A stretch of 64,000 bases of DNA, from the NCBI GenBank assembly GCA_001898505.1, contig MKTZ01000001.1, forward strand, positions 930,001 through 994,000, in the 5' to 3' direction. The DNA comes from Sphingobacteriales bacterium 50-39. Its GTDB lineage: Bacteria; Bacteroidota; Bacteroidia; Chitinophagales; Chitinophagaceae. The position numbers were made by a program, and so were the translations under genes. Shown here in pieces: positions 1-64,000 of the stretch. The notes beneath the pieces were generated by a model. The model was not told the origin of the DNA, searched no databases, and saw only the letters and a program-made list of their open reading frames with translations. The stretch's first letter is position 1. Every line of letters begins with the position of its first letter.

Positions 1-1
1 C

Positions 2-223
2 CTGCAGTTCTTCTTCTATGGGATGGGGGAGAGCCGGCTGGGCAATGGGGCCAGCTCCTGGATATTGCATATGGCATTTATCATACTGGTGGCGAATCTC
101 TGGGGGATAGCCTTGAAGGAATGGAAGGGCGTGAGCGCGAAGACGCGTTTCACCATAGCGTTTGGGATCATTGCTATACTTCTTTCGGTGATGCTGGTAG
201 GGTATGGGAATTCATTAAAATAA
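2..223 (+). CDS. rhaT: L-rhamnose/H+ symporter RhaT, C-terminal part
   Basis: This is the carboxy-terminal 73 residues of a membrane protein; the frame is open at the left edge of the window. It ends in two hydrophobic membrane segments separated by a short basic stretch (KEWKGVSAKTR). The GMGESRLGNGASSWILHM segment is what I recognise as the end of the RhaT sugar-proton symporter, which brings L-rhamnose across the inner membrane. The neighbourhood supports this: the next four genes are rhamnose catabolic genes on the same strand, beginning 20 bp downstream. The start and the promoter of the operon lie outside the window. Confidence 0.85.
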   Translation: MQFFFYGMGESRLGNGASSWILHMAFIILVANLWGIALKEWKGVSAKTRFTIAFGIIAILLSVMLVGYGNSLK

Positions 224-243
224 ACTACAAAGTAAATAAAGTT

Positions 244-2364
244 ATGTCTGTTACAGCAAAACAATTCAAGCATGTGAGTTATTTATGGGATGAGAAAGCC
301 GCGGCTGCCCTGGCCGGAGATGAAGTAGCGTTGTTGATATATCGCAGCAATCTACTGGGTGCCGATCTTCGTCTGACGAACTATGGGGGAGGGAATACAT
401 CCTGTAAGACGATGGCCAAGGACCCGCTGACGGCCAAGGCGACGGAAGTGATGTGGGTGAAAGGTTCCGGCGGCGATCTGGGAACACTGAAGCGCAGTGG
501 ACTGGCTGCTCTGTATGTCGACCGGCTGCTGAGCCTTAAGAATGTATACCGCGGACTGGAATTCGAGGATGAAATGGTGGAATTGTTCAATCATTGTATC
601 TATGACCTCAGTTCGAAGGCGCCATCGATAGACACTCCCCTTCATGGATTCCTCCCTTTCGCGCATATCGATCATCTGCATCCCGATGCGGCTATTGCCA
701 TTGCCGCGGCAAAGGATGGTAAAAAGATCACCCAGGAGCTGTTTGGTGGAAAGATCGGGTGGGTGGAATGGCAGCGTCCCGGATTCGATCTGGGGCTGAA
801 GCTGAAGAAATGCCTGGATGAAAATCCTGGTATACGCGGTATCATGCTGGGCTCCCATGGACTTTTTACCTGGGGCGACACGGCATTCGAAAGCTATGTC
901 AACACGCTGGAGGTGATAGAGACTTGTGCACAGTACCTGGAGGATCACATTGGAAAGAAGGGACCTGTATTCGGTGGGACGAGGCTAAAGCCCGCCCCCA
1001 AAGAAGAACGTCTTGCCAGGGCGGCGGAACTGGCTCCGGTGCTGAGAGGATTCTGCTCTTCGCATATCAAGATGGTGGGACATTTTACGGATGACGACCG
1101 GGTGCTTGAGTTTATCAATTCCAATGACCAGGCAAGGCTGGCTCCCATGGGGACGAGCTGCCCAGACCACTTCCTCCGTACCAAGATCAGCCCCCTGGTG
1201 TTGGACCTCAGCATCACGGAAGATCTTTCGGATGTAAAAAAGATAAAAGAAAAGCTGGCTCCGCAGTTCGAAGAGTACAGAAAGATGTATGCGGATTACT
1301 ATGAGACGTGCAAGCATCCCAATAGCCCGGCCATGAGGGACCCGAATCCGGTGGTCATATTATATCCGGGTATAGGGATGTTCACTTTTTCCAAGGATAA
1401 GCAGACGGCCCGGGTGGCGGCAGAATTTTATATCAATGCCATCAATGTGATGAAAGGCGCAGAAGCCGTATCTTCCTATACCTCCCTGCCGCGGCAGGAG
1501 GCGTTCAATATCGAATATTGGTTGCTGGAAGAGGCCAAGCTGCAGCGTATGCCAAAACCCAAGGCCTTGTCGGGAAGGATCGCCCTGGTGACGGGTAGCG
1601 CGGGTGGCATCGGAAAAGCCATCGCACGAAAATTCGCAGATGAAGGCGCCTGTGTGGTGATCAATGACAATGACGCACAGCGGTTGGAGTCTGCCAAACA
1701 AGAGTTTCAAAAACAGTACGGCCGGGATGTCTTTGCGGCCGAACTGCTGGACGTGACCGATCCCGGCACCATCCATCTGGCGTACAAGACGGCGGCCCTT
1801 GCATTCGGGGGGGTGGACATCGTAGTGAACTGCGCCGGACTGTCCATCTCCAAGCCGCTGGAAGAGCATACGGAGAAAGACTGGGACCTGTTGTATGATG
1901 TGCTGGTGAAAGGCCAGTTCCTCGTGACACAGGCGGGTGTAGCGATCATGCGGAAACAGGCCATCGGAGGGGATGTTATCAATATCGTCAGCAAGAATGC
2001 ATTGGTCTCGGGTCCGAACAATGCAGGTTATGGTTCTGCCAAAGCAGCGCAACTGCATCTCAGCCGACTGAACGCAGCGGAGCTTGGCGCCGATAAGATC
2101 CGTGTCAACACCGTGAACCCGGATGCAGTTATCTCGGATAGTAAGATCTGGGCAGGCGCCTGGGCCGAAGGACGTGCCAAGGCTTATGGCGTCAAGGTAG
2201 AGGAATTACCTGCCTACTATGCCAAAAGGACCTTGCTCAACGAGATCATTTTACCGGAAGATATTGCCAACGCGTGCTTTGCCTTTACGGGGGGGCTGCT
2301 GAACAAATCTACCGGGAATGTGCTGAATGTAGACGGAGGCGTCGCCATGGCGTTCGTGCGATGA
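244..2364 (+). CDS. rhaEW: Bifunctional rhamnulose-1-phosphate aldolase / L-lactaldehyde dehydrogenase
   Basis: A 706-residue two-domain enzyme. Residues 1 to about 430 are a class II aldolase/adducin-type domain, expected to split L-rhamnulose-1-phosphate into dihydroxyacetone phosphate and L-lactaldehyde. From about residue 440 a short-chain dehydrogenase follows, with the nucleotide-binding motif TGSAGGIG near residue 449 and the catalytic YGSAK near residue 596; it should oxidise lactaldehyde to L-lactate. The fusion is a known family (RhaEW, first seen in Bacillus YuxG). The ATG at 244 (MSVTAKQFKH) is preferred over in-frame starts further upstream, which would run into rhaT. The last base pairs overlap the start of rhaM (ATGA), so the two are translationally coupled. 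The lactate product feeds the lutABC genes further down the same operon. Confidence 0.93.
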   Translation: MSVTAKQFKHVSYLWDEKAAAALAGDEVALLIYRSNLLGADLRLTNYGGGNTSCKTMAKDPLTAKATEVMWVKGSGGDLGTLKRSGLAALYVDRLLSLKNVYRGLEFEDEMVELFNHCIYDLSSKAPSIDTPLHGFLPFAHIDHLHPDAAIAIAAAKDGKKITQELFGGKIGWVEWQRPGFDLGLKLKKCLDENPGIRGIMLGSHGLFTWGDTAFESYVNTLEVIETCAQYLEDHIGKKGPVFGGTRLKPAPKEERLARAAELAPVLRGFCSSHIKMVGHFTDDDRVLEFINSNDQARLAPMGTSCPDHFLRTKISPLVLDLSITEDLSDVKKIKEKLAPQFEEYRKMYADYYETCKHPNSPAMRDPNPVVILYPGIGMFTFSKDKQTARVAAEFYINAINVMKGAEAVSSYTSLPRQEAFNIEYWLLEEAKLQRMPKPKALSGRIALVTGSAGGIGKAIARKFADEGACVVINDNDAQRLESAKQEFQKQYGRDVFAAELLDVTDPGTIHLAYKTAALAFGGVDIVVNCAGLSISKPLEEHTEKDWDLLYDVLVKGQFLVTQAGVAIMRKQAIGGDVINIVSKNALVSGPNNAGYGSAKAAQLHLSRLNAAELGADKIRVNTVNPDAVISDSKIWAGAWAEGRAKAYGVKVEELPAYYAKRTLLNEIILPEDIANACFAFTGGLLNKSTGNVLNVDGGVAMAFVR

Positions 2365-2672
2365 GAGTAGCATTTAAAATGAAACTTTTTCCAGGCTATG
2401 AGGCCGAGTACAAAAGACGTCATGCGGAGGTCTGGCCTGAGCTGGCGGCCCTGCTGAAGTCGGTGGGGGTAAGGGATTACTCGATATTCCTGGATGAGGA
2501 GACATTGTTGCTGTTCGCAGTTCTGCAGGTGGATGATCCGGCCGCGCTGGAACTGCTGAAGTCGAAGGACATCATGTGGAAATGGTGGGATCATATGAAA
2601 GATATCATGGAAGTGCATCCGGATACATCACCTGTGACGACACCGCTGAAAGAAGTATTTTACATGCCATAA
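2361..2672 (+). CDS. rhaM: L-rhamnose mutarotase
   Basis: A 103-residue protein matching RhaM, which interconverts the alpha and beta anomers of L-rhamnose so that the isomerase receives its preferred form. The family signature is visible: MRVAFKMKLFPGYEAEYKRR at the start, the central histidine of KRRHAEVWPEL, the YSIFLDEE strand, and MWKWWDHM near the end. Length is typical (about 104). The start is the ATG at 2361, which overlaps the TGA stop of rhaEW by four bases; a longer in-frame reading upstream would sit entirely within rhaEW and is not credible. It is the third gene of the rhamnose operon. Confidence 0.93.
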   Translation: MRVAFKMKLFPGYEAEYKRRHAEVWPELAALLKSVGVRDYSIFLDEETLLLFAVLQVDDPAALELLKSKDIMWKWWDHMKDIMEVHPDTSPVTTPLKEVFYMP

Positions 2673-2732
2673 GTAACCGGCCATCGAAGGGTAGGGGACC
2701 CGACCCGGAGGTTGGCCATAAATTGCGACCAT

Positions 2733-4007
2733 ATGCAAATAGAGAAATATAAGATAAGCGAGCATAACCAGTCCCTGCAGAAAGAACACCAGCGGAAGTT
2801 CGAATTTATTGCAGGGGGCATCAAGGATGCGGAAAAAATCCTGCAGAAGCTGATCGACTTTCAGATAGCCATTCCCAGCTGGGCACTGGGGACGGGGGGG
2901 ACACGATTTGGAAGGTTTTCCGGTGGAGGAGAGCCGCGCAGCCTGGAAGAGAAAATGGAAGACATCGGACTACTCCATGCCCTGAATCGCAGCAGCGGCG
3001 CCATATCGTTGCATATACCCTGGGATATTCCCAAGGACGCCGGCGCCATCAAGGCCCTGGCTGCGCAATATGGTCTGCGATTTGACGCCATGAACTCGAA
3101 TACATTCCAGGATCAGCCGGGACAAAAGCACAGCTATAAGTTCGGATCGCTGCAGCATGTACGTAAAGAGGTCCGCAAACAAGCCATCGACCATAATATA
3201 GAAGTGATCAAGTATGGTGTAGAGTTAGGTTCCAACTCATTGACGGTGTGGTTGTCGGACGGGTCCTGCTTCCCGGGGCAGCTGAACTTCCGTAAAGCCT
3301 TTATCAACACCCTGGAGGGATTGCAGGAAATATATGCCGCGCTGCCTTCGGACTGGAAGATGTTCGTCGAATACAAAGCCTTCGAGCCCAATTTCTATTC
3401 CACCACCGTGGGGGATTGGGGGCAATCCTTGCTCTATGCGTCCAAGCTGGGCCCCAAGGCATATACGCTGGTGGACCTGGGGCATCATCTCCCCAATGCG
3501 AATATCGAACAGATCGTAGCCTTGCTGCTGATGGAAGGGAAACTGGGGGGATTTCATTTCAACGACTCCAAATATGGGGATGACGACCTTACCGTTGGCA
3601 GCATCAAGCCCTACCAGCTTTTTCTCATCTTCAACGAGCTGGTGGAAGGCATGGATGCCCGGGGAATGGATCATACGAAGGACCTGGGATGGATGATCGA
3701 CGCCAGTCATAATGTAAAAGATCCGCTGGAAGATCTGCTGCAATCCGTGGAAGCGATCATGCTGACTTACGCACAGGCATTGATCGTGGACAGGAAGAAG
3801 CTGGTGGATGCACAGCAATCCAATGACACGGTGGCTGCCCAGGAAGTATTGCAAAACTGTTTCCGCACAGATCTGCGACCATTGATAGCTGAAGCGCGTC
3901 TGCGTGCCGGAGGCGCATTGGACCCGCTGGCTTTGTACCGTAGCGAAAAAATCCGCGAACATCTGATCAAAGAACGTGGCGCCAAAACAGTAGCCACGGG
4001 GCTTTAA
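2733..4007 (+). CDS. rhaI: L-rhamnose isomerase, RhaI type (TIM barrel)
   Basis: A 424-residue TIM-barrel sugar isomerase expected to convert L-rhamnose to L-rhamnulose in the cytoplasm with a divalent metal. It resembles the RhaI class (Pseudomonas stutzeri-type rhamnose isomerase) rather than E. coli RhaA. Diagnostic stretches are WALGTGGTRFGRF near residue 50, the WLSDGSCFPGQ segment, GGFHFNDSKYGDDD and the late IDASHNVKDPLEDLL motif carrying metal-binding Asp and His. The ATG at 2733 was chosen; an in-frame TTG at 2712 would add seven residues. It lies between rhaM and the kinase, 10 bp upstream of the latter, completing isomerase, kinase and aldolase in one operon. Confidence 0.87.
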   Translation: MQIEKYKISEHNQSLQKEHQRKFEFIAGGIKDAEKILQKLIDFQIAIPSWALGTGGTRFGRFSGGGEPRSLEEKMEDIGLLHALNRSSGAISLHIPWDIPKDAGAIKALAAQYGLRFDAMNSNTFQDQPGQKHSYKFGSLQHVRKEVRKQAIDHNIEVIKYGVELGSNSLTVWLSDGSCFPGQLNFRKAFINTLEGLQEIYAALPSDWKMFVEYKAFEPNFYSTTVGDWGQSLLYASKLGPKAYTLVDLGHHLPNANIEQIVALLLMEGKLGGFHFNDSKYGDDDLTVGSIKPYQLFLIFNELVEGMDARGMDHTKDLGWMIDASHNVKDPLEDLLQSVEAIMLTYAQALIVDRKKLVDAQQSNDTVAAQEVLQNCFRTDLRPLIAEARLRAGGALDPLALYRSEKIREHLIKERGAKTVATGL

Positions 4008-4017
4008 ATAACGTGCT

Positions 4018-5313
4018 ATGCCTGCCCAATCCGTGATCGTCCTGTTCGATGTCGGAAAGACCAATAAGAAGGTCTTTTTGTTGGACGAACAATACAATAT
4101 AGTCTGGGAACAGTCCCAATCACTGCCGGAGACCACCGACGAGGAGGGCGAACCCTGCGAGGACGTAGAAAAACTCTCCAACTGGGTCCAACGGACCTAT
4201 GCCCATGTGCTCACCTTGCGGGACTTTACCATCAAGGCGGTGAACTTCTCGGCCTATGGCGCCAGCTTTGTACATATCGGCAAAGACGGGAAGCCGGTGG
4301 CTCCGTTATACAATTATCTCAAACCCTATCCGGACGGGCTGAAGAAGCGATTCTATGACACTTATGGCGGGGAGGTGACTTTCAGCATGCTGACCGCCAG
4401 CCCGGTGCTGGGGAGCCTGAATTCGGGGATGCAGCTCTACCGGATAAAGGAAGAAAGACCGGAACTCTTTTTACAGATACAATGCAGCCTGCATCTCCCC
4501 CAATACCTGAGCTTCCTGCTCACCGGACAGAAATATTCGGATATTACCAGCATCGGGTGTCATACCAATCTTTGGAACTTCTCTCAGGACCATTATCATG
4601 AGTGGGTGTATCGAGAGGGTATAATCGATAAGCTGGCGCCTATACGAGGGGCGGAGGAGGTGGTATCTGTCGGGAGGATGGTGTCGGGCATCGGGCTGCA
4701 TGACAGCTCGGCTGCTATGATCCCTTACCTGGAGAGCTTCCAGGAACCTTTCGTGCTTATTTCCACCGGTACCTGGTGTATCAGCATGAACCCCTTCAAC
4801 CATGTGCCTCTGACCGTGGCAGAGCTGCAAAAAGACTGTCTCTGCTATATCAGCTACCAGGGGCGGCCTGTGAAGGCGTCCCGCCTATTTGCAGGATATG
4901 AGCATGAGCAGCGGGTAAAGAAGCTGGCGGCTCAATTTCACAAGGACCCTCAATATGCCGCCACCGTGGCTTATAATCCGGACATCGTGTCATTGGTACA
5001 CGGACAAAGGGCAGAAGAAGATAGAAATTTTGAGCAGGCCTATCATCGCCTGATCCTGGACATAATGACGCAGCAGGCAGCATCAACGCAGCTGGTGTTG
5101 CAGGGGACGGATGTCAAAAGGATCTTTGTGGATGGAGGGTTTGCGCGCAACCAGGTTTATATGCATCTGCTGGCTGCCGCTTTCCCGCATATCGAAGTAT
5201 TTGCCGCCAGCATACCTCAGGCCACGGCTATCGGAGCCGCTCTGGCCATACATTCCCATTGGAACAGCCGGCAAAAGCCCGGAGATATCATCGATTTGAA
5301 ATTTTATAAGTAG
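4018..5313 (+). CDS. rhaB: L-rhamnulose kinase, FGGY family
   Basis: A 431-residue FGGY-type carbohydrate kinase with two actin-like domains. The first phosphate loop is FDVGKTNKK near the amino terminus; the second domain has ISTGTWCISMN and the late DGGFARNQVY adenosine-binding segment, ending with ATAIGAALAI. By position between the isomerase and the lactate genes it should phosphorylate L-rhamnulose to the 1-phosphate used by RhaEW. Sequence alone cannot separate rhamnulose from fuculose as substrate, and it is only distantly like E. coli RhaB, so the substrate rests on context. It starts 10 bp after rhaI and ends 13 bp before lutA. Confidence 0.83.
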   Translation: MPAQSVIVLFDVGKTNKKVFLLDEQYNIVWEQSQSLPETTDEEGEPCEDVEKLSNWVQRTYAHVLTLRDFTIKAVNFSAYGASFVHIGKDGKPVAPLYNYLKPYPDGLKKRFYDTYGGEVTFSMLTASPVLGSLNSGMQLYRIKEERPELFLQIQCSLHLPQYLSFLLTGQKYSDITSIGCHTNLWNFSQDHYHEWVYREGIIDKLAPIRGAEEVVSVGRMVSGIGLHDSSAAMIPYLESFQEPFVLISTGTWCISMNPFNHVPLTVAELQKDCLCYISYQGRPVKASRLFAGYEHEQRVKKLAAQFHKDPQYAATVAYNPDIVSLVHGQRAEEDRNFEQAYHRLILDIMTQQAASTQLVLQGTDVKRIFVDGGFARNQVYMHLLAAAFPHIEVFAASIPQATAIGAALAIHSHWNSRQKPGDIIDLKFYK

Positions 5314-5326
5314 ATTTACGGGCCTT

Positions 5327-6070
5327 ATGAGAGTCGGATTATTTATTCCCTGCTATGTCGATCAATTTTATCCGCAGGTAGGTATCGCCACCCTTCATTT
5401 ATTGGAAAAATATGGATGCGAGGTTGCCTATCCTCCCAATCAAACCTGTTGTGGTCAGCCTATGGCCAATTCGGGGTTCGAGCATCTTACACAAGGATGT
5501 AATGACCTCTTTATAAGGAATTTTAGTGAATTCGAGTATATCGTGTGTCCGTCCGGCAGTTGTACGCTCCATATCAAGGATCATTTGCACGGCAGTCATG
5601 AAGGACCAGGCGATGGGGCGGAGGGGGTAAGGAAAAAGATATATGAGCTGGTGGAGTTCCTGACAGATGTGCTAAAGGTGGAAAATATAGATGCCAGCTT
5701 CCCCCACCGGGTAGGGGTGCATCAAAGTTGTCATGGTCAGCGGGGGCTGAAGCTGTCGCAGATGACGGAGCTGATGGCTCCTCCTTTCTCCAAGCCGGAG
5801 AAACTGTTGAAGATGGTAAAGGGTATTGAGCTGATCGACCTGGGTCGTAAGGATGAATGCTGTGGATTCGGAGGGACGTTCTGTGTGGCGGAAGAAGCCG
5901 TGTCGGTGAAGATGGGTAAGGACAGGGTGGCAGATCATCTGCAGCATGGGGCGGAGTATATTACCGGGGCGGACATGAGCTGTCTCATGCATCTGGAGGG
6001 AATATTGCGCAGACAGAAGAGTCCCGTACAAGTAAAGCATATTGCAGAAATATTAGATAGTAAGGAGTAA
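5327..6070 (+). CDS. lutA: L-lactate oxidation protein LutA (CCG-domain Fe-S protein)
   Basis: A 247-residue protein with two cysteine-rich CCG domains: CCGQPMANSG near residue 41 with a later C-x-S-C pair, and HQSCHGQRGL followed by CCGFGGTF near residue 184. This matches LutA/LldE, one of three subunits of the flavin-independent L-lactate dehydrogenase LutABC. In this operon it should oxidise the L-lactate released from rhamnose to pyruvate. It begins 13 bp after the kinase and lutB follows after four bases. No signal peptide is present, so the complex is cytoplasmic or at the inner face of the membrane. Confidence 0.92.
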   Translation: MRVGLFIPCYVDQFYPQVGIATLHLLEKYGCEVAYPPNQTCCGQPMANSGFEHLTQGCNDLFIRNFSEFEYIVCPSGSCTLHIKDHLHGSHEGPGDGAEGVRKKIYELVEFLTDVLKVENIDASFPHRVGVHQSCHGQRGLKLSQMTELMAPPFSKPEKLLKMVKGIELIDLGRKDECCGFGGTFCVAEEAVSVKMGKDRVADHLQHGAEYITGADMSCLMHLEGILRRQKSPVQVKHIAEILDSKE

Positions 6071-6074
6071 ACTG

Positions 6075-7439
6075 ATGGCACAAGATCATGCACATTTAGC
6101 GACTGAGTTCAATAAGGATGAGCCAAGGGTGGACTGGCATGATAAGACCTTATGGTTTATACGGGAGAAGCGGGACAAGGCGGCGGGCAGGGTGCCCGAA
6201 TGGGAATGGCTGCGGGACACTGCTTCGGCTATAAAGGAGAATGTCTTGTCCCATCTCAGTGAGTATCTTGTACAATTCGAGGAGCAGGCCGGTCGAAATG
6301 GAGTTGTCGTACATTGGGCGGCCGATGCAGAGGAACATAATGAGATTGTATATGGATTGCTCAAGAAGCATGGGGTGGACAAGATGGTGAAAAGCAAGTC
6401 CATGTTGACGGAAGAATGTCATTTGAATGAATTTTTATCGGAACATGGGGTCGAGGTAATCGATACCGACCTGGGCGAGCGTGTCGTGCAGCTGGCGGGT
6501 GAGCCTCCCAGTCATATCGTACTGCCCTGTATCCACAAGAAGAAGGAGGAGATAGGGGAGATCTTTCACGAGCACCTGGGCACTCCCGCGGGCAATGCCG
6601 ATCCTCAATTCCTTACACATGCGGCACGGCTGCATCTCCGGGAGAAATTCATTACGAGGCGGGTGGCGCTCACCGGTGTCAATTTTGCCGTGGCAGAGAC
6701 AGGCGAGTTTGTCGTATGCACCAATGAAGGGAATGCGGATATGGGGGCTCATCTGGCAGATGTGCATATAGCCTGTATGGGGATTGAAAAGCTGATACCA
6801 TTGCGGCAGCATCTGGGGGTATTTCTCCGGCTATTAACGAGGAGCGCTACGGGGCAGCCCATTACTACGTATTCCAGTCATTTCAAACAGCCCCGGCCTG
6901 GTCAGGAGATGCATATCGTGCTGGTGGATAATGGAAGGAGCGTTCATCTGGGGCGTAAGGATTTCCGGAATTCGCTGAAATGTATCCGTTGCGCGGCCTG
7001 TTTCAATACCTGTCCTGTTTACCGGCGGAGCGGTGGGCATAGTTATCATACCGCTGTGGCGGGCCCCATCGGGTCGATATTGTCGCCCAACCTGGATATG
7101 AAGAAGTATTCGGATCTGCCTTTTGCATCTACGTTGTGCGGGTCCTGTTCCAATGTCTGCCCGGTGAAGATAGATATTCACGAGCAGCTGTATAAGTGGA
7201 GGCAGGTGATCGTACAGGATGGAAATGCGCCTGTCTCGAAAACGATGGCGATGAAGACGATGAACTGGGTGCTGTCCAACCCGTCCGTATATCATACGGC
7301 CGGCAAGGCGGGGAGGTGGTTTATGGGTAAAGTTCCTTTTACGGTGAATAATGGTTTGAATCCATGGTATAAGCAGCGAGACATGCCGGAGGTGCCCAAG
7401 GAGTCCTTTGGCGAATGGTATAAACGAAATAGAAAATGA
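6075..7439 (+). CDS. lutB: L-lactate oxidation iron-sulfur protein LutB
   Basis: A 454-residue protein with an N-terminal LUD domain followed by a two-cluster ferredoxin region: KCIRCAACFNTCPVYR near residue 301 and CGSCSNVCPVKI near residue 355, each able to hold a 4Fe-4S cluster. Length and domain order match LutB/LldF. It transfers electrons from lactate oxidation together with LutA and LutC. Four bases separate it from lutA, and lutC starts one base after its stop, so the three subunits are tightly coupled. Confidence 0.93.
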   Translation: MAQDHAHLATEFNKDEPRVDWHDKTLWFIREKRDKAAGRVPEWEWLRDTASAIKENVLSHLSEYLVQFEEQAGRNGVVVHWAADAEEHNEIVYGLLKKHGVDKMVKSKSMLTEECHLNEFLSEHGVEVIDTDLGERVVQLAGEPPSHIVLPCIHKKKEEIGEIFHEHLGTPAGNADPQFLTHAARLHLREKFITRRVALTGVNFAVAETGEFVVCTNEGNADMGAHLADVHIACMGIEKLIPLRQHLGVFLRLLTRSATGQPITTYSSHFKQPRPGQEMHIVLVDNGRSVHLGRKDFRNSLKCIRCAACFNTCPVYRRSGGHSYHTAVAGPIGSILSPNLDMKKYSDLPFASTLCGSCSNVCPVKIDIHEQLYKWRQVIVQDGNAPVSKTMAMKTMNWVLSNPSVYHTAGKAGRWFMGKVPFTVNNGLNPWYKQRDMPEVPKESFGEWYKRNRK

Positions 7440-7440
7440 T

Positions 7441-8079
7441 ATGAGCAGCAGGGATAAGATATTGGGGGTGATAAGGGCAAATCAACCGGAAGGGAAAAGT
7501 TTGCCGTCCGTGACGCTACCTGAGGCAGGAGGAGTGACGGACCCAGCGAAGGGAGATATGACGGATACGGCGAGACAATTTATCGAAGTGCTGGAAGCTA
7601 TCGGGGGACGTGCCTTTATCGTGTCAGGCTGGGAGCGGATAGCCACTATCATAAAAGAAGAATATACGCAGCAGCATCGGATCGTATCGGGGTGTAAGGA
7701 ACTGGCCCGTATGGCGGAGGTAAGGGATCGGTACGAGGACCCGCATGAGCTGGAGAATGTGGACCTGGCCATACTGGAGGCTCATTTTGGCGTGGCGGAG
7801 AATGGGGCATGCTGGATCACGGAGGACAGGATGATCGAGCGGGCGCTGCCATTTATTACGCAGAACCTGGCGCTGGTGATCCACAAAAAGGATGTTGTAC
7901 CCCATATGCATGCGGCGTATGAGCGAATCGGCCAGGCTGTCTATGGATTCGGTACCTTTATTGCGGGGCCCTCCAAGACTGCGGACATCGAGCAGTCCCT
8001 TGTGCTGGGCGCGCATGGTCCTTGCAGCATGACAGTATTCCTTATCGATGAGGAGCTGTCGGATGCGGGATTTTATTGA
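7441..8079 (+). CDS. lutC: L-lactate oxidation protein LutC (LUD domain)
   Basis: A 212-residue LUD-domain protein corresponding to LutC/LldG. The family features seen are the basic start MSSRDKILGVIRANQ, the central ITEDRMIERALPF strand and the GPSKTADIEQSLVLGAHGP segment near the end, a nucleotide-ester-binding-like motif of this superfamily. The ATG at 7441 is preferred: it lies one base after the lutB stop, whereas the longer in-frame reading would overlap lutB by about 30 bases. It is the last enzyme gene of the rhamnose-to-pyruvate operon; a GntR regulator follows six bases later. Confidence 0.92.
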   Translation: MSSRDKILGVIRANQPEGKSLPSVTLPEAGGVTDPAKGDMTDTARQFIEVLEAIGGRAFIVSGWERIATIIKEEYTQQHRIVSGCKELARMAEVRDRYEDPHELENVDLAILEAHFGVAENGACWITEDRMIERALPFITQNLALVIHKKDVVPHMHAAYERIGQAVYGFGTFIAGPSKTADIEQSLVLGAHGPCSMTVFLIDEELSDAGFY

Positions 8080-8085
8080 GCATAT

Positions 8086-9120
8086 ATGAAGCATAACAAT
8101 ATATTCGAATGGATCCATGTGGATGAGTTCTCGGCCACGCCGAAGTACCTGCAGCTGACCAATTCGATACTAAAGGCGATAGAGGCGGGGAAAGTTAGGA
8201 AAAATGATCTGATGCCTTCTATCAACGAACTGAGCTTCGAGCTGGAGATATCGAGGGATACGGCGGAGAAGGGGTATAAGTATCTTAAAAAAATGGGGGT
8301 GCTGGGGTCCGTGCCGGGGAAGGGGTATTTTATACAAAATGCCGACGTTAAGCAAACGCAAAAAATTTTTTTGCTGTTCAATAAGCTGAGCGCCCATAAG
8401 AAGATCATTTACGATGCATTCATGTCTGCGCTGGGGGAATATGCGGCGGTGGATTTTTATATCTATAATAATGACTTCGGGCTTTTCAAAAAGCTATTGG
8501 TGGAGAAAAGAGAGGAAGATTATTCTCATTTTGTCATCATTCCTCACTACCGGCAGGGGGAGGAGCGTGCGCCTGAGATCATCAATACCATTCCCAAGGA
8601 GAAGCTGATTCTGCTGGATAAAATAATACCGGGCATCGAGGGGGAGTATTGTGCCGTGTACGAGAATTTTGAAGCGGATATTTATGGGGCCCTGGAAAAA
8701 GCGCGCGAACATCTGAGCAAATACCATACGATAAAGGTCATATTTCCCACCTATACCTATCATCATGTGGATATCCTGGACGGTTGCAGGAGGTTCTGCC
8801 AGGAGTATGCTTTTGCTTTCAAGGTAGTGGACAATATCGCCCTGGAACCCATCAGCGAAGGGGAGGTTTATATCAACCTGATGGAGGAGGATCTGGTGGT
8901 GCTGGTGGAAAGAATTATTTCCCTTAAACTGGAGCTGGGCCGTCAGGTGGGGTTGATATCCTATAACGAGACCCCCTTAAAAAAGATCATTCTGAACGGG
9001 ATCACTACCGTATCTACTGATTTTCAGGAGATGGGGACGATGGCGGCAAGGATGGTGCTGGGCAATGAGTGCCGGCGGCAGGAGGTTCCTTTTTACCTAA
9101 CGATACGGAACTCCCTGTAA
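8086..9120 (+). CDS. GntR-family regulator with LacI-type effector domain
   Basis: A 344-residue transcription factor. Residues about 10-80 form a GntR winged helix (PSINELSFELEISRDTAEKGYKYLKKMG, shown here only as a region, with the GKGYF wing); the rest resembles a periplasmic-binding-protein-like sugar-sensing domain with two Rossmann lobes. It follows lutC by six bases on the same strand and is therefore likely the local rhamnose-pathway regulator, sensing rhamnose or an intermediate; that role is inferred from position. It is about 100 residues longer than UTRA-type GntR proteins such as its downstream neighbour, so the two are not duplicates. Confidence 0.85.
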   Translation: MKHNNIFEWIHVDEFSATPKYLQLTNSILKAIEAGKVRKNDLMPSINELSFELEISRDTAEKGYKYLKKMGVLGSVPGKGYFIQNADVKQTQKIFLLFNKLSAHKKIIYDAFMSALGEYAAVDFYIYNNDFGLFKKLLVEKREEDYSHFVIIPHYRQGEERAPEIINTIPKEKLILLDKIIPGIEGEYCAVYENFEADIYGALEKAREHLSKYHTIKVIFPTYTYHHVDILDGCRRFCQEYAFAFKVVDNIALEPISEGEVYINLMEEDLVVLVERIISLKLELGRQVGLISYNETPLKKIILNGITTVSTDFQEMGTMAARMVLGNECRRQEVPFYLTIRNSL

Positions 9121-9186
9121 GGGAGGCGGACCGCCGGGGAAGGAGAAATTTTGGAATTCGGGGGGGAGTTAGTATGTTTGAACAAT

Positions 9187-9918
9187 ATGGAGCTTCAAAT
9201 TGATCACGATAAGAAGGTTCCTCTTCACGTACAGGTGGAGGAGCTGATGCGTAAGCTGATCGCCTCGCCGGAATTCAGGAATGGGGCTTTTCTGCCAAAA
9301 GAAGTAGAGCTGGCCAACCGGCTGGGGGTATCGAGGAATACTATCCGGCAGGCTACCAACAAGCTGGAATACGAGGGGCTGCTGCTTCGTAAGAAGGGGG
9401 TGGGGACGACTGTGGCCGAGAAGAAGCCTTTATCCACCGGACTGGATCACTGGTATTCCTTTACACAGGAAATGAGGGAGCGGGGGATACAGGTGGAGAA
9501 TATCTCGGTAAAGGCAGAGTTTGTGAAAGCCGAAGCAAAGGTCGTTCGATTTTTCAACATCAAGGAGGGCAAGCCTGTATTGAAGCTGGCCAAGCTGAAG
9601 GGCAGCGACGGTGAACCTATCGTATACTTCGAGAGCTATTTTCATCCGCGGATCGGGGTCGTGCCGGAGGATAATTTTTCCAAGCCATTGTATACTATGC
9701 TGGAGGAGAAGTTCGGGGTGCTGGTGGTGCGCAGCAATGAAAATATCAGTGCGGCGCTGGCGGGACCGATGGCCAAAAAATTGAAGATATCGGCCGGTGA
9801 CCCTATACTTATACGGGAGCGATTCGTCTACGATCCGGGGGATAGGCCTATCGAATATAATATAGGGTATTATAGGGCGGATAAATTTACCTATAACATC
9901 GATATCAAGAAGACGTAG
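9187..9918 (+). CDS. GntR-family regulator with UTRA domain
   Basis: A 243-residue regulator with a GntR winged helix at residues about 5-75 (LANRLGVSRNTIRQATNKLE recognition region) and a UTRA ligand-binding domain behind it (WYSFTQEMRERG onset, later YFESYF and PILIRERF strands). UTRA domains bind small sugars or their phosphates. Start choice is open: the ATG at 9187 gives the usual family amino terminus, but an in-frame TTG at 9151 has an AAGGAG five bases upstream and would add 12 residues. The gene runs in the same direction as the rhamnose operon and ends three bases from the convergent oxidoreductase gene. Confidence 0.83.
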   Translation: MELQIDHDKKVPLHVQVEELMRKLIASPEFRNGAFLPKEVELANRLGVSRNTIRQATNKLEYEGLLLRKKGVGTTVAEKKPLSTGLDHWYSFTQEMRERGIQVENISVKAEFVKAEAKVVRFFNIKEGKPVLKLAKLKGSDGEPIVYFESYFHPRIGVVPEDNFSKPLYTMLEEKFGVLVVRSNENISAALAGPMAKKLKISAGDPILIRERFVYDPGDRPIEYNIGYYRADKFTYNIDIKKT

Positions 9919-9928
9919 GCCTTAGGCC
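9918..9928. repeat. GGCC-TTA-GGCC triloop hairpin at a convergent junction
   Basis: An 11-bp inverted repeat, GGCC TTA GGCC, sits exactly on the three-base gap between the convergent GntR and oxidoreductase genes. The loop is the stop codon of the oxidoreductase on the minus strand. There is no T run, so it is not a typical intrinsic terminator. Similar GGCC-N3-GGCC hairpins occur at three other convergent junctions in this window. Confidence 0.4.
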
Positions 9929-10926
9929 GGATAGACTACGCCTATCTGCCGGCGTATCTCGTCCATGGTCCTGCTTAGCAGGAGGCTGAAGTCATGGGAT
10001 ATGCCGGGGCTTTCGATCAACCCTTTATCCACGCATTTCATCAATTCCCTTATTTCGTATTCAAATCCATTGACCATGGGTTCGAGCTGGAAAGTTTCGG
10101 GTTCCACGATGGTGGATGCCGAGCTGCCGGCCGGAGCGGGACGGCGCAGCGTGAAATGGTCGTTCTTATACCATGCGGCGGGTATCTGTATAATGCCGTC
10201 AGTGCCGGCGATCTCTGCTGTGATAGAGGTCTGGCAGGCGAATGTAGAGCTGATGACGGCCGTGGGGCCTGTAGGGTATTGCAGCAGGACGTGAGCGCTC
10301 ATATCGGCGCCGGTAGGGGCTAATTGACCCGTGGCCAGGATCTGTTGTGGTTCCCCCAGTATCAACAGACAAAGGAAGAGGGGGTAGATGCCGATGTCTA
10401 ATAGGGAGCCGCCGCCAAGGTTGAGGTTGAACAGCCTGTTGTCCGTATGATAGGGTCCTGCAAAACCAAAGTCGGCCCGGACATACATGATGTCGCCCAG
10501 CTGTCCATCACGGATCAATTCCAATATTTTTTCCATATGAGGAAGGAAGCGGGTCCACATGGCTTCCATCAGGAAGGTATTGTTGTGCCTTGCTGCCTGT
10601 ACCATTTTCTGCACCTGATGATGGGACAGGGCCATGGGTTTTTCGCAAAGTACCGGTTTGCCCTGGTTGAGACAAAGTATGGCCTGGTCACAATGAAAGG
10701 CATGCGGGGTAGCGATGTATACGGCGTCGATATTGGGGTCTTTTGCCAGCGCCTCGTAGCTGTCGTAGTATCGGGGGGCGTTGAATTCCCGGGCGAACTC
10801 TTCCGCGCGGCGGCCGTCACGGGATGCTACGGCTTCCAGCTGTGCGTTGCCTGCGAGGGGCAGGGCCATGGCGAATTTTTTGGCGATCTTACCGGGGCCG
10901 ATGATCCCCCACCTATAATTTTTCAT
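9922..10926 (-). CDS. Gfo/Idh/MocA-family NAD(P)-dependent oxidoreductase
   Basis: A 334-residue dehydrogenase with an N-terminal Rossmann fold (RWGIIGPGKIAKKFA at the start) and the family motif GKPVLCEKPM, in which the EKP lysine is catalytic. The second half is the usual alpha/beta GFO/IDH/MocA C-terminal domain. Such enzymes act on sugars, inositols or trans-dihydrodiols; the substrate cannot be read from the sequence. The ATG at 10926 gives the typical start; longer in-frame readings overlap the divergent HAD gene. Only 43 bp separate it from that gene, so both promoters must lie in or near this gap. No signal peptide is present, in contrast to many secreted Bacteroidota relatives. Confidence 0.87.
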   Translation of the reverse strand: MKNYRWGIIGPGKIAKKFAMALPLAGNAQLEAVASRDGRRAEEFAREFNAPRYYDSYEALAKDPNIDAVYIATPHAFHCDQAILCLNQGKPVLCEKPMALSHHQVQKMVQAARHNNTFLMEAMWTRFLPHMEKILELIRDGQLGDIMYVRADFGFAGPYHTDNRLFNLNLGGGSLLDIGIYPLFLCLLILGEPQQILATGQLAPTGADMSAHVLLQYPTGPTAVISSTFACQTSITAEIAGTDGIIQIPAAWYKNDHFTLRRPAPAGSSASTIVEPETFQLEPMVNGFEYEIRELMKCVDKGLIESPGISHDFSLLLSRTMDEIRRQIGVVYPA

Positions 10927-10957
10927 GTCCGCAAAATACGGAATAGTTGGGTGTTTG

Positions 10958-10965
10958 TATCTTTG
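10958..10965 (+). promoter_or_regulatory. TAnnTTTG -7 box close to the HAD gene start
   Basis: TATCTTTG matches the Bacteroidota -7 consensus TAnnTTTG exactly and ends four bases before the ATG of the HAD phosphatase. If used, transcription would start at or next to the ATG, giving a leaderless message. No TTTG -33 element is seen 18-21 bases upstream, so support is limited to the -7 box. Confidence 0.3.
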
Positions 10966-10969
10966 AAGG

Positions 10970-11656
10970 ATGAACGAAACAGGAAAGCCGAAGGCAGAGC
11001 AATCCCGCGCCTTTATATTCGACCTTAATGGAACGATGATCAATGACATGGAATACCATCTTACGGCGTGGTACACTATTTTGAATGACGAGTTGGGGGC
11101 CGGATTGAGCCGGGAAGAGGTAAAGAGTCATATGTATGGGAAGAACGGAGAGCTGCTGGACCGGATATTCGGGAAGGGGCATTTTAGCGAGGCACAGGTG
11201 GCGGAGATATCCCAGGTGAAGGAGGCAAGCTACCAGGAGGCTTTTCGTCCTCATTTGCAGTTGATTGCGGGGCTGCCCGAATTTCTTCGGCGGGCGGATC
11301 GACGCCATATCAGGATGGCTATAGGATCGGCCGCCATCACCTTCAACATCGACTATATCCTGGACAATCTTTCCATCCGGCATTATTTCAAGGCTATTGT
11401 CAGCGCGGATGATGTGACTATCAGCAAGCCACATCCGGAGACCTTTTTAAAAGCCGCCAGTCTGGTGGAGGTAGCTCCGCCGGGTTGTCTCGTTTTCGAG
11501 GATGCGCCAAAGGGGGTGGAGGCCGCCTATAATGCCGGTATGCGCTGTGTGGTATTAACAACCATGCATGAAAAGGATGAGTTCAGGGATTACCCCAATA
11601 TTGTACATTTTATAGAAGATTACAGGGATCCGGCCCTGGATGAACTGTTTGCATGA
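10970..11656 (+). CDS. HAD-superfamily phosphatase, beta-phosphoglucomutase-like
   Basis: A 228-residue HAD hydrolase of subfamily IA. Motif I is FIFDLNGTMI near residue 15: the nucleophilic Asp is present but the usual second Asp (general acid/base) is Asn. Motif II is the AIGSAA serine, and motif III/IV are SKPHPETF and VFEDAPKGVEAA. This suggests sugar-phosphate phosphatase or phosphomutase activity with an unknown substrate. The DxN variant is familiar to me from related Bacteroidota proteins, so it is not taken as a sign of decay. It is divergent from the oxidoreductase and overlaps the next gene by four bases. Confidence 0.82.
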   Translation: MNETGKPKAEQSRAFIFDLNGTMINDMEYHLTAWYTILNDELGAGLSREEVKSHMYGKNGELLDRIFGKGHFSEAQVAEISQVKEASYQEAFRPHLQLIAGLPEFLRRADRRHIRMAIGSAAITFNIDYILDNLSIRHYFKAIVSADDVTISKPHPETFLKAASLVEVAPPGCLVFEDAPKGVEAAYNAGMRCVVLTTMHEKDEFRDYPNIVHFIEDYRDPALDELFA

Positions 11657-12462
11657 TAGTAAAAAACGGATATACGATGTGCCTGCTGGCCTTGCTGACG
11701 ATGGTGGTTGGTCTGGCCTGTAAGAAGGTGATACAGGTGAACCTGCATGAAGCTTCGTCCCGGGTGGTCATCGAGGGGGAGATCACGGATATACCTGGCA
11801 TCTACCAGGTGAAGATCAGCCGGACCGTACCTTATTCCGACGACAATATTTTTCCTCCTGTGCAGGGTGCTATCGTGCAAGTAACGGATAGCAATAACGG
11901 CATCCTTTATCCTTTCGTGGAGACATATCCCGGACTGTATACCTGCAAATTTACGGGGGTGATCAGGCATACCTACCAACTGACGGTGAATGCGGACAGT
12001 CAGCTGTACACGGCCAGCTCTACCATGCCGGCGGGGGTGCGTCTGGATTCTGTCACCTTTGCCGTCAATACGAATCTCAATGGTAAAAAAGAGATCAATG
12101 CCGTGGTGAATTTCCAGGACCCGCCTGTACCGGGGAACTACTATCAATTTATCGAGTATCTCAACGGAAGACAGATACCTGACATTTTTGTTTTTGAGAA
12201 CAGGCTGTCAAAGGGTCGCTATATTGAACAGGCGTTATACAATGACAGCTCTTATCTGCAAAAGGGAGATACGTTGGAGATGAAGATGTATTGCGTGGAT
12301 AAGAACATATACAATTACTTCTTCAGCCTGGCGCAGATCATCGGCAACAATGGAGGGTTTCAATCGGCCAGTCCGGCCAATCCCAATACGAATCTTACGG
12401 GGGGAGCGCTGGGCTATTTCAGCGCCCATACGGTCAGCGAGGAAAAATTGCTCGTCTACTAA
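11653..12462 (+). CDS. DUF4249 family lipoprotein
   Basis: A 269-residue exported lipoprotein. Residues 1-22 form a signal peptide with lipobox GLAC (lipidated Cys23). The remainder follows the DUF4249 pattern: VVIEGEITD strand early, a carboxypeptidase-regulatory-like beta domain, and the late AQIIGNNGGFQSASPANPNTN segment, ending with a short beta strand. DUF4249 proteins normally stand directly downstream of a TonB-dependent receptor and are thought to work with it at the outer membrane; here no receptor is adjacent. It begins inside the stop codon of the HAD gene (ATGA), so it is translated with it. Function unknown. Confidence 0.8.
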   Translation: MIVKNGYTMCLLALLTMVVGLACKKVIQVNLHEASSRVVIEGEITDIPGIYQVKISRTVPYSDDNIFPPVQGAIVQVTDSNNGILYPFVETYPGLYTCKFTGVIRHTYQLTVNADSQLYTASSTMPAGVRLDSVTFAVNTNLNGKKEINAVVNFQDPPVPGNYYQFIEYLNGRQIPDIFVFENRLSKGRYIEQALYNDSSYLQKGDTLEMKMYCVDKNIYNYFFSLAQIIGNNGGFQSASPANPNTNLTGGALGYFSAHTVSEEKLLVY

Positions 12463-12466
12463 CGTT

Positions 12467-12505
12467 GGCCACCGGCCGAAAGGGACGCTGCGGGGACGGA
12501 GTCCC
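12467..12505. repeat. Two triloop hairpins between convergent genes
   Basis: The 53-bp gap between the DUF4249 gene and the convergent NtrC-type gene holds GGCC-ACC-GGCC (12467-12477) and GGGAC-GGA-GTCCC (12493-12505), both perfect inverted repeats with three-base loops. No T run follows on either strand. They resemble the hairpins of the array at 23776-23949. Confidence 0.45.
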
Positions 12506-12515
12506 GGCAGGCGGC

Positions 12516-13943
12516 CTATGGCTGATAACTTTTTATTTTGTTATAGAGCGTCTTCCGATCGATCTTCAATATTTCGGCTGCCCTTGATTTGTTGTAGTTC
12601 ACCTGTTTGAGCACGTTCATGATCGTGTCGTATTCCGCCTGTGCTGCAGCGTTCTTCAGGTCCGTCTCCTTATGCGCCACCGGGTGGTGCTGGACGGGGG
12701 CATGCTGCTCATGGACGGCTGCCGAGAAGCTGTTACTGTCAACAATTTCGGGGGGGAGGACCTTGCCATTGACGAGGCCCTCGGTGGTCAATAAGGCCGC
12801 GCGACGGACGACATTGCGGAATTCCCGCAGATTGCCGGGCCAGGAATAATTCATGAATATCTGCATTACTTCCGGCTCGAACCCTTCTACATTCTCCCTG
12901 TTCAGCTCTTTGTTCGCCCTGGCCAAAAAGAATTCGGCAAACAACGGAATATCTTCTTTCCTGTAGCGGAGCGCGGGCAGTACGATGGAGAATTCATTGA
13001 AGCGATGGAAGAGGTCTTCCCTGAATTTGCCTTTTCGATAAGACTCCTGAAGGTTTTCATTGGAGGCTACGATGATCCGTACGTCCACATCCATTTCCTT
13101 TAAGCCACCTACGCGTTTGAACTTCCTCTCCTGTATGACACGGAGCAGAGCGGCCTGGATCTCGTATGAGAGGTTGCCTACTTCATCCAAAAACAGGGTG
13201 CCGCCATTGGCCAGCTCGAAATGGCCTTCCTTGTCTGCAAGAGCGCCTGTGAATGCGCCTTTGACATGACCAAATAATTCGCTGCCTGCCAGCTCCTTGG
13301 AGAGAGTGCCGCAGTCCATAGCTATAAAAGGCTTGTCTTTTCGAGTACTGTTTTGATGGATAGTGCGAGCGATGACCTCCTTGCCGGTGCCGCTCTCACC
13401 ATATAGAATGATGCTGTAATTCGTGGGCGCCACCAGTTCGATCTGGCGGTAGAGCTCCCGGGTGGCGGGGGACTGACCTACCAGGAATTCGTCATCTGTC
13501 GAAGATCTCTTTTTAGTGGCGGCGGGCGCCTGGGTTATCGTGGCGGGTCTGGCCGGTCCTTCCGTAGCTGTACCTCCTTCAGACTGTTGCTGAAGGGCTC
13601 TGCCAATGACATTGAGGACCTCTTCCGGGATCAGTGGCTTGGTGATATAGTCGAATGCACCGGCCTTGATAACGTCTACTGCCGTCTTGATATCGGAATA
13701 GCCTGTAATGATAATGACAATGGCGTGTTGGTCTATCTGCTTGATCTCTTTCAATACTTCCCTTCCTTCCTTATCCCCCAGTCTGAAATCACATAATACT
13801 ATGTCGAACCCGGATTCCTTGAATTTAGCGATGCCTTTATTGCCGTTGTGAGCTGCTTCTGTTTCAAACCCTTTTTTCCCCAAGAACCGGCCTAATAAAT
13901 TGCACATATCCATATCATCATCAATGATCAGAATTCGCTTCAT
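12516..13943 (-). CDS. NtrC-family sigma-54-dependent response regulator
   Basis: A 475-residue activator in three parts. Residues 1-120 are a receiver domain (IDDD acidic pocket, phospho-acceptor Asp in VLCDFRLG, conserved Lys in ITKPL). Residues about 150-390 are the AAA+ domain with Walker A GESGTGKE, the sigma-54 contact loop GAFTGA and Walker B TLFLDEVGN. The last 45 residues are a Fis-type helix-turn-helix (NYNKSRAAEILKIDRKTLYN). It should activate sigma-54 promoters when phosphorylated. No partner kinase is adjacent on its strand, but the CHASE3 kinase 0.85 kb away is a reasonable candidate. A 404-bp gap lies upstream of it. Confidence 0.92.
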   Translation of the reverse strand: MKRILIIDDDMDMCNLLGRFLGKKGFETEAAHNGNKGIAKFKESGFDIVLCDFRLGDKEGREVLKEIKQIDQHAIVIIITGYSDIKTAVDVIKAGAFDYITKPLIPEEVLNVIGRALQQQSEGGTATEGPARPATITQAPAATKKRSSTDDEFLVGQSPATRELYRQIELVAPTNYSIILYGESGTGKEVIARTIHQNSTRKDKPFIAMDCGTLSKELAGSELFGHVKGAFTGALADKEGHFELANGGTLFLDEVGNLSYEIQAALLRVIQERKFKRVGGLKEMDVDVRIIVASNENLQESYRKGKFREDLFHRFNEFSIVLPALRYRKEDIPLFAEFFLARANKELNRENVEGFEPEVMQIFMNYSWPGNLREFRNVVRRAALLTTEGLVNGKVLPPEIVDSNSFSAAVHEQHAPVQHHPVAHKETDLKNAAAQAEYDTIMNVLKQVNYNKSRAAEILKIDRKTLYNKIKSYQP

Positions 13944-14347
13944 AAGTGGAAGTTTCTTTTTTAAAGTTACTGGAAAAAGTACAAAAAGGGAACGGTCTGG
14001 TAGTTAATACACACACTATACCGAAACATCAAGCCAAATTTAAAGACACCGTTAAACAAGTGCTAAAGGAGGGGATTAAGGCTTGATTAAAGCTGGTGTT
14101 GATGAAAATTTATGGAAAAGCGTGGAAATTTTTCCACACTTTGTAGAATCTGGAAACCTGGGTGGGGAGCTTTTTTTTATGATTGGCCGTTTGGTAAACG
14201 TGATTGGCCAGTTTCCCTCCCTGAATCGATGTTGGTACTTTGTATGGCAGTATAATTGTAATAATAAACCTCAATAGACGGTATACTCGTAGGTCGTCGA
14301 AAGTGGGGGGTGATCAATATTGAAGAGATACGAGGAAAGGTAATACT
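13944..14347. other. 404-bp non-coding gap between divergent regulators
   Basis: The gap separates the divergent NtrC-type gene and the receiver-only gene. I see no credible gene; a 64-codon reading at 14083-14277 has no recognisable features. Two structured elements stand out: a palindrome GTGGAAA-TT-TTTCCAC at 14122-14137, and a direct repeat TGATTGGCC at 14180-14188 and 14201-14209, 21 bases apart. These could be regulator binding sites. I looked for a sigma-54 -24/-12 element and found none with correct spacing. Confidence 0.5.
14122..14137. promoter_or_regulatory. 16-bp palindrome, possible operator
   Basis: GTGGAAA-TT-TTTCCAC, a 7-bp perfect inverted repeat around two bases, about 180 bp upstream of the NtrC-type gene and 210 bp upstream of the receiver gene. 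Its place between two divergent regulatory genes makes an operator or enhancer site plausible, but which protein binds is unknown. Confidence 0.35.
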
Positions 14348-14752
14348 ATGACAGACAATTCCAAAGTTTTGATTGTTGACGATGAACTGGATATTTGTTA
14401 TTTGCTCAGCGGGATGCTAAAACAACGGAGCTTTCATACCGCCTTTGTAAATTGCTTGTCCGACGCCGTAACTGCCTTGCAGTCGGAGACTCCTTCCCTT
14501 CTGTTCCTGGATAATCATTTACCGGATGGATTTGGGTTGGATTTTATTCCTTATGTAAAGAAGAACTACCCTAATGTGAAGATCGTGATGATCACTGCTC
14601 ATGACGGGGCTGCGGACAGGAAGCAGGCTTATAGTGGAGGTGTGGATCTCTTTATTGCAAAGCCGCTGAACCGTAAGATGATCTTCGATGCCATCGATAA
14701 GCTATACAGCCCGGACTCTGCGGGGGCAGCGGTCTACGATGTGGCGTCCTGA
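14348..14752 (+). CDS. Receiver-only response regulator
   Basis: A 134-residue protein consisting of one receiver domain: acidic pair in VLIVDDELD, phospho-acceptor Asp in LLFLDNHLPDG, Thr in VMITAHD and Lys in IAKPL. There is no output domain, as in CheY/Spo0F-type shuttle proteins. A GAGGAAAGG ribosome site lies nine to ten bases upstream of the ATG. It faces the CHASE3 histidine kinase (convergent, 32 bp apart) and is divergent from the NtrC-type regulator; a phosphorelay kinase to receiver to NtrC is possible but only inferred. Its stop codon is in the loop of an intrinsic terminator. Confidence 0.88.
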   Translation: MTDNSKVLIVDDELDICYLLSGMLKQRSFHTAFVNCLSDAVTALQSETPSLLFLDNHLPDGFGLDFIPYVKKNYPNVKIVMITAHDGAADRKQAYSGGVDLFIAKPLNRKMIFDAIDKLYSPDSAGAAVYDVAS

Positions 14753-14767
14753 CGGACGCTTTTTTTT
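14744..14767 (+). terminator. Intrinsic terminator containing the stop codon in its loop
   Basis: A perfect hairpin GCGTCC-TGAC-GGACGC (14744-14759) is followed by eight T residues (14760-14767). The loop begins with the TGA stop of the receiver-only gene, so termination of translation and transcription coincide. It protects the convergent histidine kinase gene from read-through. Confidence 0.85.
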
Positions 14768-14784
14768 GCCCGGCCGGAGGGCGG

Positions 14785-16194
14785 TCATGCGAAGTCGAGA
14801 GAGATAATAAAGGTAGTGCCTTTATCTTTGGCGCTGTCCATGCTGATGTGGCCATTGTGATTGAGGATGATGTTCTGGGTATTGGTCAGCCCCAGGCCAG
14901 TGCCTTTGGTCTTTGTCGTAAAATATGGTTCGAATATCCTGGATTGCGAGTCCGTATCGATGCCGGGCCCGTTGTCGGTGATGGTAACGAAGCATTTGTT
15001 GTCCCGGCTGGCTGTCCGCAGCTGAAGTATGCCATTGCCCGGCTCCATAGCTTCGATGGCATTGACGATGAGGTTGAGGAAGGCGATCTTGATACGTTCT
15101 ACATCCACGGCGATATCGCAGATGTCATCCGAATAATATTTTATCACGGTGATATTATTAAGCGTGATCCTGTCTTTGGCTAGTTCGAGCGTCTCATCCA
15201 GCAGCCGGTTGATCGATATTCTCTTATAGACGAGCTCGGTGAATTTGGTGGAATTCAGCAGGTCGGTGATCAACTGGTTGATACGAATGCTGTTGCGGCT
15301 GATCAGGTCCAGCATCTCTCCATACTGGGTATTGCCATCGATCTCGATCTTTAGCTGATCCACGGCCAGGTTGATATTGGTGAGGGGGTTGCGGACCTCG
15401 TGTGCGATGGTGCGGGCGATGCGGCCGGTGGATGCAAACTTTTCGATGCTTCGCATCTGTATCAGGGCTTTGTTGGCCGTATCCAATTCCGCGATCTGCT
15501 GTTTGAGTTTTTGCTGATAGTCAGCCACTTTTTCATCTGCGATGCGGCGGGCTTTATTCTCCCTCGAATAGGTGATGAAGCCATAGGCGGCCAGGGAGAC
15601 CGACACGGCCAGGGAGAGAAGGATAATGGCATTGAGCACTCGATAGCGGGTGGTCATTTCATCCAGCCGGGATCTTAGCCGGGCTTGTTCGATGTCCTGC
15701 ATACGTTTGACCAGCGTCCGGATATGCCCCATGACCTCTTCCCTTACAAAACTTTTCTCCTTCTGATCGTCGCTGAGCTCCTGCTGCTGTGCTGCGTTGT
15801 AAATGGAGAGCGATGCTATTTGATAGTCCTTTTCAATCAATTTTCGAAGTATGCCCAGGTCATTCCGGATGGCGGTGTCTACGAAAGTCTGCCCCTGTAG
15901 GGCATTGAACAGGGAGTCCGTGATGTGTTTGCTGTCATCATAGGGTTTTAGGAAGCGCTGATCCCTGATCAGCAGATAGCCGCGTACGCTGGATTCGGCA
16001 TCCTTGAGGGAGGAGAGCATGCCTTCCATTTGGATAATGATCTTATTGCTACGATCGACCAGGCGGGCCTGTTTCAGGAGCTCGGAATTGGCATAGAGCG
16101 TCAATAAAAAGGATATCAGCAATAGTAAGAATGCTGTTCCATAGCCGACACGGATATGCAGATCGACAGGAAATTTTTTTATAACTGGAGTCAT
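14785..16194 (-). CDS. CHASE3-domain sensor histidine kinase
   Basis: A 469-residue membrane kinase. An N-terminal membrane segment (residues about 17-38) is followed by a CHASE3 sensor of about 140 residues (VRGYLLIRDQRFLKPYDD), a second membrane segment near residue 195, a coiled linker, HisKA (TIAHEVRNPLTNI, phospho-acceptor His) and HATPase_c with N box LNLIVNAIEAM, ITDNGPGID and TKTKGTGLGLTN. The ATG at 16194 was chosen because AAGGAGG stands six bases upstream. That ribosome site overlaps the amylase stop codon, so the two genes are coupled. The receptor faces the periplasm; the signal is unknown. It is convergent with the receiver-only protein, a possible partner. Confidence 0.92.
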   Translation of the reverse strand: MTPVIKKFPVDLHIRVGYGTAFLLLLISFLLTLYANSELLKQARLVDRSNKIIIQMEGMLSSLKDAESSVRGYLLIRDQRFLKPYDDSKHITDSLFNALQGQTFVDTAIRNDLGILRKLIEKDYQIASLSIYNAAQQQELSDDQKEKSFVREEVMGHIRTLVKRMQDIEQARLRSRLDEMTTRYRVLNAIILLSLAVSVSLAAYGFITYSRENKARRIADEKVADYQQKLKQQIAELDTANKALIQMRSIEKFASTGRIARTIAHEVRNPLTNINLAVDQLKIEIDGNTQYGEMLDLISRNSIRINQLITDLLNSTKFTELVYKRISINRLLDETLELAKDRITLNNITVIKYYSDDICDIAVDVERIKIAFLNLIVNAIEAMEPGNGILQLRTASRDNKCFVTITDNGPGIDTDSQSRIFEPYFTTKTKGTGLGLTNTQNIILNHNGHISMDSAKDKGTTFIISLDFA

Positions 16195-16200
16195 AGTTTG

Positions 16201-16207
16201 CCTCCTT
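16201..16207 (-). promoter_or_regulatory. Strong ribosome binding site of the CHASE3 kinase
   Basis: On the minus strand AAGGAGG ends six bases before the ATG at 16194 and overlaps the TAA stop of the alpha-amylase. Perfect Shine-Dalgarno sequences are rare in this window, so it decides the kinase start and suggests coupling with the amylase. Confidence 0.75.
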
Positions 16208-17717
16208 AAGTCAATAATGGCTTTTGCCAGCTGCCTGCAGCAACCCAAACCGATACCGTCCCCGCACTGACATGAAATTCTCCACGCCCTTCCTGGTCGA
16301 TAGTGACCTCACCGGGATATTTCCCCAGCCAATCCACGAACTTCTTATCTGTATGCGCTTTGCCAATCTCCATCGTCAAAACGCCGGCGTCCCCGTTGCT
16401 GAGCAATACAGCGCAACCGGAACCCGCATGTTCTCCATCTCCCTCCCGGGTCCATCCGATGCAATTGGCGTGGTCAAAGTAATCGCGTTGCCGGCCATAG
16501 GCGAATCGCTTCCTGGCCAGTAACAGTTTATCAATATTCTCACAGGCTGGAAGGAATATTTCATATTCCTGTCCATCATGTCCCTTGTCCTTGTAGGTGG
16601 AGCTATATATGTCCGTATAAAAGACACAGGGATAGCCTTTTTCCCGCAGCAGGATCAGGGCGTAGGCAAGGGGTTTGAACCAGTGTTCTACCGGCGCCTC
16701 CAGCGATTGGAGGGGCTGAGTATCGTGGTTCTCTACCACCGTGACCGACAGATCGGGCCTGGCTGCTACCAGGGCCTCGTCAAGGATGGTGGTAAGGTCA
16801 TAGTCCTTCCCCGCCCTGGAGGCTTGCTCGAAATTGTGGTGCAGCGAGGCGTCGAAGAGGGACATCCTGCCGGCCGTAGCGTCGATGTATTTCAACAGCA
16901 GAGGCAGGTTCCCAGGCGCCCAGTATTCTCCCACGGCAAAGAATTCCTTTCCCGTGATCTTGCGCATGTGATCCAGCCATTCGTTCTCAAAGGCGGGAGA
17001 AATATGTTTTACCGCATCGAGACGGACCCCGTCGAAGCCCGTTTGTTTCCAATACCATTCTCCCCAACGCTTGAGCTCGTCCATTACGGAGGGATTGCGG
17101 AATTCGATGTCGTCATACATGAGATAGTCGTAATTGCCCTTCTCGTCGTCCACTACTTCTTCCCAGCCATCTCTATAATCGTTGAGGATGCGGTAGATAG
17201 CCGTCTCCTTTGTCTTGTTGTCGAAGTCCACTCCTGCGAAGCAGCGGAAATCCCATATAAAACCGGAGTATTTCCCTTTTCTACCGGGAAAGGTGAATTT
17301 GGTATAGGCCTCGATATCGAAAGGATCGCTGATAAACTTATTCCTGTCTTCGGGGTCTACCTTACGGACCCTGATCAGCTCATGTTCGTCGGCGCCTGCT
17401 TTATGATTCAATACAATGTCCACATAAACCTGCATACCGGCGTTATGGATGGCCTTGATGGCCTCACTGTACTCCTGCCGGGTGCCGTACTTGGTCCTTA
17501 TGGAATTCTTCTGATCGAACTCCCCCAGGTCGTAGATATCATATACATCATAACCGATGGAGTAGGTGCCATTGGCGCCTTTGAAGGCCGGCGGGAGCCA
17601 GATGGCCGTAAAACCAAGCCCGGCCAGTCCCGGAGCTTCTTTTTTTACTTTTTTCCATAAGCTGCCATCCGTAGGATAATACCAATGAAAAAATTGGAAG
17701 ATGGTGCCGTTTTGCAT
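16206..17717 (-). CDS. Cytoplasmic alpha-amylase, GH13
   Basis: A 503-residue GH13 hydrolase cutting alpha-1,4 glucans. The barrel motifs are complete: D100-to-H105 in VYVDIVLNHK, GFDGVRLDAVKH with nucleophile Asp234, FAVGEYW with acid/base Glu264, and VENHDTQP with Asp332. A small C-terminal beta domain follows. It begins MQNGTIFQFFHWYYP, as in liquefying bacterial amylases, and has no signal peptide, so it is probably intracellular and acts on storage or imported glucans. The ATG at 17717 is preferred to an in-frame start 25 codons upstream that would add an unrelated extension. It overlaps the ribosome site of the histidine kinase gene downstream. Confidence 0.92.
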   Translation of the reverse strand: MQNGTIFQFFHWYYPTDGSLWKKVKKEAPGLAGLGFTAIWLPPAFKGANGTYSIGYDVYDIYDLGEFDQKNSIRTKYGTRQEYSEAIKAIHNAGMQVYVDIVLNHKAGADEHELIRVRKVDPEDRNKFISDPFDIEAYTKFTFPGRKGKYSGFIWDFRCFAGVDFDNKTKETAIYRILNDYRDGWEEVVDDEKGNYDYLMYDDIEFRNPSVMDELKRWGEWYWKQTGFDGVRLDAVKHISPAFENEWLDHMRKITGKEFFAVGEYWAPGNLPLLLKYIDATAGRMSLFDASLHHNFEQASRAGKDYDLTTILDEALVAARPDLSVTVVENHDTQPLQSLEAPVEHWFKPLAYALILLREKGYPCVFYTDIYSSTYKDKGHDGQEYEIFLPACENIDKLLLARKRFAYGRQRDYFDHANCIGWTREGDGEHAGSGCAVLLSNGDAGVLTMEIGKAHTDKKFVDWLGKYPGEVTIDQEGRGEFHVSAGTVSVWVAAGSWQKPLLT

Positions 17718-17945
17718 ACCAGCTATAATAACCAGAATAGTACCACATCCGCGAAAGGGCCGAATGACTGACATTCCAATGTTATCTGACATGTATGGTT
17801 ATGGGATTCTACCCCAGAGTGTAGAAAAAATTGCTCAGGAAATGTATCTGAGAGGTGCGTTGATGCCTTAGGCAGGCTGATCAGAATTTGGCAGGAAATT
17901 TACGATAAGGGAAATAAGGGAGTTGTAAACTTTAAAATCAAGCAT

Positions 17946-18176
17946 ATGAGTACTTCAAAGGTAATAATAGGATTTCTCGTAGGCGCGGCTGTGGGCGGCG
18001 CATTGGGTATCTTACTGGCTCCGGACAAAGGATTGGAAACAAGAAGGAAGATCAGGGAGAAGGGATCTGATATCGGCGACTCGATATCAGAGCTCGGAGA
18101 ATCGATCAAGGACAAAGTCAATGAGATGGTGGATGGTGTAAAGGAAAGCTTTTCCAGGCAGAAAAGCATCGTTTAA
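17946..18176 (+). CDS. YtxH domain protein
   Basis: A 76-residue protein with one glycine-rich membrane segment (residues about 6-25, GFLVGAAVGGALGILLAP) followed by an amphipathic helical tail (SISELGESIKDKVNEMVDGV). This is the YtxH family, small membrane proteins often found with general stress genes. It opens a three-gene cassette: the next gene begins one base after its stop. Function is unknown; an envelope or stress role is inferred from family and neighbours. Confidence 0.82.
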   Translation: MSTSKVIIGFLVGAAVGGALGILLAPDKGLETRRKIREKGSDIGDSISELGESIKDKVNEMVDGVKESFSRQKSIV

Positions 18177-18177
18177 T

Positions 18178-18528
18178 ATGACGAATATGGAAGAACAACG
18201 GCATGATATAGACGCACTGCTGTCCGATGCAGGCGACTACCTTGAGACAAGGACCAATTTATGGAAGCTAAAGGCCATCGAGAGCCTGGCGGATGTATCC
18301 GGGGAACTGGCCTCGGGGTTGGGCATGATCGGCATAGTTGCATTTGTGGTCATGTTGTTCAGCGTGGGATTTGCCTTATTGATCGGCGACCTGCTGGGGA
18401 AAAGTTTTTATGGATTTTTTATTATCGGAGGGGTATATTTCATCTTCGGGCTTATCTGTTATATATGCCGGGGCCGTTGGTTGAAGGAGCCTTTCAGCAA
18501 TCTGCTGATCAGAAAAATCTTAAAATAA
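18178..18528 (+). CDS. Phage-holin family (holin-X type) membrane protein
   Basis: A 116-residue protein with a soluble helical N-terminus and two membrane segments (about residues 42-66 and 73-95). The layout matches the holin-X/Phage_holin_3_6 family, which despite the name is widespread in chromosomes next to YtxH genes and is not evidence of a prophage. It starts one base after the YtxH gene and ends four bases before the next gene, so the three form one operon. Confidence 0.78.
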   Translation: MTNMEEQRHDIDALLSDAGDYLETRTNLWKLKAIESLADVSGELASGLGMIGIVAFVVMLFSVGFALLIGDLLGKSFYGFFIIGGVYFIFGLICYICRGRWLKEPFSNLLIRKILK

Positions 18529-18532
18529 CTCC

Positions 18533-18793
18533 ATGTCAAAGATCAGGAACCTGGAGGAGCTGCGGGAGGCTATACGCGACCTGGAACATCAGAATTATGT
18601 GAGTGAACAGCAACTTCGTAAAAGGGTTGCCGATATTGCCGACAGTCTCAAGCCCATGAACCTGCTGAGAGGGCTTTTCTCACAGGTGGCAGGTGCGGCA
18701 AGCGGTGTAAAAGGGGGGCTTTTTCGTATGGCGGCAGGACTGGTCACCAGCTTCGTAGTGAAGAAATTCTTCAAGAAGAGTATTGCCAAATAG
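18533..18793 (+). CDS. Small helical protein of the YtxH cassette
   Basis: An 86-residue protein with a charged helical N-terminal half (LEELREAIRDLEHQNYVSEQ) and an alanine/glycine-rich hydrophobic second half ending in lysines (VVKKFFKKSIAK). I do not recognise a named family; it probably associates with the membrane together with the two preceding proteins. Four-base spacing to the holin-like gene supports co-translation. The next gene is convergent, 10 bp away. Confidence 0.65.
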   Translation: MSKIRNLEELREAIRDLEHQNYVSEQQLRKRVADIADSLKPMNLLRGLFSQVAGAASGVKGGLFRMAAGLVTSFVVKKFFKKSIAK

Positions 18794-18803
18794 TGCGGCT
18801 ATA

Positions 18804-19205
18804 CTAACGCTTTAGTAAATTGATCAGGCGACGGAGGAGGGCTACTTTGAGCTCTTCTTTGTCGGCTGCGAGTATAGGTGTATAATGATCAGGAGAGATC
18901 GGCAGGGTGTTTTGCAACATCGTGATACGATCTTCATATCCTTCCTTCTTCAAATAGGTGAACACGTGTAACAGGAGTATCTTGTACACGAGAGCCGGCG
19001 GTCTTGTTTCATCGAAAAGTTCGTGACTATTCTTCCAGAGGTCGATAAAAACAGTGACCGTAAGATCTTCCAATTGTTTTTTGTCTGTGAGCCCGGTGAG
19101 TCTTGCTATAGCCGTATAAATAGACGGGCAGTACAGGTCAACGAAATGTTCGAATGCGCTGGTTTTGTCGAGGTCGGCACCATTCATGCGGTACGATTTA
19201 ATCAT
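18804..19205 (-). CDS. Sigma-70 region-2-like protein without region 4
   Basis: A 133-residue protein resembling the first half of an ECF sigma factor: AFEHFVDLYCPSIYTAIARL, then LEDLTVTVFIDLWKN and LVYKILLLHVFTYLKKEG, which correspond to region 2 helices binding core polymerase and the -10 element. After about residue 95 it diverges and stops; region 4 (helix-turn-helix) is missing. The sequence beyond the stop does not restore it. It could be a truncated remnant or a short regulator. An internal ATG at 19187 is an alternative start. Upstream lies the divergent sensor kinase gene. Confidence 0.6.
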   Translation of the reverse strand: MIKSYRMNGADLDKTSAFEHFVDLYCPSIYTAIARLTGLTDKKQLEDLTVTVFIDLWKNSHELFDETRPPALVYKILLLHVFTYLKKEGYEDRITMLQNTLPISPDHYTPILAADKEELKVALLRRLINLLKR

Positions 19206-19254
19206 TAGTAAAAGCTGGTTGGTGGCATGTAACCCGGGGGTAAAACTTTTTTTG

Positions 19255-19277
19255 GGGTCAGTCTTAACGGCTGACCC
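19255..19277. promoter_or_regulatory. Inverted repeat upstream of the sensor kinase
   Basis: GGGTCAG-N9-CTGACCC, a perfect 7-bp inverted repeat, lies nine bases before the TATATTTG -7 box and covers the -33 region of the kinase promoter. There is no T run downstream on either strand, so an operator is more likely than a terminator. Confidence 0.45.
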
Positions 19278-19286
19278 TAAAACATT

Positions 19287-19294
19287 TATATTTG
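19287..19294 (+). promoter_or_regulatory. TAnnTTTG -7 box of the sensor kinase operon
   Basis: TATATTTG matches the Bacteroidota -7 consensus exactly and lies 15 bases before the ATG at 19310. No clear TTTG -33 element is found at the usual distance; that position is occupied by the inverted repeat. Confidence 0.5.
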
Positions 19295-19309
19295 ATTAAT
19301 TAACCTCCT

Positions 19310-21175
19310 ATGAGCATGATCCTTTTAAAGCCAATCTCCCGACAGGCCTATTGTATATGTATCCTTCTGGTAGTAGCCAGGGGGGCGGCTTTTTCCCAAA
19401 ATTCACCTTCCGAACCTCCTAAAAAACGGCTTGACGGGCTATCGACCCGTTACCGGGAGGGGAAACTCCCCGATACTCTTTATCTCCGGGGGATAGATTC
19501 CATTGCGCCTGATCTATTGAATGACGACAGTCTGGTTGAGGAATTAGCCACTTACCGGCAGATCGCTTTTGGGAATAAGGACCTGGGGAGGAGCAGGATG
19601 ATGTATTACAGATACCTGGCCTATTTTGCCATCAATAAGAACAATTATGGGAGCGCTATTTACTATTCCGAGAAGAACAATGAAGAGTCGGTAAAGATCG
19701 GGGTATTCGAGAAGGAGGGTATCCCGCACAGTGACCTGTTTGCCGTATCGGTGTATCAGAATAATATGGATTATCCCCGGCTGATAGCTAAATATGATGG
19801 GCTCTTGCCCGAGTTGGAGAAGCTACCCGCAAAGGTGTCCGGGGGAAAGATGAGCGGCGAGCAGGGTTATGTGGGTTTGAGCATCATAGGCACAGCCGTA
19901 TGGGCCTTTTATAAGACGCACGATACGGTGCATGCCGAAAGGGGCATCCGGCTTTTCGAGCGGGTGATGGAGGAGGTGAATAAGCAGCCGGAGAAATACA
20001 AGAAGTATCTGACCTATTATAATTATGATTATCATATCATGTGCTACCAGCGGGCCAGGCACGGGGGGCAGATGGATAGTGCGCAGTATTTTTTGGAGCG
20101 AAGCATTGATGAAGTTCGTTCGCCGGATTATTTGAAGCATTTGCAGGCCGCCGGCATGATAGATACTTATTCGGAGGCGTTCGACTTCTTTTACGACCGG
20201 CGGAAGCTGGATAGCGCCCGGTATTATCTGGATGAAGTGCGTAAAATTCCTGACAGCCAGATAGGGTTTGCGGGGATAAGGCAGGGTATTCTTCTGGAAG
20301 GGGAGAGCAAGCTGCTGGCGGCAAAGGGGGACTATCCGGCGGCCTATAGCATGCTGGAAAAATTGTATCGGATGAAGGATTCGGCGCTACATGCGGTGAA
20401 TGCGGATAAAGACAATAATCTGTATGCACTGGCCGAGGCGGAGAATGCCCGTAAAGAGCTGATCCAAACTGAGGCAAAACAGCAGCGAACAGAAAAATTC
20501 AATTTTTTTCTGGTACTGTTCTTTACATTGCTTGTTATAGGAGGGATAGCGGGGTTTTTGATATACCGGAGCGGGCAACGGCAGCGTATGTTGAATCTGC
20601 GGCTGGGGCTGGCGCGGAACTTTCATGATGAGATAGGTCCGATGCTGCTATATGCCAATACGCTGGTAAAAAAAGAGCTGGAGGAGAGGCCTTCTCCCCG
20701 GGTGGAGGAGCTAAAGAGCCAAGTGGCTTATATTATGGAGGCCGTAAGGGGTATTTCCCATGATCTGAAGTCGAATGAGCTTGGTACCGTGGAGGGGCTT
20801 TATAAGGATGTCACTGTACTGCTGGAAAAGATCAGAGATTCCACGGGAATAGATTTTACTATCCGGATGAGTGACGGGAGCCGGGTGTTGGGGCATTTGC
20901 AATATATGAATTTGAGAAAGATCATTGACGAGATGGTCAGCAATTCCATCAAGCATGCGCAATGCAAAAGGATCACGTTAAATTTGAAGGCGACGGGGCG
21001 ACGGCTGCTGATCGTCTATTCGGATGATGGGAAGGGGATGGCGCCTGAGCAGCTGCCGGGTGGGATCGGGATGCAGAATATACAAGAGCGGACGAATTTA
21101 CTGAATGGAGACTTTCAATTGCATAATGCATATCCGGAGGGGTATTTTATCGATGTAACTATTCCGTTGTTATGA
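19310..21175 (+). CDS. Sensor histidine kinase with periplasmic helical sensor (NarL-type)
   Basis: A 621-residue kinase. Residues 1-30 are a signal peptide, residues about 31-395 a helical, TPR-like periplasmic region, residues about 397-419 a membrane segment, then a DHp helix with LARNFHDEIGPMLLYANTL (phospho-acceptor His) and an HATPase_c domain with MVSNSIKHA and DDGKGM. This is the HisKA_3/LytS-NarL style common in Bacteroidota. It overlaps the following response regulator by four bases. The pair stands directly upstream of a GH51 arabinofuranosidase, so a carbohydrate-related signal is possible but unproven. Confidence 0.88.
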   Translation: MSMILLKPISRQAYCICILLVVARGAAFSQNSPSEPPKKRLDGLSTRYREGKLPDTLYLRGIDSIAPDLLNDDSLVEELATYRQIAFGNKDLGRSRMMYYRYLAYFAINKNNYGSAIYYSEKNNEESVKIGVFEKEGIPHSDLFAVSVYQNNMDYPRLIAKYDGLLPELEKLPAKVSGGKMSGEQGYVGLSIIGTAVWAFYKTHDTVHAERGIRLFERVMEEVNKQPEKYKKYLTYYNYDYHIMCYQRARHGGQMDSAQYFLERSIDEVRSPDYLKHLQAAGMIDTYSEAFDFFYDRRKLDSARYYLDEVRKIPDSQIGFAGIRQGILLEGESKLLAAKGDYPAAYSMLEKLYRMKDSALHAVNADKDNNLYALAEAENARKELIQTEAKQQRTEKFNFFLVLFFTLLVIGGIAGFLIYRSGQRQRMLNLRLGLARNFHDEIGPMLLYANTLVKKELEERPSPRVEELKSQVAYIMEAVRGISHDLKSNELGTVEGLYKDVTVLLEKIRDSTGIDFTIRMSDGSRVLGHLQYMNLRKIIDEMVSNSIKHAQCKRITLNLKATGRRLLIVYSDDGKGMAPEQLPGGIGMQNIQERTNLLNGDFQLHNAYPEGYFIDVTIPLL

Positions 21176-21627
21176 GTGAGGCGCTACCGAAATATGATTC
21201 CGTATTGGTGATCGATGACCATAAGATGGTTATTATAGGGTTGAAGCTGTCGATCGGCGACTTGTTCTCCAATTTTTATCATACCCGGGAAGGGAGTGCG
21301 GGTATAGCTATGGGGAAAAAATATCAGCCGCAGCTGGTCATCGTGGACAATCAATTGCCGGACCTGGCGGGGGATGTCGTCGTGCGGGAGATCAGGCGGT
21401 ACTGTCCGGAGGCCCGTATACTCGGTTATTCCTTTACCATGAATGCAGAGGCTATACGGAAAATGTGTGAAGCGGGGATTCATGGATATGTCGATAAGAG
21501 TGAGGCGGACCTGGAGTTGAGCCACGCCGTGGCCGAGCTTTTGGCTGGGGGAGAATATTTTAGTAAGGAAGCACGCATTCATTTGCCGTCAGCCCGATGC
21601 GGGCCGCCGACTGGCACGGGGAATTAA
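21172..21627 (+). CDS. Response regulator, receiver domain without DNA-binding domain
   Basis: A 151-residue protein with a NarL-type receiver: acidic pair in VLVIDDHKM, phospho-acceptor Asp in LVIVDNQLPD, and Lys in YVDKSE. After VAELLAGGEYFSKEA, where a LuxR-type helix-turn-helix normally begins, the chain ends within 20 residues (RCGPPTGTGN). No helix-turn-helix is encoded in the 55 bases to the next gene in any frame that I can read, so the domain is absent rather than frameshifted. It overlaps the kinase gene by four bases and is surely its partner; how output is achieved is unclear. Confidence 0.82.
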   Translation: MSEALPKYDSVLVIDDHKMVIIGLKLSIGDLFSNFYHTREGSAGIAMGKKYQPQLVIVDNQLPDLAGDVVVREIRRYCPEARILGYSFTMNAEAIRKMCEAGIHGYVDKSEADLELSHAVAELLAGGEYFSKEARIHLPSARCGPPTGTGN

Positions 21628-21682
21628 ATGTCAGAATTACAATTTTAAATTATTATCTTTAAGGAGTCTAAATCGACGCCAT

Positions 21683-23644
21683 ATGAAGAGACTCCTGCTC
21701 TGCGCCTTTTGCCTGTGTCAGGCATCTGCTTTTTCCCAAGACCTTACTGTCCGGGCGGATCGTCCCGGTGCTGCTATTTCACCAACGATGTGGGGGATCT
21801 TTTTCGAGGATATCAATATGGCTGCGGATGGAGGGTTGTATGCGGAGCTGGTGAAGAACCGGAGCTTCGAGTTCAATGCGCCATTGATGGGCTGGAAGGA
21901 GCATAGTACTACTCCGGGAGATGGAAGTATTCTGGTGTTGAACCGGGGGGAGGAGAATCCTGCGAATCCCCGCTATGTTCGTATATCGCACATTACGGAT
22001 GGGGCTTATGGGCTTTCGAATGAAGGATTTCGGGGGATGGGCATTAAGAAGGATGAGCAATATCATTTCTCTATCTGGACCCGTATGCATCGGGGAACGG
22101 GTATCGGCTTGCGTCTGGAGCTGGTGGGGCCGGACGGGCAGAAGATCGCCACAGCGCGGTTGAAGCCTGCTGGTGGCGAGGGCTGGCAAAAAGATACCGT
22201 GAGCCTGGCAGCTGGCGCTACGGAGCCCAAGGCGCAATTATATATGTGGATAGAGGGGCAGGGGAGCATCGATGTGGATATGGTATCGTTGTTCCCGCAT
22301 CATACCTGGAAGGAGCGGCCGGGTGGGTTGCGAGCTGACCTGGTGCAACTGCTGGCGGATATGAAACCTGGCTTTATCAGATTCCCCGGGGGATGTATCG
22401 TAGAGGGGCGTGATCTGTCCAACAGGTATCAATGGAAGAATACGGTGGGGAAGGTAGAGGACCGGAAGCTGATCATCAATCGCTGGAATACGGAGTTTGC
22501 GCACCGCCTGACCCCTGACTATTTCCAGTCGTTTGGTCTGGGGTTCTTTGAATATTTCCAATTGGCGGAGGACATCGGCGCCGAGCCGCTGCCTATCCTC
22601 AACTGTGGGATGGCCTGTCAATTCAACACGGCCGAGGTAGTGGCGGCAGATGAGCTGGGTCCCTATATACAGGATGCGCTCGACCTGATCGAATTTGCCA
22701 ACGGACCTGTGTCGGGCAAGTGGGGTGGGTTGAGGGCTGCCATGGGGCATCCGGAGCCCTTCCATTTAAAAATGATGGGTGTGGGTAATGAGCAATGGGG
22801 GCCGCAATACGTAGAGCATTACACTATATTCACCAAGGCCATCAAGGACAAATATCCCGATATACGGCTAGTCAATAGTGTGGGGCCCAACCCTGACGGG
22901 GATCTGTTCAATTTCCTCAACGACACGTTGCGGAAGCTGCATGCGGACATATTGGATGAGCACTATTACCGGCAGCCGGAGTGGTTCCTGCAGAATGCGG
23001 GGCGGTATGATCATTATGACCGCAGCGGACCGAAGATCTTTGCCGGGGAGTATGCGGCGCAAAGCAAGGCGGTGGTATCACCTCAAAATAAGAATGACTG
23101 GCAGTGCGCCCTTTCGGAGGCGGCTTATATGACCGGACTGGAGCGGAATGCGGATGTGGTGCAAATGGCATCCTATGCGCCCCTTTTTGCTCATGTGGAA
23201 GGATGGCAGTGGACGCCTGATCTGATCTGGTTTGACAATCTGAGGAGCTATGGGACCCCGAACTATTATGTGCAGAAGATCTTCTCTGCAAACAAGGGGT
23301 CCGTGGTGGTGCCTTTGTCGCGGGCGGGTGCGCCGCTGGAAGGGCAGAATGGGTTGTATGGGTCGGCGACGTTGGATAATAAGACGGAGGAGCTGGTATT
23401 GAAGCTGGTGAATACGACGGACAGGCCGATGAATCCTTCCATCAGGGTGGAGGGTGTGAAGAAGCTGCCGGGGCGTGCGTATAATGAAAGCATAAAGGCG
23501 ACGGGATTAGATAAGACTAATTCTTTGGATGATCCGAAGGCGGTGAGTTCGAAGAAAGAGGCTATTTCTTTTAGAAAGGGGAATGTGTTTAGCCCTGTGT
23601 TACTACCTTATTCAGTGAATGTGGTGCGGATAATGATACATTAA
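21683..23644 (+). CDS. Alpha-L-arabinofuranosidase, GH51
   Basis: A 653-residue exported enzyme that removes alpha-L-arabinofuranosyl groups from arabinan or arabinoxylan. Residues 1-19 are a signal peptide (ends AFSQ). A carbohydrate-binding-like beta domain covers about residues 65-190, followed by the TIM barrel with acid/base Glu in GVGNEQWG (near 370) and nucleophile Glu in FAGEYAAQ (near 456), and a C-terminal beta domain. GIFFEDINMAADGGLYAEL near residue 38 is typical of the family. TATCTTTA at 21654-21661 is a possible -7 box. It is preceded by the kinase/regulator pair and followed by a terminator. Confidence 0.94.
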   Translation: MKRLLLCAFCLCQASAFSQDLTVRADRPGAAISPTMWGIFFEDINMAADGGLYAELVKNRSFEFNAPLMGWKEHSTTPGDGSILVLNRGEENPANPRYVRISHITDGAYGLSNEGFRGMGIKKDEQYHFSIWTRMHRGTGIGLRLELVGPDGQKIATARLKPAGGEGWQKDTVSLAAGATEPKAQLYMWIEGQGSIDVDMVSLFPHHTWKERPGGLRADLVQLLADMKPGFIRFPGGCIVEGRDLSNRYQWKNTVGKVEDRKLIINRWNTEFAHRLTPDYFQSFGLGFFEYFQLAEDIGAEPLPILNCGMACQFNTAEVVAADELGPYIQDALDLIEFANGPVSGKWGGLRAAMGHPEPFHLKMMGVGNEQWGPQYVEHYTIFTKAIKDKYPDIRLVNSVGPNPDGDLFNFLNDTLRKLHADILDEHYYRQPEWFLQNAGRYDHYDRSGPKIFAGEYAAQSKAVVSPQNKNDWQCALSEAAYMTGLERNADVVQMASYAPLFAHVEGWQWTPDLIWFDNLRSYGTPNYYVQKIFSANKGSVVVPLSRAGAPLEGQNGLYGSATLDNKTEELVLKLVNTTDRPMNPSIRVEGVKKLPGRAYNESIKATGLDKTNSLDDPKAVSSKKEAISFRKGNVFSPVLLPYSVNVVRIMIH

Positions 23645-23725
23645 ATATTTCCTGATAGTGATAGTACTTATGTTGCGGCGTGGTGTTTTATTGGGATAGT
23701 TTTCTCATGTGAATCTCACTATGCC

Positions 23726-23754
23726 GGCGGGTTGATCTCAACCTGCCTTTTTTT
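23726..23754 (+). terminator. Intrinsic terminator of the arabinofuranosidase gene
   Basis: GGCGGGTTG (23726-23734) pairs with CAACCTGCC (23739-23747) through nine base pairs with one G-T, leaving a four-base loop, and seven T residues follow (23748-23754). It lies about 80 bases after the GH51 stop. Confidence 0.85.
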
Positions 23755-23775
23755 GATTGAGACTTTGGCGAGCTT

Positions 23776-23949
23776 ATCGGTCCTGGCGGACCGATGGGCC
23801 CTTCGGGCCTGGCGTTGGCCTTCGGCCAACTGAATATTTTACGCGGACGCTAATAGATTGTCCTTCGGACTTTGCGCCTGTGGCGCAAAAAGGTCGGGCA
23901 TCGCGGCTGTGCCGCGATTTGGCGCGATCTTTGTGGCAATTTGTCACAA
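23776..23949. repeat. Tandem array of short triloop hairpins
   Basis: Within 174 bases there are: ATCGGTCC-TGGC-GGACCGAT (23776-23795), GGCCC-TTC-GGGCC (23797-23809), GTTGGCC-TTC-GGCCAAC (23814-23830), GTCC-TTC-GGAC (23860-23870), TTTGCGCC-TGT-GGCGCAAA (23871-23889), ATCGCGGC-TGT-GCCGCGAT (23900-23918) and TTGTGGCA-ATT-TGTCACAA (23931-23949, one G-T). All but the first have three-base loops, TTC or TGT in five of them. Stems differ in sequence, so these are not copies of one repeat; it is the design that recurs. REP-like element, structured RNA, or a boundary element between convergent genes are the possibilities. Not a CRISPR array: no constant repeat and no spacers. Confidence 0.8.
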
Positions 23950-24109
23950 TAATCTAACTCCAGCTGTCCTCTACGATATTCTCCTGTGATCAACCCCCTG
24001 AAAGTTCCGTTGGCGGACTTGTATTAGTGTGTGCAAAAGCATCATCAGTTTCAGAGTAATGTACGGCCTACTGACCCCCGTTACATTACTTTTTTTTGCC
24101 CATGGGTGA

Positions 24110-25306
24110 TCAGAACACTTCTCCCAGGTTGACGAAGAACCCACCCGAGCCATGGGCGCCCCATCCATAATCCACGCAGAGATTGGTCCTTGAAAATTTA
24201 TTCAGGCTGATGCGTATTCCAAGACCATAGCCCGGCGCCAGGTATTCGAAGCGGCCTGAGCCTTGTTCAGAGAAGGATTGCGCGTTGGCGAAGACCACGC
24301 CTCCAAGCAGGCCATTGGGCAGGATCGTGAACCTGTATTCGGATTCGAGGTAGAGCATGTTCCGGCTACGGAAACGCCCCTGGATATAGCCTCTGGCCGT
24401 ATTGCTATAGGTGTCCCAGCCTGTGCTGGGGAGGAGCAGGTAGGGAGGGGCGCCGCCGGTGGTAAACCAGTCATAGCTCCAGAGGGCCAGGACGTTGTGG
24501 GTGCTGCCGGGCCAGCGGATGTATTTGCGCAGGTCGAATGTCAGGGACTGCCAGTTGGCATCGCTGCCCAGGAAGGTGAAATTGGGTCTGTAGCTGATGC
24601 TGGCATATCCGCCGTTGTCGGGGTTGATCTGGTTGCGGCGGCTGTCATACAGGAAATGCAGGGAAATACCGGATGCCAGTTCGGTACCATGTAGACCATA
24701 TCTTTGAAAATCAGTCACTTTTCCAGCTGGTGGGTCAATTTCTTCCACGTCCCAGAGATAATCCAGGTCATACCCAAGTCCCATATAAATGTCTTTCGAT
24801 ACCTGTCGCATAATGGCCTGGTGGAGACGTAGATAGGCATAGTCGATGTTATAGCCACTGTCCGCAGGGCTGTTGCCGCCCAGGCCGTAGGTGAGGGAGG
24901 GGTATTTGAGGTAGCGCCAGTCGGTGACGATGTTGTACTTATTGTTCTTTGTCCAGATATCGGCCTGGATGGGAAAGATGACCTGCTTGTACTGTGAATA
25001 AGTGATACTGGTGAGGATGCTGGATATATTGGCCTGGCTCTGTTCGCTGGTATAAAAGGCGAAATTGGAGCTAAGCACTCCTGCGAATCCCGTTTGCAGG
25101 GTATAGCCTACCACGGGGAGGGCGGATATATGGAGCTTGCCTGTCTTTTGATGGGAGGAATCCTGGCGATTGGTCTTTGTGCCTTTGAGGAAGCTGCGTC
25201 CGATGTCAACGAGATCTACCTGATCGTGCGCATCCTGGGGTCTCACCGTCAGGGACAGGAGCATAAGGATGGGGGACAGTAAAAGTATTTTTATCCGTGT
25301 GGCCAA
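24110..25306 (-). CDS. Omp85/BamA-type outer membrane beta-barrel without POTRA domains
   Basis: A 398-residue outer membrane protein: signal peptide at residues 1-23 (ends TVRPQ), then a series of alternating amphipathic strands forming the surface-antigen barrel of the Omp85 superfamily. The conserved loop motif is seen as ARGYIQGRF, and the last strands end in an aromatic residue (NLGEVF). There is no room for POTRA repeats, so it is not BamA itself; short barrels of this type are common in Bacteroidota and may be lipases' or transporters' partners. Substrate unknown. It converges on the GH51 gene. Confidence 0.8.
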   Translation of the reverse strand: MATRIKILLLSPILMLLSLTVRPQDAHDQVDLVDIGRSFLKGTKTNRQDSSHQKTGKLHISALPVVGYTLQTGFAGVLSSNFAFYTSEQSQANISSILTSITYSQYKQVIFPIQADIWTKNNKYNIVTDWRYLKYPSLTYGLGGNSPADSGYNIDYAYLRLHQAIMRQVSKDIYMGLGYDLDYLWDVEEIDPPAGKVTDFQRYGLHGTELASGISLHFLYDSRRNQINPDNGGYASISYRPNFTFLGSDANWQSLTFDLRKYIRWPGSTHNVLALWSYDWFTTGGAPPYLLLPSTGWDTYSNTARGYIQGRFRSRNMLYLESEYRFTILPNGLLGGVVFANAQSFSEQGSGRFEYLAPGYGLGIRISLNKFSRTNLCVDYGWGAHGSGGFFVNLGEVF

Positions 25307-25405
25307 ACAGATTTTATTCCGTCACAAGATTACGGCAAATTTGCCGGCACCGTTGTGCATGGTTTGTAAAATATCGGTTAATCCGGGGTGTTTGCCGGCG
25401 AGGGT

Positions 25406-26359
25406 TTAGACTTCCCGATATTCATTTAGTTTATGCAGCTCTAAAATAGTTGTCTTACCGTCGTCGCTCTCCTTGTACATGGGTATAAACTTACCATTGA
25501 ACTTTATCTCATGGTAAGTATAGGAGGTGCGTTGCAGCACCTGGTTGGAGTATACGTCGTCGAATCCGCGGATGAGCACATACAGTTCCACGTCAGCTGT
25601 CTTCATATCTTCCCAGGTGAGGCCCCGGAGGGGACTTTTTTCGTCGAGGGGATGGACGACCGTCCAGTTCATCGAGAGGTTCTCGACCTTGCTACGTTCC
25701 AGCTGCAGCTCGTAATACCTGTACTCCGCCGGTCCATCCGATTGTATCTGCAAACCCACGTTGACCCGGATCTCCACGTCGGTGAGGGTATGTTTGTCCT
25801 TATAGGAGGCGAAGCGGAACATGAGAGCCTGACCATCTTTATAAGGGCTGATGAGGGCAAGGTCGCTGAATACGAGGTAGGCTCTTGGGCGGGCAAAGCG
25901 GCCATACATCAGACCTGTCGCCAGGGCAAAGGAAAGGAAGCCGGTCATGGCTTCGATGGAGGCGACAAAATTGGCGCCGTCTCCTACCGGATTGACCCGG
26001 CCATATCCTACCGTAGTGAAGGTCTCGGTGCTGAAGAAATAGGCTTCCTTGAATTTAGCCCAAGAGGTGGCGCCAATGACACCCTGGAGCTGGTCGATGC
26101 CTATAAGCAGGTAGATGAGCGCAAAGATAAAGTTGAATATGAGGTAGACCAGGACGAGGATGCAGGCGAACTTCCATCTCGGCAGGGTCAGCATGTGATG
26201 AAAGATGCTGTATCTGTCCAGGAAGGGGAGCCCTTCCTTGCGGATGTTGAAGGTGCCGTCCCTGTTGATAAAACGTCCCCCATAGGAGCTTGCATTCGTG
26301 CCAAAGCCCGTGTCGTTATTGGTCTTTAACCAGGGATCAATTTTTTTGCTTAGGGCCAT
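25406..26359 (-). CDS. Inward-rectifier-type potassium channel (KirBac)
   Basis: A 317-residue channel. Two membrane helices (about residues 63-88 and 125-150) flank a pore loop with selectivity filter TTVGYGR near residue 114. The C-terminal half is the immunoglobulin-like cytoplasmic domain of inward rectifiers (FRFASYKDKHTLTDVEIRVNV; TWTVVHPLDEKSPL-type strand). The amino terminus has the slide-helix-like stretch before the first helix. It lets K+ pass the inner membrane and is likely gated by ligand or lipid. It lies 18 bp downstream of the FAD/Fe-S gene, possibly the same transcript, but no functional link is evident. Confidence 0.92.
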   Translation of the reverse strand: MALSKKIDPWLKTNNDTGFGTNASSYGGRFINRDGTFNIRKEGLPFLDRYSIFHHMLTLPRWKFACILVLVYLIFNFIFALIYLLIGIDQLQGVIGATSWAKFKEAYFFSTETFTTVGYGRVNPVGDGANFVASIEAMTGFLSFALATGLMYGRFARPRAYLVFSDLALISPYKDGQALMFRFASYKDKHTLTDVEIRVNVGLQIQSDGPAEYRYYELQLERSKVENLSMNWTVVHPLDEKSPLRGLTWEDMKTADVELYVLIRGFDDVYSNQVLQRTSYTYHEIKFNGKFIPMYKESDDGKTTILELHKLNEYREV

Positions 26360-26377
26360 ATGATTGGTTTTGCGAAA

Positions 26378-29296
26378 TTATGAATCTGCCAGCGCCTCAT
26401 ATAATACCTCTACCGGGTGCAGGGCCTTTCTTCCCGTGCCATCTTTGATCTGGTGGCGGCAGCTGGTGCCCGGAGCGGCAATGATCACTTCTTCCGGCTG
26501 GCGGCGGACAGTGGGCAGCAGCACCAGCTCGCCTATTTTCTGGGAGAGGTCGTAATGTTCTTTTTCGTAGCCAAAGGAGCCGGCCATGCCGCAGCAGCCC
26601 GATGGGATGACCTTTACGGAATAGTTCTCCGGTAAGGATAGCAGCCTGACCGAGCCGGCCACGGAGGAAAGCGCCTTCTGCTGGCAATGCCCATGCAGTT
26701 GGATCTCCCGAGGTGCGTTGGTGAACTGCGAAGGAAATATATTTCCCCTGGCTATCTCTCTGGCGAGGAAGTCGTCGATGAGGTATGTGTTGGCCGATAG
26801 CTTTTGCGCCGCCTCGAGCCATGCGTCATCGGCCAGATCGGGATATTCGTCCTTAAAGGTGAGGATAGCGGAAGGTTCGATGCCGATGAGCGGGGTGTCT
26901 TCCGTGATCAGGGGGCTCAGGGCCCGGACGTTGGCCGCCGCGATCTTTTTGGCCTGGCGTAGCAGACCTTTGGAAAGCCAGGCGCGACCGCTTTCGCCAT
27001 GCTTCGGGATGATCACTTCATAGCCCAGGCGCTCCAAAAGGAGGATGGCTTTTATCCCTATCTCCGTGTCGTTGTAGTTCGTGAATTCATCGCAGAAGAG
27101 ATATACGCGGCCCTTAGGGAATGACCCCCTGGAGGAGTGGTGGTGATACCATTTTCGGAGGGTGGTGGAATGCAGCAGGGGCATGCTTCTGTCGAGGGCA
27201 AAGCCGGAGAACTTTTTGATCCATCGTCCTGTCAGCCGGCCCTTTACCACCTTATTATAAAGACCGGGCATGATAGAGCCCAGCCGGGCCGAGGCAGCGA
27301 AGTTGGCGATCAGTCTGCTGCGGAAGGGTACGCCATTGGCATCATAGTAATGCTGGAGGAATTCGGCTTTTAGCTTGGCGACGTCCACGTTGGACGGGCA
27401 TTCGGACTTGCATCCTTTACAGCTGAGACAAAGGTCCATTACCTCATATATCTCTTTATTGTCATATCTATTAGGCTTATCCGAATGGGTGAGGAATTCC
27501 CGGAGGATATTGGCTCGTGCCCGCGTCGTATCTTTTTCATTGCGGGTAGCCATAAAGGATGGGCACATGGTGCCTCCTGACAGGTGGGTCTTGCGGCAAT
27601 CACCCGAGCCATTGCATTGTTCCGCGTGCTGGAGTATATCCTGGCGATGGAAGCGGAAGATGGTGGGGAAGGCAGGTGTCTTCTGCCCTGGCTCGTAGCG
27701 CAACATGGAATTCATAGAAGGGGTATCCACTATCTTGCCGGGATTGAAGATGCCTTGCGGGTCCCAGGCCTTTTTGATGATGCGCATCAGCTCGTAGTTT
27801 TTCTGGCCTACCATCTGCGGGATGAACTCACCCCTGAGTCTTCCATCTCCGTGCTCACCGCTGAGGGAGCCGCGGTATTTTTTTACCAGGGTAGCTATTT
27901 CTTCCGCTATGGTGCGGAAGAGCTGATTGCCTTCGACTGTTTTCAGGTTGATGATGGGGCGAAGGTGTATCTCGCCACTACCCGCATGGGCATAGTGGAC
28001 GGAATAGAGACCGTGCTTCTTTAGTATCTCGTTAAAGTCACGGATATAGGCGGGCAGGTCCTGGACGTCCACTGCGGTGTCCTCGATGACCGGAACGGCC
28101 TTGTCGTCGCCCGGAAGATTACTCAGCAGTCCTAATCCCGCCTTGCGGAGGGTCCAGATCTTTTTGGTGTCTTCACCGAATAGTAGCGGAAAGTGATAAC
28201 CTAGTCCCGCAGCCCGCATATCCGCCTCGACCTTTGCTGCTATTTCTTTTATCTCGTCCCGGGTGTTGCGGGAGAATTCTATTACCAGAATGGCGCCAGG
28301 GTCGCCCTGGACGAAAAAGCGATTCTTACGTTGTTCGATATTATCCTTGGTGCACTCCAATATATAATGGTCGATGAGCTCGCTGGCGCTGGGACTGTAT
28401 TGCAATGCGATGAGATTGGCCCGGAGGGATTCGTCTATCGTATTAAAATGTACGCAAAGAAGGCCCGACTCGGCCGGAGGCAGGGGAGAGCAGTTGAGCT
28501 TTATCTCCGTGATAAAGGCCAGGGTGCCTTCCGAGCCTGCCAGGAGAGTGCAGAAGTTAAAGTCCGGCATGCCTACCGTAAAAGGGGCTGTCTCCACCAG
28601 GAGGTCGAGGGCGTAGCCAGTATTCCGCCGCTCGATGGAGGCTTTGGGGAATTCCTTGCGTATCTCCACCTGGTTGTCGTAGTTGCCCAGGATGCCCCGT
28701 ACTGTCCGGTAGATGTTGCCTTCCAGGCCGGGGGCCTCACATTTGGCGTGAAAATCATCCGGCGAGAGGGATTGGAAGGTGGCTTCGGAGCCGTCACTGA
28801 GCAATGCTTTGACCTCCAGGAGGTGTTCGCGGGTGCTGCGGTACACGACTGAATTGGACCCGCAGGAGTTATTGCCCACCATGCCCCCGATCATGGCCCT
28901 GTTGGCCGTAGAGGTTTCGGGGCCGAAAAGGAGGCCATGGGGCTTGAGATAGAGGTTCAGTTCGTCCCTGATGACGCCCGGCTGGACCCGGACCCACCGT
29001 TGTTCCTTATTGAATTCCAGGATACTGGAAAAGTATTTGGAGACATCCACTATGATGCCTTTACCCACGACCTGTCCTGCCAGGGAGGTGCCGGCTGTGC
29101 GGGGTATGAGGGAAACATTTTCCTTATGGGCATAGGCAATGAGCTTCTTCAGGTCATCGATAGTTCGGGGGATGGCGACGGCCAGCGGCATTTCTCTGTA
29201 GGCGGACGCGTCGGTGGCATATAGGGTCCGCATGGTCGTGTCATAGTAGAATTCTCCTTCCAGTGTCCGGGCCAGTTGAGGCAGTGTTTCGCTCAT
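26378..29296 (-). CDS. FAD-linked and Fe-S-binding oxidoreductase, D-lactate dehydrogenase-like
   Basis: A 972-residue fusion of three parts: an FAD-binding PCMH domain (residues about 30-250, IPRTAGTSLAGQVVGKG), the FAD-oxidase C-terminal domain (to about 530, with ending motif SGEHGDGRLRGEF), and a glycolate-oxidase-like Fe-S half with CNGSGDCRK, CLSCKGCKSECP and late CCG-type cysteines (GHCQQKAL, SGCCGMAGSFGYEKE). This architecture is that of respiratory D-lactate or 2-hydroxyacid dehydrogenases (YdiJ/Dld-type), feeding electrons to quinone at the inner membrane. The substrate is inferred. Its start overlaps the end of the methyltransferase gene by 56 bp. Confidence 0.9.
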   Translation of the reverse strand: MSETLPQLARTLEGEFYYDTTMRTLYATDASAYREMPLAVAIPRTIDDLKKLIAYAHKENVSLIPRTAGTSLAGQVVGKGIIVDVSKYFSSILEFNKEQRWVRVQPGVIRDELNLYLKPHGLLFGPETSTANRAMIGGMVGNNSCGSNSVVYRSTREHLLEVKALLSDGSEATFQSLSPDDFHAKCEAPGLEGNIYRTVRGILGNYDNQVEIRKEFPKASIERRNTGYALDLLVETAPFTVGMPDFNFCTLLAGSEGTLAFITEIKLNCSPLPPAESGLLCVHFNTIDESLRANLIALQYSPSASELIDHYILECTKDNIEQRKNRFFVQGDPGAILVIEFSRNTRDEIKEIAAKVEADMRAAGLGYHFPLLFGEDTKKIWTLRKAGLGLLSNLPGDDKAVPVIEDTAVDVQDLPAYIRDFNEILKKHGLYSVHYAHAGSGEIHLRPIINLKTVEGNQLFRTIAEEIATLVKKYRGSLSGEHGDGRLRGEFIPQMVGQKNYELMRIIKKAWDPQGIFNPGKIVDTPSMNSMLRYEPGQKTPAFPTIFRFHRQDILQHAEQCNGSGDCRKTHLSGGTMCPSFMATRNEKDTTRARANILREFLTHSDKPNRYDNKEIYEVMDLCLSCKGCKSECPSNVDVAKLKAEFLQHYYDANGVPFRSRLIANFAASARLGSIMPGLYNKVVKGRLTGRWIKKFSGFALDRSMPLLHSTTLRKWYHHHSSRGSFPKGRVYLFCDEFTNYNDTEIGIKAILLLERLGYEVIIPKHGESGRAWLSKGLLRQAKKIAAANVRALSPLITEDTPLIGIEPSAILTFKDEYPDLADDAWLEAAQKLSANTYLIDDFLAREIARGNIFPSQFTNAPREIQLHGHCQQKALSSVAGSVRLLSLPENYSVKVIPSGCCGMAGSFGYEKEHYDLSQKIGELVLLPTVRRQPEEVIIAAPGTSCRHQIKDGTGRKALHPVEVLYEALADS

Positions 29297-29957
29297 GGCG
29301 CAAATTTAGCGAACAAATGGTTATCCAGGACAGGTGATGGCTCCTTCCTAAAAGCCTGTTGGTGAGGGAGTGTGGGTTGAAGTGCAGGCGGTATGAAAAG
29401 GCGGTCAGGTCCTTGCGGGACAGGGGAGTATCCAGGATATGTATTTCCCCGCCCTCCTTTAGCTGCATAAGTGCGGCGGTAAGGACGTCCTTCAGAGATG
29501 GAAAATACTGTATGGATGCCGAGAAGATGATGGCGTCAAAGGTAAGCCCCTGTATAATGCCTGAATAGAAATCCCCGCACATGAACTTGAGGTTGGACTG
29601 GTGACGAAAGACCCTGGCGGCTTGTTGCAATACCTGGAGGTCCCTGTCGAGACCCAGAATGCGGTGACCGGGGATGGAAGCCAGGTGATGGGAGAGCCAT
29701 CCATTGCCGCAGCCGACCTCCAGGATGCTGCTGGCCTTCTCCCGCAGGGCAAAGTGGTGCACGAGCCTCTGACAGGACCTTTTGCGAAGCTGCCAGTGTT
29801 TGTATTGCGGGTGTGTTTTTGGTAAGTTCGGGAGCTGCGCCACTTCTTCATCCGTGAAGCCCCGTATACATCTGTCGTGATGACCCGGATGCAGCGCCAA
29901 CCTGCTGCTGCTCTTGTCCAGACCGGGGATATAGATATTGTTCGTCTCGATGCTCAC
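29241..29957 (-). CDS. Class I SAM-dependent methyltransferase
   Basis: A 238-residue methyltransferase with motif I ILEVGCGNGWLSHHLA near residue 78, acidic LGLDRD at the end of strand 2, and FDAIIFSASIQYF at strand 4. The substrate is unknown. The segment FNPHSLTNRLLGRSHHLSWI looks like a natural family ending, but the frame runs on for another 25 residues into the start of the FAD gene, and the region before it (TPLSRKDLTAFSY) appears shorter than in relatives I remember. A small deletion or a lost stop codon is therefore possible. It is divergent from the ECF sigma gene, 82 bp away. Confidence 0.75.
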   Translation of the reverse strand: MSIETNNIYIPGLDKSSSRLALHPGHHDRCIRGFTDEEVAQLPNLPKTHPQYKHWQLRKRSCQRLVHHFALREKASSILEVGCGNGWLSHHLASIPGHRILGLDRDLQVLQQAARVFRHQSNLKFMCGDFYSGIIQGLTFDAIIFSASIQYFPSLKDVLTAALMQLKEGGEIHILDTPLSRKDLTAFSYRLHFNPHSLTNRLLGRSHHLSWITICSLNLRHERNTASTGPDTGRRILL

Positions 29958-30039
29958 CCTCTCCGATACGGTTAATCAAAAAGAAAGGATGCTTTGTGCG
30001 GGTGGATGTTCGTATTTTATAAGATTTTTTTTATTTTTA

Positions 30040-30636
30040 ATGACTACGACAGCTGCCATGGGAAATTCAGGTCCTGATATCACTTCATTGCTTTACGGTG
30101 TCTCCGCCAATGGGGATGAAGCAAGCTACAGGCAGCTGTTCGATATTTTTTTCCCTTCGCTGTATCGATTTACCCGGTATTTTTTAAAATCTCCCGAGCT
30201 GGCGGAAGAAGCCGCTTCGGATACAATGATTGCTCTCTGGGAGCATCGGGACAAGCTGATGGCCATCGGGAATGTCAAGGTCTGGCTTTTTGTGATAGCC
30301 CGGAGCAAGTGCCTGAATATCCTTAAAAGGCAGCAAGTCAATCCAACCCTGTCGCTGGATAGCATTCATGTGGAGATCAGCTTCCCGGGTAAGGACCCTG
30401 AGGAGATCTATATCAACACTGAGATGCGGAAGAAAATGGAAAAAGCTGTCAATTCCCTGCCCCAGCGGTGCAAGCTCATCTTCAAGCTGGTGAAGGAGGA
30501 GGGGCTCAGCTACAAGGAGGCGGCGGATATTCTTCATATTTCACCCAAGACCGTCGATGCGCAGCTGGTGACGGCATTTAGGAAAATTACTCAAGCTATA
30601 AGGCTGCTATGGACACGCGAATCATACAATTATTAG
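30040..30636 (+). CDS. ECF-type RNA polymerase sigma factor
   Basis: A 198-residue ECF sigma factor. Region 2 is seen as LFDIFFPSLYRFTRYFL and AEEAASDTMIALWEHRD with VKVWLFVIARSKCLNIL; region 4 as SLPQRCKLIFKLVKEEGLSY followed by the helix-turn-helix AADILHISPKTVDAQL. The ATG at 30040 was chosen; the longer frame adds 34 residues without family likeness. The last 28 bases overlap the following gene, whose product has a FecR-like anti-sigma N-terminus, so the two are a coupled sigma/anti-sigma pair. Its targets probably include the operon itself and polysaccharide genes, as for other Bacteroidota ECF factors; that is inferred. Confidence 0.9.
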   Translation: MTTTAAMGNSGPDITSLLYGVSANGDEASYRQLFDIFFPSLYRFTRYFLKSPELAEEAASDTMIALWEHRDKLMAIGNVKVWLFVIARSKCLNILKRQQVNPTLSLDSIHVEISFPGKDPEEIYINTEMRKKMEKAVNSLPQRCKLIFKLVKEEGLSYKEAADILHISPKTVDAQLVTAFRKITQAIRLLWTRESYNY

Positions 30637-32189
30637 CCCGAAAATTATCAGGTGAAGCGACGGCTGAAGAGCTGGCCGAGCTGGATGAGCTGCTGACCCG
30701 CAATCCCGAAGGCGTTTATTATGCGGAGCTGATCGGTCAGCTATGGGATGAGGGGAAGATGCGCGCTCCTATGGATACGGATATTCTTTATATGAAACAT
30801 ATTGCCCGGCACCGCCCGGACTTCCGGGGTTTGGGGAAACTGTCCGTCAAGCCGGTGATAGAGACCGAGGAGCGGCTGATCGAGACGGGGGAGCTGCGGG
30901 ATGAGCCTTTTCAACGCCCTCCTTTGGAAGGCCATGGGCGAAGATATTGGGTGGGGTGGGCCGGCGTTGCGGCCGCGGTGATTATTACACTGGGGTATTT
31001 TCTATACCATGGCAGCGCTATAAAAGTTCCTGTTGCCGTGGCGGAAAAGGATCGTGATTATTGGTTGCAGCAACTGGATCGCCTGGCGCGACCGGTGCTC
31101 TATCACCTGGCGCAGGATGATCTGAAGAAGAGCATGCCGGTGGTGCTGTCCCTGCGGACGGATGATGCTGTCTCGCGTACGAGGGCGTCTTATCTGGAGG
31201 CTTTTGGCCGGGTGCTGGCCGGTGTCGCTCCCTGGCTGGAGGGAGAGGGCGGATCTGCAAAGGAGGTGGCCCTTCGCAATCAATACAGGGCATGGGCATT
31301 GGATGCTATACGACATGCGACGGATACAGCCGCGGCGGATCATATGGCGTGGGACAGTCCGGAGCAGGCACTGGTGGATGCGGCCTTTTTTGCCTATGCG
31401 CTTGTGCGTTGTCCCTGGTTGTGGGAGCACCTGGATACGGTGGGACGCCGGCATGTGGTGGAAGCGCTGGTGAGCACGCGGAAGATACGGCCCGGCTTTA
31501 ACAACTGGATATTATTTTCGGGGATCATCGAGGCATTCTTCTGTCAGTATGGACTGCCCTGGGATGAGATGCGGGTGGACTATGCCATTCGTCAGATGGA
31601 GCAGTGGTATGTTGGGGACGGTCTTTATTCGGACGGTCCCAAATTCCATGACGACTATTACAACAGCTATGTCATACATCCTTTTCTCACCACTATCACG
31701 GACATCGTGTATAAGAAGAATGGGGGATATGCGGCCATGTTAGAGCGATTCAGACAGCGCGACGAGCGGTATGCGCTGATACAGGAGCGGCTGATCAATA
31801 CCGATGGGAGCTATCCCGTGCTGGGCAGGTCGGTAGTGTACAGGGGCGCTGTCTTTCAGCATCTGGCGGACATGGCCTGGAAGAAACGATTGCCTGTGCA
31901 GCTGAAGCCTGCCCAGGTACGCTGTGCGTTGACAGCTGTCCTGCGGAGGACAATGGAGGCGCCGTCTACCTACACAAAAGAGGGATGGCTGAATATCGGC
32001 GTATATGGATCACAGCCCGGGCAGGCGGATATATATAATACAACCGGGAGCCTGTACCTTTGTTCTGCCATCTTGCTGCCATTGGGACTGCCGGATACGG
32101 ATGAGTTCTGGTCCGGCGCCGCGGAACCGTGGACAGCACAGAAAATATGGAGTGGACAGGATGTATCCGGGGATCATTCCATAGATTAG
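30609..32189 (+). CDS. Anti-sigma N-terminus fused through a membrane helix to a DUF2264 (GH154-like) domain
   Basis: A 526-residue protein with an unusual composition. Residues 1 to about 72 look like the cytoplasmic sigma-binding part of Bacteroidota FecR proteins (LLARKLSGEATAEELAELDE). Residues about 113-133 are a single membrane segment (WAGVAAAVIITLGYFLYH). From about residue 147 to the end runs a complete DUF2264 domain: DYWLQQLDRLARPVLYHLAQ, FNNWILFSGIIEAFF, GDGLYSDGPKFHDDYYNSYV, and the ending EPWTAQKIWSGQDV. As I recall, DUF2264 corresponds to GH154, which contains beta-glucuronidases. The usual FecR beta domain is absent. It overlaps its sigma gene by 28 bases and precedes a GH88 gene by 20. 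The inferred role is a membrane anti-sigma factor whose periplasmic sensor binds or cuts a uronic-acid-containing glycan. Catalytic competence cannot be judged here. Confidence 0.85.
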   Translation: MDTRIIQLLARKLSGEATAEELAELDELLTRNPEGVYYAELIGQLWDEGKMRAPMDTDILYMKHIARHRPDFRGLGKLSVKPVIETEERLIETGELRDEPFQRPPLEGHGRRYWVGWAGVAAAVIITLGYFLYHGSAIKVPVAVAEKDRDYWLQQLDRLARPVLYHLAQDDLKKSMPVVLSLRTDDAVSRTRASYLEAFGRVLAGVAPWLEGEGGSAKEVALRNQYRAWALDAIRHATDTAAADHMAWDSPEQALVDAAFFAYALVRCPWLWEHLDTVGRRHVVEALVSTRKIRPGFNNWILFSGIIEAFFCQYGLPWDEMRVDYAIRQMEQWYVGDGLYSDGPKFHDDYYNSYVIHPFLTTITDIVYKKNGGYAAMLERFRQRDERYALIQERLINTDGSYPVLGRSVVYRGAVFQHLADMAWKKRLPVQLKPAQVRCALTAVLRRTMEAPSTYTKEGWLNIGVYGSQPGQADIYNTTGSLYLCSAILLPLGLPDTDEFWSGAAEPWTAQKIWSGQDVSGDHSID

Positions 32190-32209
32190 CGTAAATTTTC
32201 GAAATTACT

Positions 32210-33445
32210 ATGTTGAGAAATTCTCTTTTGGCGGCCGGACTGATGATATGCGCTGCCGGTGCGGCACAAAAACCTATCCGTCTCCAACCCAAGCCTGCCC
32301 TTGTGCGTCTCATCGATGGCAACCTCCGGCAGGCGGCGAATCAATATAAAGTATTAATGGGCAAGATACCGGCGAATCGTATGCCGAAGACGTATTATGC
32401 GATGCAGGACAGGCTCGAGACCAGCGACTCGAAGTGGTGGACGAGCGGATTCTACCCCGGCACACTTTTTTATCTTTACGAGTTCTCCCATGACACTTCC
32501 CTGCTGCATGAGGCGACGAAGCGGCTCCGGCTGCTGGAAAATGAGCAGTTCGATAAGGGGACCCATGATCTGGGTTTTATGATGTACTGCAGCTTTGGGA
32601 ATGCCCGTCGTGCGTTGAACACAAAAGATTATGACGACATATTGCTGAACAGCGCGCGGAGCCTTTCTACGCGATTCAATCCTAAGGTAGGCTGCATCAA
32701 GAGTTGGGATAACAACAAATGGCAATATCCCGTCATCATCGACAATATGATGAACCTGGAGCTGTTGCTGTTTGCGACGCATATTACGGGGGATAGCGCC
32801 TTTTACAGGGTGGCAGTAAGCCATGCCAATACTACCATGAAGAACCATTTTCGTCCGGACTACAGTTCATTTCATGTCGTAAATTATGATACGGCTACAG
32901 GGGCCGTATTGGCTCGTGTGACCGCGCAGGGTTTCGCGGACTCTTCGGCCTGGGCGCGCGGTCAGGCATGGGGCTTGTATGGCTATACGATGATGTACCG
33001 GGGTACGCATGATCCCCGTTATCTTATGCAGGCGGAGAATATCGCTCATTTTATTCTTGGGAACCCGAACCTGCCGGCGGATAAGGTGCCTGTATGGGAT
33101 TACAATGCGCCGGAGGGACAGCGGGCATTGCGGGATGCCTCGGCCGGAGCCGTCATGGCGTCTGCGCTGATAGAGCTGAGCAGGTATGTCGGCCCTGAGA
33201 AGGGGAAGGAATACCTGGATGCAGCCGAGCAGATCATCGTCACGTTGTCCTCATCCAACTATCACGCCATCGTGGGGTCCAACGGCGGATTTATACTGAA
33301 GCACAGCGTGGGTCATCTGCCTGGCCGATCGGAAGTGGATGTGCCATTGACCTATGCGGACTATTACTTCGTGGAGGCTATGCTGCGATATAAACAGCTA
33401 GGGGAGAAGGATGGGTCTGCCCATCATGTCGAAGGCTTCCAGTAG
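32210..33445 (+). CDS. Unsaturated glucuronyl hydrolase, GH88
   Basis: A 411-residue alpha6/alpha6-barrel enzyme that hydrolyses the unsaturated uronic acid left at oligosaccharide ends by polysaccharide lyases. Signal peptide at residues 1-19 (AAGAAQ), so it acts in the periplasm. The family acids are Asp120 (GTHDLGFMMY) and Asp178 (IIDNMMNLEL), spaced 58 apart as expected for the catalytic pair; SSAWARGQAWGLYGY is also typical. TAAATTTT at 32192-32199 could be a -7 box giving it an extra promoter. It follows the anti-sigma/DUF2264 gene by 20 bp and overlaps the convergent acetyltransferase gene by 48 bp at its 3' end. Confidence 0.92.
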   Translation: MLRNSLLAAGLMICAAGAAQKPIRLQPKPALVRLIDGNLRQAANQYKVLMGKIPANRMPKTYYAMQDRLETSDSKWWTSGFYPGTLFYLYEFSHDTSLLHEATKRLRLLENEQFDKGTHDLGFMMYCSFGNARRALNTKDYDDILLNSARSLSTRFNPKVGCIKSWDNNKWQYPVIIDNMMNLELLLFATHITGDSAFYRVAVSHANTTMKNHFRPDYSSFHVVNYDTATGAVLARVTAQGFADSSAWARGQAWGLYGYTMMYRGTHDPRYLMQAENIAHFILGNPNLPADKVPVWDYNAPEGQRALRDASAGAVMASALIELSRYVGPEKGKEYLDAAEQIIVTLSSSNYHAIVGSNGGFILKHSVGHLPGRSEVDVPLTYADYYFVEAMLRYKQLGEKDGSAHHVEGFQ

Positions 33446-34015
33446 TTTGTACCGGATGGGACTTTGTTCATAATCCTTTTTCTCCAATGACCAGATCATG
33501 GTATCGACGATGTTGTCGTTGAGACTCCTTTTTATGATGCCTTCCATCCGAAAGCCTAACTTTTCCGGAACGTGCTGGCTGCGGATATTGTCCGGGGCGC
33601 AGCGTATCTCGATGCGGGTCAATCCTTCTATATCAAAAGCTATTCTTATGAGAGCGCCGACTGCTTCTGTCGCATAGCCCTTTCCGATGTGGTCCACGCT
33701 GATCCAATAGCCTATCTCCCGGGCATTCTTCCCTATGCGTGTATGAAGGCCTGTGCTGCCGATGATCTCTTTTTCCTCCCTGTCGAAGATGCCGAAGGCG
33801 TAGTCGAGGCCCAGATCGAACTGCCCACGGAATATACGGACAAGACTGATACGGGCTTCCAGCGCCTTTGGTTCCTGTTGTACCCAGGGCAGCCATGGGC
33901 GGAGATGATCGATGCTGCGGGTGATGGCCTGGTGAAGGCCGGGTGCATCGCCGGGCTGGTAGCAACGGAGGACGAGTCTTTCCGTCTGTATCCTGTATGT
34001 TCTGGCTAGTTCCAT
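33398..34015 (-). CDS. GNAT N-acetyltransferase, RimJ/RimL type
   Basis: A 205-residue acetyltransferase. The family opening RIQTERLVLRCYQPGDAPG, the acetyl-CoA loop IGYWISVDHIGKGYATEAVG and the IEIRCAPDNIRSQHVPEKLGF segment identify a RimJ/RimL-type GNAT, which acetylates protein N-termini or small amines; the substrate is unknown. The start at 34015 shares one base with the stop codon of the serine hydrolase (TGATG), so the pair is co-translated. Its last 16 codons overlap the 3' end of the GH88 gene on the other strand. Confidence 0.88.
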   Translation of the reverse strand: MELARTYRIQTERLVLRCYQPGDAPGLHQAITRSIDHLRPWLPWVQQEPKALEARISLVRIFRGQFDLGLDYAFGIFDREEKEIIGSTGLHTRIGKNAREIGYWISVDHIGKGYATEAVGALIRIAFDIEGLTRIEIRCAPDNIRSQHVPEKLGFRMEGIIKRSLNDNIVDTMIWSLEKKDYEQSPIRYKLLEAFDMMGRPILLP

Positions 34016-35289
34016 CAGTTGTTGGGTAATGTCCGAGAACCTCCGGTCCGTTCTGGTAAGGCTTCCAATATTCTTTTTACCATGCCATCCATGGCGTTGT
34101 TCTCTATCCATCGTACGACTGCAACCAGTTCGTGTTCGGGATCGACATAGATCATGTTGACGCCATTGCCGATGTGGACAAAGGCTGTGAGGGGTGCGCT
34201 GGGCAGCAGTTTGTGATCCGTGTTGAGGAACCAGTTCATATAACCGTAGCCCGTATTGGCCGTGGTAGGCGTGAGGGATTGTTTGATCCATTGTTCCGAC
34301 AGAAGACGATGGCCATCCCAAACTCCGCGGTGGAGGGTCAGCAATCCGAAGCGTCCCATATCGTAGGCGTTGATGAACATGCCGCCGCCCCAGTGGCCGC
34401 CGCCGCTGACAGATTGCACCGGCTGGCCGTCGAGGACGATCCACGCATTGCGATAGCCATTCCATCTCCAGGTATTGGAGGCGCCTATGGGATCCATGAT
34501 ATAGTTTTTCAGTACTTGTGGTAGGGGTTTGCGCCATACGCAGGTGGCTGCCAGGGCCAGGGCGTTGACCCGGACGTCGTTGTATTTCCAGACCGTGCCG
34601 GGTGCGTTACGGGTGCGTCCTGTCCAGTCATCGGATTTGTTATTACCGGGTCGGTCAGCCCAGTCCGCCTTGCCCCAGAGAGAGCCTTCCCAGTCGCTGG
34701 TCTGGCGGAGCATAACGTCCCAGGTGAGGAGCCTGTTATGCGGGGTGGAGAAAGGATAAAGGAGAGTGGATCTATCCGGATCGAGACCTGCCAGGGGATT
34801 GTATACCTCTATTGGCGGGATATAGGGGGAGACTGTATCCAAAACGTTGCGGATGAGCCCCTGGTCTACGGCGACGCCGACCACGGCGGAGAGGAAGCTT
34901 TTTGTGACGCTGTTGGTCATGTCGATGCGAGAGGGCTGGCCCCATTCTGCCACGACGTAGCCTTTATAAATGATGATGCCTGTGGGGTCTTCTCTGTCGA
35001 CGAAAGGACCGATGCCGGCATCATTGGGCTCGCGGCCATAGTCCTCCGACTGGGACAGCTGCTGGTTCCTTGGTTTTTTGCTTTCGTTGTCGCGGGCGAA
35101 GATTATGGCCTGCTGCAGGCGGGAGGAGTCCAGGCCAAGGGTGGCGGGACTGCGGTGCTGCCACTGGCCTGGAGGAGGGAAATAAGGCTGTTCTGCGGGG
35201 CGGGATTTTTTGGATTGGGCAAAGGAGGTGGATGGCCGGGATAGAGAAAGCGTGAGCAGGAAGAAAAGAAAGTGTAAACAATTTTTCAT
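34015..35289 (-). CDS. Exported serine hydrolase of the class C beta-lactamase family
   Basis: A 424-residue protein with signal peptide (residues 1-24, ends SFAQ) and the beta-lactamase/transpeptidase-like fold. The active-site SxxK is SVTK in MTNSVTKSFLSA near residue 128, and the second motif YxN is YND in VWKYNDVRVNA. Such proteins are usually esterases or peptidases rather than true beta-lactamases. It acts in the periplasm or at the outer membrane. The acetyltransferase follows with overlapping stop and start codons. Confidence 0.88.
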   Translation of the reverse strand: MKNCLHFLFFLLTLSLSRPSTSFAQSKKSRPAEQPYFPPPGQWQHRSPATLGLDSSRLQQAIIFARDNESKKPRNQQLSQSEDYGREPNDAGIGPFVDREDPTGIIIYKGYVVAEWGQPSRIDMTNSVTKSFLSAVVGVAVDQGLIRNVLDTVSPYIPPIEVYNPLAGLDPDRSTLLYPFSTPHNRLLTWDVMLRQTSDWEGSLWGKADWADRPGNNKSDDWTGRTRNAPGTVWKYNDVRVNALALAATCVWRKPLPQVLKNYIMDPIGASNTWRWNGYRNAWIVLDGQPVQSVSGGGHWGGGMFINAYDMGRFGLLTLHRGVWDGHRLLSEQWIKQSLTPTTANTGYGYMNWFLNTDHKLLPSAPLTAFVHIGNGVNMIYVDPEHELVAVVRWIENNAMDGMVKRILEALPERTGGSRTLPNN

Positions 35290-35360
35290 CGCAACAAGTT
35301 ACAAATGAATCCTGACTAGGTGAGATACCATGGGGGAATAATTATTGCGGTTGTTTTGTT

Positions 35361-35588
35361 ATGCCTAAAAAAACAACTCCGGACAGTCCTCCGGAAACGC
35401 CTGCTCCGGGCCGTAATCCTGAAATAAGACCTGATTATAAACCAGATACACCGGTGCCTCCTGATGAAGAGCCTGGGGTCGTTCCTCCTGAACACCCGGA
35501 CAGTCCATGGCCTGAAGAGATACCACCGGCGCCGCTGTCACCACCTCAACCGAGGGCCTGGGAATTGCTGCCCGCCGGCGTGGCATGA
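35361..35588 (+). CDS. Small proline-rich protein
   Basis: A 75-residue reading of strongly biased composition: about a third proline, with many Glu and Asp (PDYKPDTPVPPDEEPGVVPP) and no hydrophobic core. It has no signal peptide. Similar short disordered proline/glutamate-rich proteins exist in Bacteroidota, and the frame begins with an ATG after an AT-rich stretch, so I consider it probably real. The function is unknown. The dodecin gene begins 31 bp downstream on the same strand. Confidence 0.5.
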   Translation: MPKKTTPDSPPETPAPGRNPEIRPDYKPDTPVPPDEEPGVVPPEHPDSPWPEEIPPAPLSPPQPRAWELLPAGVA

Positions 35589-35619
35589 GGTCTGCATGAT
35601 TAATGGAAAAACAAATAGT

Positions 35620-35826
35620 ATGAGTATCGTAAAAGTAATCGAGGTGATCGCCTCTTCCGACAAGAGCATCGAGGACGCGTTGCAGAATTGCGTCAAGGAG
35701 GTGTCGAAGACGGTGCATAATATAGACTCCGTCTTTGTCAAGGATATCAAGGCGCATGTAAATAACGGGAAGATCAGCACGTATGGGCTTATCTGCAAGG
35801 TGTCGTTCCGGGTGGATGCGAAATGA
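35620..35826 (+). CDS. Dodecin
   Basis: A 68-residue protein, the usual dodecin length. It starts MSIVKVIEVIASSDKSIEDA and has the single amphipathic helix and three-strand pattern of the family, ending YGLICKVSFRVDAK. Dodecins form hollow 12-mers that store flavins or bind coenzyme A. The ATG at 35620 is preferred; an in-frame ATG at 35596 would add eight residues not found in the family. Confidence 0.9.
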   Translation: MSIVKVIEVIASSDKSIEDALQNCVKEVSKTVHNIDSVFVKDIKAHVNNGKISTYGLICKVSFRVDAK

Positions 35827-35836
35827 AGGGCCGATG

Positions 35837-35853
35837 ATTGGCCTGTGGCCGAT
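35837..35853. repeat. Triloop hairpin between dodecin and a convergent gene
   Basis: ATTGGCC-TGT-GGCCGAT, seven base pairs with one G-T and a TGT loop, fills most of the 26-bp gap between convergent genes. The core GGCC-TGT-GGCC (35840-35850) repeats the design seen at 9918, 12467 and 23817. There is no T run. Confidence 0.45.
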
Positions 35854-36509
35854 TAAAGCTGTTTCTTCAATGCTTCGAGATCCAGGTTCTTGTCATAGGT
35901 CTTTAATGTATTGACGAGATGCGTGAGCGTGGCTCTTGCGTGCGAGAACTGTTCCGTCTTGAAGACGGGCGCGTTCAGGTCAAGCACCTGGTTGGAGAAA
36001 AGCGTAGAGAAATAGAGCTGTCTGCTGACGAGCTTATAATCTTTGGGCATATCGAAATACCATACGAGGAAGAGGCGGTCCTTGATGGTGACCCATTCTG
36101 TCTGAAGCTGGCTGTAATTTTGTTTGAGCTTCTTCTTGTAATAGCCTAGCTCGTAGTTCATGTATTTGGTGAGAGTTTCTTTTTCCTGTGCGGTGGTCAT
36201 GGCGCCTGCGTCGATGGATGGCTGCGAAGGTACGAGGGTGGCTTGTACGATCTGGCCGTCGACGGTGATGAAGCCGGGGATGTCAGAGTTCTTTACTGTT
36301 TTAGCATTCACATCCATGGTGAAGGAGCGCTCCTTGCTGGCATAGGCGATCATGGCTTTTTTCTTACCTGCGAGAAGGCTTGCATGGACCTCGTCGATCT
36401 GGGGCGTTTTTGGGGTCTTTTGTGCGTGGATGAGCGTAGGGGCGCCCGCGAGGGTAACCAGGATAATGCCGGTGAGGGTGGGTTTCAAATGGATCTGGAT
36501 AGGGCGCAT
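35853..36509 (-). CDS. Exported protein of unknown function
   Basis: A 218-residue protein with a signal peptide at about residues 1-29 (ending THLIHAQ-like, read here as TLIHAQ) and no family I can name. The mature part is alpha/beta, with DIPGFITVDGQIVQATLVPS and a lysine-rich helix before WVTIKDRLFLVWYFDMPKDY. The ATG at 36509 places the signal peptide at the amino terminus; the longer frame would precede it with 26 unrelated residues and overlap the divergent protease gene. Divergent by 65 bp from the metalloprotease. Confidence 0.65.
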   Translation of the reverse strand: MRPIQIHLKPTLTGIILVTLAGAPTLIHAQKTPKTPQIDEVHASLLAGKKKAMIAYASKERSFTMDVNAKTVKNSDIPGFITVDGQIVQATLVPSQPSIDAGAMTTAQEKETLTKYMNYELGYYKKKLKQNYSQLQTEWVTIKDRLFLVWYFDMPKDYKLVSRQLYFSTLFSNQVLDLNAPVFKTEQFSHARATLTHLVNTLKTYDKNLDLEALKKQL

Positions 36510-36574
36510 ACAGGGGATCAGGGTTTTTTTACCGTAGGTAAACGGAAAATGAGACAAATTCGTATTTTCCATGC

Positions 36575-39103
36575 ATGAATCGTTCATTTATTATGACGGC
36601 AATGGCCGCAGTCACGACATTTTATGCTTTCTCACAAAATAAGCCCGCCACTCCTCCTCATACGGATACGATCAAGCCGAAGATACCTATGATCTCGATG
36701 CCCAAGTCGGGTCCCAAGCCTTATAAGGAGGTCATTACGGATAAGGCGGTGACATGTAAGGGGCTGTTCACCGTGCATAAGGTAGAGGAAAAATGGTATT
36801 TTGAAATACCCGATTCGTTGTTGAAGAGGGAGATCATGGCCATTACGCGGTTTAGCAAGACCGCTGGCGGGGGTGTATATGGCGGTGAACTGGCTAATCA
36901 GCAGGTGCTGCAGTGGGAGCAGGGGCCGAACAATACAATATTCCTGCGGGTGGTGATCTTGGTGAATATGGCGGATTCCACGAATAAGATATATACGGCG
37001 GTGGCCAACTCCAATGTGAACCCTATCGCAGCGGCTTTCGATATCAAAGCTTTTGGCAAGGATTCCAACAGCGTGGTCATCGATGTCACGGACTTCTTCA
37101 AGGGGGACAACCAGGTAGTGAGCATTCCCTCTTCCATCAAGGGCCGGATGCGGCTGGGCGGACTGGCCGGCGACCGGAGTTATATCGATCGCATCAATAC
37201 CTATCCGATCAATACGGAGGTAAGGACGGTGAAGACCTTTGCCATGGGCGGCGGACCTGCCATGCCTTTTGGATTTAGCTTCGGGACTCCCACGGATGCG
37301 GCGGGAGCCTCCACGCTGGAGCTCAATACTTCCTTTATCCTTCTGCCCGCCACGCCGATGAAGAAAAGGCTTTTCGACCGCCGGGTAGGATATTTTGCAG
37401 ACGATTATACCATCTACAGCGACGATCAGCAGAAAGTAGACAACCAGGAGTTTATCGTCCGCTGGCGGCTGGAACCCAAAGATGGGGATTATGACAAATG
37501 GCGCAAGGGTCAGCTGGTGGAGCCGAAGAAACCTATCATCTACTACATCGATCCCGCCACTCCAAAAAAATGGAGACCTTATCTTATACAAGGGATAAAT
37601 GACTGGCAGCAGGCCTTCGAAAAGGCAGGGTTCAAGCATGCCATCGAGGCCAGGGAATGGCCGGAGAATGACACCACGATGAGCCTGGAGGATGCCCGCT
37701 ATTCTGTGCTGCGGTATTTTGCTTCGGATATTGAAAATGCCTATGGCCCCAATGTACATGACCCGCGCAGCGGGGAGATCATCGAGAGTCATATCGGTTG
37801 GTATCATAATATCATGGAACTGCTGCACGACTGGTATATGATCCAGGCGTCGGCGGTGGATCCAAGGGCCCGGAAAATGAATCTGGACGACAGTCTGATG
37901 GGGCAGCTCATCCGGTTTGTCTCCTCACACGAAGTGGGGCATACTTTAGGGCTTCGTCATAATATGGGGAGCAGCAGCACGGTGCCGGTGGAGAAGCTGC
38001 GTGACAAGGCATGGCTGGACGTGCATGGACATACTCCTTCCATCATGGATTATGCCCGATTCAACTACGTGGCACAGCCACAGGATAATATCCCGGAAGA
38101 AGACCTTTTCCCCCGCATCGGCGAATATGACCGCTGGGCCATTCAATGGGGTTATTCCCCGTCGGGCGCAAAAGATGAGAAGGAGGACAAGAAGATCGTC
38201 AACAAATGGATCATCGACAGTCTGAAGTCCAACCCTCGTCTGTGGTTTGGCGGCGAAGGATATGGCCCTGATCCCCGTGCGCAAACGGAGGACCTGGGGG
38301 ACAACAGCATGAAGGCGAGCGAATATGGCATCAGGAACCTGCAACGTATCCTGCCCAATCTACAGGAGTGGACAAGGGAAGAGGCGGATGAGTATGAAAA
38401 CCTTACGGGTATGTACAGAGCGCTGGTAGGGCAGTTCAGCCGCTACATGAGCCATGTGGCGAGGAATGTGGGTGGCATTTATGAGACCTATCGTACGGTG
38501 GAAGAGGCAGGGGATGTATATGCGCCGACGCCCAGGGCACGTCAGCAGGAAGCGGTGGCTTTTTTGAACAAACAGCTGTTCCAGACGCCGCACTGGCTGC
38601 TGGATGACAATATCCTGAACAAGATCAGCAGCCCCAATCAAGGCGATCCCGTGGGTTCGTTGCAGACCGGCATGCTGAACAGTCTATTATCCCCTTCGAG
38701 ATTGAACGCCTTGTTACAGGCGGCCGGCCGGTACGGCGACGGCAAGGTCTATACGGTAGAGGACCTGCTGGCTGATACGCGTAAAGAGATATGGAAGGAA
38801 TTAAATACACATGGTGTTATAGACGCGTATCGAAGAAACTTGCAAAAGGCATATGTGGAGGCTCTTATTGCGCTGGCAAACCCCACACCGCCGCCGACTA
38901 CTTCCCTGGGGCCTGGTATCAGCATAACTTTCGGGATCAATACAAAGAATACCGACCTTACGTCTATAGGACGGGGTGAGCTGGAGGAATTGAGGGCACG
39001 TATCCTCACCGCCATACCTGCAACGGCGGATAAGATCAGCCGGTACCATCTCAAGGATATTGCAGAGCGTATCAGGCAGGCGCTGAATCCTACTAAGGGG
39101 TAG
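36575..39103 (+). CDS. Exported zinc-dependent metalloprotease (DUF5117/DUF4953 type)
   Basis: An 842-residue protein with signal peptide (residues 1-21, ends AFSQ). The first 200 residues correspond to DUF5118/DUF5117 (YFEIPDSLLKREIMAITRFS), the middle to the DUF4953 metalloprotease with the extended zinc motif HEVGHTLGLRH beginning at His452, followed by SIMDYARFNYVAQP, a Met-turn-like segment. This is a familiar large Bacteroidota secreted protease of the metzincin type; its natural substrate is unknown. It ends 11 bp inside the 3' end of a convergent small gene. Confidence 0.92.
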   Translation: MNRSFIMTAMAAVTTFYAFSQNKPATPPHTDTIKPKIPMISMPKSGPKPYKEVITDKAVTCKGLFTVHKVEEKWYFEIPDSLLKREIMAITRFSKTAGGGVYGGELANQQVLQWEQGPNNTIFLRVVILVNMADSTNKIYTAVANSNVNPIAAAFDIKAFGKDSNSVVIDVTDFFKGDNQVVSIPSSIKGRMRLGGLAGDRSYIDRINTYPINTEVRTVKTFAMGGGPAMPFGFSFGTPTDAAGASTLELNTSFILLPATPMKKRLFDRRVGYFADDYTIYSDDQQKVDNQEFIVRWRLEPKDGDYDKWRKGQLVEPKKPIIYYIDPATPKKWRPYLIQGINDWQQAFEKAGFKHAIEAREWPENDTTMSLEDARYSVLRYFASDIENAYGPNVHDPRSGEIIESHIGWYHNIMELLHDWYMIQASAVDPRARKMNLDDSLMGQLIRFVSSHEVGHTLGLRHNMGSSSTVPVEKLRDKAWLDVHGHTPSIMDYARFNYVAQPQDNIPEEDLFPRIGEYDRWAIQWGYSPSGAKDEKEDKKIVNKWIIDSLKSNPRLWFGGEGYGPDPRAQTEDLGDNSMKASEYGIRNLQRILPNLQEWTREEADEYENLTGMYRALVGQFSRYMSHVARNVGGIYETYRTVEEAGDVYAPTPRARQQEAVAFLNKQLFQTPHWLLDDNILNKISSPNQGDPVGSLQTGMLNSLLSPSRLNALLQAAGRYGDGKVYTVEDLLADTRKEIWKELNTHGVIDAYRRNLQKAYVEALIALANPTPPPTTSLGPGISITFGINTKNTDLTSIGRGELEELRARILTAIPATADKISRYHLKDIAERIRQALNPTKG

Positions 39104-39299
39104 GAGACACCTTTTTGGCCTTCGGCGCCGGGATCAGCGAATCCGCCGGGAGGGTCAGCTTGATAAACCGTTTGAGGTTTTCGTCGTAATATTTACAACG
39201 AACATTTCCTTTTTGCTCGTTGAATTCTTCCACGATGAGCTTGATGTCATGCAGACATTGAAAGGTGACTTCGGCACCCGTCTTTAGAAAGTGGTACAT
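39093..39299 (-). CDS. Small protein of unknown function, DUF2158-like
   Basis: A 68-residue protein that reads as a small beta-barrel: GAEVTFQCLHDIKLIVEEF, then VRCKYYDENLKRFIKLTLP and a short basic tail. The pattern recalls DUF2158/YodC proteins (strand, variable loop, cysteine-tyrosine strand, final 'F' strand), but the match is loose. It has no signal peptide or membrane segment. The 3' end overlaps the metalloprotease gene on the opposite strand by 11 bases. The 324 bp upstream are non-coding. Confidence 0.6.
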   Translation of the reverse strand: MYHFLKTGAEVTFQCLHDIKLIVEEFNEQKGNVRCKYYDENLKRFIKLTLPADSLIPAPKAKKVSPTP

Positions 39300-39623
39300 G
39301 GCAGCGATTTTTTGAGGGTCACTTCACCGAGGCCTGGTAGTATACCCTAGGTTAAAACTAAATATTCTACTTATAAAAACACAGGAAAAGGGAGTGAGGA
39401 CCACCGGTGACTACAATTTTTTTTAGCGTCATTTTTTTGTCCGCCCGGGGCATGACGGGGTGGTTTGACCGTTAGTAATTCTACAAGCTATATGCTCATT
39501 TTCACCTATGTGGATATAAAAATTGGAAAAATACCTGTCAGGAAAGCAGATTTTCGGATACGGGGCGGGAAAGCTAAATTTGCCATCCGGCCGACCCGGG
39601 GAGTAAAAAACTAAAAACAGACC
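39300..39623. other. 324-bp non-coding gap before the subtilisin-like protease
   Basis: The gap lies between divergent genes. It contains a probable promoter for the protease at 39552-39582 and an inverted repeat CGTCAT (39427-39432) / ATGACG (39452-39457) with a 19-base loop beginning in a T run. No open reading with protein character was found. Confidence 0.55.
39552..39582 (+). promoter_or_regulatory. Probable -33/-7 promoter of the S8 protease gene
   Basis: TAAATTTG at 39575-39582 matches the -7 consensus TAnnTTTG exactly. TTTC at 39552-39555 is an imperfect -33 element at a spacing of 19 bases. Transcription would start near 39588, about 35 bases before the ATG at 39624. Confidence 0.5.
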
Positions 39624-41204
39624 ATGGTAAAAATGAAAAGAATCGCCCTTATCCTGACATTGGTGGGGCTTTGTATGGGGGTAGAGGCTCAAAAGGCCAA
39701 TTGGCAGAACCTGGACCTCAAGACAGACAGTGTGTTCGGGATCAGTACGGAAAAGGCGTACAAGGAACTGTTGCAGCATAAAAAGGCTGTCCCGGTGCTG
39801 GTGGCGGTGATCGATGGCGGGGTGGATACGGCGCATGAGGACCTGAAGGCCATTATCTGGAATAATCCCAAAGAGAAGGCGAATAACGGTAAGGACGATG
39901 ATAAAAACGGGTATGTGGATGATATGCATGGATGGAATTTTATCGGCGGGCCCAAGGGAGATGTACACTATGACAACCTGGAGCTCGTGAGGATCCTTCG
40001 CCGGGATTCCGCTAAATATGGCAGTCTTACGGATTCTACCGTATCGGCCGCGGATAAGGCAGGCTATGAGAAATACAAGAAGATGCGTAAGGAATATGAG
40101 CAGGGAGCGATCAATGCTGCGCGTACGCTGCAGGGTATCGAGGGGTTCAAGTCCGTGCTGGACAGAGTGGTGGCTGCCATCGGAAAGGACACACCGACTA
40201 TCGACGACTTTAAGAAGTATATACCCAGGGATCCCGGGGAAACGCAGATATGCCGGGTGGTGATCGGACAGTTGGAGAAAGATCCTGATTACACGCATTT
40301 TAAGGAGGAGGAGCTGGGCGGCGCCATAAAGCATTTCCAGGTGCAGAAGGAATATCAATACAATATCTCGTATGATCCCCGGAGCATTGTAGGCGATGAC
40401 TATAACAATTCGCAGGAGCGGAACTATGGCAATGCGGATGTGACGGGTCCTGATGCGGATCATGGCACGCATGTATCGGGGATCATCGGCGCCGTACGGG
40501 ACAATGCCATCGGCATTATGGGTGTAGCGGATCATGTGCAGATCATGGCTGTGCGGGTAGTACCGGATGGGGATGAGCGGGACAAGGATGTCGCCAATGG
40601 CATCCGTTATGCGGCTGACAATGGAGCGAAGGTGATCAATATGAGCTTTGGGAAGGGATACAGCTGGGATAAGAAGGCGGTGGATGAGGCCGTCAAATAT
40701 GCCATGTCCAAAGATGTGCTGCTGGTGCATGCGGCGGGCAATGAAGGGAACAATCTCGAAAAGCATACGAACTATCCTACACGGACATACGAAGATGGGA
40801 GCGGTCAGGCTGATGCCTGGATAGAAGTGGGTGCTTCCGGACCTGATGACGACAGCACGCTGGTAGCCTCCTTTTCAAACTATGGAAAAACTAAAGTTGA
40901 TGTATTTGCACCTGGTGTCGGCATATATTCTACTACTCCCGGGTCGCATTATGCCAATCATGATGGTACGAGCATGGCGGCTCCCGTGGTGACGGGGCTG
41001 GCGGCGTTGATCAGGGAATACTATCCCAAGCTGAGTGCCTCCCAGGTAAAGGAAATTATCATGCGTAGTGTCGTGAAACCCACGCATAAGGTGATTGTCA
41101 TGGATGACGATCAGCCGCGTCAGGTGCTGCTGTCCGACATCAGTGTCACGGGTGGGGTCGTGAATGCGTATGAAGCGTTGAAGCTGGCGGCCACCTATAA
41201 GTAA
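39624..41204 (+). CDS. Exported subtilisin-like serine protease, S8
   Basis: A 526-residue protease with a signal peptide (residues 1-22, ends GVEAQ). The triad is Asp64 in LVAVIDGGVD, His in DHGTHVSG near residue 279, and Ser in DGTSMAAP near residue 450, with the oxyanion Asn in HAAGNEGN. About 215 residues separate Asp and His, far more than the roughly 30 in subtilisin; the insert (residues about 75-265) is mostly helical and charged, a form known in Bacteroidota S8 proteins. No type IX secretion tail is visible, so a periplasmic location is likely. Confidence 0.93.
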   Translation: MVKMKRIALILTLVGLCMGVEAQKANWQNLDLKTDSVFGISTEKAYKELLQHKKAVPVLVAVIDGGVDTAHEDLKAIIWNNPKEKANNGKDDDKNGYVDDMHGWNFIGGPKGDVHYDNLELVRILRRDSAKYGSLTDSTVSAADKAGYEKYKKMRKEYEQGAINAARTLQGIEGFKSVLDRVVAAIGKDTPTIDDFKKYIPRDPGETQICRVVIGQLEKDPDYTHFKEEELGGAIKHFQVQKEYQYNISYDPRSIVGDDYNNSQERNYGNADVTGPDADHGTHVSGIIGAVRDNAIGIMGVADHVQIMAVRVVPDGDERDKDVANGIRYAADNGAKVINMSFGKGYSWDKKAVDEAVKYAMSKDVLLVHAAGNEGNNLEKHTNYPTRTYEDGSGQADAWIEVGASGPDDDSTLVASFSNYGKTKVDVFAPGVGIYSTTPGSHYANHDGTSMAAPVVTGLAALIREYYPKLSASQVKEIIMRSVVKPTHKVIVMDDDQPRQVLLSDISVTGGVVNAYEALKLAATYK

Positions 41205-41266
41205 ACGGGATGATCAGGTGAGATGCAGCATGGCAAGACTTTTGTTATTTTCATAAAAAATATGCT

Positions 41267-42274
41267 ATGATCGGTGTTTTACCCGACCTTCCTCCTAATG
41301 TTGCAGGTTTCAGGGCCTCCGGCGAGGTTACAAAGGACGACTTTGAAAAAGTGATCTTTCCGGAGGTAAAAAAGCACAGGGAACAGACGGGCAAGCTGAA
41401 TTTTGTCTTTTATGTCGACACTCCTTTAAAGAATTTTAGCATCGGGGCCTGGATACGTGATATCTGGCTGGGCATGAAGCAGTTTGCCAGCTGGCGTAAG
41501 ATAGCGATCATATCGGATGTAGAGAAGATCCGCAATTTCACCGACAATATAAGTTTTCTTCTTCCGGGGGAGTACAGGGGGGTTTCCGTGGATCAGCTGG
41601 AGGCTGCCATTCGCTGGGCGGCCATGGAGGACCAGGAGCCCGATCCGGAGGATGCAATTCCCGAGCATATCGAGCGGCTGCTGCCGCCGCAGGAGCGGGG
41701 CAAGTCAACAGTGACATCGGCGCAGGTCGGGGTGAGCAAGGAAGCGGATGCCCGGTATATTTTTGAAAGGACTACCAACAGGCTGTTCAATGTGAATGAA
41801 TGGACGGATCATTGCGGTGCGTTGACGGCGGGGTTCCAGCTGACGGATGACGAGGGGAAGCCGTTGATGGGGAGAGCGGCGGAAGGAGATTATATACGTG
41901 TCGATATACCGGGTCCGTCTATGAGCGAGGGGCGGGGCTATGACTGGGTGAGGATCGAGAAGATACAGCAGCCTGCTGTGATAGCGCCCGGAGCTATCTC
42001 TCTGATGCAGGTGCGGCCATGCCCGAATCCGCAGATAAAAGACACCACTATTACGGCGCATTTTCTGCAAGAACACGCCACCAGCACTTTTATCATAGAA
42101 TGGGGAGACAAGAAAGTGAGCGCTACCGTGTACCGGAGGAATGAGGTGCCTAATACGGAACATCCGGGTGTTGCCGATAAGGTGAGGAATGTGGTGGTTG
42201 GGACCCTGGGGGCGATGGGGCTGTCAAAGATACAATGGAAGGCCCTGGTACAGGGGTTGCTGGAGAGGGAATAG
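41267..42274 (+). CDS. SpoIIAA-like domain fused to an uncharacterised C-terminal domain
   Basis: A 335-residue two-part protein. Residues 1-120 match the SpoIIAA/STAS-like family found as single-domain proteins (FRASGEVTKDDFEKVIFPEV, then LNFVFYVDT and WRKIAIISD). After a linker rich in Pro, Glu and Asp, residues about 160-335 form a second domain (FERTTNRLFNVNEWTDHCGA, VDIPGPSMSEGRGYDWVRIE) that I recognise only as a conserved Bacteroidota unknown. No signal peptide or membrane segment. It is followed 43 bp later by a small acidic protein on the same strand. Confidence 0.72.
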   Translation: MIGVLPDLPPNVAGFRASGEVTKDDFEKVIFPEVKKHREQTGKLNFVFYVDTPLKNFSIGAWIRDIWLGMKQFASWRKIAIISDVEKIRNFTDNISFLLPGEYRGVSVDQLEAAIRWAAMEDQEPDPEDAIPEHIERLLPPQERGKSTVTSAQVGVSKEADARYIFERTTNRLFNVNEWTDHCGALTAGFQLTDDEGKPLMGRAAEGDYIRVDIPGPSMSEGRGYDWVRIEKIQQPAVIAPGAISLMQVRPCPNPQIKDTTITAHFLQEHATSTFIIEWGDKKVSATVYRRNEVPNTEHPGVADKVRNVVVGTLGAMGLSKIQWKALVQGLLERE

Positions 42275-42317
42275 GGGCTGGCCGGGTAAGTGCATTTGAT
42301 AACCGAAAATCTATGTT

Positions 42318-42509
42318 ATGGCAAAGAGCACTAAAAAGAAGATGACGGACAAGCCGTTGTCCGATGAGGAGGCAAAGCTCATACAAGCGCACAGGGATGC
42401 CGATGAGGACATCCGGGATGATCCTGAGATGGATATGGACGCCGAGCGCGGGGATGATCTCGATGAGGGAGAACTGGCCAGACTGGATAATTCGAATGAC
42501 GACGAATAG
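42318..42509 (+). CDS. Small acidic protein
   Basis: A 63-residue protein with a lysine-rich start (MAKSTKKKMTDKP) and a very acidic remainder (DADEDIRDDPEMDMDAERGD), probably disordered. No known family. It lies on the same strand as the SpoIIAA-like gene and ends 41 bp from the convergent GHKL gene. Confidence 0.5.
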   Translation: MAKSTKKKMTDKPLSDEEAKLIQAHRDADEDIRDDPEMDMDAERGDDLDEGELARLDNSNDDE

Positions 42510-42550
42510 GGGTGAGGAAGACCTGGCGGGTCCGATGAGGGACCGGGCGG

Positions 42551-44599
42551 CTACGCCACGGAGGCTTTGTTCCGGGTGAGCCGGGCGGCTACTTTCTCGT
42601 TGATGATGGCGCCATATTCTGCTTCAAACTTTTCTTTTACACTTCTGTTCTTTACTTCCAGCTTGGAGGAAAGGTAGCCCAATTTGCGTTTGTTGAGCTC
42701 GATGAGTTCTGCCCATTCGATGACGAAGACCTCGATGTTCTTATCCGCCTTGCGATCGTACAGAAAGGGCATTCTATATTTTTCGCGGCTGGACTTTAGC
42801 TTCGACTTTGCGTACGGGGTGAGTCTCGAGCTTACCAGGATGAATTTATAGCGTGTATTTTCTCTTGGAAGGCCGGGATAACTCTCGACGGTGAAAGCGT
42901 ATTCGTCTATCTGCTGCAGTTCTTTTTTCCCGATGGCGCATTGGGGGGATTTCAGCTCCACCACCATGATCTCTCTGTCCTCATTGTCCAGCACTTTCTC
43001 GTTAAAGAAAAAGAGGTCGGTGATATTATCCAGTCCATCGACACCGGCGACGAGGTTCCCGTCTTCTTCGGCGGGGGTATAGTCGAAGAATTTATTCCGG
43101 AGCTCTTCGAGGATATTGCCGATCTTTTTATCCGACCAGAGGTGTGGATTGCCGTTATAGGCTTCTCCGAAGAGCCAAAGCTCTTTTTCGATGATCTTAT
43201 GCAGCTGGCTTCTTTCCAGCAATACGGATGATATGTCGCCGTATGTCAATTCGTACAGGAAGTCGATGAACTGGAGCTTCCCCGCTACGGCGCTGGAAAA
43301 GGCGATGACGTTCTCCAGCTCAGTCTGCCGGAGCAGCTGATGGAATTTCTGCATGTTGGGGTCGGAGAGCCGGACCACTTTTGTAAAGACCTCTTCCACG
43401 TGTCCATTGGCCAGGGCCTTGTCGATAAGGGAATAGAAGAGCCCCCGCATCTTTTCATTTTTTTGATCCATCAGTTTGTATTCGTCCTCGGCGACATAGG
43501 CTATCCTGGAAAAAAGCAGTTCGCGGGACTGGTCCATGGGAGTATTGAAGGTGCGGGGGTAGGCATCGTCTTTTTCCAGCCGGGCGATAAATTTTTCAAA
43601 CCGCAGGTTATTGGCCTTGAAGAAATCGTTGACGGCGTCTTTGATAAATTCCTTTAGATTTTTTATTTCTTCATCGCCCAGCGAGTCGAGGTCGATATTG
43701 CGGAAGAGGTCGGAATTAAAGAAGGGCGAATCCAGGTAGATGAACCAGGTGCCCAGGTCGGGGGTGTACCAGTCGGAGGAGTAGGTGAATTCGTGCGCTA
43801 CGGCTCGGATGCCTGCCTGGTTCATGTAGAAGAATACCTTGACCTTGTTCAGGGGCGCCCGCATGTGATAGAAGTGGATATCGAAGGGATGTTCGGCTCC
43901 CCGGATGTCTACATAGAGGGTCTTTTTCAGGATGGGGTCGCCCATGACAAAATCGGCGGGGTTGAGGTCTGTCCCGTTGATGGTGAAATGTACTTCCCTA
44001 TGGAATATCTGGAGGGGATATTTTTCAAATATGGCCTGGCGGATGGTGTCGCTCCTGAACTTTTCCGAGATCTTATTTCGGGGGAGGACCTTGCCCTGGC
44101 GGTGGTGGTGCAGCTTTTCGATGGTGACCTTGTAATAGGGGTTGGCTTTTTTCTTCAGGACTTCCACGTCGTATTCCAGGTGGACCTTCGAGAGGGTGGA
44201 GGAGATGGTAGAGGAGTCCAACGGGAAATGAATACGGGTGAAGTGCTGTCCGGCGGGATCGAAAGCGATGGTGTCGATGGTCATTTTTTCTCCCAGCTGA
44301 AGTGCGCCAAAGCGTCCTACTCCCTGACCGTCCTTTTTTACGTTGGTGCCGATGAGAAGGATCTTATCCTCAAATTCGGAAATGGCTACGCCCTGGCCAT
44401 TGTCTGTCAGCTCGATGCGGGTGAAGGGAGCATTATGAAGCGAGCTGTCCGTATAGTCGATGACGAGGTCGATGCGGGTGGCTTTTGCCTGCAGAGAATT
44501 GTTGAGCAGCTCGCAAAAGGCCGTGAAAGTGTCCCTGTACCGGGTGAGCAGCTCTTTTACTACCCTGGAGTGGGTGGATAATTGTTTGGTTTGCTTCAT
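42551..44599 (-). CDS. GHKL (MORC/HSP90-like) ATPase with C-terminal nuclease-like domain
   Basis: A 682-residue soluble protein. The N-terminal domain is a GHKL ATPase: FTAFCELLNNSLQAKATRID (N box with Asn), IELTDNGQGVA (G1) and KKDGQGVGRFGALQLG (lid/G2), as in HSP90, MutL and MORC proteins. A long helical middle follows. Near residues 530-620 there is a restriction-nuclease-like segment: an Asp in ITDLFFF and an E-x-K in REIMVVELKSPQ, then ELQQIDEYAF, similar to Shedu/PD-(D/E)xK folds. Such ATPase-nuclease fusions have been proposed as phage defence or DNA-processing factors. The ATG at 44599 is preferred over the GTG at 44608. It stands alone between unrelated genes, without partners. Confidence 0.78.
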   Translation of the reverse strand: MKQTKQLSTHSRVVKELLTRYRDTFTAFCELLNNSLQAKATRIDLVIDYTDSSLHNAPFTRIELTDNGQGVAISEFEDKILLIGTNVKKDGQGVGRFGALQLGEKMTIDTIAFDPAGQHFTRIHFPLDSSTISSTLSKVHLEYDVEVLKKKANPYYKVTIEKLHHHRQGKVLPRNKISEKFRSDTIRQAIFEKYPLQIFHREVHFTINGTDLNPADFVMGDPILKKTLYVDIRGAEHPFDIHFYHMRAPLNKVKVFFYMNQAGIRAVAHEFTYSSDWYTPDLGTWFIYLDSPFFNSDLFRNIDLDSLGDEEIKNLKEFIKDAVNDFFKANNLRFEKFIARLEKDDAYPRTFNTPMDQSRELLFSRIAYVAEDEYKLMDQKNEKMRGLFYSLIDKALANGHVEEVFTKVVRLSDPNMQKFHQLLRQTELENVIAFSSAVAGKLQFIDFLYELTYGDISSVLLERSQLHKIIEKELWLFGEAYNGNPHLWSDKKIGNILEELRNKFFDYTPAEEDGNLVAGVDGLDNITDLFFFNEKVLDNEDREIMVVELKSPQCAIGKKELQQIDEYAFTVESYPGLPRENTRYKFILVSSRLTPYAKSKLKSSREKYRMPFLYDRKADKNIEVFVIEWAELIELNKRKLGYLSSKLEVKNRSVKEKFEAEYGAIINEKVAARLTRNKASVA

Positions 44600-44714
44600 A
44601 ACCTTCACAAAATACTAAATATTTTAGTAAATGGCAAAAAAAACACACGGCGGCCGGTGTTAACGGGGGCGGCGGCTAGCATGTCTTTTGCATGGATGGC
44701 TTAAAACAAGGATT

Positions 44715-45350
44715 ATGTTAGGAAAGACGGAAAGGGCCATTTCAGCTCTGGGAGGTTCCTTATTACTATATTTTGTTTCCCGCAAGCATAAGCGGGAGAG
44801 CCTGCTGCTCCTTGCGGGTGGGTATCTTATGTATCGGGCCGTGTCGGGGAAATGCCCCGTGTCCGATGCTTTTCGGGATAATGCCCGGATGCATCCCAAC
44901 AACGTGAATGTCCGGACGCAGGTGACCGTGAACAGGCCGAGGGAGGAAGTTTATGCTTTCTGGCGGAGACTGGAGAACCTGCCATTGTTCATGCGGCATA
45001 TAGAGTCCGTGGACGAGCTGGATGATACCGTCAGCGCGTGGAAGATAAGGATACCCGGGGGACTTTATGACGTGCGGTGGGAGGCGGAAATTGTCCGGGA
45101 TATAAAAGGTTCTGAGCTATCGTGGAAGTCTGCCTCCGGGGCAGCTATCAGGAATGCAGGGAAAATCTTCTTTTCCGATGCACCGTCCGGGGGCACGCGT
45201 ATCGATGTGATGATCAGCTACAGGGCGCCGATGGGAGTTGTCGGGGAGCGGTTGTCGCGGCTGCTGACGCCTGTGTTCAGGGATATGATCGAGAAGGATA
45301 TTGCGGGATTCAAGCAGTTTATGGAAGACAAGGAGCGAGTGGGGCTTTGA
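44715..45350 (+). CDS. SRPBCC-family protein with N-terminal membrane segments
   Basis: A 211-residue protein. Residues about 1-55 contain two short hydrophobic segments (ISALGGSLLLYFVSRKH, ESLLLLAGGYLMYRAV) like the DUF2892 inner-membrane module. Residues about 70-205 form an SRPBCC/START-like ligand-binding domain (VTVNRPREEVYAFWRRLENL, later FFSDAPSGGTRIDVMISY). The combination is common in proteobacterial and Bacteroidota membrane proteins of unknown role. The ATG at 44715 has AAGGA four bases upstream, which decides the start. Confidence 0.85.
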   Translation: MLGKTERAISALGGSLLLYFVSRKHKRESLLLLAGGYLMYRAVSGKCPVSDAFRDNARMHPNNVNVRTQVTVNRPREEVYAFWRRLENLPLFMRHIESVDELDDTVSAWKIRIPGGLYDVRWEAEIVRDIKGSELSWKSASGAAIRNAGKIFFSDAPSGGTRIDVMISYRAPMGVVGERLSRLLTPVFRDMIEKDIAGFKQFMEDKERVGL

Positions 45351-45374
45351 GGGACGACAACGAATGGATGGGGC

Positions 45375-46154
45375 TTAATATGCTGCCACGAAGTCTCTCA
45401 ATGTCTGTAACAGTTGTGCTTTTTTGTTCAGCCTGTCCTCTTCCCAGCGTTGTTTCAATTCGACGGCGGACTGATGGGCGGCATCATCTTTCTCCTGCTG
45501 GATATAGGCGTTCAATAATACGAGGGCGATGCGTATGTCGTTGAAATGTCCGCAGTCCTCACCCAATTTTTTCAGGAGTTCGGGGGTGGCATCGTCTGAT
45601 TGGGTATAATCGTGTTCTTTCCCCCAGTCATATATATAGTACATCTCTTTCAGTCTTTTTCGCATTTCGTGGAGCTCTTCGTCATCGGGGGCGGGGAGAT
45701 AGACTACGGATTCGATCTTTTCCACGCCCGAGTTAAAAAATGACTGCATCCTGTTCGCTGTGGGTTTTTTCAAGTCAGGGCGCTGCAGCCGGCGTTCCAG
45801 GCGCCGGATGATCCCGGGATGGTAATGGTCGTCCCATAGCTGCTGGAGTCGGCCTGCATTGTCATGCAGCCAGGCGGTGAAGGCATGGGGGGCATCCTTG
45901 CCGTCTTCTATGGACTGTAGCAGCACCTGGATGTCCCTTAGTTCGCCGGATATACGGTATATCTCGATAAAGGCGTGGGGGAGTTGCTTTTTATCCCGGC
46001 CCAGCCAATGGAGGAAGGCGCGAACTTTTTTTACGTGGGTGCGGAAGGAGTGTACGTCGTCGGCGTTGAAAAAGGCGGAGGTGGACACAGTGCTGCGAAT
46101 GCCTGTTCCGTGCTTGTGCAGGGACTTATATATCTTTTTTCTCTGGCCGGCCAT
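45375..46154 (-). CDS. CHAD domain protein
   Basis: A 259-residue all-helical protein with conserved histidines and lysines in the CHAD pattern: VHSFRTHVKKVRAFLHWL near residue 35 and ELHEMRKRLKEMYYI with ECGHFNDIRIAL-type repeats near residue 165, read here as DCGHFNDIRIAL. CHAD domains bind inorganic polyphosphate; no CYTH triphosphatase partner is adjacent. The ATG at 46154 is used; an in-frame TTG six codons upstream is the alternative. Upstream, 280 bp separate it from the divergent AraC-type gene. Confidence 0.85.
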   Translation of the reverse strand: MAGQRKKIYKSLHKHGTGIRSTVSTSAFFNADDVHSFRTHVKKVRAFLHWLGRDKKQLPHAFIEIYRISGELRDIQVLLQSIEDGKDAPHAFTAWLHDNAGRLQQLWDDHYHPGIIRRLERRLQRPDLKKPTANRMQSFFNSGVEKIESVVYLPAPDDEELHEMRKRLKEMYYIYDWGKEHDYTQSDDATPELLKKLGEDCGHFNDIRIALVLLNAYIQQEKDDAAHQSAVELKQRWEEDRLNKKAQLLQTLRDFVAAY

Positions 46155-46434
46155 ATCGATGTTTCGCCACAATTATGATACCAAGGAAATGAGGGTCTCG
46201 AGATTTGCTATGCAAACCAGATAAATCTTCTCTTTAGGATGTTCATAAATGAAAATACCTATCACCATTCATTTTACTGTTAGTGAGTAAAAATTAAACC
46301 TTAATTTTCCCGTACAATTTTCTGCATACGCAGATCGTATCCTTTTATCCCCTGCAAGAATCACTTTCTCTGAATTCATGGATCGGCAGCTTGCCATGGA
46401 CCCATTCCATTAATCACCATTAAACCTTCATCTT

Positions 46435-46830
46435 ATGCACCTAAAGGATGCCAGTCTGCTATTGCAGGTACGGGCTTACATCGACAGCAACCTCCATCGT
46501 AATCTTCCCATTTCCAAACTCTGCCGGGAGTTCAATACCAACAAAACATCGCTACAGGAGCGGTTTAGGGCTTATTGTGGAATTTCTCTACACGCCTTCC
46601 TGCAACAAAGCCGTATGGAGAGGGCGGTTGTGCTTCTACGTGAGACTGATGAGCCTGTAAAGTTCGTAGCGATGCAATGCGGTTACCGGAGAGTACACAG
46701 TTTTAACAAAGCTTTTAAATCTTATGCGCAGCTTCCGCCAGGCGCCTACCGAAGGAGCAGTCTACAATTTACAGAGAGTATGTGCGCGGTCGAAAGTAAC
46801 ATTAATCCTGCCAAAAGTTACACTGCCTGA
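46435..46830 (+). CDS. Small AraC-family regulator (helix-turn-helix only)
   Basis: A 131-residue protein formed by one AraC-type DNA-binding domain, comparable in size to MarA/SoxS. The first helix-turn-helix is LPISKLCREFNTNKTSLQER, the second KFVAMQCGYRRVHSFNKAFK, ending PPGAYRR. There is no ligand-binding domain, so its activity is probably controlled by its amount. The gene ends 51 bp before the MauE-type gene, and its last codons contain the first of three AAAAGTTA sites, which suggests control of the downstream pair. Confidence 0.87.
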   Translation: MHLKDASLLLQVRAYIDSNLHRNLPISKLCREFNTNKTSLQERFRAYCGISLHAFLQQSRMERAVVLLRETDEPVKFVAMQCGYRRVHSFNKAFKSYAQLPPGAYRRSSLQFTESMCAVESNINPAKSYTA

Positions 46831-46877
46831 TTTGGAAGGATGTTGAACCGCGGCGTAACTTTTTCCCCGAAAAGTTA
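46813..46877. promoter_or_regulatory. Three copies of AAAAGTTA upstream of the MauE gene
   Basis: AAAAGTTA occurs at 46813-46820 (plus), as its complement TAACTTTT at 46856-46863, and at 46870-46877 (plus). The last two form an inverted repeat AACTTTT-N6-AAAAGTT ending five bases before the ATG at 46882. TAACTTTT is also one base away from the -7 consensus, with TTTG at 46831-46834 as a -33 element 21 bases upstream, so operator and promoter may coincide. Confidence 0.55.
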
Positions 46878-46881
46878 AACA

Positions 46882-47316
46882 ATGAAAAAGGGAAAATGGA
46901 TCGCGGACAGCTGCGCATTTGCGCTGGTATTCCTCTTCGTGTATACCGCCAGTGCCAAGTTCTTACGGATAGATGTATTTGCCTTTCAGCTGGAAAGATT
47001 CCCCTGGATCAGTCCTGTGGCCAAATTAATGGCGTGGGTCGTTCCGGTGGTGGAGATCGTCGTATCGATGCTGCTGCTAACGGGTAGGATCAGGGTAACG
47101 GGGTTTTATGCCGCGCTGACATTGATGCTGGCTTTTACGCTGTACCTGGCATTGATGCTGGGATCGGACAGGCATCTGCCCTGCTCGTGCGGGGGAGTGA
47201 TCTCCTGGATGACGTGGAAGCAGCACCTGGTCTTCAACCTTTTCTTTATCGGAGTGGCTTTTGCAGGTTTAGTGTATTCATCACCTAAAATAAAGTTTTA
47301 TGAAAGCAAGACGTAG
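46882..47316 (+). CDS. MauE/DoxX-type redox-associated membrane protein
   Basis: A 144-residue inner-membrane protein with four hydrophobic segments. FVYTASAKFLRIDVFAFQL near the start and the extracytoplasmic PCSCGGVISW near residue 98 are typical of the MauE family; the two cysteines of CSC are thought to take part in thiol-disulfide exchange. It overlaps the next gene, a small secreted protein with two cysteines, by 17 bases. A role in oxidising that protein is a reasonable guess but only inferred. Upstream stand the AAAAGTTA sites and the AraC-type gene. Confidence 0.85.
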   Translation: MKKGKWIADSCAFALVFLFVYTASAKFLRIDVFAFQLERFPWISPVAKLMAWVVPVVEIVVSMLLLTGRIRVTGFYAALTLMLAFTLYLALMLGSDRHLPCSCGGVISWMTWKQHLVFNLFFIGVAFAGLVYSSPKIKFYESKT

Positions 47317-47608
47317 CATGTTCGCTTTGGCTGTGGTACTCGTAGCCATTTCACTATCCGCCTTTACAACGCATGTCCAGGAGGCAAAGACTGCGAAGTT
47401 CGGGATGTATTACTGGTTCCCGCTGGATGGAGGGTCGGGCCTTCCACAGACATCCGGGACGTTGGTTTATAGGTCCAATGATCCTTCCAGCTGCTCATTC
47501 CTTGGACTGGGCGGGTATTGTATAGGAGCATTTACCTCTTACACACAGGATCAATATGGCTACCACGCTTCGGGTACTGAAGTAATAGCACATTTTTATC
47601 CGATGTAA
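47300..47608 (+). CDS. Small secreted two-cysteine protein (DUF6520-like)
   Basis: A 102-residue protein with a signal peptide (residues about 1-25, SMFALAVVLVAISLSAFTT) and a short mature part containing only two cysteines, in SSCSFLGLGGYCIGAF, eight residues apart. The layout resembles the small DUF6520 proteins that accompany MauE genes in Bacteroidota; I am not certain of the family. The start overlaps the MauE gene by 17 bases, so both are made together. Function unknown. No processing protease or transporter gene is adjacent. Confidence 0.72.
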   Translation: MKARRSMFALAVVLVAISLSAFTTHVQEAKTAKFGMYYWFPLDGGSGLPQTSGTLVYRSNDPSSCSFLGLGGYCIGAFTSYTQDQYGYHASGTEVIAHFYPM

Positions 47609-47632
47609 GCAGGACTACCTGATCAGCGTGGG

Positions 47633-49003
47633 TTATCGCGTGGGGTTCTGCTGCATGTTTGGTTTATTGAACGTGATCACCTCGGGGGGTATGTAATAGA
47701 CATACCGGGTGCTGTTGGGAGAAAGCGTATAGATCGTGCCTGCCACGGTGCGTGTCAGCGTCGTGGCAGTGGAGGCGTCCATGTTCAGCCGGCGCAGGTC
47801 GGTCCACCGGAGGCCTCTATAGAGCAATTCTTTTCTCCTTTCCTGCAAGATCTGCTGCAGCGCATCATTTGAGTCGGTGGCCGTATAAGGAGTGAATGTA
47901 CCGGTAGACATTCTCTTTATCATCAGGCTATCGAGGTCGTTCATGGCGGCGGTGACATTACCCGTGCGTGCATAACATTCCGACCTGGTCAGGTATATCT
48001 CATCCGTTGCCAAACCACAAAACGCATAGCCGTTCTCGTCATAGACGCCGATGAATCTACCCCTGATAAAGAAAAGCGCTTTCCTCAGATCGGAGGACTG
48101 ATAAGATTTAAGCAGCAGGCTGTCTGTAATGCTCCTGTTTATGGGGCAAGGTCCTGTCGAATACATGGCGGCGCCAAAGATCACTTCGGGATTGGTACGG
48201 GTGAAGGGAAGAGCGCCACTTGGGATCACGTCATTATAATCCATTAACGTATTCCGGATCTGGAGACAGGAGTCTGCGTAGAGGAGAGCGATAGCATATT
48301 TGCGCATGCTGAGATAGACCCTGGCCAGCATGGCATAGGCGGCTGCTTTGGACGGACGGGTAATAGAGCGAGGAATGCCGGGAAGCAAGGGAATGGACGC
48401 GGAGAGATCGCCGATGATCTGTGTATAGGTTTCTTCTACGGAAGATCGTGTAAATTTTTCGTCGATGGTGCTGGTCTGTCTGAGCGGAAGACCCAATGGA
48501 TCAGGGGCGCCGTCGTCATAGGGTTTTGTAAAGATCTGCGCCAGTTGAAAATAGGCAAAACCCCGGAAGAAATAAGCGCTGCCCTCGGCATTGTTAAGGG
48601 AATCCTGATCAGCTTCGGTCGTTGGGTGGAGCTTCCCCAGGGCGTCCAGGACAACTTTGGAATAAAGTACCGTGCGATAGGGCAGGTCCCAGTCATTGAC
48701 CTCTCCGCTGGTATAGATGTCGGCGGCCCAGATGACGGCGTTCTGGTCGGTAGGGGTATATTGCGCGTAAAAGCTATTGTTCACATAATAGTCGTCGGAG
48801 CCAGTCTCGCCCAAACTGGGATAACCGCTGATGCCATAGCCGTTCATGACATTGTCGTTGTCCATCAGCGCCTGACAGTCGGCGATGCTGGTAGGAATGG
48901 ATATGGAGCTATCCGGCCTGGCATCGAGGAAGGTGGACCTTTTACAGGCCGCGTTGAGCGTTGTTAAAGTAAGTGCCATATATAAGAGATGTCGCGTGTG
49001 CAT
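47633..49003 (-). CDS. SusD/RagB-family nutrient-binding lipoprotein
   Basis: A 456-residue outer membrane lipoprotein: signal peptide with lipobox LNAAC (Cys20), then helical TPR-like repeats (AYFFRGFAYFQLAQIFTKPY is diagnostic) and the C-terminal LLYRGLRWTDLRRL motif of SusD proteins. It caps the SusC channel encoded nine bases upstream and binds the ligand. It is shorter than glycan-binding SusD proteins (500-600), resembling the subgroup associated with sigma/FecR control. Ligand unknown. Confidence 0.93.
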   Translation of the reverse strand: MHTRHLLYMALTLTTLNAACKRSTFLDARPDSSISIPTSIADCQALMDNDNVMNGYGISGYPSLGETGSDDYYVNNSFYAQYTPTDQNAVIWAADIYTSGEVNDWDLPYRTVLYSKVVLDALGKLHPTTEADQDSLNNAEGSAYFFRGFAYFQLAQIFTKPYDDGAPDPLGLPLRQTSTIDEKFTRSSVEETYTQIIGDLSASIPLLPGIPRSITRPSKAAAYAMLARVYLSMRKYAIALLYADSCLQIRNTLMDYNDVIPSGALPFTRTNPEVIFGAAMYSTGPCPINRSITDSLLLKSYQSSDLRKALFFIRGRFIGVYDENGYAFCGLATDEIYLTRSECYARTGNVTAAMNDLDSLMIKRMSTGTFTPYTATDSNDALQQILQERRKELLYRGLRWTDLRRLNMDASTATTLTRTVAGTIYTLSPNSTRYVYYIPPEVITFNKPNMQQNPTR

Positions 49004-49012
49004 GGGGTGGTT

Positions 49013-52000
49013 TTAGAAGTTGATATTTACGCCCAGCGATATGCGGCGCGCTTCTTTTGGAATATTTATATAATAGGGATCGATGTCTGACTTGTTGGCC
49101 TTCCAAAGGATACCAAGGTTAGAGAGATAATTATAGAAACGGATCTTCTCGAAGGGCAGCCAGGAGTGATCCTTTTTCTCCAGGTCGTAGCTGATGACGA
49201 TGTCCTCCAGCCGGATATGATCGGCTTTTTCCACCAGCGCGCTGGAATTGAGATAGAAATTATCCCTTGGAATGTTGGTGGGATCTCCTGTGGCGGGAAT
49301 GATGGTCCTTGTTTCATCACCCGGCTGCTGCCAGCGACGGGCATAGTCGGCATTGCCCGTCCAGTGGTTAAAAAGGTCCGAATAGCTGATGGATGGCCGA
49401 CGGAAATAATAGCCCAGTTTGTAGCTGATATTGAACGAAGCCGTAAAATGACGCCATTCGAAGGTATTCCGGAGAGCCCCGAAAATGGTGGGCTGGGAGG
49501 AACCGTTATGAACCATGCTGTCGATAATGGTATTGTTATATATGGATGGCCACTCCTTGCTGATCTTGCCATTGTAGTAAGCTATTGGGTCGCCCATATT
49601 ATCGAGCCCTCTCCATTTAAAGCTGTTGATGGCATAGATGGCCTGTCCGGGCCGGGGATTGATGGTATGCTGATCAAGGTAGCTGACGCCGGTGGAGGTG
49701 TTCAGGAGATATTTCTGGACTTTGGACACAGCCTTCCTGAATATAAAGTTGGAGGTCCATTTCAAGTTAGAGGACGATTGACCGTCCAGGATACGCGCTT
49801 CCAGCTGAAGATCGATGCCCGACCCGTTCATGGAGGCGCTGTTGGCATAGTAATAACCTGGTGTGCCCGGGAATTGAACCAATCCAAGGGTCGGGTCGGC
49901 CGGTGCGGCTCCTACGAGGTCGGTAGCGTGTTTATGATAATATTCCAGCGAACCTGTTATGGCTTTTTTCACGGTGAAATCAATCCCCAGATTGAAGACA
50001 CCCACCTGTTCCCAGCGGAGATTGGGGTTGGACAACCCGGTGATATAACCAACATTATAAGAGTTGCTGGTCACACCGCCTTGTGAATAAGTGGCAGTGG
50101 TATAGGCGGAAGCCAGCCGGGAGATATTGCCATTGCGGCCATAGGTCGCTCTTAATTTTAGGTCGGACAGCCAGTCGATGTGATAGAACCGTTCGTGGTT
50201 GATCTGCCAGGCCAGGCCGGCGGACCAGAGCGGTACAGTCTTCCCGTTGGTATTTACCCCAAAGAGATTGGCGGCGTCCTCGCGTGCGCTGGCCGAGACC
50301 GTATATAAATTATGGAGGGTATAGGAGGCGTTGATATAGTATCCCAGGAAATGATCGATCTGCTGGACTGTTGGGGCGGCACTCGGGATCTTTGCAGCGT
50401 TGAACTGCTGATAGGCCGAATAACTGCCAGCATAGTCGATGTGAGAGTTGTACGAACCATTATCGGGGTTATATCCATACTCCTTGTCGTAACGCAGCGT
50501 GCTTGTCAGGCTTTTTATCTCATAGCCGCCGATGGCTGTCAGGTTGTTCTGGTGGCCCCAGTTGTGTTTAAAGTTCAATTGCAGCCTGCCCTGGTGGGAT
50601 ATCGTCTCCTGGGTGGCGAGATCGAGTATGCCGCCCGGAGGAACGGGATAGGACAGATTGTTGCTTGTGTCTACCTGGATAAAGCTATTGATAAGATCCT
50701 TTGCATAATAGGAGGAGGCATCGTGCAGATCGTTTGCACCCGAGCCGCCACTCTCATACTGATATTTCAATTCCAAATTAAGGGAACGGCTAAAGGCATA
50801 ACGGGCGCCCACATTGATCAGCAGGTCGTGCGCCCGGTTGATATATTGTCGCGCCTGCATATCCTTTAACGGCATATAGGTCCAGTCCGGAAAGTTGAGC
50901 TGATGAGTGGCGTCGAGGTAGTCGGGGCTATAATCCATTGACACCGGTCTGGGGTTGCCCAGGGCATCGGCCAGCCGGGCATAGGGATAAAATCCCTTAA
51001 GGCCGTGTGAGCTTTGATAGCTGAATCCTGGGTTGCCGTTGGCCCGGGTGGTATTATGGGTAAAGGTTATTCCCGTCTCGATCTGCAGTGGGGTACTGAT
51101 CTTAAGAACGTTGTGCAATCTCATGGTGATCCTGTCGAAGGAAGACCCTGCGACGTCGGATAGATTATGGTCCCAGCCTGTCGAAAAATAATAGGCTGCG
51201 TTGGTCGTGGCCGCTGATGCCTGCAGGTAGTGCTGCTGGTTGACGCTGCCTCTATAAAAATATTTCTCCATGTCACCGTATACATCCTGGTTCTTCATGG
51301 ATGCGATCAGTGTATTGGCGGTGTTCGGGTCGATGGTCCCGGCAGCCACTTTAGAAAGAAGCTCCACAACGGGCGTCATCGGTGTGGTATTTGAGGAGGA
51401 GGCGTAATATCCACTGTCAAACAGGGATCTTTCTCTATCGATGAAGTCGGCGCTGGAGATGCGGGAGATATTGAATACATCCGGCCTGGGCTGGAAGGTG
51501 ACGGAGCTGCTGTAGCTAAACACCGGTGTAAGGGTCCTGATGCTGTCGCTGAGCTTGCCTTTACGGGTGTTGATGACGATGACCCCATTGCCCGCGCGGA
51601 CACCCCAGATGGACGCGGCGGCTGCGTCCCTGAGGACCGTGATATTCTCTATATCATTGGGGTTGATATTGTTGATGTCTCCGTCATAGGGGAAATTATC
51701 CACTACATAAAGGGGCGTGGCATTGGCATAAATGGTGCTTAATCCACGTATCTGCGGTATCTCTCTGATGGGAATGCCGGATGCGTTCTGGCCATGATTG
51801 GACAGGACTCCCGGGATGGTGTTTTCGATCCTGCTGTTGACGTCGGTGGATACCGTACGGGTGATGAGGGCGCGGTCGATGAATCCGAAAGAGCCCGTGG
51901 CCCTGTCTTTGGGTATGTACTGATAACCATTGCTGATGGGGACTACGATCACTCCGGGAAGCGTCTCGTTCCCGAATTCGGACACCTTATGCTGCCCGGC

Positions 52001-52354
52001 GGAATTATCCTGAGAGGTCGTCCTGGTAAGGCTGGCTACATAGGATGCAGTAATTTTTCTTTTTATCACAAAGGTCCTGCTGTCCCTTATATAGTCGGTG
52101 ATAGGGAGTAAGCCTAAGTATTTTTTCAGGAAGTCGTCGATGGAGATCTTTTTCTCATTCACGGTGATCCTGACGTCAGTGGGTCCGTTCTGGCTCTGGA
52201 AAAAAAGGGTGTATCCCGTCTGTTGCCGGATGATCTCGCTGACCTTGACCAATGGGGCGTCTTTCACATGGCATTCAAAGGTTTCCTGTGCATGAGCATA
52301 CCTGCTCACGCCGAATAAAAAGAATAGCAGAACAACGACACGCATAAGCAGCAT
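49013..52354 (-). CDS. SusC/RagA-family TonB-dependent transporter with STN domain
   Basis: A 1113-residue outer membrane transporter. After the signal peptide (ends AHAQ near residue 23) comes an STN domain (residues about 25-100, LVKVSEIIRQQTGYTLFFQS) for signalling to FecR, then a short region with GYQYIPKDRATGSF, a box typical of Chitinophagaceae SusC proteins, the plug with IRGLSTIYANATPLYVVD and SIWGVRAGNGVIVINT, and the 22-strand barrel. The usual carboxypeptidase-like domain is reduced or absent. STN plus the adjacent FecR and sigma genes make it a transducer. An internal ATG at 52345 is an alternative start. No polysaccharide-degrading enzymes flank it, so the substrate is open. Confidence 0.93.
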   Translation of the reverse strand: MLLMRVVVLLFFLFGVSRYAHAQETFECHVKDAPLVKVSEIIRQQTGYTLFFQSQNGPTDVRITVNEKKISIDDFLKKYLGLLPITDYIRDSRTFVIKRKITASYVASLTRTTSQDNSAGQHKVSEFGNETLPGVIVVPISNGYQYIPKDRATGSFGFIDRALITRTVSTDVNSRIENTIPGVLSNHGQNASGIPIREIPQIRGLSTIYANATPLYVVDNFPYDGDINNINPNDIENITVLRDAAAASIWGVRAGNGVIVINTRKGKLSDSIRTLTPVFSYSSSVTFQPRPDVFNISRISSADFIDRERSLFDSGYYASSSNTTPMTPVVELLSKVAAGTIDPNTANTLIASMKNQDVYGDMEKYFYRGSVNQQHYLQASAATTNAAYYFSTGWDHNLSDVAGSSFDRITMRLHNVLKISTPLQIETGITFTHNTTRANGNPGFSYQSSHGLKGFYPYARLADALGNPRPVSMDYSPDYLDATHQLNFPDWTYMPLKDMQARQYINRAHDLLINVGARYAFSRSLNLELKYQYESGGSGANDLHDASSYYAKDLINSFIQVDTSNNLSYPVPPGGILDLATQETISHQGRLQLNFKHNWGHQNNLTAIGGYEIKSLTSTLRYDKEYGYNPDNGSYNSHIDYAGSYSAYQQFNAAKIPSAAPTVQQIDHFLGYYINASYTLHNLYTVSASAREDAANLFGVNTNGKTVPLWSAGLAWQINHERFYHIDWLSDLKLRATYGRNGNISRLASAYTTATYSQGGVTSNSYNVGYITGLSNPNLRWEQVGVFNLGIDFTVKKAITGSLEYYHKHATDLVGAAPADPTLGLVQFPGTPGYYYANSASMNGSGIDLQLEARILDGQSSSNLKWTSNFIFRKAVSKVQKYLLNTSTGVSYLDQHTINPRPGQAIYAINSFKWRGLDNMGDPIAYYNGKISKEWPSIYNNTIIDSMVHNGSSQPTIFGALRNTFEWRHFTASFNISYKLGYYFRRPSISYSDLFNHWTGNADYARRWQQPGDETRTIIPATGDPTNIPRDNFYLNSSALVEKADHIRLEDIVISYDLEKKDHSWLPFEKIRFYNYLSNLGILWKANKSDIDPYYINIPKEARRISLGVNINF

Positions 52355-52388
52355 CGGTTTAGTTATAGTTAGAATAGCTATGGTTCGG

Positions 52389-53579
52389 TCAGGGTGTTAC
52401 GATCACCTTATTCCCTTCTCGAATAAAATGTACGTCTTCATTGGTCATATAGTTCAATATGACGGACAGGCTCACATATCGTGAAAATTCACCTTCATAA
52501 TTATATTGGTTATTGGGCACTCTCATCTCTACTTCTACATTGTACCATTTGGACAATTCGTGCATGACGGTAGCGATATCGGCATGTGAGAAATAGAATA
52601 TTCCTTCCTTCCATGCCGTCACCGAATCGGGATCGATGTCCTTACGCAGCTGCCATTTGTTCTCGCGGGAGATGCTGACGCCTTCGTTGGGGCTGAGAAC
52701 CTGTTGATGCTGACCGTTCCGGACCGAGATCTTCCCATTCAGCAGGATGGCAGTAGTATTGTTCTCATCACTGTAGGCCCTGATGGAAAAACTGGTGCCC
52801 AGCACATCGACCGTGAGATTATTGACCTTCACATGGAAAGGATGAGCAGGATCCTTCGCCACTTCGAAATAGGCTTCTCCTGTCAGCGCCACTTCTCTGT
52901 CAGCGCCGCTGAAGAAGGTGGGATAATACAGCCGGGATGAATCGTTCAACCAGACCTTTGTTCCATCCGGCAGGATGATGGAGTACTGGCTTGTCCGGGG
53001 TGTGGTCAGGACATTATACTGAACAGGGGTTTGCTGTTGAGACTCCACATAGGGCAGGGGCACGGGAACATAGGAGAGGGCGCTGTCTGTCCGGACAATC
53101 CTTGCGCCGGATTGAAAGGCTATGTCTCCTTTTGGCTGGTCCTGCAGATCGAGCTGCTGTCCGCCTGCAAGCGTCAGTATGGCCCTGTAACCACCGATGC
53201 GGGTACCCGGCGGGGTGGCATGGGCTATGTTTTTTGGATTTGTTACAGACCGATGGCGCTGGAGTGCAATTATCGTTGTCACTACTGCCAGGGGGATGAT
53301 GATCGCGGCTACCCGCCAGAAAGGTTTTTTATAGAAGGGGGTATTTTTTTTATTTATCATCTCCCATGCCTCTTCCAGCGCAGATCTCGGGTCTATTTCC
53401 TGTATCCCGGCCAGGTCGGAAGTGAGCTGATCTTCATCCTGCAGCCGGGCTATAAGCAGCCATATCTGTGGATGTTCGGCTCCGTAAGCATCGAGCTCGT
53501 TGCTTTCTTCTTCGGTCAGGCTATCGGCTAAATATTTGCAGACCAATAGTTTTAATGTTTCCTCCGATATTTCTGGCAT
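52389..53579 (-). CDS. FecR-family anti-sigma factor
   Basis: A 396-residue membrane anti-sigma factor of canonical layout: cytoplasmic helical sigma-binding N-terminus (KYLADSLTEEESNELDAYGA), a membrane segment at about residues 86-105 (WRVAAIIIPLAVVTTIIALQ), the FecR beta domain (YSIILPDGTKVWLNDSSRLY, ALTGEAYFEVAKD) and a C-terminal DUF4974 (VMHELSKWYNVEVEMRVPN). It holds the sigma factor encoded ten bases upstream and is triggered by the STN domain of SusC. It is the useful comparison for the divergent anti-sigma fusion at 30609. Confidence 0.94.
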   Translation of the reverse strand: MPEISEETLKLLVCKYLADSLTEEESNELDAYGAEHPQIWLLIARLQDEDQLTSDLAGIQEIDPRSALEEAWEMINKKNTPFYKKPFWRVAAIIIPLAVVTTIIALQRHRSVTNPKNIAHATPPGTRIGGYRAILTLAGGQQLDLQDQPKGDIAFQSGARIVRTDSALSYVPVPLPYVESQQQTPVQYNVLTTPRTSQYSIILPDGTKVWLNDSSRLYYPTFFSGADREVALTGEAYFEVAKDPAHPFHVKVNNLTVDVLGTSFSIRAYSDENNTTAILLNGKISVRNGQHQQVLSPNEGVSISRENKWQLRKDIDPDSVTAWKEGIFYFSHADIATVMHELSKWYNVEVEMRVPNNQYNYEGEFSRYVSLSVILNYMTNEDVHFIREGNKVIVTP

Positions 53580-53590
53580 AAGCGTTGGGT

Positions 53591-54238
53591 TTAATGGTTG
53601 GGCAATGAGCCCGCCGGCGGGCGGGCGAAGCCGGCCTGTTCTTGAAGAAAAGAACCGGGGTCGGCCAACAAAGATAACAATGTCTTGAAAGCACGGGATT
53701 TACGAATGGCCGCAGCATTTTCTGAAATATGCCATTCGGCTGCCAGCTGGGCTGTCGTCTTCCGGCCTGTGATGACCTGGTCCAATACCTGTTTACAGTC
53801 TTCGGGCAGTTGGTCCAGTTTGAAAAACATCTCTGCCAGGATCTCTTTATATATCCTTTCCATATGGGGGCCTTTAAATTCCCAATCTGTGGACATATCC
53901 AGGATGCCGGCTGCGATGTCATTGTGGTCCCTGATCCTGGCCGGAGACAGGCGAAAGGTGGTACATTTATTTCTAACTGTCTCACGGATAAATCGTTTCA
54001 GGTCGTCTTCGGAGGTAAACCCCTCCCGATAGTTCCATGCATCTATAAAGGTGCAGAGGATGATCTTTCTGGCGGCTTCGGCGTCGCCCAGTGTGTCGCG
54101 GGTGCGTAGGAGGAGGCCCGGATATTGCAGTTCGAAAAAATGGTTAAAAGCTTTCGGATGACCTTTCGTAAAAAGAACAAACCACTTGATGCCTTTGAAA
54201 GCCTTGTGTTTTGATTGGATAAGCAGGCTGAGTTTCAT
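53591..54238 (-). CDS. ECF-type sigma factor of the SusC/SusD locus
   Basis: A 215-residue ECF sigma factor. Region 2 is seen in FNHFFELQYPGLLLRTRDTL and ILCTFIDAWNYREGF, region 4 in QLPEDCKQVLDQVITGRKTT followed by AAEWHISENAAAIRKSRAF. The match is somewhat loose in region 2. The ATG at 54238 is used; the longer frame begins in an unrelated stretch. It ends with a proline-rich tail over a 14-bp palindrome (53609-53622). Together with FecR and SusC it forms a standard transcriptional activation cascade for this locus. Confidence 0.85.
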   Translation of the reverse strand: MKLSLLIQSKHKAFKGIKWFVLFTKGHPKAFNHFFELQYPGLLLRTRDTLGDAEAARKIILCTFIDAWNYREGFTSEDDLKRFIRETVRNKCTTFRLSPARIRDHNDIAAGILDMSTDWEFKGPHMERIYKEILAEMFFKLDQLPEDCKQVLDQVITGRKTTAQLAAEWHISENAAAIRKSRAFKTLLSLLADPGSFLQEQAGFARPPAGSLPNH

Positions 54239-54446
54239 TGTAATAGCATTACATTGGATTTTGGCGGCGGCAGGTTGACCGGAGCCGTTGGTAAAATGGA
54301 GATAAAGCAAGGATTTTAAAAAAGAAATTAGCTACTGACGTGTTAGTAGGAGTGTTCAGCCAGGGTCTCCATGAGTAGGTAATACATATTCCGCCTGTCG
54401 GAAAAAATCTTAGTTGGATAGTCTGGGCGCAAGCGCAGGTAGTTTT

Positions 54447-54476
54447 TTTGGTATAATAAAAATACTGATATTTTTA
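54447..54476 (+). promoter_or_regulatory. Probable -33/-7 promoter of the HAD-ATPase gene
   Basis: TTTG (54447-54450), an 18-base spacer and TATTTTTA (54469-54476), one base from the TAnnTTTG consensus. Transcription would begin near 54482, about 25 bases before the ATG at 54508. Confidence 0.5.
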
Positions 54477-54507
54477 ATACTTGCAAATGCAGGTCTGATC
54501 ATTTTTT

Positions 54508-56202
54508 ATGCGATTTCATGTATTAGCAACGGATTACGACGGAACACTTGCCGACCAGGGTCGGGTGGGTGAGGACGTGTTAAATAAATTAAAAGAATTC
54601 CAGGTTTCCGGGAGACGTACGATATTGGTAACCGGTCGGGAAGTGAAGGATCTAATAAGTGTTTTCCCTGAGTATAAGATCTTCGACTACATCGTAGCGG
54701 AGAATGGCGCCATTATTCATGAGACTGCTACGGGGAAGGACCAGCTGTTAGGGCCTGAGCCTGATCCGTCCTTTGTCAAGTCATTGGAAGAGAGGGGCGT
54801 TTATCCTATATCGGTGGGAAAGGTGATCATTGCTACCTGGGAGCCGCATGAGCAAGCCGTGCTGGAAGTGATCAAAGGATCAGGGAGCGAGCGGCAGGTG
54901 ATCTTCAATAAAGGGGCTGTCATGATACTGCCGCCAGGTATCAACAAGGCCACCGGTCTGCAGCATTTGCTGCATCATCTTCATTTGTCCTTACATAATA
55001 CCGTAGGAGTGGGGGATGCAGAGAATGACGGGGCGCTGCTGCAGGCGGCGGAATGTGCCGTGGCTGTGAGCAACGCTTTGCCCGGATTAAAGGGGCTGGC
55101 CGACCTGGTGACGGAAAATGCGCATGGCAAGGGAGTGATGGAGCTGATGGACAGGGTCATTGCTACGGACCTCGAAGAACTGGACGGGAAAATGCAGCGT
55201 CATTACCTGGAGCTGGGGGTGCTGGAAGATGGCGCCCCTTTTTGCATCAGTCCTTATCGCAGCGGCATACTGCTGGCCGGGGCTTCGGGCAGCGGGAAAA
55301 CGACTTTTACCATTAGCATCACGGAGCGTCTTGTCGAGCAGGGTTATCAGTTCTGTCTGATAGATCCCGAAGGGGACTATCTGCAATTGCCCGGGGCCGT
55401 GGTGGTCGGAGATGAGCATGTCATGCCTTCTATGGATCAGATAAGAGACCTGTTGAGAGACCCCGGTCAGAACCTCGTCATCTGCGCATTGGCCGTACCG
55501 TTGGATGAAAGGCCGCAATTCTTTTCCAGATTTCTCACCATGTTCCATGAGCTGCGGAAGGAATATGGTCATCCTCACTGGTTGTTGCTGGATGAGGCGC
55601 ATCATTTGATGCCTGCGCCCGCCGCCATCGTCTCTGACAGGCTGCCGGATGACCTCAATAATTTTATCATCATCAGCACTTCTCCCCATGCATTGCATCC
55701 TTCTACGTTATCCAGGGCGGGGATGGTGATCACGATCGGCAAGGACGCAACCTATCCCATCGAGCTGTATTGTAATGCATTGAAGATACCTATGCCCGAT
55801 GGAGTGCCGATACTGGGAGAAAATGAGATCGCGGTGTGGGACAGAGAGCGTGCGCAGCCGCCATATAAGGCGAAGGTCAGGCTGCCCAGCCAGCTGCTGC
55901 AAAGGCATAAGAAGAAGTATGCTATGGGGGATATGAGCTATAACAGTTTTATATTCACCGGTGCGGAGAGCAAGCAGCATTTAGTGGCCAATAACCTGAT
56001 GATGTTCGTTCATCTGGCGGAGGGCATCGATGCAGACACGTGGATGTTTCATTTGGGGAGGAAGGATTTCAGCCGGTGGTTCGAGCATACCGTGCATGAT
56101 GAAGAATTGGCGGAGGTGGGTAGGGAGGCCGAGCGGATGAATGAGGTGTCGGCGTCCAAGAAGCATATTATAGACTATATCAATCAAAAATACACTGCGT
56201 AA
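54508..56202 (+). CDS. HAD-IIB phosphatase fused to a P-loop ATPase
   Basis: A 564-residue protein of two enzymes. Residues 1 to about 215 are a HAD-IIB (Cof-type) phosphatase: ATDYDGTLAD with both aspartates, LVTGRE, and the late GVGDAENDGALLQAA. Residues about 245-440 are a P-loop ATPase with Walker A LAGASGSGKTTF near residue 257 and Walker B WLLLDEAHHL near residue 360, similar to HerA/DUF87-type proteins (LIDPEGDYLQLPG). The C-terminal 120 residues include NNLMMFVHLAEGIDADTWMF. The substrate of the phosphatase and the role of the ATPase are unknown. It has its own promoter and ends three bases before a convergent universal stress protein. Confidence 0.83.
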   Translation: MRFHVLATDYDGTLADQGRVGEDVLNKLKEFQVSGRRTILVTGREVKDLISVFPEYKIFDYIVAENGAIIHETATGKDQLLGPEPDPSFVKSLEERGVYPISVGKVIIATWEPHEQAVLEVIKGSGSERQVIFNKGAVMILPPGINKATGLQHLLHHLHLSLHNTVGVGDAENDGALLQAAECAVAVSNALPGLKGLADLVTENAHGKGVMELMDRVIATDLEELDGKMQRHYLELGVLEDGAPFCISPYRSGILLAGASGSGKTTFTISITERLVEQGYQFCLIDPEGDYLQLPGAVVVGDEHVMPSMDQIRDLLRDPGQNLVICALAVPLDERPQFFSRFLTMFHELRKEYGHPHWLLLDEAHHLMPAPAAIVSDRLPDDLNNFIIISTSPHALHPSTLSRAGMVITIGKDATYPIELYCNALKIPMPDGVPILGENEIAVWDRERAQPPYKAKVRLPSQLLQRHKKKYAMGDMSYNSFIFTGAESKQHLVANNLMMFVHLAEGIDADTWMFHLGRKDFSRWFEHTVHDEELAEVGREAERMNEVSASKKHIIDYINQKYTA

Positions 56203-56205
56203 GAG

Positions 56206-57027
56206 CTACTCATGGGTTGTGAACAGAGAAGCGCTTGTTTTCTCCAGCACTGCGTTGGCCAGGCTTTGGTGGAAGAGGCGGGAAATGGAGCTTCTTCCGT
56301 AGGCGCCCATGACTACGATGGGTGTCCCATCGTGATGATTAATGAAGCCGGGTAATACGCCGGCTGGCCTGCCGGATAATACTTCGACCTGCAGGTTCTG
56401 AAAGTGATAAGGGGCCCAATGTTTCAGCATGTCGCCGTGTGCGATGCCTTTCTTCTCATTAGCGGCAATGGTGATGAGGAAGGTGGGCAGGGAGGAAAGA
56501 TGGGGAAAAAGGTAGCGGAATTGTTTGATGGCGTATATGCTCGAGTAGCTGCCATCATAGGCGAGGATGATCTTATCGGGTGGCATGCCGTCCTCGCGTA
56601 AAAGGAGCAATGGGCAATGTGCGTCGGAGAGCAGGTCTTTCATGGAAACGTTCAGGGGGGCATAAAGAAAGTCGGAAATATTGGTACGTGCATCTGTCAG
56701 GATGAGGTCGGAGAAGGCGCTGTTCATCAGGAGGTCATCCAGGGATACGGGTTCACTCCCTGCGATGAGGAATTTGATCTTAGCGCTGCTAAAGGTATCG
56801 CTGATCAATTGGGTGTTGTCGTTCAGCAGTCGTTTGTCTGCTTCTTCGTCTGCCTGCAGGCTGGGGAGGTCGGTGCCCAGGGGGTAGACGAGGTCGACCA
56901 GGAAATGGACGCGGTGGAGGAAGATGACCTCCACCAGGGCGCCGGTGGCGTTGGCGATGTTGATGACGGAGGACAGCACGGGAGCTGGGCTGTGCAATAT
57001 GTCGAGCAAGAGAAGGATCTTTTTCAT
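56206..57027 (-). CDS. Universal stress protein, tandem UspA domains
   Basis: A 273-residue cytoplasmic protein containing two UspA-like units: the first starts KKILLLLDILHSPAPVLSSV, the second IILAYDGSYSSIYAIKQFRY near residue 150, closing with PIVVMGAYGRSSISRLF, the nucleotide-binding G-x-x-G-x-S segment. Usp proteins bind ATP and respond to stress or starvation. The first domain has lost the glycine-rich loop, as is common in tandem Usp proteins. It follows the LigD-type phosphoesterase gene by 11 bases on the same strand. Confidence 0.88.
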   Translation of the reverse strand: MKKILLLLDILHSPAPVLSSVINIANATGALVEVIFLHRVHFLVDLVYPLGTDLPSLQADEEADKRLLNDNTQLISDTFSSAKIKFLIAGSEPVSLDDLLMNSAFSDLILTDARTNISDFLYAPLNVSMKDLLSDAHCPLLLLREDGMPPDKIILAYDGSYSSIYAIKQFRYLFPHLSSLPTFLITIAANEKKGIAHGDMLKHWAPYHFQNLQVEVLSGRPAGVLPGFINHHDGTPIVVMGAYGRSSISRLFHQSLANAVLEKTSASLFTTHE

Positions 57028-57038
57028 ATATCAGGGAT

Positions 57039-57644
57039 TTAAGTACGAGAAGACTTCTTTTTAGAGGCGCTTGCTGCCACCTGTTCGAGGGTTTTGCGGG
57101 ATAGAACAGACTTGTCCTTTTCTATCACGGGGATCTCGGAGGCATATTTATCCCTGTGCTTGATCAGCAGCCAGGAATTTTCTCCCATGCCTTTTGTGCG
57201 GACCAGTGCAAATTCGCCTTTGAGTTTTTTCCCATGCATCATGAACTTGAGGGAGCCGGCTTCCAGTTCTTTCAGAAGGATGTCATTTTGCGCTTTTTTT
57301 GTGCCGTTGTTGGGTTCGAGGGGTTCATAGGTACCTGTGTCCCATACGATGACCGTGCCTGCGCCGTAGTTGCCTTCGGGGATGATGCCTTCAAAGTCCT
57401 TATAGTCGAAGGGATGGTCTTCTACCATCATGGCCAGCCGTTTGTCTGCGGGATTCAGCGAAGGACCTTTTGGTACGGCCCAGCTTTTCAGCACGCCCTC
57501 CATTTCGAGCCGGAAGTCATAATGAAGACTTCTGGCGTCATGTTTCTGTACAACGAACAGCAGGGCATTTGATGAGGGAGCGCCGCCCTTTGGTTCGGGT
57601 GATTTTGTGAAGCTGCGTTTTTGTTTGTATTTCGCCAGGGACAT
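57039..57644 (-). CDS. LigD-type 3'-phosphoesterase domain, stand-alone
   Basis: A 201-residue protein equal to the phosphoesterase domain of bacterial DNA ligase D. The metal-binding signature VVQKHDARSLHYDFRLE carries the catalytic His and Asp, followed by SWAVPKGPSLNP and EGNYGAGTVIVWDTG. The domain removes 3' phosphates or ribonucleotides at DNA ends before end joining. No ligase, polymerase or Ku gene is present in the window. The ATG at 57644 gives MSLAKYKQKRSFTK; a longer frame overlaps the upstream receptor gene. Universal stress and ligase-type repair genes here may form a stress cassette. Confidence 0.9.
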   Translation of the reverse strand: MSLAKYKQKRSFTKSPEPKGGAPSSNALLFVVQKHDARSLHYDFRLEMEGVLKSWAVPKGPSLNPADKRLAMMVEDHPFDYKDFEGIIPEGNYGAGTVIVWDTGTYEPLEPNNGTKKAQNDILLKELEAGSLKFMMHGKKLKGEFALVRTKGMGENSWLLIKHRDKYASEIPVIEKDKSVLSRKTLEQVAASASKKKSSRT

Positions 57645-57670
57645 AGCTTTTTGTTTATGTAAAGATATTA

Positions 57671-59830
57671 TCAAAACGTGAGCCACATCTTTATGCAGGC
57701 GTTACGTCCCATGTTGTAGATGCCCAGATGGCCATTGGGGCTGCTGGTGTAATATTCAAAATATTTCAATCTACTAAGGTTGCTTTGATAGGCCTGATCG
57801 AAAAGATTGGCGACCTGGAATTGACAAACAAACGAGTGACCTGGGCGGCAGCGGAAGGAGGCTTCCAGGGAGAGGTTGATCAGGTTATAGGAGGTAGTGT
57901 ATGTTTCTGTCTGATAAAGGAAAAAGAACCTATTCTGCGCCGCGTTGTATTCGAACCCCGCTCTTGGATAAAGGGTAGAGAGCAGTCCCTTTCGGATATG
58001 GCATTCATAACCCAGGGTGCTAATCCATTGGAAGGGAGGGACAAGGGGAAGGTTGCCCTGCGTATTGAGGCCACGCACGAAGGACAGCATGTTGTTCCAT
58101 TGGAAAAGCCCTTTTGGATGGATGTCAAGGGAAGCCTCTCCGCCGTAGAGATGGGCCGATGACTGCTGGTATTTAAATGTTTTGTTACCCTGTGGATCCG
58201 TAAGGGGGGCGCCGTTGTCGCCCGTCAGCTGCTGGAGATAAATATAATGTTGAATGGAGTTGGAAAAGAGACTGATGGACGCGGTGAGCCAATCCCAATA
58301 GGCCAGGACGCCCAGGTCCTGCTGGAAGGTGAATTCGGGGAGGAAGTCCGGATTGCCCAGGTAGGTGATATGAGCGCCCGGGTCGAGACCGTTGGAAGCC
58401 AGCTCGGTGAGGTTGGGGCTGCGATAGCCCCGTGCGATATTTGCTTTCAGATGGATCTTTTCCGTCACCGGCCAGGTGATGCCTGCGCTGGCTGATAAGC
58501 CCGTGAAGTTCCGGTGAAGCGTATCGCCCCGAAGCCATCGCATATCATACCGGAGTCCGCCGGTGAGGGTCATGCGCTGATATTTCCACTTGCCGAAAAT
58601 ATACATGCCCAGATCGGCAAGGTTGTAGTCGGGTATGGGGTGGTCCGTCGCATCGATGCTTTTGTTATCCTGGAGCATTCCGTTGGCTCCAATAGTATAT
58701 TCCAGGGCAGAGAGGGGGGGAGCCTGCCATTTTAGTCCGTAGTTAAGCGTATTCAGGCGGAGGTGGAGGCCGGGCTGGGAAGGCATGGTGGGGTGGCTGT
58801 ATTCCCGGCGGATGTTCCGCTGGAATCCTGCAAATGCGTCGATAGAGGAGCTGCCGAGGTCATAGTGCTGGTCTGTATACAATCTATAGTGCTGTATATG
58901 CTGATGGAGGGGGCTGAGAGTATAGCTGTTGAGCATATTGTCCGGGACGATGGGACGATGTTTGAGGTCGTCGCCTGCGCCTTCTTCCGTCTGCATGGTG
59001 AATCTGCGGGTGGCTGAGTCCCGGCTTCCGTCCGGGATGCCCTGAAGGTCATCATACAGCGTGGCGTTGAGGTGTATATAGCCGTTGCTGAAGGTGCGAC
59101 CTGTCGTGAAAGAGAGGTTCTTTTCCGAGTAGCCCGTATTATAGACGCGGCCATCGATGCTGTTGGTATAGTTGCGTGCCCGACGCCAGGAGCCGCGGGC
59201 GACCCATAGCCATTGCGGGCCGGCGTAATAGAGACGGAGCCCGTTGCCGATGAGCCCGTTGTTGTGTTGGTATTCGCTGAGCAGTTTTCCATGGAGCCGG
59301 CTGTCCTTTTGAGAGGGTAGAAAGGGAAAGAGGCTGACTACGCCTGCCAATGCGTCGGAGCCATAGAGGAGGCTGGCCGGGCCTTTGATCACTTCGGCCT
59401 TGTCGATATTGTAAGCGTCCGCCTCGATGCCGTGCTCATCTCCCCACTGCTGGCCCTCCTGCCGCAAGCCGTCGTAGAGTGTGAGGACGCGGTTGTAGCC
59501 GAGGCCGCGGATAAAGGGTTTGGAGATATTGGGGCCTGTCTTTACGGCATTGAGCCCCGGGGTGTTCTTTACCAGCACGTCGATGATATTGGAGGATACC
59601 GTTCTGTCGATGGCAACGGTGGGGATGGCTACGATGGAGACAGGATTCTCCCGGATGCGGATGGGGCGGGAGGCGCCTGTGACGACCACTTCGGAGAGGG
59701 AGTCGATACCGGGGAGACGGGCCGAGTCGGGGCCCGGCCGGGCTGTAGGGGACTGGGGCTGGTCAGGGTGGCGCTGGGCGTGCGAGAGAAGGGATGCTGA
59801 CAGGAGGAGAAGTATCCATATATGTTTCAT
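57671..59830 (-). CDS. TonB-dependent outer membrane receptor, probably for a metal complex
   Basis: A 719-residue receptor: signal peptide (residues 1-18, ends SHAQ), plug with TonB-box-like SEVVVTGASRPI near residue 46 and GPASLLYGSDALAGVV, then the barrel to the terminal aromatic residue (IKMWLTF). No carboxypeptidase-like or STN domain, so it is not SusC-like. It is divergent from a DtxR-type metal repressor with a perfect 16-bp palindrome between, which makes uptake of iron or another metal chelate the likely function, repressed when the metal is plentiful. The substrate is inferred from context. Confidence 0.9.
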   Translation of the reverse strand: MKHIWILLLLSASLLSHAQRHPDQPQSPTARPGPDSARLPGIDSLSEVVVTGASRPIRIRENPVSIVAIPTVAIDRTVSSNIIDVLVKNTPGLNAVKTGPNISKPFIRGLGYNRVLTLYDGLRQEGQQWGDEHGIEADAYNIDKAEVIKGPASLLYGSDALAGVVSLFPFLPSQKDSRLHGKLLSEYQHNNGLIGNGLRLYYAGPQWLWVARGSWRRARNYTNSIDGRVYNTGYSEKNLSFTTGRTFSNGYIHLNATLYDDLQGIPDGSRDSATRRFTMQTEEGAGDDLKHRPIVPDNMLNSYTLSPLHQHIQHYRLYTDQHYDLGSSSIDAFAGFQRNIRREYSHPTMPSQPGLHLRLNTLNYGLKWQAPPLSALEYTIGANGMLQDNKSIDATDHPIPDYNLADLGMYIFGKWKYQRMTLTGGLRYDMRWLRGDTLHRNFTGLSASAGITWPVTEKIHLKANIARGYRSPNLTELASNGLDPGAHITYLGNPDFLPEFTFQQDLGVLAYWDWLTASISLFSNSIQHYIYLQQLTGDNGAPLTDPQGNKTFKYQQSSAHLYGGEASLDIHPKGLFQWNNMLSFVRGLNTQGNLPLVPPFQWISTLGYECHIRKGLLSTLYPRAGFEYNAAQNRFFFLYQTETYTTSYNLINLSLEASFRCRPGHSFVCQFQVANLFDQAYQSNLSRLKYFEYYTSSPNGHLGIYNMGRNACIKMWLTF

Positions 59831-59846
59831 GCCTCAAAATTAAAAA

Positions 59847-59862
59847 GTTAGATTAATCTAAC
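59847..59862. promoter_or_regulatory. Probable DtxR-family operator
   Basis: GTTAGATTAATCTAAC is a perfect 16-bp palindrome in the 68-bp gap between the divergent TonB-dependent receptor and the DtxR-type gene. The half site TTAGATT resembles the DtxR-type TTAGGTT. It lies 16 bases upstream of the receptor start and 36 upstream of the repressor start, so one bound dimer could control both. Confidence 0.8.
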
Positions 59863-59898
59863 AAATTTATTTTAAGAGCATAGTCGTATCTTTAATCC

Positions 59899-60549
59899 AT
59901 GATGACATTGACCGAGGAAAATTATCTGAAGGCCCTGCACCGGCTGTCGCAGAGCGAGGAGCCCATCACCGTAAAGCGGATAGCTATGCAATTGGGGATA
60001 AAAATGCCCACTGTCACGAGCATGGTGAGGAATCTGGCGGCCAAAAAGCTGATCCGATATGAGAAATACAAGGCTATCGAGATGACGGAGAAGGGGCGTC
60101 GGCAGGCCTTGCTGATATTGAGAAAGCATCGGCTGACCGAGCTGTTCCTGAAGGATGTCATGGGCCTGGGATGGGAGGAGGTGCATGATATTGCCGAGCA
60201 GATAGAGCATATACAGTCGGACAGGTTCTTCAATCGTATAGATGAGATGCTGGGACATCCGAAGTTCGATCCGCATGGTGAACCGATACCGGATGCCAAT
60301 GGAAAGCTGCCATTTTTCAAGGCTTTTCCGCTGTCAGGCTGCGAGGCGGGGAAGAAGTATAAGCTGACGGGGGTATTGGATCACGATGGCGGTTTTCTTA
60401 CCTATCTGAATACATTGGGGTTGACACTGGGGTCGTCCATCGAGGTGATAGAGGTGCATGGTTTCGACCGGAGCATGGAGGTGCTGCTGAATGGGAAGAC
60501 GCGTACGGTTTTCAGTTTTATTGTCTGCCAGCATTTACTGGTGATCTAA
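59899..60549 (+). CDS. DtxR/MntR-family metal-dependent repressor with FeoA-like domain
   Basis: A 216-residue regulator with three parts: winged helix at about residues 5-65 (ITVKRIAMQLGIKMPTVTSM as recognition region), dimerisation/metal-binding helices (residues about 70-140, LRKHRLTELFLKDVMGLGWE, and DEMLGHPKFDPHGEPIP, typical of the family's metal ligands), and a C-terminal FeoA/SH3-like domain (residues about 150-216). Binding of Fe2+ or Mn2+ should activate DNA binding. The palindrome at 59847-59862 is its probable operator, controlling itself and the divergent receptor. A second ATG at 59902 may be the true start. Confidence 0.93.
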   Translation: MMTLTEENYLKALHRLSQSEEPITVKRIAMQLGIKMPTVTSMVRNLAAKKLIRYEKYKAIEMTEKGRRQALLILRKHRLTELFLKDVMGLGWEEVHDIAEQIEHIQSDRFFNRIDEMLGHPKFDPHGEPIPDANGKLPFFKAFPLSGCEAGKKYKLTGVLDHDGGFLTYLNTLGLTLGSSIEVIEVHGFDRSMEVLLNGKTRTVFSFIVCQHLLVI

Positions 60550-60644
60550 TTCCGGCGGGAAAAAAATGCCCCGCGGGTATTTGGTCTACTGTTTGTATGA
60601 TCAGTATCTTGAATTTGTAATATTTCATCAAACGGACCTTATCG

Positions 60645-60722
60645 ATGGATCAGCCATTGCACGTCCTTCTTGTGGATGATGATGCGGACGACCGGGAGAT
60701 ATTTACCTGGGCTCGAACATGA
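60645..60722 (+). pseudogene. Response-regulator receiver stub
   Basis: A 25-codon open reading beginning ATG at 60645 encodes the first strand and acidic pocket of a receiver domain (HVLLVDDDADDREIFTWA), then stops. The remaining approximately 100 residues of the domain, with the phospho-acceptor Asp and Lys, are missing. The TGA stop overlaps the ATG of the PAS kinase by four bases (ATGA). This looks like a response-regulator gene whose body was deleted, leaving its start and its translational coupling. Function as a short leader cannot be excluded. Confidence 0.7.
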
Positions 60723-61828
60723 GTACAGAAAATAACATCTATGATCACCCCGGGTTGAACGAACTGGAAAAAGCCAGTCACAGCTGGCTGGCTGCCATCA
60801 TTCATTCTTCCGATGACGCCATCATCAGCAAGACGTTGGACGGGATTGTCAGCAGTTGGAATGAGGGAGCTCAGCGGATTTTTGGCTATACGGCCGGGGA
60901 GATGATCGGAACGCCAATCTTGCGGCTGATACCGGAAGACAGGCCGGAAGAGGAACCTGCAATACTGGAGCGATTGAAGAGCGGTGAGCGGGTGGATCAC
61001 TTTGAGACCAAGCGTATAACGAAAGACGGCAGGATACTGGATATTTCTCTTTCCATATCACCCATCCGGGACGCGCAGGGCCGGATCATCGGGGCCAGCA
61101 AGATCGCGCGTAATGTCACGGATCAGAAAAGGGCGCGGGAGCTGGCTGAACTGAATGCACGTCTGGCCCGGTCGAACAGCGAGCTGGAGCAATTCGCTTA
61201 TATTGCGAGCCACGATCTGCAGGAGCCATTGAGGAAGATCCATATATTTTCCGAACTCCTGGAAGAAGAACTGGTTCAGAGGCCGGATATTCGGAAGCTC
61301 AATGGTTACCTGGATAAGATAAAGGGTGCATCCAACCGCATGTCCAAACTTATAAAGGATGTGCTGGAGTATTCAAGACTGTCGAACGCCGACCAATCCA
61401 TTACAAATGTGGATCTTAACCAGGTGATCAGGGAAGTGCTGCATGAATTCGAGCTGGTCGTAGTGGAGAAGAGAGCCACTATCGATATAGGTCTTCTGCC
61501 GATGGTGCGTGGCATCGGCCCCCAGTTCCATCAACTGTTTCGCAATCTCATCGGCAATGCTTTAAAATTTAGTGAGCGTGCGCCTAAGATCTGTGTCCGG
61601 GCGGAAGGCCGCCATATCATCGTAAAGGACAATGGCATCGGATTCCTGCAAGAATTTGCCGGCAGGATCTTCGATATCTTTCAGCGTCTCAACAGCCAGG
61701 ATATCTATAGCGGATCGGGTATAGGGCTTGCGTTATGTAAAAAGATCGTCGAAAATCACGGCGGGACCATCAAGGCCGAAAGCGAGCCGGGTAAAGGTTC
61801 TACATTCCATATCATTCTGCCCGCTTAG
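60719..61828 (+). CDS. PAS-domain sensor histidine kinase
   Basis: A 369-residue cytoplasmic kinase. Residues about 20-140 are a PAS domain (IHSSDDAIISKTLDGIVSSW, with PAC-type end IGASKIARNVTD), then HisKA with FAYIASHDLQEPLRKI (phospho-acceptor His) and HATPase_c with FRNLIGNALKFSE, VKDNGIGF and GSGIGLALCKKIVENHGG. No membrane segment, so it senses an internal signal. This phytochrome-like 'HDLQEPLRK' type is frequent in Bacteroidota and often lies next to a receiver-only gene; here only the 25-codon stub precedes it. The ATG overlaps the stop of that stub. Confidence 0.92.
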   Translation: MSTENNIYDHPGLNELEKASHSWLAAIIHSSDDAIISKTLDGIVSSWNEGAQRIFGYTAGEMIGTPILRLIPEDRPEEEPAILERLKSGERVDHFETKRITKDGRILDISLSISPIRDAQGRIIGASKIARNVTDQKRARELAELNARLARSNSELEQFAYIASHDLQEPLRKIHIFSELLEEELVQRPDIRKLNGYLDKIKGASNRMSKLIKDVLEYSRLSNADQSITNVDLNQVIREVLHEFELVVVEKRATIDIGLLPMVRGIGPQFHQLFRNLIGNALKFSERAPKICVRAEGRHIIVKDNGIGFLQEFAGRIFDIFQRLNSQDIYSGSGIGLALCKKIVENHGGTIKAESEPGKGSTFHIILPA

Positions 61829-61845
61829 GTGCGCTTCTTCACTAT

Positions 61846-61873
61846 AAAAAGGCCGCCTCCCCATGAGACGGCC
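61846..61873 (-). terminator. Intrinsic terminator of the DUF892 gene
   Basis: On the minus strand GGCCGTCTC pairs with GAGGCGGCC (one mismatch) around a five-base loop, followed by five T residues. It lies about 20 bases beyond the DUF892 stop and between convergent genes. On the plus strand the tail is not T-rich, so it serves the minus-strand gene mainly. Confidence 0.7.
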
Positions 61874-61892
61874 CTCGTTACGGCAATGAAGC

Positions 61893-62432
61893 TTACGCTT
61901 CCTGCACTTCTTCCTTCGCCTTGACGTTGATCCCGCCTTCGGCGATACTTGTCAGCTTGCTGTCCGCATTTTTTTCCTCGCTCAACGTAACACTCAATAT
62001 TTCCGCGGCATCTCCATAACCCAGGGTTCTGGCAAGTGTCACCAGGCCGCCATAGGTTGCTATCTCATAATGTTCGGCTTTTTGCCCCGCGAAGATCAAG
62101 CCCACATCCCGTTGTGCCGTATTTTCTTCCGTCTGGTCGATGATCTCTTCTCCTTCGTCTGCGATGCCTGCAATGGCATGGCATTTTTTTGCTTCGGCTG
62201 GTTCGCCAACCATTTCAAAGATTTTTTCTAATCTGCTGACATGGTTCTTTGTCTCCTGCAAGTGGCTGTTGAAGGCCTGTTTCAATTCGCCGGAACTGGC
62301 TGCTTCCTCAAGTTTGGGAAGTGTTTTTACCAGCTTCTGCTCGGCCCAATATATATCCTGGAGCTGTTCGACAAAAAATTCCTGTAATTTAGAGTTCCGG
62401 GCAGAACCCGTCTGCGGTTGCTTAGTTGCCAT
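61893..62432 (-). CDS. DUF892 (YciE/YciF) ferritin-like protein
   Basis: A 179-residue protein forming a ferritin-like four-helix bundle. LQEFFVEQLQDIYWAEQKLV at the start carries the first metal-binding Glu, and later helices contain GQKAEHYEIATYGGLVTLAR with the E-x-x-H type ligands. DUF892 proteins are induced by osmotic or oxidative stress and bind iron or zinc. It is transcribed towards the PAS kinase and closed by a terminator. A glycine-rich, lysine/glutamate-rich tail follows the bundle. Confidence 0.9.
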   Translation of the reverse strand: MATKQPQTGSARNSKLQEFFVEQLQDIYWAEQKLVKTLPKLEEAASSGELKQAFNSHLQETKNHVSRLEKIFEMVGEPAEAKKCHAIAGIADEGEEIIDQTEENTAQRDVGLIFAGQKAEHYEIATYGGLVTLARTLGYGDAAEILSVTLSEEKNADSKLTSIAEGGINVKAKEEVQEA

Positions 62433-62563
62433 GTAACTTCATTTTAATTTTTGACAATGGATTACACGGTGATTTGCAAAATTCTTATGCCAGCCCTCTG
62501 ATAGGGGTGGTATAAGAATAGTATGACGGTGTTGAGGCGTTTTTTACCTATTTTTATGGGTAT

Positions 62564-62980
62564 ATGCCGTTATTGGAAAAGCAATTGTTCGTCCGTCGCA
62601 GCACATTGAAAGGAGCCGGTAAAGGTCTGTTTACCAGCAAGCCCATTCCCAAGGGTTCGAAGATCGTGGAATACAAGGGATCTATCTCCTCCTGGAAAGA
62701 GGTGGATGATCGCGAGGGACTCAATGGTTATATTTATTATGTCAACCGTCATCATGTGATCGATGCGTGGAGAGACAAGACCGCACTTGCCCGTTATGCC
62801 AACGATGCCAAGGGGATCGTGCGCAGTGAAGGGGTCCGTAATAACTCCATGTATGCCATCGAGGGGCTGCGTGTATACATTATTGCTCTCAAGGATATCC
62901 CGGCGGGCAGCGAGATACTGGTCGGGTATGGGAAGGAGTATTGGGACATCATTTCCGAGAATCTACGCGGGCGAGGTTAG
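62564..62980 (+). CDS. SET-domain protein
   Basis: A 138-residue protein consisting of a compact SET domain: STLKGAGKGLFTSKPIPKGS (SAM-binding start), IYYVNRHHVIDAW, then RYANDAKGIVRSEGVRNNSM (the asparagine motif corresponding to NHS) and GSEILVGYGKEYW (substrate tyrosine). Bacterial SET proteins methylate lysines of unknown substrates. It lacks pre- or post-SET cysteine regions. The gene sits alone between the DUF892 gene and transketolase; the 131 bp upstream hold no recognisable element. Confidence 0.85.
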   Translation: MPLLEKQLFVRRSTLKGAGKGLFTSKPIPKGSKIVEYKGSISSWKEVDDREGLNGYIYYVNRHHVIDAWRDKTALARYANDAKGIVRSEGVRNNSMYAIEGLRVYIIALKDIPAGSEILVGYGKEYWDIISENLRGRG

Positions 62981-63003
62981 ACGAGAACTTTACGGAAGCG
63001 GAG

Positions 63004-64000
63004 CTAGAGCAACGCCTTTGCTTTTTTTACCACATTTTCAGGAGTAAAGCCAAATTCCTTAAAGAGTGCGGCTGCGGGGGCCGACTCGCCGAAGTGGGTG
63101 AGTCCAAGGACATCGCCTTCGTCCGTCACGTATTTATGCCAACCAAGGGGAGAGCCTGCTTCCACCGCCAGCCGTTTTTTAAGATGGTGTGGGAATATTT
63201 TTTCTTTGTAGACATCGTCCTGTCTTTCGAACAATTCCCAGGAGGGCATGCTGACTACCCGTGCGTGTATGCCTTCTTCCTGTAGGATGGCCTGCGCTTT
63301 TAGCACCAATTCCACTTCCGAGCCGGTGGCAATGAGGATCAGCTGCATCTCGCCTTTTGCTTCGGAAAGGATATAGGCGCCTTTTTCCAACTCCGTGCCG
63401 GCGCCATATTGTGCGGGGTCGAGGATGGGCACGCCCTGGCGGGTGAGGACCAGCGCTACCGGACCGCCGTTACGCTGCAGCGTAACCTTCCATGCCTGTG
63501 CCGTCTCATTGGCATCAGCAGGGCGGATCACTGTCATGTTGGGAATGGACCTGAGGGAAATGAGCTGTTCCACGGGCTGGTGTGTGGTGCCGTCTTCGCC
63601 CAATCCGATGCTGTCGTGGGTATAGATGTAGATGGGTCTTATTTTCATGATGGCCGCCAGGCGGATGGGAGGGCGCATGTATTCTGAAAAAATGAGAAAA
63701 GTAGCTCCGAAGGGGATAATGCCTTTTGTGAGCGCCATTCCATTCAGCACACCTCCCATGGCATGTTCACGGATACCGAAATGAAAATTCCGGCCACCCG
63801 GATTGTCGACAGTGAAGGAAGCAAAGTCCTTCATATTCGTATCGGTGGAAGGGGCGAGGTCGGCAGCGCCGCCGATAAGGGCAGGGATGACCCCGGCAAT
63901 GCTGTTGATGGTCTTGCCGGAGGCCTGGCGGGTAGCCATTTTGCCTTCCTTGCCGTCGCCGGGTTTGAATACAGGGATCTTCTTTTCCCATCCGGAGGGC
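63004..64000 (-). CDS. tkt: Transketolase, C-terminal part (truncated by window edge)
   Basis: The last 332 residues of a transketolase on the minus strand; the frame remains open at the right edge (SGWEKKIPVFKPGDGKEGKM precedes an internal Met), so the upstream half lies outside. The pyrimidine-binding domain is present with ATRQASGKTINSIAGVIPAL, GGAADLAPSTDTNM and FHFGIREHAMGGVLNGMA, where the Glu of REHA activates the thiamine. GEDGTTHQPVEQLISLRSIP and the C-terminal regulatory domain follow. It transfers two-carbon units in the pentose phosphate pathway. Confidence 0.94.
   Translation of the reverse strand, partial: PSGWEKKIPVFKPGDGKEGKMATRQASGKTINSIAGVIPALIGGAADLAPSTDTNMKDFASFTVDNPGGRNFHFGIREHAMGGVLNGMALTKGIIPFGATFLIFSEYMRPPIRLAAIMKIRPIYIYTHDSIGLGEDGTTHQPVEQLISLRSIPNMTVIRPADANETAQAWKVTLQRNGGPVALVLTRQGVPILDPAQYGAGTELEKGAYILSEAKGEMQLILIATGSEVELVLKAQAILQEEGIHARVVSMPSWELFERQDDVYKEKIFPHHLKKRLAVEAGSPLGWHKYVTDEGDVLGLTHFGESAPAAALFKEFGFTPENVVKKAKALL

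Follow-up and report, generated by a model that had tools for sequence, protein, structure and literature searches.

A FecR-type N-terminus fused in frame to a complete uronate dehydratase domain beside an ECF sigma factor gene in Bacteroidota

Introduction

Regulators of the FecR type in Bacteroidota are generally described as being signalled by an outer-membrane TonB/SusC receptor. RsiV has domains and a sigma class unrelated to those of the fusion protein reported here. It is at once an anti-sigma factor and a lysozyme receptor that binds its ligand directly, and its ECF sigma factor is activated under the control of proteolysis (PMC4183432). For B. xylanisolvens, a figure legend in a review presents an ECF sigma/anti-sigma system in which the sigma factor is released once arabinoxylan binds a carbohydrate domain of the transmembrane protein (PMC10766802), so that a direct-sensing reading is already in print for this phylum; the passages of that paper on the system mention no enzyme fusion, and the word FecR is absent from its text.

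The closest functional analogue of our protein is the clostridial RsgI6 of C. thermocellum, in which, according to the relevant passages, a cytoplasmic sigma-binding end and a transmembrane segment carry an outer carbohydrate-enzyme domain, a GH10 module of very low activity that is kept for binding and serves as the outer sensing module (PMC4711584). In E. coli, the fec genes are switched on in the absence of ferric citrate by FecR fragments, by deletions that remove Gly181-Thr182 and by FecR-BlaM fusions (PMC9249621; PMC8144685). The DUF2264 domain, formerly GH154, has been shown to be a beta-glucuronate dehydratase acting with GH88; in the sections on the B. caccae enzyme (BcGDH, 9O4U/9NWF), ten residues give inactive enzyme as alanine mutants, and the protein is a tetramer whose active-site loop was modelled in two conformations in the complex with substrate (PMC12269599). 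In a limited literature collection we found no published account of a DUF2264/GH154 domain joined to an anti-sigma factor.

Results

We analysed a window of 64,000 nucleotides from Sphingobacteriales bacterium 50-39 (Chitinophagaceae; contig MKTZ01000001.1, positions 930,001 to 994,000), in which the plus-strand frame at 30609-32189 translates without a stop into a protein of 526 aa, hereafter P0001. As the initial annotation had proposed, this single frame combines a FecR-type N-terminus, a single membrane helix and a complete DUF2264 domain. The FecR-type cytoplasmic part, residues 1-86 (30609..30866, +), was recognised by homology to intact FecR proteins, as the Pfam search of P0001 gave no match to the N-terminus. 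With residues 1-110 as query, 28 proteins were recovered. Besides P0001 and another fusion (P0002), these are 26 FecR proteins of ordinary architecture (P0121-P0146), of which 25 contain both the FecR beta domain (PF04773) and FecR_C (PF16344) and one (P0145) contains PF04773 only, identifying the segment as the N-terminal domain of the FecR family. Over residues 1-86, P0001 is identical to P0002 at 79 of 86 positions (92%), and to each of the intact proteins P0129, P0122 and P0126 at 79/86 as well.

A probable signal anchor follows at about residues 114-133 (30948..31007, +), where the top 19-residue window by hydropathy alone begins at residue 114 with a mean of 1.80 (peak 114-132) and lines up with the membrane helix of the intact relatives, in line with the one helix annotated earlier; the basic stretch GRRY preceding it fits an N-in/C-out orientation. 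FecR homology ends after PVAVAEK and DUF2264 homology begins at DRDYW, which places the junction at the AEK/DRDYW boundary, about residues 146-148 (31044..31052, +). Only PF10022 matched P0001 at E up to 1; PF04773 and PF16344 were not found, bearing out the absence of both FecR domains noted before, and neither was RsgI_N. The motif VLGT[AS]F[ND]V, present in 26 of 26 intact FecR relatives, is absent from both fusions; by analogy with E. coli FecR and P. aeruginosa FoxR, its Gly-Thr bond is probably the self-cleavage site in these relatives. The sensor half of FecR has thus been replaced, as had been suggested: the N-terminus is FecR-derived, the receptor-contact half is lost and a carbohydrate-enzyme domain occupies the same chain.

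Both genes stand apart in relatives, and an apparent FkbM-DUF2264 fusion in genome G320, considered as a second kind of fusion, resembles read-through and is probably two genes because a leader-like stretch precedes its enzyme domain, observations that would suit a frameshift or assembly error uniting two separate genes. Such an artefact is nevertheless extremely improbable for P0001. Its cluster (2 member sequences) is found on 29 contigs, the longest of 2.96 Mb, and P0002 (553 aa), 80% identical along the entire length, on 10 contigs; between the FecR linker and DRDYW there is no stop and no leader-like stretch, and no gene-joining frameshift was found. The full-length homologue and the 29 contigs rule out frameshift, misassembly or chance. 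The fusion is genuine: in what is probably a sigma factor's membrane-bound partner, a whole sugar-acid dehydratase domain now stands where the receptor-sensing half used to be.

The gene directly upstream encodes an ECF sigma factor of 198 aa (30040..30636, +; ATG start at 30040; TIGR02985, Sigma70_r2 and r4_2), its frame overlapping that of the fusion by 28 bases (30609-30636); the sigma factor annotated at this position is upheld. A longer frame (29938-30636) begins at TTG, and this longer version, which was the one scanned, matched TIGR02985 at E 6.2e-37 with 127.3 bits against a cut-off of 126.4. Among the matches listed for 33 genomes of the genus, the closest relative is a 72% identical sigma gene in G301, which is followed by a FecR gene, and the others reach at most 44% identity. 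Downstream, 20 bases past the fusion stop, begins a gene for a GH88 unsaturated uronyl hydrolase (32210..33445, +), assigned from PDB sequence matches: 3wiw, 'Glycosyl hydrolase family 88', at E 6.6e-110, and seven more entries, including four whose names identify them as unsaturated uronyl or chondroitin disaccharide hydrolases; Pfam Glyco_hydro_88 matched at E 0.035, under its cut-off. The left border of the sigma/FecR part is a methyltransferase gene (29241..29957, −; Methyltransf_25, E 5.9e-13). A scan of eight proteins encoded at 24.1-35.3 kb, a set without the 972-aa frame at 26.4-29.3 kb, revealed no TonB transporter and no SusC/SusD, in agreement with the proposed lack of a TonB transporter. 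A SusC/SusD pair at 47.6-52.4 kb is accompanied by its own FecR and sigma factor, and the window's other FecR (52389-53579) retains FecR_C (PF16344).

The enzyme domain spans residues 148-508 (31050..32132, +) and covers positions 1-353 of the 353 in PF10022 (E 1.6e-108, 363.4 bits, cut-off 25), with PDB matches to 8oi4 (E 1.3e-92) and to the glucuronic acid dehydratase 9o4u (E 3e-92). All ten residues essential in BcGDH are present (E197, R201, N298, N299, W300, F303, Y351, R407, Y411 and Y476), as read manually off the printed alignment, with motif positions confirming the assignment. Regular-expression motifs round these residues occur in 54, 48, 118, 97 and 102 of the 119 other homologues among the matches listed; as the motifs are not universal, keeping all ten residues does not prove activity in this branch. 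The domain had been annotated as glycosidase-like and as a former enzyme. Neither description finds support: given the kept residues and the characterisation of ex-GH154 as dehydratase, a plain glycosidase is not supported, and 'former enzyme' is unsupported because the ten residues are intact and a GH88 gene lies downstream. DUF2264 is better read as a uronate dehydratase than as a glycosidase. Compared with the ex-GH154 beta-D-glucuronate dehydratases, with which it shares the whole domain, the essential residues and the GH88 partner gene, P0001 differs in that the leader is replaced by a FecR N-terminus and a membrane anchor. The dN/dS of the enzyme (NG86) is 0.086 against G309 and 0.080 against G319, compared with 0.115 between those two, values with dS >1 that cover mostly pre-fusion time.

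In G309 and G319, two genomes of the same genus, gene order is conserved around a DUF2264 gene that stands alone, with no sigma or FecR gene at that place, and a similar methyltransferase gene, read from translations, directly adjoins the DUF2264 gene in both. P0001 and P0002 differ in junction and helix; P0002 retains a FecR beta remnant of about 35-40 residues, for which Pfam yields no match up to an E of 10, and across the linker only 16 of 53 aligned residues (30%) are identical, compared with 92% in residues 1-86. In the five-member clade of the enzyme tree, the fused proteins have the shortest end branches (0.039 and 0.037 versus 0.054, 0.10 and 0.14). Among 11 sequences compared, residues 1-48 contain no change private to either fusion, and residues 49-62 of P0001 contain four private changes. 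Over residues 1-86, P0001 differs from nine intact relatives at a mean of 9.7 positions and P0002 at 8.0, compared with 6.7 among the intact proteins themselves, and the greater divergence of P0001 could reflect relaxed constraint.

A single origin of both fusions, helix and linker included, was rejected (AU p 0.0001; 13 rows, with 11 of the 26 FecR proteins), and a sister grouping of the fusions appeared in 0% of the bootstrap trees built from all 28 rows. On residues 1-86 alone the fusions are sisters with weak support (78/73), and one origin occurs in 8% of 200 bootstrap trees of the enzyme, which makes one fusion plus recombination possible. The sequences would thus fit either two origins or one origin followed by recombination.

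Discussion

In its N-terminal domain, helix and linker the fusion resembles the Bacteroidota FecR family, from which it differs by lacking FecR beta, FecR_C and the Gly-Thr motif, by carrying an enzyme instead, and by having no SusC/SusD among its scanned neighbours. The earlier comparison with RsgI holds for the layout, since RsgI6 has a GH10 sensor in the passages cited (PMC4711584), and fails for the components, as RsgI_N is missing from P0001 and the sigma partner belongs to the TIGR02985 ECF class, not the sigma-I class. The two also differ in that the RsgI6 enzyme has very low activity and faces the outer cell surface, whereas P0001 has complete essential residues and would place its enzyme in the periplasm. 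The E. coli FecR-BlaM constructs likewise join FecR N-terminal parts, of 61-301 residues, to a periplasmic-type enzyme, and the shorter ones lack the Gly-Thr bond, as do both natural fusions; unlike P0001, they are artificial and the enzyme is foreign to the controlled pathway, as far as the excerpts of PMC9249621 go.

We tentatively favour the view that P0001 is a young chimera of two working genes, combining constitutive-leaning sigma output with an active dehydratase. A sigma-fecR pair would have come to sit ahead of the genes for a dehydratase and its GH88 partner. The periplasmic half of fecR would have been lost, and the remaining cytoplasmic domain and helix would have been fused in frame with the mature enzyme, taking the place of the enzyme's leader. 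The product would be an inner-membrane protein with two working ends, a cytoplasmic FecR-type domain presumably binding the sigma factor encoded directly upstream, and an exported beta-uronate dehydratase that probably readies terminal uronic acids for GH88. With the TonB/SusC receptor input lost, sigma activity may be set by the rate of chimera synthesis and by membrane cleavage, possibly RseP-type proteolysis, most likely with no specific signal and in an operon that would activate, and largely sustain, itself. This reading is favoured by P0002, the synteny of G309 and G319, the 10/10 residues, the short end branches, the GH88 gene downstream, residues 1-48 without private changes and the loss of the Gly-Thr motif in both fusions. 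The ligand-free fec activation in E. coli also makes output without a signal the default expectation here. This precedent may not carry over, as the excerpted passages on FecR concern no FecR of this phylum, and the most active construct, FecR81-BlaM, is an inexact copy of the chimera, ending approximately at the start of the helix (residues 80-100); FecR116, among the signal-independent fragments, extends past it (PMC9249621, in part). The excess differences of P0001 in residues 1-86, the non-universal residue motifs and the limits of dN/dS count against the chimera, and constitutive output would deprive the sigma factor of almost all regulatory use, a reason to expect some input.

Such an input is the substance of the direct glycan sensor proposed by the initial annotation, an explanation that we regard as possible by analogy but rather unlikely. 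Binding of uronate-ended oligosaccharides to the active dehydratase domain would alter its conformation or its assembly and thereby open the short stalk to an initial protease. RseP would then release the FecR-type fragment, and the sigma factor would increase expression of the two enzymes by which the inducer is cleared. The use of GH10 by RsgI6, the two loop conformations in the BcGDH tetramer (PMC12269599, in the part cited), the retention of FecR N-terminus, helix, stalk and enzyme in both fusions, and an architecture that arose twice or survived a recombination all speak for it, but the FecR-BlaM fusions require no ligand, and an enzyme with intact essential residues would destroy its own signal, unlike the GH10 of RsgI6. 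The bolder version, in which an active uronate dehydratase became the sensor of a FecR-derived regulator twice independently, as a trigger enzyme reading its own substrate across the inner membrane and giving Bacteroidota a TonB-independent, enzyme-gated sigma switch, is improbable in our estimate. That the fusion arose by chance, that only the membrane-anchored enzyme matters and that the FecR end is a signal anchor bound to decay also seems unlikely. Its rarity (2 of the 28 proteins), the fast-diverging linker, the four private changes in residues 49-62 and the divergence of P0001 beyond that of intact relatives are as expected of a relic; the sigma frame, however, is open and overlaps the fusion, and a plain anchor does not need the residues conserved in 1-86 while the linker diverged, although that conservation could also stem from recency.

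With the receptor half replaced by the pathway's own enzyme, beside the sigma gene and the GH88 partner, the locus is a rare rewiring of a sigma regulator whose effect on gene control is accessible to testing. A fusion that senses would be the Gram-negative equivalent of RsgI6, equipped with a working enzyme; one that does not would be a natural relative of the E. coli FecR-BlaM fusions and would illustrate how a single fusion can turn a regulated sigma factor constitutive.

Other arrangements of DUF2264 and FecR

A wide FecR-DUF2264 family was not found. Of other proteins combining both domains, P0002 did turn up in the homologue searches and a third did not: P0002 alone spans the whole query among the 119 other homologues listed (120 listed of 7769); residues 60-190 of P0002 recovered 14 proteins, of which 12 are FecR proteins and the rest the two fusions; none of the 28 proteins that matched residues 1-110 of P0001 is a third fusion; and among the matches listed for 294 genomes of the family, no other DUF2264 match starts before query residue 94. 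In the 33 genomes of the genus, the matches listed for FecR-N contain 128 frames in 31 genomes, classed by length alone as 96 FecR-sized, 17 ABC-permease-sized and 11 short, the other four being the P0001 fusion, two FecR frames extended upstream and a permease cut by a contig end. An ancestral order sigma-fecR-DUF2264 was not borne out by the 39 DUF2264 loci of named genomes (including two duplicate contigs, of L051 and L052, and a few short or fragmentary ones), as sigma and FecR genes are adjacent only in L067, where they lie downstream. In L086, a FecR gene lies about 9 kb from DUF2264. P0004 begins inside the enzyme domain. The DUF2264 protein P0017 and the FecR protein P0135 both come from contigs of 79,993, perhaps the same contig.

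Architecture of the fusion protein

The fusion protein P0001 is a single open frame of 526 aa at window positions 30609-32189 (+), with DUF2264 (ex-GH154, PF10022) as its sole Pfam match, covering the entire profile at residues 148-508 (E 1.6e-108). Residues 1-110 had no Pfam match, and as a query they returned 28 proteins: P0001, a second natural fusion (P0002) and 26 FecR proteins, 25 of them with the FecR beta domain (PF04773) and FecR_C (DUF4974, PF16344) and one with PF04773 alone. By hydropathy, a hydrophobic stretch at residues 114-132, preceded by a basic stretch, aligned with the FecR helix, while the Pfam scan of P0001 detected neither FecR beta domain nor FecR_C. The Pfam scan, the N-terminal search and hydropathy all agree with the architecture first read from the sequence, namely a FecR-type N-terminus, one helix and a full DUF2264 domain lacking both FecR domains.

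P0002 (553 aa) shares this architecture and is 80% identical over its full length, with 79/86 identities at residues 1-86, 16 of 53 aligned in the linker and 351/379 in the enzyme. A frameshift joining two genes, considered in the initial annotation, is contradicted by full-length P0002 and by multiple contigs (29 for the P0001 cluster, 10 for P0002): the fusion is genuine, not an artefact. P0002 alone covered the whole query among the 119 other homologues listed, and P0002 residues 60-190 retrieved 14 proteins, comprising both fusions, 12 FecR proteins and no third fusion. A search for further FecR-N and DUF2264 combinations, as initially proposed, thus yielded P0002 and no other among the matches listed. 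Across 33 genus genomes, P0001 was the sole outlier among the 128 FecR-N-bearing frames in the matches listed, as called by frame length with four odd-length frames opened and 11 short frames left out. The literature searched contained no mention of DUF2264, nor of GH154 jointly with anti-sigma. The fusion is real and rare: a FecR-derived, putative sigma regulator in which an apparently working carbohydrate enzyme replaces the sensor.

Sigma factor and regulatory part

The upstream sigma factor is an ECF factor of TIGR02985 (127.3 bits vs a cut-off of 126.4). The sigma frame and the fusion share 28 bases, and GH88 begins 20 bases past the fusion stop; this spacing suggests a single operon of three genes. 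A 133-aa frame at 18804-19205 (-) matches about half of the ECF model (TIGR02985 positions 2-78, E 3.4e-07) and is a possible sigma fragment.

In a comparison of 11 sequences, neither fusion carried a private change at residues 1-48; beyond these, P0001 had four (E49G, T55M, F60L and L62M) and P0002 two (P54F and A66D). Mean differences per 86 residues from nine intact relatives were 9.7 for P0001 and 8.0 for P0002, against 6.7 among the intact proteins themselves, suggesting some added divergence and no breakdown. The motif VLGT[AS]F[ND]V occurred in 26/26 intact relatives and 0/2 fusions. Its Gly-Thr pair is the putative self-cleavage site of the intact relatives, by analogy with Gly181-Thr182 of Escherichia coli FecR and Gly191-Thr192 of Pseudomonas aeruginosa FoxR, reported as self-cleavage sites (PMC8144685, PMC11637429).

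The DUF2264 domain as a probable active dehydratase

Three PDB relatives matched P0001 at E 1.3e-92 to 2.2e-91: 8oi4, labelled 'beta-galactosidase', and the glucuronate dehydratases 9o4u and 9nwf. The ex-GH154 enzyme of Bacteroides caccae is described as dehydrating terminal beta-glucuronate, enabling GH88 action, with ten alanine mutants inactive on chondrosine (E74, R78, N176, N177, W178, F181, Y229, R285, Y289 and Y354; PMC12269599). By alignment mapping (paper numbering being 9o4u chain numbering plus 5, anchored by the R285A position in 9nwf), P0001 keeps 10/10, as E197, R201, N298, N299, W300, F303, Y351, R407, Y411 and Y476. Among the 119 other homologues listed, author-written patterns for the motifs around these residues are present in 54, 48, 118, 97 and 102, so these motifs vary in the family. 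The next gene, at 32210-33445 (+), encodes a GH88 protein (3wiw, E 6.6e-110), and the fused enzymes have the shortest terminal branches of their five-member clade. With the essential residues kept, GH88 adjoining and short end branches, dehydratase activity has most likely been retained in this domain, and the initial description of a 'former enzyme domain' was not borne out. In ulvan breakdown, a different oligosaccharide dehydratase, P29_PDnc, is reported in a similar role alongside GH105 (PMC8511951).

DUF2264 also shares frames with other domains. At 6334-8580 of locus L054 (genome G320), an FkbM methyltransferase and DUF2264 lie in one frame with a leader-like stretch between them, probably a read-through of two genes, and a public entry (P0030) gives them as a single protein. 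In loci L055 (6247-8292) and L056 (6791-8737), DUF2264 is followed in frame by a second domain that, from its sequence, resembles GH16.

Synteny and origin

G309 and G319, both from the same genus, are syntenic with the window over a methyltransferase, DUF2264, GH88, GNAT and a beta-lactamase-like gene (in these relatives, DUF2264 and GH88 were identified by profile, the others from reading translations). In both, DUF2264 stands alone, with an N-terminus that by eye resembles a secretion leader, and the gaps of 83 and 58 bases between methyltransferase and DUF2264 hold neither a sigma nor a FecR gene; the window has its sigma gene and FecR part in this gap. They fall in a region of reduced G+C, 0.46-0.51 at 29.8-30.8 kb, compared with 0.56-0.59 at 30.6-31.6 kb. 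Within the genus, this sigma factor is uncommon: among the 33 genomes, G301 has a 72% identical relative and all others listed are at ≤44%. In G301, the sigma gene adjoins an intact 374-aa FecR near MGH1/GH63- and GH95-kind genes; the contig stops ~800 bases past FecR, and DUF2264 lies on a different contig. In Pedobacter sp. MC2016-24, unfused sigma and FecR genes lie immediately downstream of DUF2264 (L067, 11234-13060). An inward-rectifier (Kir-type) potassium channel protein is encoded at 25406-26359 (-) of the window, and, as read from translations, a similar gene lies near DUF2264 in G309, G319 and G320.

The FecR part of P0001 runs through its linker to PVAVAEK, the enzyme starting at DRDYW; that of P0002 extends through a FecR beta remnant (VVRLNGG...GEAIFDVGKDK) to the same DRDYW. 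Helix and linker of P0001 are identical to those of the intact relatives P0122, P0126 and P0127 at 38/59, 35/54 and 39/54 positions and of P0129 at only 18/53, while those of P0002 agree with P0129 at 32/53. In a 13-row tree built on everything before the junction, one clade for both fusions was rejected (AU p 0.0001), while residues 1-86 alone made them sisters with weak support (78/73). In the enzyme tree, P0001, P0002 and three DUF2264 homologues (P0003, P0004 and P0005) formed one clade of five, the two fusions grouping in 8% of 200 bootstrap trees, which is compatible with a single origin. The fusion would thus have arisen either twice, or once with later exchange of the helix region.

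Possible consequences for sigma control

In E. coli, fec transcription is reported to be switched on without ferric citrate by FecR59-FecR116 fragments, by FecR deletions lacking Gly181-Thr182 and by FecR-BlaM fusions with 61-301 FecR residues, and RseP to produce an active fragment from full-length FecR (PMC9249621, PMC8144685). The most active fusion, FecR81-BlaM, stops at about the helix start and is a near, inexact analogue of P0001; FecR116 and the deletions lacking Gly-Thr retain the helix, as P0001 does. Because these E. coli constructs are signal-independent, we tentatively favour a reading in which receptor input has been lost: the sigma factor would be deaf to a receptor, and its output would be set mainly by turnover of the chimera.

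The main rival is the glycan-gated sensor proposed in the initial annotation. RsgI6 of Clostridium thermocellum is described as carrying a nearly inactive GH10 that retains polysaccharide binding (PMC4711584). Direct sensing has already been proposed in Bacteroidota, since a review figure legend presents arabinoxylan as bound directly by a transmembrane anti-sigma system of Bacteroides xylanisolvens (PMC10766802). We regard glycan gating in P0001 as somewhat unlikely, and a chance fusion in which only the membrane-anchored enzyme matters and the FecR end is a mere signal anchor as rather improbable.

Relation to known families

P0001 differs from the FecR family in lacking the FecR domain, FecR_C, the Gly-Thr motif and, among the eight proteins scanned at 24.1-35.3 kb, a nearby receptor; because these defining features were tested and found absent, it does not fully qualify for the FecR family, nor is it an RsgI. 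The window also holds an ordinary set on the (-) strand, consisting of a sigma factor (53591-54310; weak TIGR02985 match, 59.8 bits vs a cut-off of 126.4), a FecR with PF04773 and FecR_C (52389-53579), a SusC-like protein with a Plug domain (49013-52354) and a SusD-like protein (47633-49003), whereas the fused locus has no such receptor genes. Scanning also placed a FecR-N-like N-terminus on a MacB/FtsX-type ABC permease (902 aa; L046, 2176-4884). Frames of similar size occur in the window's own genome (C1:1001007, 913 aa) and in other genus genomes (17/128 listed FecR-N frames in the 33 genomes), and the FecR-N domain may be a module also used outside sigma control.
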